DNA from: Prevotella sp.
Lineage (GTDB): Bacteria; Bacteroidota; Bacteroidia; Bacteroidales; Bacteroidaceae
Reading direction: 5' to 3'
DNA: 40,185 bases
NCBI GenBank assembly: GCA_017960525.1
Contig: JAGCZA010000085.1
Location: 1-40,185 of the forward strand
Shown: piece after piece, positions 1 through 40,185 of the stretch
How positions within the stretch are numbered: the stretch's first letter is position 1
Layout of the letters: every line of letters starts with the position of its first letter
Translations under genes and position numbers: made by a program
The notes under the pieces: generated by a model
Seen by the model: the letters and a program-made list of their open reading frames with translations, nothing else
What the model was told of the DNA's origin: nothing
Databases searched by the model: none

Positions 1-364
1 AAAAATTTGTATTACCTTTGCACATAAGAACGTATGTAACAATTTGATTTTAAGACGATTCAAAGTTACAAATTTTCCTGCAATTATGCAAGGAATGCGT
101 TCTCTTTTTTATATCTATGAATAATTCAGGCTAGAGAATTTCAGGGTTTGCTCCGTCCAAACTCTCACCCCGGTTTGCCTATAGTCTGGCTTTGGTGCCT
201 GCAATGTCTAAATCCCCAGTCGCCAAAAGAAATATTTGTCGCCTTCCGAAGCAAAAAAGAGGCGGAAAAATTGGAAGATGTGAGGCGAGACATCGCAAGC
301 CTTGCGGAGATTTGTTTGTTTGGGATATTATTTGTACCTTTGCAGAAAATTAATAGCGAAGACG
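1..364. other. Intergenic region upstream of ftsZ, no supported gene
   Basis: I see no convincing gene here. A TAccTTTG box lies at 13-20, so a transcript may start near position 27. Positions 75-96 can fold into a small hairpin (TTCCTGCA against TGCAAGGAA, one bulge). Around 144-166 the text GTTTGCTCCGTCCAAAC resembles a degenerate single copy of the 22-nt hairpin repeat found intact at 15965 and 30382. An open frame at 148-477 runs through the ftsZ promoter and start and is probably chance. Its part around 240-305 looks mildly protein-like (charged, helical) but I cannot assign it. Confidence 0.5.
311..342 (+). promoter_or_regulatory. Bacteroidetes-type promoter for ftsZ
   Basis: TTTG at 311-314, then 20 nt, then TAccTTTG at 335-342. 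This matches the Bacteroidetes sigma-ABfr -33/-7 pattern. Transcription should begin a few bases after 342, which excludes the upstream in-frame start at 302 and supports ATG 365. Confidence 0.8.
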
Positions 365-1639
365 ATGAACGAGATACTTCCAGACTTTATCCTCCCCGTG
401 GAGGACAAGATGCAGGGCATCATCAAGGTGATAGGCGTGGGTGGCGGCGGCTGCAATGCCGTGCGCAATATGTATAATGAGGGCGTGGACGGCGTGACTT
501 ATGCCGTGCTCAATACCGACAGCCAGTCGCTCTCAAGGTCGCCGGTGCCTGTGAAACTGTTGCTGGGAACGTCAGGCCTTGGCGCAGGTGCAAACCCCGA
601 CAAGGGAAAGGCGGAGGCGGAAACCAACGTCAGCGACATAGAGAGGCTGCTCAGCGACGGCACGAAAATGGTGTTCGTGACGGCGGGAATGGGCGGCGGC
701 ACGGGCACGGGGGCTGCCCCTGTGGTGGCCGGCGTGGCCAAGAAGATGGGCCTGCTGACGGTTGGCGTGGTGACCATCCCGTTCTATTTCGAGAAGAAAC
801 GGAAAATCATCAAGGCGCTGAAGGGCGTGGAGGAACTGCGCAAAAACGTGGACGCGCTGCTGATAGTGAACAACGAGCGGCTCTGCGATGTCTATGCCGA
901 CTCCGACCTCTCGGTGAAAGATGCTTTCCAGCGGGCCGACAACATCCTGATGGACGCGGTGAAGGGTATATCCGAACTCATCGTGATGCCCAGCGACGGC
1001 GGCATCAAGAGCGACTTCCGCGACGTGGAGACGACAATGAAAAACGGCGGCGGCGCCATTATGGCTATGGGGCGCGCCAGCGGAGACCACCGCGTGGAGA
1101 AGGCCATCGTCAACGCCCTCGACTCGCCCCTGCTCTATGGCAACGACATCGGTCGCGCCAAGCGTATCCTTTTCAACATCTATGCCAGCGACGAGCACCC
1201 TATCTTCGTGCGCGAACTTCAGGAGATTGACGATTTCTTCGACCAGTTGGACCCGAATATTGACGTCATCTGGGGCACGGCCACCGACGACTCCCTTGGC
1301 GAAGATGCGAAGGTGACTATACTGGCCACAGGACTGGAGGACGAGTTGCGTAGCGAGGTGGAGAAAGATGTCCACCGCGATGATGACGACTTCTATGAAG
1401 ACCTGATACCCAAACTCTACAAGCCTGTCAAGAAAAAGAAGGTCATAGAAGTGATTACGCAGGAACTGCCCTTCGAGATGGAGCCGGCGCCTGAGCCAGA
1501 GCCTGCCACGCCCCCCGAGGCCCCGTCAGCCCCCGAAGTCCAGCCGGCCCCTGAAGTCCCTGTTGCTACAGGGGCACCGTCTGCCCTTGACAAATTGAAG
1601 TCTTGGCTCAACAATCTGATGAAGGAAGTGGTGGAATGA
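365..1639 (+). CDS. ftsZ: Divergent FtsZ, tubulin-like cell-division GTPase
   Basis: 424 aa. FtsZ polymerises with GTP into the cytokinetic ring at mid-cell. The N-terminal GTPase domain is clear: GVGGGGCNAV near residues 24-33, the tubulin signature GGGTGTG at 110-116, and NNERL near 169. The T7 catalytic loop reads IKSDFRDV at 214-221. Both aspartates (D217, D220) of the usual NxDxxD motif are kept, but the normally near-invariant Asn is Lys215. The loop before GLGAG is shorter than usual. After about residue 350 comes a Lys-rich stretch, a Pro/Glu linker (about 370-405) and a tail ending WLNNLMKEVVE, not a C-terminal peptide I recognise. The start is chosen from the promoter at 311-342. 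It is not beside ftsA/ftsQ or other dcw genes, and its stop overlaps the next start (ATGA). It may be a second FtsZ or this lineage's only, diverged one. FtsZ family membership is certain; division function is inferred. Confidence 0.9.
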   Translation: MNEILPDFILPVEDKMQGIIKVIGVGGGGCNAVRNMYNEGVDGVTYAVLNTDSQSLSRSPVPVKLLLGTSGLGAGANPDKGKAEAETNVSDIERLLSDGTKMVFVTAGMGGGTGTGAAPVVAGVAKKMGLLTVGVVTIPFYFEKKRKIIKALKGVEELRKNVDALLIVNNERLCDVYADSDLSVKDAFQRADNILMDAVKGISELIVMPSDGGIKSDFRDVETTMKNGGGAIMAMGRASGDHRVEKAIVNALDSPLLYGNDIGRAKRILFNIYASDEHPIFVRELQEIDDFFDQLDPNIDVIWGTATDDSLGEDAKVTILATGLEDELRSEVEKDVHRDDDDFYEDLIPKLYKPVKKKKVIEVITQELPFEMEPAPEPEPATPPEAPSAPEVQPAPEVPVATGAPSALDKLKSWLNNLMKEVVE

Positions 1640-2238
1640 ACGACGTGCTTCATCATAGCCCGGAAGAAATTGCTGAACAGTTGAGACTTCTCGCTGAACA
1701 GTTGCGTATGGCAGACCGCAAGGACCTGCTGCTGCGCGCCATCGGTGCGCCTCTTTTGGAGGAACTGCGCATCGAGGCCGCCAAGGCCAGGCTGAGCCGT
1801 CTGCTGATAACGAAGGACTACCGTTTCTTCCTCGTAGACTATGGCAACCGCGAGGTGGAACTGCAACCTGTGCACAAGGCTGTCTATCTCCTCTTCCTCG
1901 CCCATCCCGAAGGCATCGAGTTCAAGCGTCTGGCCGACTTCCGCGACGAACTGACCGACTGCTATATGAAGACCGCACGGCTGATGGACAAAGAGAAAAT
2001 CATAGAAAGCATCGACCATCTCGTCAACCCCCTCGACAATGCCATCAACGAGAAATGTTCCCGCATCAAGCGGGCCTTCTCCGCCCTGATGGACGACTAC
2101 GCCGCCAGTTATTACATCATCAGCGGCCACACCCAGAAACACATCGCCGGCTCCTCCCGCATCTGGTACGAGCGCCTGAAAGTCATCACCTTGCCCCGCG
2201 AACTGATAATAACTCCCAATTTTTTGGATAAAAAGTAA
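1636..2238 (+). CDS. Unknown protein translationally coupled to ftsZ
   Basis: 200 aa, starting at the ATG inside the ATGA overlap with the ftsZ stop (1636-1639), so the two are almost certainly co-translated. I do not recognise a named domain. The first 60 residues are predicted helical and charged. The middle (about 85-120) holds VHKAVYLLFLAHPEGIEF, a pattern I associate loosely with Bacteroidetes hypothetical proteins carrying a winged-helix-like segment. There is no signal peptide or membrane segment, so it is probably cytoplasmic. Coupling suggests a role linked to the FtsZ upstream, such as a partner or modulator, but this is inference from position only. Codon use resembles ftsZ rather than the AT-richer restriction gene that follows. 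Confidence 0.7.
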   Translation: MNDVLHHSPEEIAEQLRLLAEQLRMADRKDLLLRAIGAPLLEELRIEAAKARLSRLLITKDYRFFLVDYGNREVELQPVHKAVYLLFLAHPEGIEFKRLADFRDELTDCYMKTARLMDKEKIIESIDHLVNPLDNAINEKCSRIKRAFSALMDDYAASYYIISGHTQKHIAGSSRIWYERLKVITLPRELIITPNFLDKK

Positions 2239-2259
2239 TAGAATATCAGAAAAAAGTTG

Positions 2260-2267
2260 TATCTTTG
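2260..2267 (+). promoter_or_regulatory. -7 box for the restriction-methylation gene
   Basis: TAtcTTTG followed by CAC, about 50 nt before ATG 2316. No TTTG lies at the usual 19-20 nt upstream, so the -33 half is weak. It shows that the gene has its own promoter separate from the ftsZ pair. Confidence 0.6.
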
Positions 2268-2315
2268 CACTTGATTTGAAAAGAAGCCAAATTGCATAAC
2301 GAACAACTATATAAA

Positions 2316-5312
2316 ATGCTATTCCAGAAGAATATCGTCAAGAAGTATTTGGGCCTGCTCAACGAAGAGCAGACGCAGGAGGCTTGGAACAAATTTAAGG
2401 CTTATTTCCTGAATGAGGAGATACAGCAGAATATCCGACAATCGAAGGAGGAACAGTTTCAGGAAGGATTCCTGCGCGAGTTGTTCGTCAAGGTGCTGGG
2501 CTACACGCTCAACCCTTCACCCAATTTCAACCTTATCACGGAAAAGAAGAACGAGACGAACTCGAAGAAAGCCGATGGCGCTATACAGAAGGATGGCAAG
2601 GTGATAGGCGTCATTGAACTGAAAGACCACAAAACCACCGACCTCTCGAAAGTAGAGCCACAGGCGTTTAACTACAAAAGCCAGCACCCAGATGCTCACT
2701 ATGTCGTTATTTCCAATTTCGAGAAGTTGCGCCTGTACATCGACAATGCCGTGAACTTTGAGGAATGGAATCTCTTTACACTGAACGAAGAAGGCTTTCG
2801 CGTGCTGTACCTCTGCTTGGCCTGGCCGCAGGTGGAGCGAGGCGTGGCCTTGCAAATGAAGCAGGAGTCGGTGTCGAGCGAAGACCAAATCACAAAGGCC
2901 CTCTATCGTGACTATTCAGAGTTCAAGCGAGCGCTCTTTGCCGACATACTGAAGCAGAACCCTGCTTCTGAAGACAGAGACGAAAAGGAGTGGCAGTTGT
3001 TGCTCTTCAAGAAAACACAGAAACTACTTGACCGCCTGCTGTTCATCTTTTTTGCTGAGGACTGTGGATTGTTGCCGCCAAACTCGATGCTACAGATTAT
3101 CAAGCAATGGGAAACACTAAAGGAAGTGGACGAATACCGTCCATTCTATGACCGAATGAAGAAATACTTCGGCTATATGAACACAGGTTTTCAGGGAAAG
3201 AAGTACGAAATCTTTGCCTACAACGGTGGCCTGTTTAAACCCGACGAGGTGCTTGATAATATCAAGATTAGCGACGGGCTGTTGGTGGACTACACCAAAC
3301 GGCTCTCTGCCTACGACTTCGAGAGCGATGTGGACGTGAACATCTTGGGACATATCTTCGAGAATTCACTGTCGGAGATTGAGGAAGTGACGCAGCAGAT
3401 AAATAGCGGTGCGCCTGCTCAGACCTCGAAGCGCAAGCAGGACGGTGTGTTCTATACTCCCCAGTATATTACGAAATACATCGTTGAGAATACTGTTGGC
3501 CGTCTGTGTTCAGAAAAGAAACAGCAACTGAATATTGTAGAGGACGAATATTTCTCTGACCAGCGCCGCCAATTGAAGACCAAACAGCGGCTGTTGGAGC
3601 AATTGCATCAATATCGTGAGTGGTTGCTTCAAATCACGATACTCGACCCAGCCTGTGGCAGCGGTGCTTTCCTCAATGCTGCCCTTCAGTTCCTGATGGC
3701 CGAACACAAACTGATAGACGAGATGGAGGCAAAGGTGATAGGCTCTGCCATCGTGTTTCAGGATGTGGAGAACAGCATCCTGGAGCACAACCTCTATGGT
3801 GTGGACATCAACGAGGAGAGCGTCGAGATTGCCCAGTTGACCCTTTGGCTTCGCACCGCCAAGCCCCGCCGCAAACTAAATTCGCTAAACAAGAACATCA
3901 AGTGCGGCAACTCGCTCATCAGCGACCCTGATATTGCTGGCGACAAAGCCTTCAACTGGCAGGAGCAGTTTCCCAAAGTCTTCGAAAAGGGAGGGTTTGA
4001 CGTAGTGATAGGTAATCCGCCGTATGTGAATATGGTAAACATACAGAGCGAACAAGAGCGCAAGTATTACCAGAAAAACTATTCAACCGTTAAAAATAAA
4101 TGTGACCTCTATTCTATTTTTACAGAGAAAGCGAAATCTTTTTTGAAAGACAGCGGTTTATTAGGTTTTATCTTTCCTAATAGTTGGATGGGGACTGAAA
4201 GTTTCTCCAAGTTTAGAGACTTTCTTTCCAAAGAAGTAAATGTTTATCAACTTGTGGAATTACCTCCTGGTGTTTTTGAAGATGCGATTGTTACTACTGT
4301 TTTGTGTTTCTATAAAAAAACGAAGCCGCAGTCAAATAATATTATAGATGTTTATGCTTGCATAAATAAGGAGTTCGTGAAAAAAGATTTTGTGTTATCA
4401 TACGAACAGATTCTAAAGAACCCCAACTCCTCTTTCGCATTTGAAAAGACAATATCACTTGAAAGCGTTCCATTTAAAATGTTGTCTGAAATCGCATCTT
4501 TCTCATTAGGAATAAAAACTAGCGATGATGCACGGTTTGTTTTTGAAGAGCCGATAGACAATACTTGTTATAAGTTCATTCGTGGTAGAAACATTTCTCG
4601 ATGGTCACATCCTTACAATAATGAATGGATATGGTATCAGCCCACATTGATTTGTGAAAAGCCTGGTGGTAGGCCTAGGGTACTTGATAATTTCTTGGTG
4701 AGCAAGAAGATTGTAATTCAAGATATTGCCACTCAAATAACTGCTACCATAGACAGCGAAAAGTATTTGTGTAACGATACTTTGAACATAATATATTCAT
4801 TGAATAATGGATATTCTTTTGAATACATACTTTGCTTGCTCAACTCCAAGTTAGTGAATGTATGGTTCAAGAAAATCTTTCCTGCTGGACTTCATATCAA
4901 GACTAATCAATTGGAACAGATACCTATTCCGTTTGTTTCAGAAGAATCCCAGCAGCCATTCATTACACTTGCCGACACGATGCTCTCCCTCAATCAGCAG
5001 TTGCAGGAAAAGCGCAGCCGTTTCCTGGGTCGATTGAGCGAGAACTTGGAGGGCGTAAAGATAACGACAGCCCTGCAGGCTTTCGACCAATTGGACTTCA
5101 AGGGCTTCTTGATAGAACTGAAGAAACAGAAGATAAAACTCTCACTATCGCAACAGGACGAGTGGGAGGACTATTTCAGCCAATACAGAGCAGCCTGTCA
5201 GGAACTCAAAGTACAGATAACACAGACAGACAACGAAATAGACAACCGAGTCTTCGACCTCTACGGGCTGACCCCTGAAGAACGGGAAATAGTATTAAAA
5301 GCAATCACTTGA
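2316..5312 (+). CDS. Single-chain (type IIG-like) restriction endonuclease-methyltransferase
   Basis: 998 aa from ATG 2316 (a TTG at 2292 would add eight residues). It should both cut foreign DNA and methylate its own site as one polypeptide. Domains in order: an N-terminal PD-(D/E)xK nuclease-like region with D87 and E101-L-K103; a helical linker; an adenine methyltransferase core with DPACGSGAF (D444, motif I, SAM binding) and NPPY (N567, motif IV, catalytic); a target-recognition region from about residue 590 to 890; and a C-terminal helical domain. Length and order fit Eco57I-like type IIG enzymes. The target-recognition stretch (about 4060-4950) is clearly AT-richer than both flanks, suggesting exchange of the specificity module. 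An AlbA_2 regulator follows 57 nt downstream. A BREX PglX-type role is possible, but no BREX partners are present. Recognition sequence unknown. Confidence 0.85.
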   Translation: MLFQKNIVKKYLGLLNEEQTQEAWNKFKAYFLNEEIQQNIRQSKEEQFQEGFLRELFVKVLGYTLNPSPNFNLITEKKNETNSKKADGAIQKDGKVIGVIELKDHKTTDLSKVEPQAFNYKSQHPDAHYVVISNFEKLRLYIDNAVNFEEWNLFTLNEEGFRVLYLCLAWPQVERGVALQMKQESVSSEDQITKALYRDYSEFKRALFADILKQNPASEDRDEKEWQLLLFKKTQKLLDRLLFIFFAEDCGLLPPNSMLQIIKQWETLKEVDEYRPFYDRMKKYFGYMNTGFQGKKYEIFAYNGGLFKPDEVLDNIKISDGLLVDYTKRLSAYDFESDVDVNILGHIFENSLSEIEEVTQQINSGAPAQTSKRKQDGVFYTPQYITKYIVENTVGRLCSEKKQQLNIVEDEYFSDQRRQLKTKQRLLEQLHQYREWLLQITILDPACGSGAFLNAALQFLMAEHKLIDEMEAKVIGSAIVFQDVENSILEHNLYGVDINEESVEIAQLTLWLRTAKPRRKLNSLNKNIKCGNSLISDPDIAGDKAFNWQEQFPKVFEKGGFDVVIGNPPYVNMVNIQSEQERKYYQKNYSTVKNKCDLYSIFTEKAKSFLKDSGLLGFIFPNSWMGTESFSKFRDFLSKEVNVYQLVELPPGVFEDAIVTTVLCFYKKTKPQSNNIIDVYACINKEFVKKDFVLSYEQILKNPNSSFAFEKTISLESVPFKMLSEIASFSLGIKTSDDARFVFEEPIDNTCYKFIRGRNISRWSHPYNNEWIWYQPTLICEKPGGRPRVLDNFLVSKKIVIQDIATQITATIDSEKYLCNDTLNIIYSLNNGYSFEYILCLLNSKLVNVWFKKIFPAGLHIKTNQLEQIPIPFVSEESQQPFITLADTMLSLNQQLQEKRSRFLGRLSENLEGVKITTALQAFDQLDFKGFLIELKKQKIKLSLSQQDEWEDYFSQYRAACQELKVQITQTDNEIDNRVFDLYGLTPEEREIVLKAIT

Positions 5313-5369
5313 TGCACTTGTTATATTTATAAAAATATCTTAGCAATTGTTTTACTTTGCAAACGAAAT

Positions 5370-6851
5370 ATGACGAAAGAAGAGCTATTACAGAAACTCA
5401 CGGAGATAGAATGGGATGACTTTGAGTGCAAGAGGGCACAAGATAAGTTGCCCGATGATGTGTGGTCGACGGTATCGGCTTTTTCCAACACCTCGGGTGG
5501 CTGGATTATCTTCGGTGTTAAGCAGCAGGGAAAGCTGTTTGAGATAAACGGGGTGAACAACGGAGAGAAGACGGAGTCCGACTTCCTGAACACGCTGCGT
5601 AATGGGCAGAAATTCAACATGCGCTTAACTGCCAGAGGTCAGAAATATTACTTCGATGGTAAGTTAGTGCTGGCGTTCTTTGTACCATCGAGCATCGTGA
5701 AGCCTATCTATGTGGGAAGCCCAACCAATACCTACATCCGTACAGGTAGTGGAGACCGTCGTGCTACTGAGACAGAGGTGATGGCTATGATGCGTGATCA
5801 GGCTTTTGGTTGTAAGAGTGAGCAAGTGGTGGAAGGGACAAGCATCAATGACCTCAACAAAAGTTCACTGGAAATTTACAGAAACCATATCCGCAACGAC
5901 AACCCTTCTTTTCCCTATAAAGACCTGCCAGATGACCAGTTCTGTGACAAGGTGGGTATTTCCAAAGATGGACAACTGACCATTGGCGGCATCTTGATGC
6001 TTGGTCAGAGGGATGTTGTGCAGCGACATATTAGCAACTTCTGGATAGACTATCTGGAGATTCCAGGCAAGAGCCTTGCTGATGCTCAGGTACGCTACAC
6101 GTTCCGAATGCAGGAGCAAGACAACATCTGGGAATCGTATCAGATTATCCTCCAACGCTTGCGTAATTTCGTTGATGCCCCCTATGAAGCCCGTCCTGAT
6201 GGCGTGGGAGCAGAAGATGAGTCGCAGTTGTATGCTCTGAGAGAAGGACTAACGAATTGTTGTGCACATGCCGACTACTTCAGCCCTATGCATCCGACAA
6301 TAAGGGTGTTTACAGACCGTATTGAACTACAGAATCCTGGTAGGTTTATGTTCCCGCTATCAGAGTTGCGTACACAGATACACTCCATTCCACGAAACCC
6401 TAACCTTATCAAGTTCTTCCGCTATGCCAAACTAGGTGAGAATGCCGGTTATGGTATAGACAAGATGCTGGTATGGGAAAAACTAACCAAGGGAAGAGTG
6501 GAGTTTGCTAGTGATTTGGTCTGCTCTACTATTACATATTGGTTTGGGGAACAAGCTAGTGGTTATATTAGTGGTCAAGATGGTGGTCAACCTAGTGACC
6601 AAGTTGGTGACCAACCCAGTGACCAACCTAGTGACCAAGTTCTGAAAGTTCTTAATTGTATTCGTGACAACGTTTACACAATGAACGTACTTCAGAAGAA
6701 ATTGAAAATTTCAAGTCGGAGATATGTTCGAATAAATATGCTTAACCCAGCAATTGAAGGAGGTTATGTTCTTCGTGCTTATCCCGATAAGCCGAACCAT
6801 CCCAACCAGCGTTACTACCTGTCTGAGAAGGGATTGAAACTCGTGAAATAA
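5370..6851 (+). CDS. AlbA_2 (Schlafen-like) domain putative regulator with ATPase-like module
   Basis: 493 aa. The N-terminus (about residues 8-130, with FECKRA and SNTSGGWIIFGV) is an AlbA_2 / divergent AAA_4-type nucleic-acid-binding domain. Residues about 285-390 (REGLTNCCAHADY, then RIELQNPGRF) match the HATPase_c_4-like part of the so-called RecG-like transcriptional regulators. Then comes a short repetitive Gly/Ser-Asp-Gln linker (401-424), and the last 65 residues look like a winged helix. Such proteins are common beside restriction systems and in defence islands; their exact role is mostly untested. The start ATG 5370 comes 57 nt after the restriction gene; a poor TTActTTG box lies at 5352-5359. 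It is probably a regulator or accessory factor of the restriction locus. Family confidence is high, function low. Confidence 0.8.
   Translation: MTKEELLQKLTEIEWDDFECKRAQDKLPDDVWSTVSAFSNTSGGWIIFGVKQQGKLFEINGVNNGEKTESDFLNTLRNGQKFNMRLTARGQKYYFDGKLVLAFFVPSSIVKPIYVGSPTNTYIRTGSGDRRATETEVMAMMRDQAFGCKSEQVVEGTSINDLNKSSLEIYRNHIRNDNPSFPYKDLPDDQFCDKVGISKDGQLTIGGILMLGQRDVVQRHISNFWIDYLEIPGKSLADAQVRYTFRMQEQDNIWESYQIILQRLRNFVDAPYEARPDGVGAEDESQLYALREGLTNCCAHADYFSPMHPTIRVFTDRIELQNPGRFMFPLSELRTQIHSIPRNPNLIKFFRYAKLGENAGYGIDKMLVWEKLTKGRVEFASDLVCSTITYWFGEQASGYISGQDGGQPSDQVGDQPSDQPSDQVLKVLNCIRDNVYTMNVLQKKLKISSRRYVRINMLNPAIEGGYVLRAYPDKPNHPNQRYYLSEKGLKLVK
6570..6641 (+). repeat. Six 12-nt tandem repeats inside the AlbA_2 gene
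   Basis: Six in-frame 12-nt units of the type AGTGACCAAGTT / GGTGACCAACCC encode the 4-aa unit [S/G][G/D]Q[V/P/D], residues 401-424, linking the ATPase-like and winged-helix parts. The unit length is a multiple of three, so copy-number change would alter linker length without a frameshift. The third and sixth units are identical in sequence, which suggests recent slippage or conversion. Confidence 0.9.
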
Positions 6852-6949
6852 GGCTGCAAAACGCCCAATGAGGTATATCCCAAATTGGTATAGTTTAATT
6901 TGCCGGTATTTTTCTGGTAACTTGCTGAAGAACGAAAATTGATATAAAA

Positions 6950-7234
6950 ATGTTATTTGGAAATAGAATTAAAGAGCTCAGGGAAGAGCAAGGTTTGCTT
7001 CAACGACAGTTGGCGGCATTCTTGGAAATAGACACACCTATGTTCAGTAAGATTGAACGTGGAGATAGAAGAGCAAAGCGTGAGCAGGTCATAAAACTTG
7101 CAGATTATCTGCATCAGGAAGGGGAGTACGTCGGAGGATTTTACGCATGCGGGGAGGTCGCTGCCCGGATGGGTGGTGGGCATGAGCATCTTTGCCACCT
7201 ACGTGAGCAGCATTTTCCGACTGTTCTTATCTAA
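6950..7234 (+). pseudogene. Truncated XRE-type HTH regulator
   Basis: The first 57 residues (NRIKELREEQ, then QRQLAAFLEID, FSKIERGDRRAKREQVIKLA) are a clear XRE/Cro helix-turn-helix, of the kind often found beside DNA methyltransferase genes. After HQE (ending at 7120) the reading continues into unrelated DNA: the last 37 codons are out of frame over a sodium:solute symporter fragment. The protein has therefore lost its normal C-terminal half. The 94-aa product might still bind DNA. It follows the AlbA_2 gene by about 100 nt and was probably part of the same accessory block before the rearrangement. Confidence 0.7.
7122..7214 (+). pseudogene. Fragment of a sodium:solute symporter (SSS family)
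   Basis: Read in the frame of 7122, the DNA encodes SEDFTHAGRSLPGWVVGM followed by SIFATYVSSI. This is the conserved first-loop and second-helix region of SSS transporters, where the pattern (A/G)GRSLPxWVVGxS is typical. Homology stops after about 30 residues at 7214 and no start is present. It lies out of frame inside the tail of the HTH gene. Such symporters often accompany uronate or pectin-degradation genes, so it may be a relic of a transporter formerly next to the GH28 gene downstream. Confidence 0.7.
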
Positions 7235-7258
7235 CAGACGTGTATATTCCGACAATAA

Positions 7259-7549
7259 GATAATATAACAGGAATAGGCGTTTTTTCTGGTTGCGATTAT
7301 TTAAACAACATCTATATTCCAAAAGGGACAAGAAGATATTACGAAAAGTTGTTACCCGAACATAAAGAAAAACTTGTTGAACTTCTCGAAGGTAACGGCG
7401 CCGTCTTGCATCAGGAGGCTATTGAGAAGGCGGAACGCGAGTTTGAAATTTATCGTGAGCGCGAGATGCGTTTGTTAGAGAGCGATTTCGACAAGGCTGT
7501 GAAGAAATTGAAAAACTTGGATAATGATACAGAAGATATTAAAGATTAG
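7259..7549 (+). pseudogene. C-terminal gene remnant, possibly RhuM-like
   Basis: An open stretch without an ATG (a TTG at 7349 gives 66 aa) reads on to a stop at 7549. The end, with HQEAIEKAEREFEIYRERE and then MRLLESDFDKAVKKLKN, resembles the tail of RhuM-family proteins, where a similar HxEAxxKAxxEYEKYR segment is followed by a short Asp-Phe-Asp-Lys motif. The upstream part (YLNNIYIPKGTRRYYEKL) does not help. I regard it as the 3' end of a deleted gene; it could instead be a small expressed protein. It overlaps the most upstream possible GH28 start. The assignment is from memory and weak. Confidence 0.35.
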
Positions 7550-7553
7550 ACTT

Positions 7554-8903
7554 ATGATGAGACAAAGACAATTGTTGTGCCTCGTGCTGCTGATGGCAAG
7601 CGTGGTGGCCGTGGGAAAGAAGAAAGTGGTGGTTAAACAGGAACTATGGCCTAACGGGGAACCGATGGCCGAATGGTTTAGTGACACCACGAAGGTGAAG
7701 GTACAGGACTTGGGCCGCCAGTACGTGCTGACCGATTACGGCGTGCGCCAAGGTACTACCGACATTCAGACAAAGGCCATTCAGGCCGTAATCGACAAAG
7801 CCGCCCAGGAGGGTGGGGGAGTCGTGGTGGTGCCTAAGGGCACGTTCTTTAGCGGTAGCCTGTTCTTCCGCCAGGGCACGCATCTCCATCTCCAGGAGGG
7901 GGCTGTGCTGAAGGGTAGTGACCGCATACGCGACTTTGAGATACGCGAGACGCGCATAGAGGGCCAGACGTGCAAATACTTTGTCGCGCTGGTCAATGCC
8001 GACGGGCTGGACGGCTTTACCATCACGGGAAAGGGCACCATCGACGGCAATGGCGAGAGTTACTGGGAGCAGTTCTGGATTCGCCGCCAGTGGAACCGCC
8101 AATGCACCAACAAGGACGAGCAACGGCCACGATTGACTTACATATCGAATTGTAAGAATGTGACCGTTCAGGACGTGCGGCTCATCAACTCGCCCTTCTG
8201 GACGAACCACGTCTACCGCTCAGACCACGTGCGCTACCTCGACCTCTACATCTACTCCTCTACGCAGGACATCAAAGGCCCTTCGACCGATGCCATCGAC
8301 ATCGACGTGTGCCACGACGTGGTGGTGCGCGGCTGCTATATGAATGTGAACGATGACGCCGTGGTGCTGAAGGGCGGCAAGGGCACTTTTGCCGACAAGG
8401 CTCCAGAGAACGGCCCCTGCTATAACATCTTGGTGGAGGATTGCGAATATGGCCACGTGCACGGTTGTATGACTCTCGGCTCGGAGAGTGTGCACGACTG
8501 GAACGTCATCTTGCGTCGTTGCCGTGTGGGGGCTGCCACCCGTGTGCTCTGGCTGAAGATGCGCCCCGACACGCCGCAACACTACGAATATGTCACCGTA
8601 GACCAGATGGAGGGCCGCACAAATATGTTCCTTGTCTGCAAGCCCTGGACACAATTCTACGAGAAGCAGGAGCGCGAGGATATGCCGATGTCGCAATGCA
8701 ACAACATCACCCTGCGCAATATCCGTATGGATTGCACCACGTTCTTCGACGTGGAGAAGTCGGACAAGTATCTGTTGAAGAACTTTACTTTCGAGAACAT
8801 CGACGTCACGGACAAGGCCAAAGTGCCTGCTTTCTCGGTGAATCCCATTGAGAACCTCACGTTGAGGAACGTCACTATTAATGGCAAAAAAACAGACCAG
8901 TAG
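7554..8903 (+). CDS. Glycoside hydrolase family 28 (polygalacturonase-type) enzyme
   Basis: 449 aa, exported. A hydrophobic signal segment spans residues 5-20. An in-frame start 30 nt upstream (7524) would place ten extra residues before it, so ATG 7554 (or 7557) is preferred. The body is a right-handed parallel beta-helix of the GH28 family, which hydrolyses galacturonic acid linkages in pectin. Catalytic motifs are visible in order: STDAIDID (244-251, the NTD motif), NDDAVVLKGG (266-275, the DD motif), GHVHG (300-304, the GHG motif with one inserted residue) and LWLKMRPD (332-339, the substrate-binding RIK equivalent). The H-V-H spacing and the Ser in place of Asn suggest a subtype such as an exo-acting or rhamnogalacturonan enzyme. 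It ends 7 nt from the convergent OstA-like gene. No clear own promoter is seen; the region before it is rearranged. Confidence 0.85.
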   Translation: MMRQRQLLCLVLLMASVVAVGKKKVVVKQELWPNGEPMAEWFSDTTKVKVQDLGRQYVLTDYGVRQGTTDIQTKAIQAVIDKAAQEGGGVVVVPKGTFFSGSLFFRQGTHLHLQEGAVLKGSDRIRDFEIRETRIEGQTCKYFVALVNADGLDGFTITGKGTIDGNGESYWEQFWIRRQWNRQCTNKDEQRPRLTYISNCKNVTVQDVRLINSPFWTNHVYRSDHVRYLDLYIYSSTQDIKGPSTDAIDIDVCHDVVVRGCYMNVNDDAVVLKGGKGTFADKAPENGPCYNILVEDCEYGHVHGCMTLGSESVHDWNVILRRCRVGAATRVLWLKMRPDTPQHYEYVTVDQMEGRTNMFLVCKPWTQFYEKQEREDMPMSQCNNITLRNIRMDCTTFFDVEKSDKYLLKNFTFENIDVTDKAKVPAFSVNPIENLTLRNVTINGKKTDQ

Positions 8904-8910
8904 CACACGC

Positions 8911-10572
8911 TTACTGGTCTCTTTTTGCCTTTTTCGTCTTCATCTGGGTGCCCTCCTTCTTGGGGCGCCAGTTGAAGATGTCGTGCTTGGAGAGCGGACG
9001 CACGTAGTCGAACCACTGGAAACCTTCAAGGAAACGGTTGGCTGGCGGTATCTGCGACATAGGGTACATCGTGCCCTCGCTTCGGGGCGACCAGATGCGC
9101 TTCAACTTGCGTTGCTCCATAAACATACGAAGTTCGCTGGTCTCCATATAGACAAGGCCCACATACGAAGTGTCGGCATTATCAACGGGGTAGTAGTCCA
9201 CGATGACGTTGTCCTTGGCCATCGTCTCGTGGATTTCGCCGTTGGTGAAGTAGGCGAACATCTCTTTTGACGACACCTGGTTGTACACGTCGTCGCCCTG
9301 GAGTTTCTCAATCGAGAAAGCCTGGTTGATGACGTGGGCGTGGTCAATCACCGAGTCACGCATAAACACCTGAATCTCTTCGCCCACGAGCTGCTGGTTG
9401 CCGTTCCACACGATGGGGTCTATGTGCATGGTGAGGCAGGAGTCTTTCGAGTTGTAGACCAGCGAGTCGCAGACGGCCTGGAGGTCGATGCGGAAGGCTC
9501 TCACCTTGTTGTAGGCGTGCATGATGCGGTAGACGGAGTCGGTGTTCAGATTGTAGGAAAAGACCTTGAAGGTGTCGGCGTGGATGAAGAGTGAGTCGCG
9601 CTGCGAGTAGTCTATCGACACGGCTTTGTCGGTGCACATAGCGTAGCCCGTGGAGTCGTTGTAGTAACCGTAGTCGCATAGCAGGATGTTCTTGTTCACC
9701 GTGTCGTTGTATTCTACATTGACGAAGGCCTCGCTAATGCCGCTATTGCCGTCGTGCCAGAGGCTATCGCCCACCAGCGTGCGCCCGCCGTTGTCCAGTC
9801 GCGAGCGGTTGAGCAACTCGGCTTGTTCGGTGGCGGTGTTGTAGGAGCCTTGTTCGGAATAGATGTGGCTACGGCCGGAGACAATGTCCGACGGCCCCAT
9901 AATGTTTGCCAACTTGGTGCGGGTGTTGTAGTTCAGGGTGTCGGTGGTGAGCGTGAACTTCTTGTCGACCATCTTCACGTCGTTGGTGAAGAAGGCGTCT
10001 TTCGTGTCGGTGTGGTATTCGCCGTAGACGGAAGTCAGCGTGGTGGTCTTGTCCACCAGTTTGCCGCCTGTGTTGTAGTAGCCCAGATTGTCGATGCGGT
10101 CGAAGTAGAGGTTTTCCGTGTAGAGCGTGGTAGTACGGTTGCGTAGCACCACCTGCTTACCTTGGATGAAGGCTTTGGCCTCCATCGTCTTGCTATTCCC
10201 GTCGTAGTAGCCGTAGTCGCTGGTTAGCGAGAGCGTGTCGCCCTGCACCATTCGCACGTTGTGCCAGGCCTCAAACGAGTTGCTGGCCTCGAAGAAGTTG
10301 GCCGAGTCGCAATAGAGGCGTGCCCCGTCGTGCTCAAACTGAACCTTGCCCGTAAGCACCTGGGCGTCGTTGTTGCGCCAACGGTCGTAGCGTAGTTCGT
10401 CGGCGTGAACCAGATAGACGCGGTCTTTGTCTTTCTTCTGGGGCTTGGCGCGCTCTGTACCATTGAAGAATGATGCGCGCCCAGCGTTAGTGAATAGTGA
10501 ATAATGAACGATGAACAGTGCCGTAAACACTATCCATAATATCCGTCCAGATGTATAGTTTCTCTTACTCAC
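8911..10572 (-). CDS. OstA/LptA-like outer-membrane biogenesis protein
   Basis: 553 aa. An N-terminal signal segment (about residues 9-32) includes the unusual text FIVHYSLFTN, encoded by TTCACT-type repeat DNA. From residue 50 on the chain is rich in short beta strands (YLVHADELRYDR, LTGKVQFEHDGARLYCDSA, and so on), the pattern of OstA/LptA-type beta-jellyroll proteins that carry lipopolysaccharide across the periplasm. Bacteroidetes have a long OstA-like protein of this size (OstA_2 type). It is the last gene of a minus-strand run guaB - parvulin - parvulin - OstA-like, fitting outer-membrane assembly. A 70-nt gap full of TCACTT repeats separates it from the parvulin upstream. In related genomes I recall mutL following; here GH28 follows instead, convergently. 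Confidence 0.8.
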   Translation of the reverse strand: MSKRNYTSGRILWIVFTALFIVHYSLFTNAGRASFFNGTERAKPQKKDKDRVYLVHADELRYDRWRNNDAQVLTGKVQFEHDGARLYCDSANFFEASNSFEAWHNVRMVQGDTLSLTSDYGYYDGNSKTMEAKAFIQGKQVVLRNRTTTLYTENLYFDRIDNLGYYNTGGKLVDKTTTLTSVYGEYHTDTKDAFFTNDVKMVDKKFTLTTDTLNYNTRTKLANIMGPSDIVSGRSHIYSEQGSYNTATEQAELLNRSRLDNGGRTLVGDSLWHDGNSGISEAFVNVEYNDTVNKNILLCDYGYYNDSTGYAMCTDKAVSIDYSQRDSLFIHADTFKVFSYNLNTDSVYRIMHAYNKVRAFRIDLQAVCDSLVYNSKDSCLTMHIDPIVWNGNQQLVGEEIQVFMRDSVIDHAHVINQAFSIEKLQGDDVYNQVSSKEMFAYFTNGEIHETMAKDNVIVDYYPVDNADTSYVGLVYMETSELRMFMEQRKLKRIWSPRSEGTMYPMSQIPPANRFLEGFQWFDYVRPLSKHDIFNWRPKKEGTQMKTKKAKRDQ

Positions 10573-10626
10573 TCCTCACTCTTCACTCCTCACTTATCAC
10601 TTATCACTTTTCACTTTTCACTTATC
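10564..10626. repeat. TCACTT/CTTCAC low-complexity array
   Basis: About nine degenerate 6-8-nt units of the type TCACTCT / TCACTTA fill the gap before the OstA-like gene. In the gene's sense the units read AGTGA, which includes a GGAG-like ribosome-binding purine run. The signal peptide just downstream carries the opposite sense (TTCACT), so the two can pair in the mRNA. Confidence 0.8.
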
Positions 10627-10642
10627 GTTAGGGCGCAGCCCG

Positions 10643-12064
10643 CTACTTCGCCCACCCTTCATACTCAAACTCGCAATCGCGGTAGGCGTCGCCTATGCGC
10701 ACGTAGGTGTTCTTGATTTTGTTGACCACCCAGTCGTGCAATTTCTGCTCTTGGCGCTTCTGTTGCACCATCTCCTTCATCACCTGGAAGTCTTCGGTGA
10801 TGGTGGCCTTGTGGCCCTCGGTGCGGCTTTTTAGTTTGGCCACCAAGCAGACGGTCTTGCCCTGGTCGTTAATCATCTGGAAGGCCCTCGAAATCTGGCC
10901 CACTTGCAGGGTGTCCACGGCCTTGGCTATCTCTGGCGGCAGGTCTTGCAAGCGGAAGCGGGAAGTCTGACCCCGCTCCGAGCGGTTGGCCATCAGGCCC
11001 TTGTTGTTGCGGGTGTCCTTGTCGTCGGAGACGATGGTGGCTGCGTCTTCAAAGTTGAAGTTGCCGGTGTATCGGCCTTCCAGGAACTTGGGCCGCACAC
11101 CCTCACGGATGTTGTCGGCAATAGAGTCGAGGAAAACAATCGACTTGTTCACGGCGGAGTCGCTAACGACGGGCTTGCGCAGGATGTGGCGCACCTTGAT
11201 TTTGTCGCCGCGCTTGTCAATAAGTTGGATGATGTGGAAGCCGAACTCCGATTCCACAATCTTGGAAATCTTCTTTGGGTCGGTCAAGTTGAAAGCCACG
11301 GCGGCAAAGGCCGGGTCGAGAATGGTACGGCCCACGTAGTCCATTTCTCCGCCCTGGCGGCGTGAGCCTGGGTCTTCGCTATAGAGGCGTGCCAGTGTCT
11401 GGAACGAAGTCTCGCCTCGGTTGATGCGGTCGGTGTATTCGCGCAATTCGTCCTTTACGCGGTTAATCTCCTTGATGGATATTTTCGGGGTCTGGGTGAT
11501 GATTTGCACCTCTACCTCAGTAGGCACGAAGGGGATGCTATCTTGTGGCATATCCTTGAAATAGCGGCGCACCTCGGCGGGGGTCACCACGATGTCCTCC
11601 ACCAACTTCTGCTTCATCTTCTGGATGAGCAATTGGTCGCGCAGGTCGTCGTGCATCGATTGCCTGATTTGGGTGATGCTCTGCTTGCGGTATTCCTCCA
11701 GTTTCTCCCTTGAGCCAATCTGCTCAATCATATACTCGATGCGTGCCTCTATTTGCGAGGAGATTTCGGCCTCGGTCACGTCCTTGTCGATACTATCGAT
11801 GGCAGCCTGGTGGAGGAATAACTTCTGCACGGCCAATTGTTCAGGGATAACGCAATCTGGGTTGCCCTTCCAGTGCTGCCCCTCCATAGCGGCCTGTATG
11901 CGGGTCACCTCCACGTCGCTACGTAGAATAGCCTCGTCGCCTACCACCCACACCACTTCATCAACAACATTTTGCGCCGTTGCACGGCTAGTGAAGAGTG
12001 AAAAGTGAAGAGTGAATAGTGCAAACGCAACAAAACACTTCCCCATAAATCTATAGTTGTTCAT
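10643..12064 (-). CDS. SurA-like periplasmic peptidyl-prolyl isomerase and chaperone
   Basis: 473 aa. Signal peptide in the first 31 residues, whose core LFTLHFSLFTS is encoded by TTCACT-type repeat DNA (11990-12020). A SurA_N chaperone domain follows (about 32-170, VVDEVVWVVGDEAILRSDVE). Then two parvulin-like domains: about 180-285 (FQTLARLYSEDPGSRRQGGEMDYV, FGFHIIQLIDKRG) and about 285-410 (KVRHILRKP and the rest, more degenerate). SurA escorts unfolded outer-membrane proteins through the periplasm. It sits between another parvulin and the OstA-like gene. The start at 12064 overlaps the end of a four-helix-bundle gene by 14 nt; an alternative ATG at 12046 would avoid the overlap and still give a full signal peptide. 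Confidence 0.85.
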   Translation of the reverse strand: MNNYRFMGKCFVAFALFTLHFSLFTSRATAQNVVDEVVWVVGDEAILRSDVEVTRIQAAMEGQHWKGNPDCVIPEQLAVQKLFLHQAAIDSIDKDVTEAEISSQIEARIEYMIEQIGSREKLEEYRKQSITQIRQSMHDDLRDQLLIQKMKQKLVEDIVVTPAEVRRYFKDMPQDSIPFVPTEVEVQIITQTPKISIKEINRVKDELREYTDRINRGETSFQTLARLYSEDPGSRRQGGEMDYVGRTILDPAFAAVAFNLTDPKKISKIVESEFGFHIIQLIDKRGDKIKVRHILRKPVVSDSAVNKSIVFLDSIADNIREGVRPKFLEGRYTGNFNFEDAATIVSDDKDTRNNKGLMANRSERGQTSRFRLQDLPPEIAKAVDTLQVGQISRAFQMINDQGKTVCLVAKLKSRTEGHKATITEDFQVMKEMVQQKRQEQKLHDWVVNKIKNTYVRIGDAYRDCEFEYEGWAK

Positions 12065-12411
12065 TATTCTTTGCTGTTTTTATAGATGCTATTATTATTC
12101 TGATGATTTCATCAACATCAACTTTTAAACTTGTGTATTCCTCTTGTGTTAAATAACCTGACCTGTTTAGAACAACGAGCCAATAAGATGTTTCACTTGC
12201 TTCTTTCAAAGAAATACTTATCTTACTTATGAAATCAGCTTTACTTTGGGCATATATGGCTTCATAAACATTAGCTCCAATACTTGTTCCACTTCTTAAA
12301 ATCTGCTTTGATAAGATGGTTTCCTTTTGGACGTTTTGAAGTTTTTTTACACATTCCACCACATTTAATGGCAAAATCTAATGACTTCTTTGCCAATATG
12401 CTCTCTGCCAT
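12051..12411 (-). pseudogene. Four-helix-bundle (23S rRNA intervening-sequence type) protein, frameshifted
   Basis: Reading from ATG 12411 gives MAESILAKKSLDFAIK, the expected start of this family. One extra base (the T paired with A 12363) then shifts the frame. Removing it restores VVECVKKLQNVQ and LSKQILRSGTSIGANVYEA through to the stop at 12051. The corrected protein aligns without gaps across the join with the intact paralogue at 13901-14269 (FAIKIVNCFQYLQNEKK). The family (S23 / IVP, related in fold to Avd of diversity-generating retroelements) forms small pentameric helical bundles; its function in bacteria is mostly unknown. A weaker TTG start at 12374 could still make a shortened 107-aa product. 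It overlaps the SurA-like start by 14 nt. Confidence 0.8.
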
Positions 12412-12414
12412 ACT

Positions 12415-12456
12415 ACTTTACTCTTATCACTCATCACTCTTCACTCTTCACTATTC
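12415..12456. repeat. TCACTCT low-complexity array
   Basis: About six TCACTCT/TCACTAT-type units just upstream of the frameshifted four-helix-bundle gene, followed by CGTTAG. A second array of opposite sense (11990-12020) lies at the other end of that gene, inside the SurA-like signal peptide, so the pair flanks it as imperfect inverted repeats. Confidence 0.75.
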
Positions 12457-12468
12457 GTTAGCGTAGCG

Positions 12469-13920
12469 TCAGTGGTTATTGACGGTTTGAAGCACCTCTT
12501 TATTGACGGTCCAGTTGTATTTGCGGCGCAGGTCGGCCACCCAGGCTTTCTCCAGTTCCTCCTGATAGTCGGCTACCACCAGTCCGCGCACGTCGGTGTA
12601 GTCTTCGGGGCCTTTCTTCAGGATTTTGCCATAGACTTCATCGATGGGATAGTCCTTGAGGTGCTTGACAATGGTGTCTTTCTTGAAGATGATGCTATCT
12701 ACGAGGGCGTTGTCACCCTTCTTGAAGATGCCTTTCTCCACGCGGATGCGGATGACGCTATCGGCGTTGAAGGTGGTGCGCAGGGCCTCTGCCCACTTGT
12801 CGAAGGGCAGATTCTTCACGCAATCGGCCACGGCCTTTACGTCGGCCTGGTCCTTCACGTGGTAGGCCATACCCTTGAAGCGCGGCTCGTCCCAGGTGTA
12901 GTTCTTCTTGTGCTTCTTGTAGTAGTTGGCCAGTCCGGCCTCGTCCTTGGCGGCCTTGTCCCACACCAGTTGGTTGCTGATTTCGTAGAGCAGCAGACCA
13001 TCGTGGTATTCCTGGATGAGGTACTTCAGTTCCTGGTCGTTGGCCGATAGTTCTGCGGCCTTCTCTTCCATATACTTCTGCTTGTCGATTTTGCCTTCTG
13101 AGCGTGCCACGAGCGTGTCCACCTTTGCCTTTGCAATCTGGTCGCGCATATTGCGCCTTTCCATAAACTTGAGGATGGCATCGTGGTGATATTCATACGG
13201 TTCAAACTGCTTGCGCCCCTTGAGTTGGATGATGTGATAGCCGAAGGATGTCTGCACCACGGGAGACACCTGGCCTGAGTCGGTGAGGGCGAAAGCCGCA
13301 TCCTCGAAGTCCTTGACCAACTGGCCGCGTTGTACAAACGGTAGTTCGCCACCTTTGGAGGCTGTGCCTGGGTCTTGCGAGAGGCGGGTGGCCAGTTCGG
13401 CAAAGTCGGCGCCGTTTTGTATGGCCTTGTAGATGGAGTCGATGCGCACCTTGGCGGCATCCCACTCCTCCTTCGGGGCCTGTTGCTTGCAGGAGATGAG
13501 GATATGGGCGGGCTTGATGAGGCCATCGGGGCCGATGCGCTCTACCGTCTGGTCGTAAATCTTGTGGGCCTCAGCCTCGATGTCGTCATCGGTGACGAGC
13601 ATAGGCATCACCTGCTGGTCGCGGTACTGGGCAAACTCGTCCTTGTACGATTGTAGTGTGTCGTAGTGGGCGTCGAGGGCGGCAAAGACCTTCAACTTGT
13701 AGTTCACGAAGAGGTCTACATATTCCTCCACCGACTTCTTGTCGATGACGCCCTCAGAGTTGTTCTTGTTATAGGAATACTCAAATTCTGAGCGTGGCAC
13801 GGGCTGGCCGTTGATGGTCATAATGATGGGGTCGGTCTGCGCCCCTGCGGGGCTAAATAATAATGAAAAAAGAACAAATAATAAACCTTTCGTCTTAAAA
13901 TTAACTGATGTATTTCTCAT
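12469..13920 (-). CDS. Parvulin-type peptidyl-prolyl isomerase (PpiC/SurA family)
   Basis: 483 aa. Signal peptide about residues 1-27 (GLLFVLFSLLFSPAGAQ). A chaperone-like N-terminal helical region is followed by a canonical parvulin domain (about 138-240: IKPAHILISCKQQ, FAELATRLSQDPGTASKGGELPFV, FGYHIIQLKGRK). The C-terminal half is a second, degenerate parvulin-like and helical region (about 330-480). It should act in the periplasm on outer-membrane or secreted proteins. It is the first parvulin after guaB. Its start ATG 13920 overlaps the end of the four-helix-bundle gene at 13901 by 20 nt, so it is probably translated by coupling. It differs from the SurA-like neighbour in domain spacing, so this is an old pair, not a recent duplication. 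Confidence 0.85.
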   Translation of the reverse strand: MRNTSVNFKTKGLLFVLFSLLFSPAGAQTDPIIMTINGQPVPRSEFEYSYNKNNSEGVIDKKSVEEYVDLFVNYKLKVFAALDAHYDTLQSYKDEFAQYRDQQVMPMLVTDDDIEAEAHKIYDQTVERIGPDGLIKPAHILISCKQQAPKEEWDAAKVRIDSIYKAIQNGADFAELATRLSQDPGTASKGGELPFVQRGQLVKDFEDAAFALTDSGQVSPVVQTSFGYHIIQLKGRKQFEPYEYHHDAILKFMERRNMRDQIAKAKVDTLVARSEGKIDKQKYMEEKAAELSANDQELKYLIQEYHDGLLLYEISNQLVWDKAAKDEAGLANYYKKHKKNYTWDEPRFKGMAYHVKDQADVKAVADCVKNLPFDKWAEALRTTFNADSVIRIRVEKGIFKKGDNALVDSIIFKKDTIVKHLKDYPIDEVYGKILKKGPEDYTDVRGLVVADYQEELEKAWVADLRRKYNWTVNKEVLQTVNNH

Positions 13921-14269
13921 TTTTCCTTGTTGTTTTTATTGATGCTATAATAATTCTAATTATTTCATCTAAATCTTTTTTTAATGATTTAAAGATACTA
14001 TCATCAAAGTAACCAGTTCTATTAAGGATAACAATCCAATAGGAAGTTTCGCTTGCTTCTTTGAGTGAAATGTTAAGTTTATTCACAAAATCTGCTCTAC
14101 TTTGGCCATAAATTGCCTCATGTGCATTTGCTCCAATACTTGTTCCGCTTCGCAACAACTGTTTTGACATAACAAACTCTTTCTTCTCATTTTGTAAATA
14201 CTGAAAGCAATTCACTATCTTGATTGCAAAGGAAATGGTCTTTTCCAATAACGGATTGTCTGTTCCCAT
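13901..14269 (-). CDS. Four-helix-bundle (23S rRNA intervening-sequence type) protein
   Basis: 122 aa from ATG 14269 (an upstream TTG at 14278 is less likely). Family hallmarks: LLEKTISFAIKIVN, LSKQ-type MSKQLLRSGTSIGANAHEA, QSRADFVNKLNISLKEASE, TSYWIVILNRTGYF. These small proteins form oligomeric helical bundles, were first seen encoded in 23S rRNA intervening sequences, and share the fold of the Avd accessory protein. Here the gene is far from rRNA. It overlaps the parvulin start by 20 nt and lies 57 nt after guaB. The intervening bases are an AT-rich low-complexity stretch (14285-14332, repeated TTATTTG-like text). A frameshifted paralogue occupies the same position before the next parvulin. 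Its cellular role is unknown. Confidence 0.85.
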   Translation of the reverse strand: MGTDNPLLEKTISFAIKIVNCFQYLQNEKKEFVMSKQLLRSGTSIGANAHEAIYGQSRADFVNKLNISLKEASETSYWIVILNRTGYFDDSIFKSLKKDLDEIIRIIIASIKTTRKNEKYIS

Positions 14270-14326
14270 ATTCAGCAAAAGAGTTTGTTATTTGGCATTT
14301 GTTATTTATTATTTGATATTTTTCAT

Positions 14327-15835
<1,509 letters not shown>

Positions 15836-15845
15836 TTATTGCGTG

Positions 15846-15853
15846 CAAAGGTA
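15846..15853 (-). promoter_or_regulatory. Promoter -7 box for guaB
   Basis: CAAAGGTA on the plus strand is TAccTTTG on the minus strand, about 35 nt before the guaB start. The -33 half is weak (a CTTG-like text around 15870). Confidence 0.7.
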
Positions 15854-15964
15854 CTATTTTTTCACCACACGGCGTGCAAGTTCAGCCATTAATTAATACG
15901 TTTTAACCCATATTCTTTAGAATTTGCAAGTCTCGCCCCAAAAATCAGGTTTGTCCTAACTATG

Positions 15965-16030
15965 AGATTGGTTCGTCCAAAGTGGTAGATTGGTTCGTCC
16001 AAAGTGGTAGATTGGTTCGTCCAAAGTGGT
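15965..16030 (+). repeat. Three identical 22-nt tandem repeats with TTCGTCC core
   Basis: Three perfect copies of a 22-nt unit (15965-15986, 15987-16008, 16009-16030), each beginning AGATTGGTTCGTCCAAA. Within each unit TTGG and CCAA can pair around a TTCGT loop. The same core, at the same 22-nt period and in three copies, occurs at 30382-30447. It lies about 110 nt upstream of the guaB promoter, in a stretch with no supported gene. Confidence 0.95.
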
Positions 16031-16142
16031 AGGGACGTTATTTGAAAATTGGCATACGATTCCCCCAGACGCGCCTGTGGTAAAGTCAATTTGCCTACAT
16101 CATACGATGCCCTCCCAGTATCGGGGCGGTCTGGCACCCCAA

Positions 16143-16328
16143 AAGCGTCCCACGCGTCCCAGCGTCCCACGTCCCATTTAGTACCTTCCAATTTTCCGAA
16201 AATGTGTAGAGTAGATTCTTATTACTATATATTATTATAATATATAATAATAAACTTGTTAGGGGGGTGGTCTGCATATATGGAACCACCTTAATGGGAC
16301 GTGGGACGCTGGGACGCGTGGGACGCTT
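16143..16328. repeat. 36-bp perfect inverted repeat around an AT-rich core
   Basis: The arm at 16143-16178 is the exact reverse complement of the arm at 16293-16328. Each arm is itself built from degenerate GCGTCCCAC units. The 114-nt interior is mostly AT-rich (16215-16255, many TATAT runs) and carries a further small hairpin near 16267-16291 (GGTGGT against ACCACC). I see no coding potential inside and no obvious target-site duplication. It could be a miniature mobile element or a large cruciform/RNA hairpin. Confidence 0.9.
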
Positions 16329-16468
16329 CGGGCTGTCTTTTCCTGAAAAAGGTTGACTCGCCCGCCTGGGGAAAGTTGACTACTTTCACTGAAGCGGTTG
16401 ACTCTGTTCCTAAGAACGTGGACTTCGTACGGATATTCGTCGTCCATACTAAAACCCCGCCGACCACG

Positions 16469-16613
16469 CAATTCCGGCGTAAGATTCAGGCCGCAACGGG
16501 GCTTACGGCGGCCAACTACATCCTGGTCATCCGAATGGAAGAGGCCAAACGCCTGCTGGCGCAACGTCCCAAGTACCACTCCGTCAGACTACATCAAATC
16601 GTCTGCCCAATAG
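16469..16613 (+). pseudogene. Remnant of an AraC-family regulator
   Basis: The frame at 16469 reads QFRRKIQAATGLTAANYI followed by RMEEAKRLLAQRPKY, a clear AraC-type first helix-turn-helix (compare QLRRKxQAxTGxSPxxYI...RLxxAKxLL). Immediately after, the next frame gives TPSDYIKSSAQ and a stop at 16611-16613, which looks like the C-terminal end of such a protein. The second helix-turn-helix between them (about 40 residues) is missing, so an internal deletion with a frame change is the simplest reading. No intact upstream part is visible. Confidence 0.7.
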
Positions 16614-16698
16614 GCCGCCAAGCCGCACTTTTTCCCCTACTAAATCCCCCAAAATCTCTTCGGTCAATTGCCTTTGTGTCTTTTTTTCCCGCTTCCGC

Positions 16699-16729
16699 TT
16701 GGTGGTTTACAAATAAAGTAGTACCTTTG
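16699..16729 (+). promoter_or_regulatory. Promoter for thrS
   Basis: TTG at 16699-16701, 20 nt, then TAccTTTG at 16722-16729, about 30 nt before ATG 16760. No T-box or other leader element fits in the short 5' region. Confidence 0.75.
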
Positions 16730-16759
16730 CACCCGTTTTACTAAACATATCTCGTAATT

Positions 16760-18703
16760 ATGATTAACATTACTTTCCCGGACGGTTCTGTTCGCTCGTA
16801 TGAGCAGGGCGTTACCGGGCTTCAGATTGCCGAGAGCATTTCGCCGGCTCTGGCACGCAGCATCGTGAGTTGCGGAGTGAATGGCGAGACCGTAGAGTTG
16901 AACCGCCCCATCAATGGCGACGCAAGCATTGAACTTTACAAGTTTGACGACGAGCAGGGCAAGCACACTTTCTGGCACACAAGTGCCCACTTGCTGGCTG
17001 AGGCGCTCCAGGAGTTGTATCCTGGCATTCAGTTCGGCTTCGGCCCTGCCGTGGAGAATGGCTTCTTCTATGATGTGCTCCTGCCCAACGGCGAGATGAT
17101 CAAGGAGAGCGACTTCCCCAAGATTGAACAGAAGATGAAGGAACTGGCTGGCAAGAAGGAGCCTGTGGTGCGCCGCGAAGTGCCCAAGGCCGAAGCCCTG
17201 AAGCAATTTGCCGCCGGCGGCCAGACCTACAAGTGCGAGCACATCGACCAGGATTTGGAGGACGGTTCTATCACCACCTATACGCAGGGCAACTTTACCG
17301 ACCTTTGTCGCGGCCCGCACCTCGTCGATACAGGCGAAATCAAGGCCGTGAAGTTGACCGCCGTGGCCGGAGCCTTCTGGCGTGGCGATGCTTCGAAGCA
17401 ACAATTGCAACGTCTTTACGGTATTTCGTTCCCCAAGAAAAAGATGCTCGACGAATACCTCGTAATGCTCGAAGAGGCCAAGAAGCGCGACCATCGTAAG
17501 ATAGGCAAGGAGATGGAACTCTTTATGTTCTCCGACAAGGTTGGCAAGGGTTTGCCCATCTGGTTGCCGAAGGGAACGGAGTTGCGCCTTCGCTTGCAGG
17601 ACCACTTGCGCAAAGTTCAGAAGCGTTTTGGGTATCAGGAAGTTATCACTCCGCATATCGGATCAAAAAATCTCTATATCACCAGCGGCCATTGGGACCA
17701 TTACGGCAAAGATTCGTTCCAGCCCATCCATACGCCAGAGGAGGACGAGGAGTATCTGTTGAAGCCGATGAATTGCCCCCACCATTGCGAGATCTTCGCT
17801 TGGAAGCCCCGCTCGTACAAGGACCTGCCCCTGCGCATTGCCGAGTTCGGTACCGTCTATCGCTACGAGCAGAGCGGCGAGTTGCACGGCCTCACCCGTG
17901 TGCGCTCGTTCACCCAAGACGACGCCCACCTCTTCTGCCGTCCTGACCAGGTGAAGCAGGAGTTCCTCAACGTGATGGACATTATCGGTATCGTGCTCTC
18001 CGCCTTCGGTTTCAACTTCGAGGCTCAGATTTCGCTCCGCGACCCCAACGACCACGAGAAGTATGTGGGAACCGACGAGGACTGGGCTTTGGCCGAGAAA
18101 GCCATTCAGGAGGCTTGCGCCGAGAAGGGCCTGAACGCTAAAGTGGAATATGGCGAGGCCGCCTTCTACGGCCCCAAACTCGACTTTATGATTAAAGACG
18201 CAATCGGTCGCCGTTGGCAATTGGGCACCATTCAGGTGGACTACAACCTGCCCAAGCGCTTCCAGTTGGAATATACCGACGAGGACAACACGAAGAAGAC
18301 GCCCGTGATGATTCACCGCGCTCCCTTCGGCTCTATGGAACGCTTCTGCGCCGTGCTTATCGAGCACACCAGCGGCCACTTCCCCCTCTGGCTCACGCCC
18401 GACCAGGTGGCCATCCTGCCGTTGTCGGAGAAGTACAACGACTACGCCCAGAAGGTGTTGAAGCAATTCGACTTGCAGGGCGTGCGTGGCACCATCGACC
18501 TGCGCAACGAGAAGTTGGGCCGCAAGATTCGCGACAACGAGTTGAAACGCATCCCCTATATGGTCATCGTTGGTGAGAAGGAGGAGGCCGAGGGGCTCGT
18601 CTCTATGCGCCAGCAGGGTGGTGGCGAGCAACGCACTATGACCATCCAGGAGTTCATCGACAAGGTGAACGCCGAAGTTGCCGAGCAGACCAAGAACTTC
18701 TGA
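16760..18703 (+). CDS. thrS: Threonyl-tRNA synthetase
   Basis: 647 aa, cytoplasmic; charges tRNA-Thr with threonine. Domains in order: TGS (1-60), the editing/second additional domain (about 65-225, with [11 protein letters not shown] for the HxxxH site), the class II catalytic core (about 240-535, motif 2 [28 protein letters not shown] in two parts, zinc ligand Cys339 in MNCPHHC) and the anticodon-binding domain (540-647). The MNCPHHC text replaces the more usual NCPGHC. Length is normal. It stands alone: the infC-rpmI-rplT genes that commonly follow thrS are absent, and a strong terminator comes right after. Confidence 0.97.
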
Positions 18704-18729
18704 TAGGAAGGCCTGCATACATTCAACCT

Positions 18730-18767
18730 AAAGCCCGCACTATCCACTTATGGATGGTGCGGGCTTT
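18730..18767. terminator. Strong hairpin terminator between thrS and the PIN gene
   Basis: A 17-bp stem (AAAGCCCGCAC...) with one mismatch or wobble and a CTTA loop, ending in GGGCTTT. It lies 26 nt after the thrS stop and 28 nt beyond the end of the convergent PIN gene, so it can serve both strands. Confidence 0.85.
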
Positions 18768-18795
18768 GACGACTAAAGCATCCTAATATATTGGT

Positions 18796-19242
18796 CTAAC
18801 CTTTGATGTGCTCTTCAGGGAAGTATTTGGCAAGGAAATCTTTTGGCTCCAATGTCTTCACGGTGCTGGCGAAGTCGAAGTCCTTGACGTTGCGGGTGAC
18901 GATAAAGTCGGCTCCGGCCTGTTCAGCAGAATAGTATTGAAGGGCATCCTCGAAGTCGCGAGGTTCCAAAGCAAGGGCACGGTCTATAGCCTTTTCGCCT
19001 ACGGGTACGATGGTGAATAACTCGCGAATACCCTTTATAGTTTCATAGAAAGCCATAAGGGGTATATCCTTTCGGGTGCTATATTTTATGTTAGCGATAG
19101 ACAAATCGGAAACAAGCAAAAGAATATCACCTGTTGCCGACAAACTAAAAAGCCTCATTGCCTCATTGAAACCTATGGGGCGATGCTGAATATAATCAAG
19201 GAAGATGTTTGTGTCAATAAACACGGAAATACTATTGCCCAT
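18796..19242 (-). CDS. PIN-domain toxin-like nuclease
   Basis: 148 aa from ATG 19242 (MGNSISVFIDTNIFLDY). The upstream in-frame start at 19284 lies well inside the antitoxin gene and is unlikely. PIN features: the first acidic motif IDTNIFLD, the central LSIANIKYSTRKD segment, the DFEDALQYYSAEQAGA block with acidic residues, and ADFIVTRNVKDF near the end. PIN toxins are Mg-dependent ribonucleases cutting tRNA, rRNA or mRNA. The preceding small gene overlaps it by 11 nt, the standard toxin-antitoxin arrangement. Target unknown. Confidence 0.8.
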   Translation of the reverse strand: MGNSISVFIDTNIFLDYIQHRPIGFNEAMRLFSLSATGDILLLVSDLSIANIKYSTRKDIPLMAFYETIKGIRELFTIVPVGEKAIDRALALEPRDFEDALQYYSAEQAGADFIVTRNVKDFDFASTVKTLEPKDFLAKYFPEEHIKG

Positions 19243-19486
19243 ACTTCTCCAGCATATATTCTTCTTTGTCTTTTTTCCAGTCATCTGTCTGGCAGGCGGA
19301 GAACGCGCCTGCGTATTTGTCCACCAATGCTAGGCGGCGTTTTTGTTCTGGTGTAAGTTCCTCCCTTTTCTTGGCAGGCACGTTCACGGTCAGGAAGAGG
19401 TAGATCTTCTCCAGTAGGGCTGTGTCTTTGTCGTCAATCTGGTTTATCAGGTTCACCGACGATTGTTTCATACTAAGCGCTGTCAT
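19232..19486 (-). CDS. Antitoxin-like partner of the PIN protein
   Basis: 84 aa (or 79 from the second Met). It is helical and charged, with a Lys/Arg/Glu-rich middle (PAKKREELTPEQKRR) and a C-terminal DWKKDKEEYMLEKYG segment, which I associate with Bacteroidetes antitoxins paired with PIN toxins and which would wrap the toxin. The stop overlaps the toxin start by 11 nt. No clear DNA-binding fold is recognised at the N-terminus, so autoregulation cannot be claimed. The pair has its own promoter at 19541-19572. Confidence 0.65.
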   Translation of the reverse strand: MTALSMKQSSVNLINQIDDKDTALLEKIYLFLTVNVPAKKREELTPEQKRRLALVDKYAGAFSACQTDDWKKDKEEYMLEKYGQ

Positions 19487-19540
19487 TCCTGTTCTGTTTT
19501 AATGATTTACGATGTAAAGGATTTCTTCCTAATCTGTGTG

Positions 19541-19572
19541 CAAAGGTACAAAGAATCGAGTGAACTTCCAAA
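19541..19572 (-). promoter_or_regulatory. Promoter for the toxin-antitoxin pair
   Basis: On the minus strand TTTG (19572-19569), 20 nt, then TAccTTTG (19548-19541): a full consensus match. It leaves a leader of about 50 nt before the antitoxin start. Confidence 0.8.
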
Positions 19573-19632
19573 TATTTTGTCGGAATTGTTAAGTGCGTCA
19601 TTTGACTTTGTCGCTTTCCGCTCTTTAACTTG

Positions 19633-20970
19633 TCAGGATGAGAGGCGGTTTAGTTCCAGGTATTTGTTGATGACGTCGACGGAGAGGGCTTGGGGGGTGG
19701 TGAGGAGCGAGAGAATGCCGTATTGGCGGAGGGTGTGGGAAACCAGTTGCTGGTCGTGCACGAACTTCTCGGCGACGACGCGCTGGTAGTAGGTTTCAAT
19801 GGTGGTGCCGTCTTTCCCCTTTTCCTTTGCGTCTTTCCCTTTTTCCTTTATCACTTCCTTTAGTTCCACGTCCTCGAAGAAGACTACCAGTAGTTGGTGC
19901 TTGCGGGCCACTTGGCGCAGGAAAGGCAATTGGCGGCGAAGGGCGGGCATAGAGGTGAACGAGGTGTAGAGAATGAGGAGCGAGCGCTGGCTGACGTGAC
20001 GGCCAAGAGCCGTGAGTAGGGCGGAGTAGTCGGTCTCGCCGAAGACGGTCTTCTCGGCGTAGAGAGCCTCTTGAAGGGTTTGCAAGTGCCCACTTTGCCG
20101 CGATGCGGGGATGAATGTCTCCATCTGGCTACTGAAGGTGATGAGGCCAGCCTTGTCCTGCTTGTTTACGGCCACGAATGAGAGCACCAGCGAGGCGTTG
20201 ATGGCATAGTCGAGCAACGTCATTCCGCCAAAACTCTGTTGCATCATACGCCCCTTGTCGATGACGGAAAACACCTGGCGGGAGCGTTCTTCCTGATAGA
20301 CGTTGGTCATCAGGCGAGAGCGTCGGGCGGTGGCTCTCCAGTTGATGGTGCGATAGTCGTCGCCGCTAACATATTCCCTTATTTGCTCGAAGTCGGTGTT
20401 GTTTCCTATGCGCCGTATGCGCTTGATTCCCATTTCGTTAAGTTTGTTGCTTTTAGCCAATAGTTCATATTGGCGAAGCATGATGTACGAGGGGTAGACC
20501 TTCACCTCTTGTGGCTGGCAAAGGGTGAATCGGCGGCTGACCAACCCTATTGGCGAGGTGGCAAAAACGCGCACTTGGCCGAAGCCGTAGGAGCCTCGTT
20601 CCGTTGGGCGCAACTGGTAGACGATAGTGGTGTCGCCCCTTGGGGGGATGGTGGCGCGGAAACTGACGTCGCGCCGTTGGAAGACGAAGGGAATCTCGTC
20701 GATGACCTCAACGCCGATGGTGAAAGGGTAGTTGCTCTCCAATCGTATGCGCACGGGATTGTCGTCGCCGTTGGAGAAGCGTTCCACCATACGCCGCTCC
20801 GCGTAGAGGCCCTTTTGCCGCCACAATATTACTACGTCGGCTATGAAGGCGATGAGCAATAGCAACAACACCCATCGGCCAATGGTGAATAGGACGGGAA
20901 CCAAGAATCCTCCTGCCACCATCAAGATGACGGCCAGCATGAGGAGGAAGAATCGGCGCGGGAGAAACAT
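19633..20970 (-). CDS. DUF58-family membrane-anchored protein
   Basis: 445 aa. Two hydrophobic segments at about residues 6-25 and 28-48 anchor it, followed by a beta-rich region (60-170) and the DUF58 signature FEQIREYVSGDDYRTINWRATARR (two parts, about 195-220). The C-terminal half resembles a von Willebrand A-like fold (VFSVIDKGR, LLDYAINASLVLSF). Such proteins are usually encoded with a MoxR ATPase, which is absent here. A charged insert KEKGKDAKEKGKDG (about residues 375-390) comes from a 21-nt direct duplication (19811-19852). The gene begins 3 nt after recJ, so it is the likely last gene of that operon. Function unknown; chaperone-like or envelope roles have been proposed for the family. 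Confidence 0.8.
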   Translation of the reverse strand: MFLPRRFFLLMLAVILMVAGGFLVPVLFTIGRWVLLLLLIAFIADVVILWRQKGLYAERRMVERFSNGDDNPVRIRLESNYPFTIGVEVIDEIPFVFQRRDVSFRATIPPRGDTTIVYQLRPTERGSYGFGQVRVFATSPIGLVSRRFTLCQPQEVKVYPSYIMLRQYELLAKSNKLNEMGIKRIRRIGNNTDFEQIREYVSGDDYRTINWRATARRSRLMTNVYQEERSRQVFSVIDKGRMMQQSFGGMTLLDYAINASLVLSFVAVNKQDKAGLITFSSQMETFIPASRQSGHLQTLQEALYAEKTVFGETDYSALLTALGRHVSQRSLLILYTSFTSMPALRRQLPFLRQVARKHQLLVVFFEDVELKEVIKEKGKDAKEKGKDGTTIETYYQRVVAEKFVHDQQLVSHTLRQYGILSLLTTPQALSVDVINKYLELNRLSS

Positions 20971-20973
20971 GGG

Positions 20974-22698
20974 TCAGACGGACTCGCTGGGCTTGATGTC
21001 CTCAATTTGTAGTTGCACCTCGCTACGCTTGTAGACGTTGTCCTCAATGGTGTAGACGATGTTGAACGAGCGACGCGATTTGATGTAGCGTGCCGCCTCG
21101 CTTTGTCCGAAGGCAATGCCGTTCATCACATTCGACGAGCGCGAGTCCACCAGTTCCAACTTGATGTGCTCCTCGTGCTTGCCCACGACCTTCGACGTAC
21201 CGTAGTCGTAGACATTACGGGTGCAGAAGAGCGGCTTCAGGTTGTCCGGGCCGTGTGGTGCGAACTTCTTCAAGTCGTTGTGCATCTTCTTGGTAATGTC
21301 CTTGAAGTCGATTTCGGCATCAATGTTGAGCGTGGCCTCCGTCTGCTCGATGTGAATGTTCTTGCTCACGTAGTCCTGGAAGCGTCGGCGGAACTCAGGA
21401 ATGTTCTCCACCTTCAGAGAGAGGCCTACGGCGTAGGTGTGGCCGCCGAAGTTCTCCAACAGGTCGCGGCAACTCTTGATGGCATCGTAGACGTCGTAGC
21501 CGGCCACGGAGCGGGCCGAACCGCTGGCAATGCCGTTGGTGCACGAGAGCACCACCGTGGGGCGGTAGTACATTTCGGTCATACGCGAGGCGACAATGCC
21601 CACCACACCTTTCTTCCAGCCCTCGTCGTAGAGCACGATGGCGGGCTGGTGCTCCTGGTTCTCCAGACGCTCCACAATCTGGTTGGCCTCCTCGGTCATC
21701 TGCTTGTCGATGTCTCGTCGCTGGTCGTTGTACTTGTTGATGTGAACGGCCAGGGCGAGCGCCTTCTTGAAGTCGCGCTCCACGAGCAGGTCGACGGTTT
21801 CCGTACCGTTTTGCACGCGCCCGCTGGCATTGATGCGCGGCCCAATCTTGAAGATGATGTCGCTCATGGTGATTTCTCGCCCTGAGAGTCCGCAAGTCTC
21901 GATGATGGCCTTCACGCCCACGGAGGGGTTCTGGTTCAATTGTTTCAACCCGTGGAAGGCGAGGATTCGGTTCTCGCCCATCACCGACACGATGTCGGCG
22001 GCAATGCTGATGGCGCAAAAGTCGAGCAGGGGGATGAGTTGCGAGAAGGGAATGCCGTTGTTCTTGGCAAAAGCCTGCATAAACTTGAATCCCACACCAC
22101 ACCCGCAAAGGTCTTTGAAGGGGTAGGTGCTATCTTCGCGCTTGGGGTTGAGAATGGCCACCGCCTCTGGCAAATCGTCGTCAGGCACATGATGGTCGCA
22201 CACGATGAAGTCGATACCCAGTTCCTTGGCGTAGGCAATCTCGTCGACGGCCTTGATGCCGCAATCGAGCACGATGATGAGTTTCACCCCATGTTCGGCG
22301 GCCAGGTCGAGGCCCTTCTTGCTGATGCCGTAGCCCTCCTCGTAGCGGTCGGGGATGTAGTACTCCAGGTTAGAGTAGAACTGTTGTAGGAACTTGTAGA
22401 CCAGGGCCACCGCCGTGCACCCGTCCACATCGTAGTCGCCATAGACCATAATGCGTTCCTTACGCCCCATCGCGTCGTTCAGACGGTCGACGGCCACATC
22501 CATGTCGTTCATCAGGAACGGGTCAATGAGTTCGCTCAGCATCGGGCGGAAGAAGCGCTTCGCCGCCGACTCGGTGCGTATGCCCCTTTGCAGGAGCAAT
22601 TCGGCCAGCACAGGGCTCATGCCAATCTTGTCGGCCAGTTCTTTAGCCGTCTGTTGTCGCTCTGGTGTGGGTTGTTCGTAATTCCATTTAAAGTTCAT
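20974..22698 (-). CDS. recJ: Single-stranded-DNA-specific exonuclease RecJ
   Basis: 574 aa. A 5'-3' exonuclease acting on single-stranded DNA in recombination and repair, cytoplasmic. DHH-family motifs: GDYDVDG (87-93, motif I), LDCGI (144-148, motif II), CDHHVPDD (167-174, motif III, the DHH triad), NPKRE, and the DHHA1 region with GGHTYAVGLSLK around residue 420, followed by the OB-like C-terminal domain. Length is normal. It starts 25 nt after ilvN and is followed within 3 nt by the DUF58 gene, so all are probably co-transcribed. Confidence 0.95.
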   Translation of the reverse strand: MNFKWNYEQPTPERQQTAKELADKIGMSPVLAELLLQRGIRTESAAKRFFRPMLSELIDPFLMNDMDVAVDRLNDAMGRKERIMVYGDYDVDGCTAVALVYKFLQQFYSNLEYYIPDRYEEGYGISKKGLDLAAEHGVKLIIVLDCGIKAVDEIAYAKELGIDFIVCDHHVPDDDLPEAVAILNPKREDSTYPFKDLCGCGVGFKFMQAFAKNNGIPFSQLIPLLDFCAISIAADIVSVMGENRILAFHGLKQLNQNPSVGVKAIIETCGLSGREITMSDIIFKIGPRINASGRVQNGTETVDLLVERDFKKALALAVHINKYNDQRRDIDKQMTEEANQIVERLENQEHQPAIVLYDEGWKKGVVGIVASRMTEMYYRPTVVLSCTNGIASGSARSVAGYDVYDAIKSCRDLLENFGGHTYAVGLSLKVENIPEFRRRFQDYVSKNIHIEQTEATLNIDAEIDFKDITKKMHNDLKKFAPHGPDNLKPLFCTRNVYDYGTSKVVGKHEEHIKLELVDSRSSNVMNGIAFGQSEAARYIKSRRSFNIVYTIEDNVYKRSEVQLQIEDIKPSESV

Positions 22699-22723
22699 TC
22701 TATATTGTTGTTTTTTTGTTTTC

Positions 22724-23293
22724 CTACGGAAGGAGTTGCGAGCGTTCCCTTTGCTCCAGGAACTCGCTCACCTGCTCCTGCTTGCCGCGTGTGACGGCTA
22801 TTCGTCCAGAGCGTGTGTATTGCAACACGCAATTGAACTGGTCGAGGGCGCGGTAGAGTTCTATGATCTGCTCCGTCACCCCGTTGAGCATTGCTATGAC
22901 GTATGTTGGGTTGACCTCTATGATGCTGGCCTGGTAGCGTCTGATGGTGCGCGACACTTCGGGGTTTTGCATCACGATGTCGGTCGATAGTTTGTAGAGT
23001 GCCGTTTCGCGTATGAAGAGTTGCTCGTTGGTGAAGAAGTTGGCCTTCACCACGTCAATCTTCTTCTCTATCTGTCGTGTGATTTTCACCACTTGGTCTT
23101 CGTAGCACCAGGCGGTGATGGTGTATTTGTGGACGTGGGGAATGCTTGATGCCGAAACGTTCAGGCTCTCAATGTTCACCTGCCGGCGTGTGAACACCGC
23201 CGTTATCTGGTTCAGAATACCCGCAATGTTCTCTGAGTAGACCAGCAGGGTGTATAGTTTCTTCTCGTCTTCCATAACTTCACTTTCTCTCAT
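22724..23293 (-). CDS. ilvN: Acetolactate synthase small (regulatory) subunit
   Basis: 189 aa (183 from the second Met at 23275). It contains an N-terminal ACT domain (about 12-85: YTLLVYSENIAGILNQITAVF, RRQVNIESLNVS) that binds valine for feedback control, and the longer C-terminal domain of ilvN/ilvH-type subunits (about 95-175). It activates and regulates IlvB. Its start codon shares the last A of the ilvB stop (TAATG), so translation is coupled and subunit ratios are linked. The name ilvH would be equally defensible. Confidence 0.92.
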   Translation of the reverse strand: MRESEVMEDEKKLYTLLVYSENIAGILNQITAVFTRRQVNIESLNVSASSIPHVHKYTITAWCYEDQVVKITRQIEKKIDVVKANFFTNEQLFIRETALYKLSTDIVMQNPEVSRTIRRYQASIIEVNPTYVIAMLNGVTEQIIELYRALDQFNCVLQYTRSGRIAVTRGKQEQVSEFLEQRERSQLLP

Positions 23294-25032
23294 TAGGAAT
23301 CAATCTCCAGCAACATTTCCTCGACGCTCTTTCCGGGAGGCGTCATCGGCATTACGTTGGCGTCGGGCTTGATGGCGCACTCCAGCAGGTAGGGGCCTTT
23401 TGCCGAGAGCATACGTGCCACCTTCGCCTCCAGGTCTTCGCGCTCCACGGCCAGGTCGTAGCCTATGCCGTAGGCTTGGGCAATGAGGTCGTATCGGGGG
23501 TTGACCATTGGTGTGAACGACTGGCGCCTGTCCCAGAACATATCCTGCCACTGGCGCACATTGCCCAGGTAGTTGTTGTTCAGGAGAATCATCTTGACGG
23601 GGGCTTTCTGCTCCATAATGGTGCCCAGTTCCTGAAGGTTCATCTGGAAGCCTCCGTCGCCGCAAAACATACAGACGGTTCTTTCGGGAGCGCCGAATGT
23701 GGCGCCTATGGCGGCCGGCATTCCGAAGCCCATTGTGCCCAGTCCGCCGCTGGTGACGATTGAGCGGCTACGGTTGTAGTGGAAATAGCGTGCGGCCAGC
23801 ATCTGGTTTTGGCCCACGTCGGTCACGAGTATGGCCTCTCCCTTCGTCTGCTCGGCCACCACGTTCACCACTTCGCCCATAAGCAACGGGCCGCTGGTGG
23901 GGTGTATGGCCGGCTCTATGACCTTCTGCATCTCTTCGTTGAACAGGGGCTGGAAAGAGTCTTTCCACTCGGTGTGGTCGGCCTTCTGGAGCAGGCGGGT
24001 GATGGCCGGCAGGGTCTCGCGGCAATCGCCTATCACGGGCACGTCGGCGTGTATGCACTTGTCAATCTCCGACCTGTCTATGTCGAGATGGATAATCTTC
24101 GCCTGGGGCGCGTAGGTCGAGGGCAGACCCGTGACGCGGTCGCTGAAGCGCATACCTATGGCCACAATGACGTCGGCCTCCTGTGTCTTCACGCTCAGGG
24201 CATATTGGCCGTGCATTCCGAGCATACCCTTGTTCAGGGGGTGCCGGCTCGACAATGCTGAGAGCCCCAGGAGGGTGCGGCCTGCGGGAATGTCGGCCTT
24301 TTCCAGGAACTCCAGCAACTCTTTGTGGGCGCCGGCAAGTTCGACACCCTGACCCACGAGGGCCAGAGGGCGCCGGGCGCTATTGATGAGTCGGGCGGCT
24401 TCGCCGATGGCCTGTTCGCTGGGAGTGGGGTAGGGCACGTAACTTCGCACGAAGTCGACGTGTGCGGGGCCTTCCCATTGGCAATTGTGTATCTGTGCGT
24501 TCTTGGGGAAGTCGAGCACCACGGGGCCTGGTCGGCCGCTACGGGCGATGTAGAAGGCGCGGCTCACGGCCCAGGCCACATCGTCGGCGTGGCGTATCTG
24601 GTAACTCCATTTCGAGATGGGTTGCGCCACGCCCACGAGGTCAACTTCCTGGAACGCGTCTGTTCCCAACGCGCCGATTCCCACCTGTCCGGCAATGACC
24701 ACAATGGGTGTAGAGTCGAGCATTGCGTCGGCCACGCCCGTCAGGGTGTTGGTGGCTCCCGGGCCGCTGGTCACGATGGCCACGCCCACCTTTCCGCTCA
24801 CACGGGCGTAGCCCTGTGCAGCGTGTACGGCGCCCTGTTCGTGGCGCACGAGTATGTGGTCGAAGGCCTTGGTGTCGCCCCTTGTGTAGTCGTAGAGCGA
24901 GTCGTAGACGGGCATTATGCTTCCGCCAGGATAGCCGAAGATGGTGGTCACGCCCTCGGCCTTCAAGGCCCGCATCAGGGCTTCCCTTCCGGTGATGGTT
25001 TCTCCTGTCGTGCTGGTCTGCTTGTTGTTCAT
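23293..25032 (-). CDS. ilvB: Acetolactate synthase large (catalytic) subunit
   Basis: 579 aa from ATG 25032. An upstream in-frame start at 25053 would lie inside the preceding gene; 25032 comes one base after that gene's stop. It condenses two pyruvates, or pyruvate with 2-oxobutyrate, using thiamine diphosphate, FAD and Mg, at the entry to valine, leucine and isoleucine synthesis. Visible: IFGYPGGSIMP (31-41), the catalytic glutamate E65 in VRHEQGAVHAAQGYAR, and the thiamine-diphosphate motif CGDGGFQMN (GDG 458-460) ending in LLNNNYLG. The neighbours ilvC and ilvD, often linked in Bacteroidetes, are not in this window. Confidence 0.97.
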   Translation of the reverse strand: MNNKQTSTTGETITGREALMRALKAEGVTTIFGYPGGSIMPVYDSLYDYTRGDTKAFDHILVRHEQGAVHAAQGYARVSGKVGVAIVTSGPGATNTLTGVADAMLDSTPIVVIAGQVGIGALGTDAFQEVDLVGVAQPISKWSYQIRHADDVAWAVSRAFYIARSGRPGPVVLDFPKNAQIHNCQWEGPAHVDFVRSYVPYPTPSEQAIGEAARLINSARRPLALVGQGVELAGAHKELLEFLEKADIPAGRTLLGLSALSSRHPLNKGMLGMHGQYALSVKTQEADVIVAIGMRFSDRVTGLPSTYAPQAKIIHLDIDRSEIDKCIHADVPVIGDCRETLPAITRLLQKADHTEWKDSFQPLFNEEMQKVIEPAIHPTSGPLLMGEVVNVVAEQTKGEAILVTDVGQNQMLAARYFHYNRSRSIVTSGGLGTMGFGMPAAIGATFGAPERTVCMFCGDGGFQMNLQELGTIMEQKAPVKMILLNNNYLGNVRQWQDMFWDRRQSFTPMVNPRYDLIAQAYGIGYDLAVEREDLEAKVARMLSAKGPYLLECAIKPDANVMPMTPPGKSVEEMLLEIDS

Positions 25033-25033
25033 A

Positions 25034-25846
25034 TCAGTCTTCGGCAAACTCAATGAGGTTCAGGTCTTCCGCGTCTTCGTCGTTGTCGCCTCCGCCGAGG
25101 TCCATCATCGTTGAGTAGTTCTCCTCGGTGATTTCGTCGTCGTTGGGTTCTTCTATCTCGACATCGTCCTCGTCGGGCTTGTTGTAGTTGTCTTCAATCT
25201 CGATGTCCTCGTCCTCGTCGCTTCCGTCGTCGTCATACGAGTTGAACTTCATCCTGGGCTTCTCGGTCTCTGGCTTGGCTTTTGCGAAGATGGCCTCCAC
25301 CCAGGTTCCCTTGGGCACTTCGAGCACCTCGTAGCCGTCCTGCACCTTCTTCTCGTACATTCCCCCCTTCTTGTGCAGCCTCTCTTTGGGCAGGGTGGTG
25401 GTGGAAATGTCGAAGCCGTTCTCGATGATGTCCTTGATGCTTTGCGAGAGCGAGTCCCACCCGCCGCCGAAGTTGCGGTCGAGCACCTCGATGAGTTTTG
25501 CGGCCGAGATGTGGCGAATGTTCTCGTAGGTGAGGTCGGTGACGCGCACGATGGGGCGCTTCTTGATGGCCCACACCACCTTCTGGTTGTCGTCGAGCCG
25601 GACGAGTCCCACCTTGTAGCCCTGTTTCTCGTATTTCTGCTTGACCGCCGCCGATTCGCCAGGCAATTCTTCTATCATAAATGCCGAGCGCACAATGTCG
25701 GCATAGTGGCGCACGTTGTCTTTCACCTCAGCGTCTTTCTCGGCGCTTTCCCAAAGGCGGAAGACGTCGTTTTCCTGAATGTCCCAGACGGTGCTTTTGG
25801 TCAGCGTCTTCAGCGTCAGGGCCTTCTTTTCTGTTTTTTGCTCCAT
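25034..25846 (-). CDS. Unknown protein with strongly acidic C-terminal tail
   Basis: 270 aa. I recognise no family. The N-terminal 200 residues look like a mixed alpha/beta globular protein without signal peptide (KSTVWDIQENDVFRLWE, then KVVWAIKKRPIVRVTDLTYENIRHISAAKLIEVLDRNFGGGWD in several parts). From about residue 205 on, it is dominated by Asp and Glu (for example DGSDEDEDIEIED). Such tails are typical of proteins that mimic nucleic acid or bind basic partners, but that is only a suggestion. It is the first gene of the probable operon with ilvB, ilvN, recJ and DUF58, with only 1 nt between its stop and ilvB, and carries the operon promoter upstream (25878-25907). Confidence 0.7.
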   Translation of the reverse strand: MEQKTEKKALTLKTLTKSTVWDIQENDVFRLWESAEKDAEVKDNVRHYADIVRSAFMIEELPGESAAVKQKYEKQGYKVGLVRLDDNQKVVWAIKKRPIVRVTDLTYENIRHISAAKLIEVLDRNFGGGWDSLSQSIKDIIENGFDISTTTLPKERLHKKGGMYEKKVQDGYEVLEVPKGTWVEAIFAKAKPETEKPRMKFNSYDDDGSDEDEDIEIEDNYNKPDEDDVEIEEPNDDEITEENYSTMMDLGGGDNDEDAEDLNLIEFAED

Positions 25847-25877
25847 TGCTAATGTTTTTGTTTTTCTGATTATGCTG

Positions 25878-25907
25878 CAAAGGTAGCAAATTTTGCCTAT
25901 CTGCCAA
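25878..25907 (-). promoter_or_regulatory. Promoter of the acidic-protein/ilvBN/recJ operon
   Basis: On the minus strand TTG (25907-25905), 19 nt, then TAccTTTG (25885-25878), about 30 nt before ATG 25846. It faces away from the rarA promoter on the other strand. Confidence 0.75.
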
Positions 25908-25970
25908 CATTAAAACTTTGCTTTAACTCCCTTTAACAGGATTTAACCTCCGAAACTCCCCAAAAAGTGC

Positions 25971-25978
25971 TACCTTTG
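25971..25978 (+). promoter_or_regulatory. Promoter -7 box for rarA
   Basis: TAccTTTG followed by CATC, 23 nt before ATG 26002. The transcript leader must be short. Confidence 0.7.
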
Positions 25979-26001
25979 CATCACTTTTCAATGATACACG
26001 T

Positions 26002-27294
26002 ATGTCACAACCGTTAGCAGAAAGACTTCGCCCCCGCACACTCGACGAGTACATCGGGCAGCAGCACCTGGTAGGCCAGGGGGCTGTTCTCAGGCGTATG
26101 ATAGACTCAGGCCACATCTCATCGTTCATCCTCTGGGGGCCTCCGGGAGTGGGCAAGACCACGCTGGCCCACATCATTGCCAACCGCCTGGAGACACCCT
26201 TCTACACGCTCTCTGCCGTGACCAGCGGTGTGAAAGACGTGCGCGAGGTGATAGACAAGGCCCAGAAGAGCCGGTTCTTCGGCCAGGGGTCGTCGCCCAT
26301 CCTCTTCATCGACGAGATACACCGTTTCTCCAAGTCGCAACAGGACTCCCTCCTGGGAGCCGTGGAGCGCGGCATAGTCACCCTGATAGGCGCCACCACC
26401 GAGAACCCCTCCTTCGAGGTCATCAGGCCCCTGCTCTCGCGTTGCCAACTCTACGTGCTGAAGTCGCTGGAGAAGGCCGACCTGCTACAATTGCTCGACC
26501 GCGCGCTCACCACCGACACGGTGCTCCGCGAGCGGCACATCGACCTCCAGCAGACTGGCGCCCTGCTCCGCTATAGCGGCGGCGACGCCCGCAAGTTGCT
26601 CAACATCCTGGAACTGGTCACCGAGACGCCCGAGGCCACAGACCCGTCGGCACCGCTCGTCATCACCGACGAACTGGTGGAGCGTTGCCTGCAACAGAAC
26701 CCGCTGGCCTACGACAAAGACGGCGAGATGCACTACGACATCATCTCGGCCTTCATCAAAAGCATACGCGGGAGCGACCCCGACGCCGCCCTCTACTGGA
26801 TGGCCCGAATGATAGAGGGTGGGGAAGACCCCCAGTTCATCGCCCGCCGTATGGTGATTTCGGCCTCCGAAGACATCGGGCTGGCCAACCCCAACGCCCT
26901 CCTGCTGGCCAACGCCGCCTTTGACACGGTGATGAAGATTGGCTGGCCCGAGGCGCGCATCGCCCTGGCCGAAGCCTGCGTCTACCTGGCCGCCAGCCCC
27001 AAGAGCAACTCGGCCTATCTGGGCATTGACGCGGCCCTGGCCCTGGTGCGCGAGACGGGCAATCTGCCTGTGCCCCTCCACCTGCGCAACGCCCCCACCA
27101 CGCTGATGAAGCAACTGGGCTATAGCGACGGCTACAAGTACCCCCACGACTTCCCCGGCAACTTCGCCTCCCAACAGTACCTGCCCGACGACCTCACCTC
27201 CACCCGCCTATGGCACCCCCAGCACTCGCCCGCCGAAGAGAAACTCTTCCAGCGAATGACCGCCTGCTGGGGAGAACGGTACGAAAAGGGTTGA
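26002..27294 (+). CDS. rarA: Replication-associated recombination protein A (AAA+ ATPase)
   Basis: 430 aa. RarA/MgsA is a clamp-loader-like ATPase acting at stalled replication forks in the cytoplasm. Features: Walker A GPPGVGKT (46-53), Walker B LFIDEIHRF (101-109, D104, E105), sensor-1 text GATTENPSFE, arginine-finger region PLLSRCQLY, and the C-terminal tetramerisation part with IRGSDPDAALYWMARM and SEDIGLANPNAL. Length is normal. It is strongly GC-rich, and its stop (27292-27294) directly touches the last codon of the convergent restriction gene, leaving no room for a terminator. Confidence 0.96.
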   Translation: MSQPLAERLRPRTLDEYIGQQHLVGQGAVLRRMIDSGHISSFILWGPPGVGKTTLAHIIANRLETPFYTLSAVTSGVKDVREVIDKAQKSRFFGQGSSPILFIDEIHRFSKSQQDSLLGAVERGIVTLIGATTENPSFEVIRPLLSRCQLYVLKSLEKADLLQLLDRALTTDTVLRERHIDLQQTGALLRYSGGDARKLLNILELVTETPEATDPSAPLVITDELVERCLQQNPLAYDKDGEMHYDIISAFIKSIRGSDPDAALYWMARMIEGGEDPQFIARRMVISASEDIGLANPNALLLANAAFDTVMKIGWPEARIALAEACVYLAASPKSNSAYLGIDAALALVRETGNLPVPLHLRNAPTTLMKQLGYSDGYKYPHDFPGNFASQQYLPDDLTSTRLWHPQHSPAEEKLFQRMTACWGERYEKG

Positions 27295-30246
27295 TTATTT
27301 GTTGGTTGCTTTACGGCTCTTAGCCTTCTTGCTCTTTTTTTTTGATTTTGGGGCAGCCAGCTTGGTGCAGACACGCATCAGGATAAGTGCTATTTCCTCA
27401 TCAGTCATTTTGAGATTGATGCCATAGGGTGCATAGATGGCGGCAACAGCACGGTTATTCCTTTCATGGGCATCTACTAAGTCAGCGGGCATAAGTGATG
27501 GATTATATAATTGTTCCAAGGAGGAATCGGAATATTTGTTCCTGATGTCAAGAATAGCTTGAGCTGTCTTTTCTATCGCATTTTTCTGTTCTTCAGTGGC
27601 GTTAGGCCAAGGAAAGTTGTTGTAGACAATACCATTGGAATATCTGTACCTCATCTCCAGTCTTCCGCAAACAATTTTCATCCATGCCATGTGAATGTTT
27701 GATTGCAAAACGCCAAAATGGAAAAGCGTTGCCTCAGGTATTAGTTGCATACCATCGCTACAGAAGTCTTTGGATGTCAATTTGCCCATCGGAACATAAT
27801 CACGATTTTGTGAAGATGTGCGTGGAACGGCGAAATAATCCTTTGCAGGCATGTTTTCCACATGGAAGCGCCTTGGGGTTTTGGCCAGTTCTTTCGTGTC
27901 CTTGCTTGTCCTCTTCGCCCTATAAGCCCTTACAGCCTCAACGCGCTTCACACATAGCGGCATAGCGGCAACTTCTGCGGGCGTACAGTCACCAAGCCAT
28001 AGGCAGTAACGGGGTCTGCCATTGATGAATTCGTCTCCGCCATAATATGGATGGAAATATATTTCGGAAGCCGGTTCCTGACGAATGAATTCCTTCATTT
28101 CCTTTTCATCAAACAAATAGTTTCCATCATCAATAGGTTTATTGCCAATTCCCATTTCCGGAATATCGCATAGGGGTTTAGGCCTGTTCCAAACAAATAA
28201 ATTCTCAGCATTCAGCAAATATCCATTAATGTTGTCAGCAACAATAGTTCCTTTGCTCTCGCTGAATATCCTGTGCTCTACTGCTCTCTTCCGCTTGTTG
28301 AGGTAGAAACCCACTATTACACAATACACATGAGCCATATTGTCAGCCTCGTTGAACCACTGGAAAGACTGCCAGGCAAATAGGATCTGTAGGTTATAAT
28401 GCGACATCAGCGGATGCCAAAGTGGAGCCTCCTGGTCACCCTGGACAATGCTGTTAGTTGACACAAAAGCTGCCGTAATGTTGCGCTTACCCTCCATATA
28501 CGCTGCTGCCTTGGCATACCAGGCGCATACGAAGTCGAGCTTCCCCTGCTTGTCCCAAAGTTTTGTGCCATTTGGGAGGCGGCTTGGCATAGCCTTTTTG
28601 AGGCTCTGTTTCTGCTCGTCATTCATCTTTTTTGCACCTTGGAAAGGCGGGTTGCCGATGATGTATGTCTCAGTGGTTGCTTTTCGCTTCAGCACATCAT
28701 TCCAATCCACCAGTAAGGCATCTGCGTGCTGTATATAGTTGTTTTTGTCCAGCGGCAGCAGGTCAAGGGCACAGTGCAGCACCTTGGCCGTTTGCTGTAT
28801 CAGTTGGCAACCGGCTATCCACAGCGAGGCACGCGCTACTGAGGCCGCAAAGTGGTCAATCTCGATGCCAAAGAACTGGCCCATACGAACCTTGCAGGGG
28901 TCGGTGTTCGGGAGAATGGCATCGTGACGGAATTCCAGTTCACTTTCAATTGCCTGTAGTTCCAGCTCATACAGCGACTTGTAACATTCGGTCAGGAAAT
29001 TTCCGCTACCGCAGGCAGGGTCTAAGAAACGCATGTCAGCCAAACGCTTACGGAAAGCCTCCAACTCACGGTATTTCTTGTCCTTCTCGCCAGCCGTCCC
29101 TATTGGAAGATTCACTATTAGTTCCAGCTTTGTCCTCAGATTGTCAAGAAACAACGGGTCTATCACGCGATGAATATTCGATGGCGTCGTATAGTGCATA
29201 CCGCCGGATTCACGCACCTCGCTATCTACTGTACTTTCAAAGATGCAGCCAAAGTTGGTGGGCGATATCTCGCTCCAGTCAAAAGTCTCGTCAGTATCTT
29301 TCAGGGTCAAGCTCCAGGCACTTTTCAGAATGTCGTAAGCAGCTTTGTTTAGGGCAGGTGTTTCGTAGAGGTCAGCGTTGTTGAACAGTCCGCCGTCGAC
29401 GTATGGAAAGTTTTGAACCTCTACGTCGGCTAATTTGTAATATTCACGCCTGCGTGGCTCGGTCATATCAAGCCAGAAGAACAATGCATCGAACTTCCTG
29501 CTGAGGTCTTTGGCTGAGAATTTTTCAAGGAAAGTGCTGAACTGACCATCATCGAAGATGCCCGCATCCTCAGCAAACAGGCAAAAGACCACACGCACAC
29601 AGAACATATTCAACGACTGCAATTCGGGTTTCGTCCACTCCTTCTTGCTGGCAAAGATGGTGTCATAAAGATTTCTGACATATTCGCTGGCTGTGCTTGA
29701 AATGCGCTCTTCGCGCTTTTCGTCCAAATAGCCTGCCGGTCTGTATGGCTCAATTAGAAATTTTAGTTCACGCCAGCGCGAAGGCAATTCTTCAAGCGCG
29801 ATTCGTTTGATGGGAGCATTCTTGTGATAACTGTCCCAAATGCGGAACTCCTTGAAGTTACAGGCAATTACATAACGGCCTTGGTCTGGTTGATTTAAGT
29901 TGTTATAATAGCCGATACCCTGTTCTATCGGCGTAAGCCATACCTCATTACCGTTCTCATCCTTGCCGCTCTGTTTCTGCTTTGCGTCAAGGTCTACATC
30001 ATTGCTTTTCTGCTCAATGACAATTTTTGAAGTCTTTACACGTATATCAATGCGCTTGGTGGTTCCCTCAAACATCACCTTCGACTGAGGCTCAATCTCC
30101 TTTCTTGCCTTGGAAACACCAAACACATCCTCAAGCAAGTCTTCCCAGAACTCCACATAGTCCTTGTCTTCCTTGCCTCGGCTCTTCCATTCGGCAATAA
30201 ACTCCTGTGCAGCTTTCTTTATCTGCGATTGCTTTGGTTTTACCAT
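27295..30246 (-). CDS. MmeI-like (type IIL/IIG) restriction-methyltransferase
   Basis: 983 aa. A single polypeptide expected to methylate adenine on one strand and cut at a distance. Order: an N-terminal nuclease with the MmeI-type motif KRIDIRVK ... IEQKS (D67, E78, K80); a helical spacer (about 180-390); a methyltransferase core with DPACGSGNFLTE (D409) and IIGNPPFQG (N532, NPPF); a target-recognition region (about 690-880); and a short Lys-rich tail (SKKKSKKAKSRK). It differs from the enzyme at 2316 in nuclease motif, NPPF against NPPY, and overall text, so they are separate systems. It is AT-richer than its neighbours rarA and PL1, suggesting acquisition. It has its own promoter. Specificity unknown. 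Confidence 0.85.
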   Translation of the reverse strand: MVKPKQSQIKKAAQEFIAEWKSRGKEDKDYVEFWEDLLEDVFGVSKARKEIEPQSKVMFEGTTKRIDIRVKTSKIVIEQKSNDVDLDAKQKQSGKDENGNEVWLTPIEQGIGYYNNLNQPDQGRYVIACNFKEFRIWDSYHKNAPIKRIALEELPSRWRELKFLIEPYRPAGYLDEKREERISSTASEYVRNLYDTIFASKKEWTKPELQSLNMFCVRVVFCLFAEDAGIFDDGQFSTFLEKFSAKDLSRKFDALFFWLDMTEPRRREYYKLADVEVQNFPYVDGGLFNNADLYETPALNKAAYDILKSAWSLTLKDTDETFDWSEISPTNFGCIFESTVDSEVRESGGMHYTTPSNIHRVIDPLFLDNLRTKLELIVNLPIGTAGEKDKKYRELEAFRKRLADMRFLDPACGSGNFLTECYKSLYELELQAIESELEFRHDAILPNTDPCKVRMGQFFGIEIDHFAASVARASLWIAGCQLIQQTAKVLHCALDLLPLDKNNYIQHADALLVDWNDVLKRKATTETYIIGNPPFQGAKKMNDEQKQSLKKAMPSRLPNGTKLWDKQGKLDFVCAWYAKAAAYMEGKRNITAAFVSTNSIVQGDQEAPLWHPLMSHYNLQILFAWQSFQWFNEADNMAHVYCVIVGFYLNKRKRAVEHRIFSESKGTIVADNINGYLLNAENLFVWNRPKPLCDIPEMGIGNKPIDDGNYLFDEKEMKEFIRQEPASEIYFHPYYGGDEFINGRPRYCLWLGDCTPAEVAAMPLCVKRVEAVRAYRAKRTSKDTKELAKTPRRFHVENMPAKDYFAVPRTSSQNRDYVPMGKLTSKDFCSDGMQLIPEATLFHFGVLQSNIHMAWMKIVCGRLEMRYRYSNGIVYNNFPWPNATEEQKNAIEKTAQAILDIRNKYSDSSLEQLYNPSLMPADLVDAHERNNRAVAAIYAPYGINLKMTDEEIALILMRVCTKLAAPKSKKKSKKAKSRKATNK

Positions 30247-30268
30247 TTCTGTTTGCGAAATTTATTTG

Positions 30269-30299
30269 CAAAGATACGAAGAAAATGTGAAAAAAACAA
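30269..30299 (-). promoter_or_regulatory. Promoter for the MmeI-like gene
   Basis: On the minus strand TTG (30299-30297), 20 nt, then TAtcTTTG (30276-30269), about 23 nt before ATG 30246. Confidence 0.7.
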
Positions 30300-30381
30300 T
30301 CCTTCCCGAACTTTTACACATTATTAATAAATTTGCACAGACACGTAACTCAAGGACAAACGCCATATTACTTAACCTCTG

Positions 30382-30447
30382 AGTTTGGTTCGTCCAAACT
30401 GTCGGTTTGCTTCGTCCAAACCATGAGTTTGGTTCGTCCAAACTTTT
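30382..30447 (+). repeat. Three 22-nt hairpin repeats with TTCGTCC core
   Basis: Units at 30382-30403, 30404-30425 and 30426-30447. Units 1 and 3 read AGTTTGG-TTCGT-CCAAACT, a perfect 7-bp stem with a 5-nt loop. Unit 2 has GGTTTG and CAAACC, so the outermost pair changes from A-T to G-C on both sides. The period and copy number equal those of the array at 15965. The array lies between the divergent promoters of the MmeI-like gene and the pectate lyase. Confidence 0.95.
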
Positions 30448-30523
30448 CAGCTGCAGCAGGGGGCTTTTGCGATACATTGTGATAATAATAGTGAAATCAT
30501 TTTCTCGTTTCAGAATTATTTTG

Positions 30524-30531
30524 TACTTTTG
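30524..30531 (+). promoter_or_regulatory. Promoter -7 box for the pectate lyase gene
   Basis: TActTTTG followed by CAG, 49 nt before ATG 30581. Only a weak TTT-containing -33 region is seen around 30508. Confidence 0.6.
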
Positions 30532-30580
30532 CAGCCGCTATAACGAAAACTATCTGAAAACTAACTATATTACTAAAGCA

Positions 30581-33500
30581 ATGAAAAAGAGATTTCTCGC
30601 AGTAGCCGTTGGGCTGCTGATGGCCTGTAGCGGAGTGTTTGCCGACAACCGCCAGACCGTGGTGATTGATGGGCAGACATTGAACCAGAATGTCACACGC
30701 CTGACTTTCAATGGTGACAACGTGGACGTGACGCTGGACGACGGCACCACCCGTACTGCCGATATGGAGGCCGTCAGCCTCAGTTTTGACTGGCAGTCGC
30801 AACCCATTGACGACAACATCCCAGGCGACGTGAACGGCGACAAGGTCGTCAATCTGGAAGATGTCAAGCAAATCATCGCATCAATCACCAGCATAGGCAC
30901 AACCGTGGTCAATGCCGATGTGAACAAAGACGGGAAGACAGGCATCGCCGACGTGATGTATGTGCTGAACATCATGTCGGAAACCGCCAATGCCACGAGG
31001 CGGGCGGCAGAGGAACTGATGAAGTGGGATTTCTCGCAGAAGATTGAGTCCGACTCGCTGGCCTTGAGGGCTGCCTCAAGCGAGTGGACATATACGGTGA
31101 ACAATAACCGTTTCGAGAACGTCAATGCCATCAACGGAACCATTACCGCAGGCGGCAAGGAATTGACCCTCACACAGGGCCTCACCGTCAGCGCGAAAGA
31201 GAATAAACTGCGCATTGACTACGGCAAGCGTATCCAGTTGGCTGGTAGCAATATACCGCTCACCACACCAGCATTGAAGAAAGGCCAGATGGTGACCATC
31301 ACTTTTGCCTCGACGGGCGACAAGGTCGTCACCTTCGACCAACTGACCAACCTCACCAATGCTTCCGGCTTTGTGGCTGCCGACAAGAACACGGTGCAAA
31401 CCGGTACGGCCACAGTAGCCGAAGACGGCAGCGTGAGTTTCGCTTCGACCACTGGCAGCATCAACATCTTCTCTATTGAAGTGTCGGGAACTCCTGACCC
31501 CCCATCACCCCCGTCCTCGCAGGACATCACCGACAATGCTGTGGCCCGCAACATAAACGTGAACCAGGCACGATTGACGCTCACTAACGGCAATGTGTAC
31601 TATTATAATACGGGCAATCTGCTGGCCGTCGACATCGACAACCAGACGGGACTCATCAGCCTGACCACACAGAGTAATGCGGTTGACCTTTACTATGCTT
31701 CCGTGAGCGGCATCTCGTTTGTCAAGAAGTTGGGTGATGGGCAGGAGCCTGTCATCGAAAACGGAGGCGTCACAATTACCGAGTCAAGAGGCTGGCTGGA
31801 GTCGCTATATGCCAAGTGGGATTTGTGCCCAGGCGCTCTTGGCTATGAGGTGTATGTACATGGTGGGCAATATGCTGACTGGACCAAGGTCGATGACCAA
31901 CTGGTTCGCAACTACGGCACATACGCTCGTGTCGATGTGGTCGGTCTTGCGGCTGGCACATACGAGTTGATGGTGAAACCTGTGTTCGATGCAAGTGCCG
32001 AAATGCCCACTCTTTCCAATACCTACGTCTATAACATTACGGTGAAGAGTTATTCGCGTCAGGGCTTCGCCTTTAAGGACGGTTATGCCCCTGGTGCCTA
32101 CAACGCTGACGGCACGCTGAAGCAGGGCGCCAAAGTGCTCTACGTGACGGCAAAGACCGCCAAGACCATCAGTACCGACGTGGCTGGGGCAATAACGAAT
32201 CCCTGCGTGGGCCTGCAAACCATCATTGCCGCCTACGAGAAGGGTCAGGACAAGACGCCTATCGCCTTCCGTTTCATCGGCCTCGTCACCAAGGACGACC
32301 TCGATGCCATTGGCAGTAGCGAGGAGGGCATACAAGTGAAGGGCCGCAGGGCCGACTCTGAACTGAACCTCACCTTCGAGGGCATCGGCGACGATGCCAC
32401 CCTGCGTGGCTTCGGCTTCCTCGTGCGCAACTCGAAGAGTGTGGAGTTCCGCAATCTGGGCGTTATGCGCTGTATGGACGACGGCATATCGCTCGACACC
32501 GACAACTCGAACATCTGGGTGCACCATTGCGACTTCTTCTACGGCAAGCACGGCAGCGGCGACCACGACAAGGGCGACGGACAGGTGGACGTGAAGAGCG
32601 ACTCGAAACTGGTCACCGTTTCCTACAACCGCTTCTGGGATATCGGCAAGACCAATATGTTCGGTATGAAGAGCGAAAGCGGCCCCAACTACATTTCTTA
32701 CGACCATAACTGGTTCGACCATAGCGACTCGCGCCACCCCCGTGTAAGGACGATGAGCGTCCACGTGTGGAACAACTACTTCGACAATGTGGCCAAGTAT
32801 GGTGTGGGAGCAACCAGCGGTGCCAGCGTTTTCGTTGAAAACAACTATTTCCTGAAGACCAAGAAGCCCATCCTCGCCTCTCTGCAGGGTACCGACGGTC
32901 TGGGTAGCGGCACTTTCTCGGGCGAGGACGGAGGTATGATTAAGGCATACGGCAACTACTTTGACCGCTCGGCCATCCACTTCAGTTACTACACGCAGAA
33001 GGCTCTATCGAGCAAGGGCTACGATGCCTACGAGACGGCCACCCGCGACGAGCAGGTGCCCGCTACGGAAGTGACCCTCGTGGGAGGCACTGGCTACGAC
33101 AACTTCGACACCAATGCGCAGGTGATGTATCAGTATGATGTGGCCGCTGCTACCGACGTGCCCTCCATCGTCACGGGCTACTACGGCGCTGGTCGACTGA
33201 ATCACGGCGATTTCACCTATACGTTTAACGACAACGTGGGTGTCGACGATACCGATTCGGGCTATGACAGCACCCTTGGAGGCCTCCTTGACAACTATCA
33301 GTCGTCGTTTGTGGGCTTCTTTGGCGAGGAAAGTCAGGGTGGGGGAGATACCCCAGTCGATCCTGACCCCGACGACCCCATTGTCAACCCCACGCCGGAG
33401 GGCACCATCCTTCTGACGTTCACCGACAAGAACGGCACACCCTCCATCACGGGCTTCTTCACCATTTCGGGCAACTACTCCAACTCAAAGGGTACTGCTA

Positions 33501-33754
33501 CCATCGACGGCCAGACCTACCAGTTCTGCCTGAAGATGGAGAGTGCTACAAGCATCAAGTTCACCATCGACAAGCCCTACGTCATGACGCTCTACTTTGC
33601 CGACACAGAGACGGCCAGCATCAAGATTAACGGCACAAAGATTGTGGGCACGGGCAGCACCTACACCCAACAACTGTCGGCCGGCAACTACGAACTTACC
33701 AAAGACAAGAGCGTGAACCTCTTCGGCATCAAGCTGGAGCCTGTCTCTGAATGA
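30581..33754 (+). CDS. Secreted pectate lyase (PL1) with dockerin-like module
   Basis: 1057 aa from ATG 30581 (MKKRFLAVAVGLL, signal peptide 1-21). An earlier in-frame start at 30407 lies before the promoter and is rejected. Order: a short N-terminal domain; a dockerin-type pair of calcium-loop repeats (82-133: GDVNGDKVVNLEDV and ADVNKDGKTGIADV); a beta-sandwich region (about 145-310); a Pro/Ser linker; a fibronectin-like segment (about 400-490); the PL1 parallel beta-helix (about 495-910); a Pro/Asp linker; and a C-terminal beta domain. Catalytic text: NIWVHHCDF (from 643) and RHPRVR (718-723, the RxPxxR motif with the catalytic arginine). PL1 cleaves polygalacturonate by beta-elimination with Ca. 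With GH28 at 7554 it indicates pectin use. Whether the dockerin binds a cohesin is unknown. Confidence 0.9.
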   Translation: MKKRFLAVAVGLLMACSGVFADNRQTVVIDGQTLNQNVTRLTFNGDNVDVTLDDGTTRTADMEAVSLSFDWQSQPIDDNIPGDVNGDKVVNLEDVKQIIASITSIGTTVVNADVNKDGKTGIADVMYVLNIMSETANATRRAAEELMKWDFSQKIESDSLALRAASSEWTYTVNNNRFENVNAINGTITAGGKELTLTQGLTVSAKENKLRIDYGKRIQLAGSNIPLTTPALKKGQMVTITFASTGDKVVTFDQLTNLTNASGFVAADKNTVQTGTATVAEDGSVSFASTTGSINIFSIEVSGTPDPPSPPSSQDITDNAVARNINVNQARLTLTNGNVYYYNTGNLLAVDIDNQTGLISLTTQSNAVDLYYASVSGISFVKKLGDGQEPVIENGGVTITESRGWLESLYAKWDLCPGALGYEVYVHGGQYADWTKVDDQLVRNYGTYARVDVVGLAAGTYELMVKPVFDASAEMPTLSNTYVYNITVKSYSRQGFAFKDGYAPGAYNADGTLKQGAKVLYVTAKTAKTISTDVAGAITNPCVGLQTIIAAYEKGQDKTPIAFRFIGLVTKDDLDAIGSSEEGIQVKGRRADSELNLTFEGIGDDATLRGFGFLVRNSKSVEFRNLGVMRCMDDGISLDTDNSNIWVHHCDFFYGKHGSGDHDKGDGQVDVKSDSKLVTVSYNRFWDIGKTNMFGMKSESGPNYISYDHNWFDHSDSRHPRVRTMSVHVWNNYFDNVAKYGVGATSGASVFVENNYFLKTKKPILASLQGTDGLGSGTFSGEDGGMIKAYGNYFDRSAIHFSYYTQKALSSKGYDAYETATRDEQVPATEVTLVGGTGYDNFDTNAQVMYQYDVAAATDVPSIVTGYYGAGRLNHGDFTYTFNDNVGVDDTDSGYDSTLGGLLDNYQSSFVGFFGEESQGGGDTPVDPDPDDPIVNPTPEGTILLTFTDKNGTPSITGFFTISGNYSNSKGTATIDGQTYQFCLKMESATSIKFTIDKPYVMTLYFADTETASIKINGTKIVGTGSTYTQQLSAGNYELTKDKSVNLFGIKLEPVSE

Positions 33755-34016
33755 AGATACTACATACTGCCGACCAAAGTCCTCATAAAGCGTATGCATA
33801 CAACGTAGGCTTCCTATAGAGGTTTTTTGGCTTGTAGTGAGCCAGTCGGAGATATAGCGATAGTCGGTGCTGTTCTCTGTCTAAGAGTTTCTTCGCATTC
33901 CTCGCTTATTAATAGTAAAATTAACTAAAACGAATTGTGAGCAAAAGAGTTACAGATGATTCACAGCAAGGACTCGGTTTAAAAAGTAGGATATGAATTC
34001 TGGAAACATAATATTA

Positions 34017-34418
34017 ATGAAGAAGTACTTTTTCTATATGATGGCAATTCTAATGATTGCTATGGTAAATGTTAGTTTTACGGCTTGCAGTAGCGATGAT
34101 GACAACGAGGCCACAATTTCAAAATCTGAACTCATCGGTACTTGGTACACGTTGGAGGACGATTGGGTGCTTGTTTTCACCGAAACGAGCGTCACGCAGT
34201 ATGAAATCTGGAAGTTTTCGGGCAAGTACTCACTTAACTCGTACACGGTGACAACCAAGTATTCGCTTAGTGGAAACAAAATCATTGGTGAAGATGGGCT
34301 TAATGCAACAATCTCTATCAACGGAAACACCCTGAGAGTTTCTAACGGCGAAGAATCGCTGACATACACGAAGTTCAACGGTACGCCGCAACAACTGATG
34401 AACTATTTGAACAATTAG
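34017..34418 (+). CDS. Small lipoprotein with lipocalin-like beta domain
   Basis: 133 aa from ATG 34017 (MKKYFFYMMAILMIAMVN); a start at 33993 would add eight residues. A lipoprotein signal with lipobox-like FTACSS puts the lipidated Cys near residue 24, followed by the acidic SSDDDNE typical of surface-export signals in Bacteroidetes. The rest is a string of beta strands (LIGTWYTLEDDWVLVFTE, YSLSGNKIIGEDG, TYTKFN), like lipocalin-like domains in Bacteroidales lipoproteins. Function unknown. The 262 nt before it (33755-34016) show no gene and no clear TAnnTTTG box. A strong hairpin terminator follows. Confidence 0.7.
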   Translation: MKKYFFYMMAILMIAMVNVSFTACSSDDDNEATISKSELIGTWYTLEDDWVLVFTETSVTQYEIWKFSGKYSLNSYTVTTKYSLSGNKIIGEDGLNATISINGNTLRVSNGEESLTYTKFNGTPQQLMNYLNN

Positions 34419-34444
34419 AGAAATTTCTACTATGACAAACCGTA

Positions 34445-34497
34445 GGGCGGGAAACTGCGCCGACATCCTCGGCTCCAGTTTCCCGTCCTGCATTTTA
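34445..34497 (+). terminator. Hairpin terminator after the lipoprotein gene
   Basis: Outer 13-bp stem at 34445-34457 and 34476-34488 (GGGCGGGAAACTG against its complement, one G-T wobble) plus an inner GCCGA/TCGGC stem, followed by TGCATTTTATATT. It begins 27 nt after the lipoprotein stop. Confidence 0.85.
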
Positions 34498-34831
34498 TAT
34501 TAACGTGAGTTCAACGAATTCAGAATATTGCTAATTTCCTAATAATTAGACAATTATTTTTGCCTCCCCTTATATAAAGCAAGGTGTAACCCGCAGATAA
34601 AAGGGCGGATGGACGGGGATAAAACTTAAATTACGTCGAGTCGTTAAGTTTGTGTCCGGGCGGCGTCTGTTTTTCCTGCGGGCGGTCGGATGTTTTTCTG
34701 CGGGGGACGCAACGATTGGCGCCGAAGTGTTATTTATGCTTAAAGAGCGGGGCGAAACGGAAGGGCGGGTGCCGTAATTGGCGCGAAATTCGTAACTTTG
34801 CAGTCCGAAAGACAAAACTGAAACAGCATCT
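34498..34831 (+). promoter_or_regulatory. Gap upstream of dcp with -7 box
   Basis: TAacTTTG at 34793-34800 lies 31 nt before the dcp start; no TTTG sits at the expected distance. A G-rich imperfect tandem duplication of about 22 nt is visible at 34658-34705 (GGCGGCGTCTGTTTTTCCTG, then a variant copy). I see no gene; short open frames here read through G/C-rich noise. Confidence 0.5.
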
Positions 34832-36901
34832 ATGAACGAGACTACAGAACAGAGGAAGAACCCATTCTTTGAACCCTACAACACGCCCCACGATACCGCC
34901 CCCTTCGACCGCATCCGCATGGAGGACTTCGAGGAGGCCTTTATGGAGGGCATACGCCGCGACAACGAGCAAATACAGAAGGTGGTGGACAATCCGGCCA
35001 AACCCACCTTCGACAATACCATTATAGACAAGGAGGACACCACCGAGGGCTACTACGACCTGCTGGATCGCGTCTCCACCGTTTTCTTCAATCTGCTGAG
35101 CGCAGAGACCAGCGACGAGATGGAGGCCCTGGCCCAGAAGATGCAGCCCATACTGACGCAGCACGCCAACGACGTGCGCCTGAACCCGAAACTCTTCGAG
35201 CGGGTCAGTTATGTGCACCGCCATCATCGGAAACTCACCCCAGAGGAGAAGATGCTGCTCGAAAACTGCTACGACGGCTTCGTGCGCAGCGGCGCCCTGC
35301 TCGACGAGGCGGGGAAGGAGCAACTGCGACGGCTGACCGAGGAGGCCTCGCTGCTCTCGCTCCAGTTCCATCAGAATCTGCTGAAGGAGCAGAAGTCGTT
35401 CACGCTCCACATCACCGACGAGGCCCAACTCGACGGCCTGCCCCAGACGGCCATTGCCGCAGCCGCCGCAGAGGCACACGAGCGCCAGACGGACGGGTGG
35501 GTGTTCACCCTCGACGCGCCCAGTTACTCGCCCTTTATGACCTACAGCACACAACGCGAACTGCGCCGACAGATGTTTATGGCACACGGCACCGAGTGCA
35601 TACACGACAACGACGCCAACAACCTGGAGATTTGCCGGCGGCTGGTGGACTTGCGCCGCGAGATTGCCCAGTTGCTGGGCTTCAAAACCTACGCCGACTA
35701 TGTGCTGAAAAACCGTATGGCGGGCAATGTGCGCGGCGTCTACCGCCTGCTCAATCAACTCATCGACGCCTACAAGCCTGTGGCAGTGAAGGAATTGCAG
35801 AGCATCAAGCGTATGGCGTCGAGAGACCTCGACAAACTTGAGCCTTGGGACACAGCCTTCTACAGCCACAAGTTGAAACTGAAGAAATACAACATCGACG
35901 CCGAAATGCTGCGGCCCTATCTGCAACTCGACCGCGTCATCGACGGCGTTTTCGGCCTGGCCAACCGCCTCTACGGCATCACGTTCAAGGAAAACAAGGA
36001 CATCCCCGTCTATCATCCTGACGTGAAGGCCTACGAAGTGTTCGACCGCGACGGCTCCTATCTGGCCGTCTTCTACGCCGATTTCCACCCGCGCAAAGGC
36101 AAGCAGGGTGGGGCGTGGATGACTGAGTATCAGGGGCAGTTCATCGACAAGAAGGGTGAAAACGTGAGGCCCCACGTCAGCGTGGTGATGAACCTGAGCA
36201 AGCCCACCGACGGCAAGCCGGCCCTGCTCACGCTGGGCGAGGTGGAGACTTTCCTGCACGAGTTCGGACACTCGTTGCACGGCATGTTTGCCAACACCCG
36301 CTTCGAGAGCCTTTCAGGCACCAATGTATGGTGGGATTTCGTCGAACTGCCCTCGCAGTTTATGGAGAACTATGCTGTGGAGAAAGCGTTTCTGCGCACT
36401 TTCGCCTTCCACCACGAGACGGGCGAGCCGCTGCCCGACGAGTTAATTGGGCGCGTGGTGAAGAGCCGCAACTTCATGGCTGCTACGGCCTGTATGCGCC
36501 AGGTGGCCCTGGGGCTGCTCGATATGGCCTACTATACGCAGAAAAGTGAGTTCAAGGAAGACATTATGGCCTTCGAGCGCGAGGCGTGGAAGAAGGCCAT
36601 CATCACGGAGCAGCGCACCGACACGTGCATGACCACGCAGTTCTCGCACATTATGGCGGGGGGATATGCTGCCGGCTACTACAGTTATAAATGGGCAGAG
36701 GTGCTCGATGCCGACGCCTTCGCGGTGTTCAAACGCCACGGCATCTTCGACCAAAAGACGGCGCAGAGTTTCCGCGACAATATCCTTTCGCGTGGCGGCA
36801 CCGAACACCCCATGACCCTCTACAAGCGCTTCCGTGGCGGCGAACCCACCATCGACGCGCTGTTGAAACGAAATGGTATCAAGCCCAAACAGACAAAATG
36901 A
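34832..36901 (+). CDS. dcp: Peptidyl-dipeptidase Dcp (M3 metallopeptidase)
   Basis: 689 aa, close to the usual length of M3 oligopeptidases. It removes dipeptides from the C-termini of short peptides. The zinc site HEFGH is at 476-480 (H476, E477, H480), with the third ligand expected in the WWDFVELPSQF stretch about 25 residues on. A long helical N-terminal half and the C-terminal GGYAAGYYSYKWAEVLDAD block complete the fold. There is no signal peptide, so it is probably cytoplasmic, although some Bacteroidetes relatives are exported. It is a single gene with its own promoter and a hairpin terminator. Confusion with OpdA/PrlC-type M3 enzymes is possible. Confidence 0.9.
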   Translation: MNETTEQRKNPFFEPYNTPHDTAPFDRIRMEDFEEAFMEGIRRDNEQIQKVVDNPAKPTFDNTIIDKEDTTEGYYDLLDRVSTVFFNLLSAETSDEMEALAQKMQPILTQHANDVRLNPKLFERVSYVHRHHRKLTPEEKMLLENCYDGFVRSGALLDEAGKEQLRRLTEEASLLSLQFHQNLLKEQKSFTLHITDEAQLDGLPQTAIAAAAAEAHERQTDGWVFTLDAPSYSPFMTYSTQRELRRQMFMAHGTECIHDNDANNLEICRRLVDLRREIAQLLGFKTYADYVLKNRMAGNVRGVYRLLNQLIDAYKPVAVKELQSIKRMASRDLDKLEPWDTAFYSHKLKLKKYNIDAEMLRPYLQLDRVIDGVFGLANRLYGITFKENKDIPVYHPDVKAYEVFDRDGSYLAVFYADFHPRKGKQGGAWMTEYQGQFIDKKGENVRPHVSVVMNLSKPTDGKPALLTLGEVETFLHEFGHSLHGMFANTRFESLSGTNVWWDFVELPSQFMENYAVEKAFLRTFAFHHETGEPLPDELIGRVVKSRNFMAATACMRQVALGLLDMAYYTQKSEFKEDIMAFEREAWKKAIITEQRTDTCMTTQFSHIMAGGYAAGYYSYKWAEVLDADAFAVFKRHGIFDQKTAQSFRDNILSRGGTEHPMTLYKRFRGGEPTIDALLKRNGIKPKQTK

Positions 36902-36905
36902 AAGA

Positions 36906-36933
36906 AGTGAGAGGCCAACCGCCTCTCACTTTT
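36906..36933 (+). terminator. Hairpin terminator of dcp
   Basis: Perfect 10-bp stem AGTGAGAGGC / GCCTCTCACT with a 5-nt CAACC loop, then TTT. It starts 4 nt after the dcp stop codon. Confidence 0.8.
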
Positions 36934-36960
36934 CACTTATCACTTTTCACTTATCACTTT
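36924..36960. repeat. TCACTTTTCACTTATCACT low-complexity array
   Basis: About five TCACTTT/TCACTTA units between the convergent dcp and exported-protein genes, of the same type as the arrays at 10564 and 12415. It partly overlaps the terminator stem. Confidence 0.8.
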
Positions 36961-37693
36961 ACAAAGTGACGCGGCGGGTGAACATGATGTAGCCCACCTT
37001 GCGCTTCAGACCCTCCTGACCGGCATGACTGGTGTCGAAGAAGTTGTGCAGGGGCATGGAGAACTGCAGCACCGAAGCGCCACCTTCGTCGTAGTGGGTT
37101 AAGCCGAAATCCAGGCCGAAACCGCTCTTCAGCATATTCTTGTTGGTCTTCTCGACAGAGCCGCCGCAGCCGGTCACCACATCGTAGAAGGCGCCCGCTT
37201 CGAGGGCATAGTCGTTGTGGCCTATTAACAGACCGGCACGGGGCTGGATGTAGAAGCCTCGGATATTGTCGTCGGTCTCCTTGAAGACCACCTCTTGGCT
37301 CTTGAAGTAGGTGCCGAAGTAGAAGCCGATGTAACTTGGCTTGTAGGAAACGTCGAGACCGATGGCATAGTCGCCGATGTGCTTGAAGGGATTGCCGAAA
37401 GCATAGTGGTAGGGGCCGTAGATGTCATTCTCGCCAAAGCCCTTCTTGCCCATGCCGATAGGGAATACCAGGTCGGCCGACGGAATGATGCGCTCGGCCC
37501 AGAGCGAGTCGTTCTTGTTGCCGCCAATGGCATAACGGCAGACAGTCTCAACCACAGCGGAATAAATGAGGGAGGTGAAGTAGTTGGTGCTCCACGCACG
37601 TGTGTTCAGAGTCAGTTTCGGCTCGTCGGTCTGTGCCTGAACGCTTGTTGCAGTCATAATGGCGACTGCGGCAATCAAAAGAATCTTTTTCAT
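36959..37693 (-). CDS. Exported protein, probably an outer-membrane beta-barrel-like protein
   Basis: 244 aa. Clear signal peptide (MKKILLIAAVAIMTATSVQAQ). The mature part has alternating Tyr/Phe-rich strands (YAIGLDVSYKPSYIGFYFG, GFYIQPRAGLLIGHNDYALE in parts) and ends in a hydrophobic strand (VGYIMFTRRVTL), suggesting a small outer-membrane barrel or lipid-facing protein. I recognise no specific family. It follows the barrel gene at 37715 by 21 nt and the TPR gene before that, so the three probably form one minus-strand operon from the promoter at 39801. Confidence 0.65.
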   Translation of the reverse strand: MKKILLIAAVAIMTATSVQAQTDEPKLTLNTRAWSTNYFTSLIYSAVVETVCRYAIGGNKNDSLWAERIIPSADLVFPIGMGKKGFGENDIYGPYHYAFGNPFKHIGDYAIGLDVSYKPSYIGFYFGTYFKSQEVVFKETDDNIRGFYIQPRAGLLIGHNDYALEAGAFYDVVTGCGGSVEKTNKNMLKSGFGLDFGLTHYDEGGASVLQFSMPLHNFFDTSHAGQEGLKRKVGYIMFTRRVTL

Positions 37694-37714
37694 TTTTATT
37701 AATTTAGGTGTTGG

Positions 37715-38329
37715 TTAGAATTTGTAGCCAAGGGTTACTGTAAAGACGCTGTTGCGCACATTGTCGTCGAGTCCGGAGAACAGTTTCGTGACGCCGAAGT
37801 TGTAGCGGGCGTCGAGTGTGACGCCGTGTAACTCGTAAGACAGGCCGACGGGGAATGAAATGTCGAGGTTGTTCAGTTTCACATCGTTGCCGTAGATGAG
37901 TTGCAACGCCTTGTCTACGTCAATCTGCTCGCCGCTCTCCTTAATCTTGGTTTTCACCCTGTAGGCAGGCTGTACGCCAGCCTTGAGGGCCAGGCCGGGC
38001 ACCACGTAGTAGTTGGCCGTGATGGGAATGGCAGTATAGTAGATGTTCACGACGAAGTCGGTTCCATCGCTATATTTCGCGCCCTGATTGGTGAAGAGTA
38101 CACCTCCGGCCAGGCTGAACTGGTCGGTGAGGAAATACTCGCCCTCCACGCCGTAGGCGAGGTTCACTTTCATCTTGGCATCATCGTCGCCAGGAAGTGT
38201 GGAGAAGGTGACGCCGACACGTGGCTGGATGGTGGCCTCGCCCTCTTCGTGCTGGGCCTTCAAGTCCAGGCTGACAGCACAGAGCATCAGCCCTGTGAGC
38301 AACAAGCATTTCAAAGTTTTTCTGTTCAT
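37715..38329 (-). CDS. Outer-membrane beta-barrel (porin-like) protein
   Basis: 204 aa with a signal peptide (about 1-25, ending DLKAQ). The mature part resembles the small PorT/OMP_b-brl_2-type barrels common in Bacteroidetes: IQPRVGVTFST, EYFLTDQFSLAGGVLF, ITANYYVVPGLALKAGVQ, SFPVGLSYELHGVTLDARYNFG, and a final aromatic strand TVTLGYKF, ending in Phe as barrels recognised by BamA do. Function is probably structural or immune-exposed; no substrate can be given. It sits 30 nt after the TPR gene and 21 nt before the next exported protein. Confidence 0.75.
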   Translation of the reverse strand: MNRKTLKCLLLTGLMLCAVSLDLKAQHEEGEATIQPRVGVTFSTLPGDDDAKMKVNLAYGVEGEYFLTDQFSLAGGVLFTNQGAKYSDGTDFVVNIYYTAIPITANYYVVPGLALKAGVQPAYRVKTKIKESGEQIDVDKALQLIYGNDVKLNNLDISFPVGLSYELHGVTLDARYNFGVTKLFSGLDDNVRNSVFTVTLGYKF

Positions 38330-38359
38330 AGTCGTTGGGATGTTAAGTGTTTGTTTTTG

Positions 38360-39778
38360 TTATTTCAACTTTTCGCTGATATAGCCGTAGTAGTCCTTCG
38401 GCTCGATGTCGTCAGGGAAGAGTTGCGAGAGCACCAGGCGGCACTCCTTGGGGTTAATGACGCATGCCTTCTTCAGGTACTTCAGGAACTCGGCGTGGCG
38501 CCCCAGTTCGTAGCAGCACAACGCCATATAGGCGAAGCCGTCCTTGTGGTCTTCAGGAACCACCCGGAAGTATTTCTGGAAGAGGGAGTAGGCGGCGTCG
38601 AGATAGCGGTTGTCGTAGAAAGAGACGATGACGCGGAGAATCGTCAGCAGCGGCTCTTCGCTTTCTGAAACGGCTTGGTGGAAATAGTCTTCGGCCTCGT
38701 CGACCCTGCCGTTGGAGAGCAGCACGTGGCCTTTCACCAAGTCTATCTGCACGTGGTCGCAATCCTGGGATTCTGCCTTGTCGAGGCTGTCTATGGCAGC
38801 GTCCACATCGCCCGTCTCGTTGTAGGCGAAGGCCAGTTCCTGGTAGATGTCACAGAGATAGTCTTCGCGCCCGTCGGCCACTTCGATGGCTTTCTTCAGT
38901 ATGTCGATGGCCTCCTCGTTGCGGCCCAGGTTGATGAGGCACGTGCCTTGGTACAGGAAGCCCAGTTCGTCGTCGGGCACTTCCTCGGCATAGCGCTGGT
39001 AGTATTTCAGCGCCTCCTCGTAGTTCTCCAGTCGGTTGAGGCCATTGGCCTTCGACAGCAGGCCGTCGGGGTCTTTGGGGTCGATGGCGATGGCATATTC
39101 GCTGCTCTGGATGGAGTTGTTGTAGTCCTCGTCCATATACTGGGCGCTGGCCAGCGCATTCCAGTAGTACTTGGAGAAGGGGTTGGTGTCGATGAGTTCA
39201 TTGAAGATGCGCTCGCTGTCCTTGTATTTGCCCAGGCCGAAGAGGGTGCGGCCCAGCAGCTCCTTGAACTCCGGCGTGTCCTCCTGCTTCCCTCGCGCCA
39301 TCCACTCCATCGCTTTTTCCGGGTAGTCGTAGTCGGCATATATGTTGGCCACATCGACCACAAAGTCCTGATACTCTTCAGGGGGCACTTTACCGAACTC
39401 GTCGCGCAAATAGGCGTCGGCCTCCTCCAGACGCTCCTCGCTGAGCAGAATTTCGGCTCGGCAATAAACATAGTCAGGCTCGCTGGTCTCGATAATCTGG
39501 TCGAGCAGTTCCCACGCCCGTTTCGTGTCGCCGTCGTAGAGGGCCTCGTGTATGCGGTAGGTCAGCGGCGCAATGGCCCCAGGCGACAGCCCTTCGGCCA
39601 GAGCGATGGCCGCCTCAGCCTCATTGGGCTGGCCGGACATCTGGTAGAAGTCGGCAATCTCGGCCAGTTCGTCAGCATCCAAGAAGACGGGCTGCCCTGT
39701 ATCCACGGCTTCCTCGTATTCCGCAAGCATATCGCGGAACTCGTCGCTGTCAAAGTATTCGTCGCCAGTCTTCTTCAT
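38360..39778 (-). CDS. Tetratricopeptide-repeat protein
   Basis: 472 aa, acidic, no signal peptide. Repeated helix pairs with the TPR spacing run through most of the chain, for example DELAEIADFYQMSGQPNEAE, NALASAQYMDEDYNNSIQSS, DGLLSKANGLNRLENYEEAL, GFLYQGTCLINLGRNEEAI and ELAFAYNETGDVDAAIDSL. These scaffolds bind other proteins; the partner is unknown. The gene heads a three-gene minus-strand run with two exported proteins and has a full-consensus promoter. Cytoplasmic location is inferred from the lack of a signal. Confidence 0.85.
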   Translation of the reverse strand: MKKTGDEYFDSDEFRDMLAEYEEAVDTGQPVFLDADELAEIADFYQMSGQPNEAEAAIALAEGLSPGAIAPLTYRIHEALYDGDTKRAWELLDQIIETSEPDYVYCRAEILLSEERLEEADAYLRDEFGKVPPEEYQDFVVDVANIYADYDYPEKAMEWMARGKQEDTPEFKELLGRTLFGLGKYKDSERIFNELIDTNPFSKYYWNALASAQYMDEDYNNSIQSSEYAIAIDPKDPDGLLSKANGLNRLENYEEALKYYQRYAEEVPDDELGFLYQGTCLINLGRNEEAIDILKKAIEVADGREDYLCDIYQELAFAYNETGDVDAAIDSLDKAESQDCDHVQIDLVKGHVLLSNGRVDEAEDYFHQAVSESEEPLLTILRVIVSFYDNRYLDAAYSLFQKYFRVVPEDHKDGFAYMALCCYELGRHAEFLKYLKKACVINPKECRLVLSQLFPDDIEPKDYYGYISEKLK

Positions 39779-39800
39779 GCTTTTTGCATATTTCGTGATG

Positions 39801-39831
39801 CAAAGGTACTAATAATTTTTGTTCTGACAAA
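39801..39831 (-). promoter_or_regulatory. Promoter of the TPR/outer-membrane gene run
   Basis: On the minus strand TTTG (39831-39828), 19 nt, then TAccTTTG (39808-39801), 23 nt before ATG 39778: a textbook Bacteroidetes match. Confidence 0.8.
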
Positions 39832-39958
39832 TAATCTGGACTAAAACTACAGATGTTTTTGCTTTTCAGGTGAAGAATGGGATCACCTGCATACCTACGT
39901 GGAATCAGTTATACTAAAATTATGATATTTCCGTTTTAATAGGAAACGCGATATCACA

Positions 39959-40185
39959 ATGAATCCACAATACGAAACACTTGCCAAATGCTTGTTGCCT
40001 GAACACATGCTGGAATGGTTTGAACTAACCAATGTTGAGTTGAAACCCAAGGAGAAGAAGTCCACACGGGACAAACAACCTGACGACATCCCTGTGAACG
40101 TTATCCATCTTTATCTTGACGAGAACGAACTGACACCCGACAATCGTGAAGACCTCCGTCCTAATGGTTTTACCCCGGCCAAGAC
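39959..40185 (+). mobile_element. Start of an ISAon1-like transposase N-terminal-region gene, cut by the window edge
   Basis: From ATG 39959 the frame stays open to the end (75 codons): MNPQYETLAKCLLPEHMLEW, then FELTNVELKPKEKK, VNVIHLYLDENELTP, RPNGFTPAK. This pattern (LLPExxLxxF, IHLYLDE, GFxP) is what I recall for the N-terminal protein of two-gene ISAon1-type insertion sequences of Bacteroidetes, whose downstream gene carries the DDE catalytic domain. The left end of the element should lie in 39840-39958. A 6-bp inverted pair CAGGTG...CACCTG at about 39869-39891 is seen there, but I cannot prove it is the terminus. Confidence 0.7.

Follow-up and report, generated by a model that had tools for sequence, protein, structure and literature searches.

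What kind of element places three hairpin units between genes at an exact spacing of 22 bp, and does so at two separate sites of one Prevotella sp. contig? The question comes from a first-pass annotation of the window (the whole stretch of 40,185 nucleotides that was analysed), which had reported two arrays of three units each with an exact 22-nt period. Both arrays were confirmed, at 15967-16025 and 30384-30442, and the features on which the analysis rests are the following.

15967-16025, plus strand: array 1, three identical 15-bp dyad cores (ATTGG-TTCGT-CCAAA), 22-bp period, linker GTGGTAG
15945-15959, plus strand: decayed fourth unit of array 1, in the 22-bp register, TCAGGTTTGTCCTAA followed by CTATGAG
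30384-30442, plus strand: array 2, three cores, 22-bp period, linkers CTGTCGG and CCATGAG
147-161, plus strand: isolated degenerate core TTTGCTCCGTCCAAA, two mismatches, upstream of an ftsZ-like gene
14327-15811, minus strand: IMP dehydrogenase gene (guaB), divergent neighbour of array 1
16760-18703, plus strand: threonyl-tRNA synthetase-like gene, divergent neighbour of array 1
27295-30246, minus strand: MmeI-type restriction-modification gene, divergent neighbour of array 2
30581-33754, plus strand: pectate lyase gene with dockerin and CBM77 domains, divergent neighbour of array 2

The three cores of array 1 (15967-15981, 15989-16003, and 16011-16025) are indeed identical, each being ATTGGTTCGTCCAAA, with GTGGTAG as the linker. 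The count of exactly three units per site holds for the clear cores, but the annotation overlooked the decayed fourth unit. Starts of the D1 repeat family at this array fall at 15938, 15960, and 15982. The cores of array 2 are located at 30384-30398, 30406-30420 (one mismatch), and 30428-30442, and the degenerate single copy that had been suspected near 144-166 corresponds to the isolated core at 147-161. When up to three mismatches were allowed, the window contained nine core matches compared to 1.42 ± 1.22 in shuffled sequences, and none of 100 shuffles reached nine; two of the nine matches, at 8197-8211 and 40019-40033 with three mismatches each, are a number at chance level.

Just downstream of array 1, we observed an inverted repeat of 36 bp, formed by AAGCGTCCCACGCGTCCCAGCGTCCCACGTCCCATT and its complement (16143-16178 and 16293-16328, 114 bp apart), which, read by eye, looks like a second kind of intergenic element. 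Runs of a repeat of about 7 bp (TCACTTN-like) were also seen at three sites of the window, 10561-10627, 12412-12464, and 36911-36963.

Copy number, placement and unit anatomy in the genome

A search of the whole genome with one mismatch allowed, as the annotation had proposed, returned 427 copies of TTTGGTTCGTCCAAA in 3,974,479 bases. Of these copies 347 are exact, where 0.007 would be expected from the base composition of the window, and the reversed control pattern gave none. A scatter of cores without triplets or a 22-nt period, which the annotation had named as the outcome that would undo its claim, was not what we found. The cores form 86 arrays in 701,076 sampled bases, with about three units as the minimum: 54 arrays have three units, 27 have four, four have five, and one has two units and a decayed middle unit. 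Among 206 steps between units, 202 measure 22 bp, two 44 bp, one 39 bp, and one 29 bp, and all detected units share a single orientation in 82 arrays, the other four being mixed. The triplets with a 22-bp period are a real, genome-wide repeat class. Isolated copies are nearly absent, since 73 core matches (at most two mismatches) lie in arrays and two are isolated, one of them the window copy at 147, in 440,185 bases taken by contig from contigs picked as array-rich. Because part of the 701-kb sample was fetched for known triplets, only these 440 kb bear on the absence of single copies. The 86 arrays account for 274 of the 427 copies, from which about 134 arrays are estimated for the genome.

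According to open reading frame (ORF) calls, which are crude, the 86 sampled arrays comprise 40 between tandem genes, 23 between divergent genes, 11 between convergent genes, nine inside ORFs, and three at edges, the last being left unplaced. A coding function was rejected for the nine because the ORFs over them, judged from translations alone, look antisense or like N-terminal overcalls, and all 83 placed arrays were judged intergenic. The 74 arrays between genes match the background of intergenic gaps, itself taken from the same array-rich sample (40/23/11 compared to 99/61/25 tandem/divergent/convergent, p = 0.91), and the 40 tandem cases show no preference of orientation relative to genes (18 of 40, p = 0.64). 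For some arrays, a called stop codon is no more than about 20 bp away.

Each unit consists of a 15-bp dyad, TTTGG-TTCGT-CCAAA, with arms of 5-6 bp, and a linker of 7 bp that mostly reads (C/G)(T/C)-NNN-(A/G)(G/C). The cores are perfect in 226 of the 278 units in the 82 single-orientation arrays. The linker vocabulary is small, with 71 distinct forms among 196, and linkers occur in both orientations: the reverse complement is in the set for 143 of the 196, compared to 90 ± 8.5 under independent columns. A unit with the linker CTGGGAG has a stem of 7, compared to a shuffle mean of 3.1 (p = 0.003). Adjacent linkers within an array are identical in 14 cases where 3.6 are expected, and linker pairs common to different arrays are not in excess over chance (9 compared to 6.1 ± 2.5). 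The identical neighbours indicate that units duplicate locally; the genome shows no sign of whole arrays being copied.

Outside the arrays, the flanks show a symmetric AT/GC rhythm over about 21 bp on either side. Left and right flanks are no more complementary than shuffled pairs, and a stem between the flanks was therefore rejected. An all-against-all comparison of the 400-bp flanks yielded 183 matching pairs. In only eight of them does the match come within 1 bp of the array on each side, so the surroundings of most arrays are unrelated; two of the eight, C10 13741/15060 and C18 70985/C75 2217, look like segmental copies. A larger element around the arrays of this genome was rejected as well, because most flank matches lie at varying distance (other dispersed repeats or segmental copies). 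Another dispersed repeat was observed near arrays at varying distance, in the flanks of C6:92796, C83:81679, C8:31959, C75:2217, C146:41229, and others.

Arrays in related genomes

Triplets of GGTTCGTCC at 22 bp with at most one mismatch were found, among 398 genomes of the genus including this one, in this genome and in a single array of the genome G406, and the core is thus nearly restricted to one genome of the 398. In the G406 array, GG-ACGAA-CC and the period of 22 bp are retained, but the arms are AAAGG/CCTTT. Another 59 genomes lack the exact core; 35 of them belong to the genus and are among the 398, and the other 24 belong to the same order. The core pair is absent from genome_contigs and from viral contigs, where records of this or a very near genome were possibly excluded. 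Single cores at at least 80 viral loci, one match each, were taken as chance, and an excess of the reversed pattern in G033 was discarded since it was not seen with a different pattern.

To look at spacing apart from letters, we scanned 1,037,424 bases from 20 genomes of the genus for three-copy tandem hits at any period between 15 and 60, with no period favoured. The scan returned 34 hits at 22, 12 at 23, five at 21, 10 at 44, and 14 at all other periods. These hits are not independent, since neighbours may be one array, several may be one family, and those at 44 mostly repeat the 22-bp period; in addition, sampling was deeper for G026, G024, and G006, once arrays had been noticed in them. 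G026, which was taken as Prevotella veroralis, contributes 44 of the 51 hits at 21-23 together with eight at 44 and none at other periods (52 hits in 300 kb). The remaining hits at 21-23 are in G006 (four) and in G007, G009, and G024 (one each), and none occurred in 15 of the 20 genomes, several of which are represented by very little sequence. G406 gave 15 hits at 22, four at 21, and one at 23 in 280 kb, with one stretch chosen for its known array. From 80 kb of G100, taken as Hoylesella marshii, there were five hits at 22, two at 21, six at 41, two at 42, and two at 44, and some of those at 21 and 42 look like coding repeats. Control DNA (742 kb from 50 kb of E. coli, 80 viral loci, and nine loci of other families of the order) gave nine hits, none at 22 or 23 and two at 21 that look like coding repeats. 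In our own genome sample the same kind of scan returned 90 hits of the main family and 15 others. Period 22 is not dominant outside the main family there (three of the 15), nor in H. marshii, where period 41 is as frequent as 22 (six hits compared to five).

The hits in relatives differ in how far they form hairpins. A stem-length test found significant dyads in 20 of the 51 relatives' hits at 21-23 and in none of 12 controls at other periods, and a first test based on whole-unit circular pairing gave 13 of 51 at p ≤ 0.05. As dyads are significant in only part of the hits, the period is more general than the hairpin. Where arms are present they can change in concert. A TTATACA-N4-TGTATAA family occurs in five of the 398 genomes, and among 40 distinct units of this family, drawn from three species, 30 have A-T as the fifth pair, seven have C-G, and three are unpaired there; full arm pairs in H. 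marshii include TTCTCCA/TGGAGAA. Four loci of G026 (L321, L322, L323, and L326) were observed to be composite elements, in which TTATACA arrays at 22 bp are flanked closely, on one or both sides, by 23-bp arrays of the TTAAGTTAAAG type. A second 22-bp family, AGTTATATACCTTCTAACT and its complement, is present in our genome (C83:7770 and C83:21454) and in G406 (L367:15037). Its linkers, CTCATAG and CTCCCAG (CTATGAG and CTGGGAG in G406), are found in the main family too, which suggests that linkers are shared across families and species.

Some relatives carry their arrays in larger conserved DNA. The main family of G406 has 11 arrays of three units each, one ending at the edge of its stretch, and in eight of the 10 copies that were compared the array sits at the centre of a conserved element about 150 bp long, with about 45 bp in common on each side; the other two have different flanks and were dropped from the alignment. 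Three arrays of H. marshii lie inside DNA that is repeated over approximately 0.44-0.54 kb, and are intergenic in the one locus with ORFs listed. DNA curvature was considered as a common property and rejected, as it holds for the arrays of our genome only: these are predicted to be more curved than intergenic DNA (mean 1.110 compared to 1.046 in a wedge model), and the arrays of relatives are not special (mean permutation p 0.39 over 34 hits). Since some relatives have the two-turn spacing with other letters, it seems that the geometry persists through changes of sequence.

Comparison with known repeat systems

The statement in the annotation that no known class fits proved too strong, the nearest kinds being REP/BIME, the BrickBuilt MITE, and the 22-, 23-, and 41-nt tandem repeats of Porphyromonas gingivalis. 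BrickBuilt is described with 19 copies in one P. gingivalis strain, 1 to about 23 repeats per copy, and a leader and a tail with IS5-like terminal inverted repeats, both intact in four of the 19 (PMC4596501). The Prevotella arrays are like BrickBuilt and the P. gingivalis repeats in being dispersed intergenic tandem units of about 22-23 nt, in few species of the Bacteroidales, with conserved and variable unit parts and predicted stem-loops (PMC4596501). They are unlike BrickBuilt, as described there, in their number (an estimated 134 or so), in having 3-5 units, and in lacking a common leader or tail. Neither terminal inverted repeats nor a common leader or tail, a MITE feature, were found in our genome by flank comparison and flank pairing. 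Six of the H. marshii hits (L379-L381) were seen to share their period of 41 with the unit length of the 41-nt repeats of P. gingivalis.

REP/BIME elements and REPINs are short palindromes that lie between genes in clusters, number hundreds of copies, and are often species-specific (PMC3733652), and the Prevotella arrays are likewise high-copy short palindromes between genes. Unlike REP/BIME, they have a fixed 22-bp direct-repeat phase. The REP tag, an unpaired GTAG/CGTC at one end of the stem-loop (PMC3733652), was not found, CGTC lying in the loop and arm and GTAG in some linkers only. A RAYT gene flanked by repeats was not found either: the one Y1_Tnp match in the assembled part of the genome (E 2.6e-7) is on contig C28, which has no exact core. 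The REP bias to unidirectional or convergent gaps is also absent from the 74 arrays placed between genes. CRISPR repeats are 24-48 bp with unique spacers (PMC3733652), and a CRISPR array was rejected given cores of 15 bp and linkers of 7 bp with heavy reuse.

The arrays work like REP/BIME and resemble BrickBuilt, yet the defining REP and MITE features that were tested fail. What looks new here, as read from the sequences, is one period that recurs with changing letters among species of a genus. No paper on such a case, and none that has both Prevotella and the core, was among the literature matches listed, a search with most subscription papers and all preprints outside its scope.

Explanations for the fixed period

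On balance, we lean toward the arrays being a non-autonomous, non-coding dispersed repeat that spreads in trans and whose two-turn period is set by a protein. In each array, three (up to five) 22-bp units arranged head to tail would make up a single copy of a short intergenic repeat. Its spread would be due to an enzyme that acts in trans, or to conversion between copies, and it would be tolerated wherever no gene is broken. A protein, either the mobilising enzyme or a nucleoid protein, would bind half-sites every 11 bp or so along one face of the helix and would need about three units; the period is probably fixed because this protein reads one face of the DNA. The annotation had likewise placed all units on one side of the DNA for a protein. 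In favour of this, the period holds genome-wide and recurs with unrelated sequences in some species, but no binding protein was identified. The reading as a whole draws on the copy number, the exact steps, the background-like gene contexts, the unrelated surroundings of most arrays, and the recurrence of the period in relatives; against it count the linker pairs, which are not common to different arrays beyond chance, the weakness of period 22 outside the main family in our sample and in H. marshii, and the 15 of 20 sampled relatives with no hit at 21-23. Neither a mobilising gene nor a binding protein was found in our genome, where the Y1_Tnp match lies on a contig with no exact core. One weak Y1 match away from exact cores, together with the absence of Rep3_N, supports neither a RAYT model nor a Rep3_N iteron model.

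The protein could also be the whole reason for the arrays. As functional binding arrays, they would be kept by selection rather than selfish spread, with a nucleoid or regulatory protein binding at least three units to organise or insulate the chromosome. The exact phase, the near absence of singles, the conservation of cores while linkers vary, and the predicted curvature of the arrays in our genome are consistent with this; against it stand the confinement of core triplets to this genome and one G406 array, the background-like gene context, the ordinary curvature of the arrays in relatives, and the lack of a protein candidate, so that we regard it as unlikely, though deserving of serious attention. 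For the protein-binding array that the annotation had expected, gene contexts at background rates give no sign of a regulon. If no protein or enzyme is involved at all, hairpin-driven slippage and template switching may have expanded and homogenised the dyads. Such a purely mutational origin would fit the identical adjacent linkers, the linkers in both orientations, and the compensating arm changes of the TTATACA family, but we find it improbable because it leaves unexplained both the estimated 134 dispersed sites with one core and the favouring of period 22 among unrelated sequences.

Transcribed hairpins acting as terminators or mRNA stabilisers are very improbable. The 5-6 bp arms of each unit and the proximity of some arrays to stop codons would suit them, but 23 of the 74 arrays between genes, both window arrays included, lie at divergent genes, the flanks are not complementary beyond shuffles, and the window from 15400 to 31000 has no Rfam match. 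Plasmid iterons are tandem repeats near two helical turns with several copies in phase, and the 22-bp dyad repeats resemble them, which raises the idea that the arrays bind plasmid or phage replication initiators and possibly titrate them. Viral contigs do hold three-copy 22-bp dyad arrays, at L386:533-587 and L387:2336-2390, found with a search pattern that imposed the period, and the one in L386 is inside an ORF that by look is a putative replication initiator. Unlike plasmid iterons, however, the Prevotella arrays are chromosome-wide. The initiator search, which covered the Rep3_N family only, gave no match in our genome, G406, G100, G006, or G024 (matches were found in G026, G003, and G323), the viral contigs lack our core pair, and the only plasmid match is a 25-base piece with E = 4. 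We therefore give this explanation very little credence.

Returning to the proposed repeat, mobilised in trans and phased by a protein, a wider claim can be made tentatively, as possible rather than probable: Prevotella and its kin may carry elements defined by their geometry, at least three dyad units at 22 ± 1 bp, with letters specific to each lineage. If true, such a class implies a fast-diversifying family of DNA-binding or mobilising proteins that co-evolves with the arrays, and no description of such a family could be found. Since each lineage seems to use letters of its own, comparative genomics could pair units with their readers, which would make the driver of the repeats testable. 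The arrays could also be used as species-specific markers. A repeat class kept by its spacing rather than by its letters would open a new way to study the spread of non-autonomous DNA in gut and oral bacteria and to find out what reads DNA in two-turn steps.
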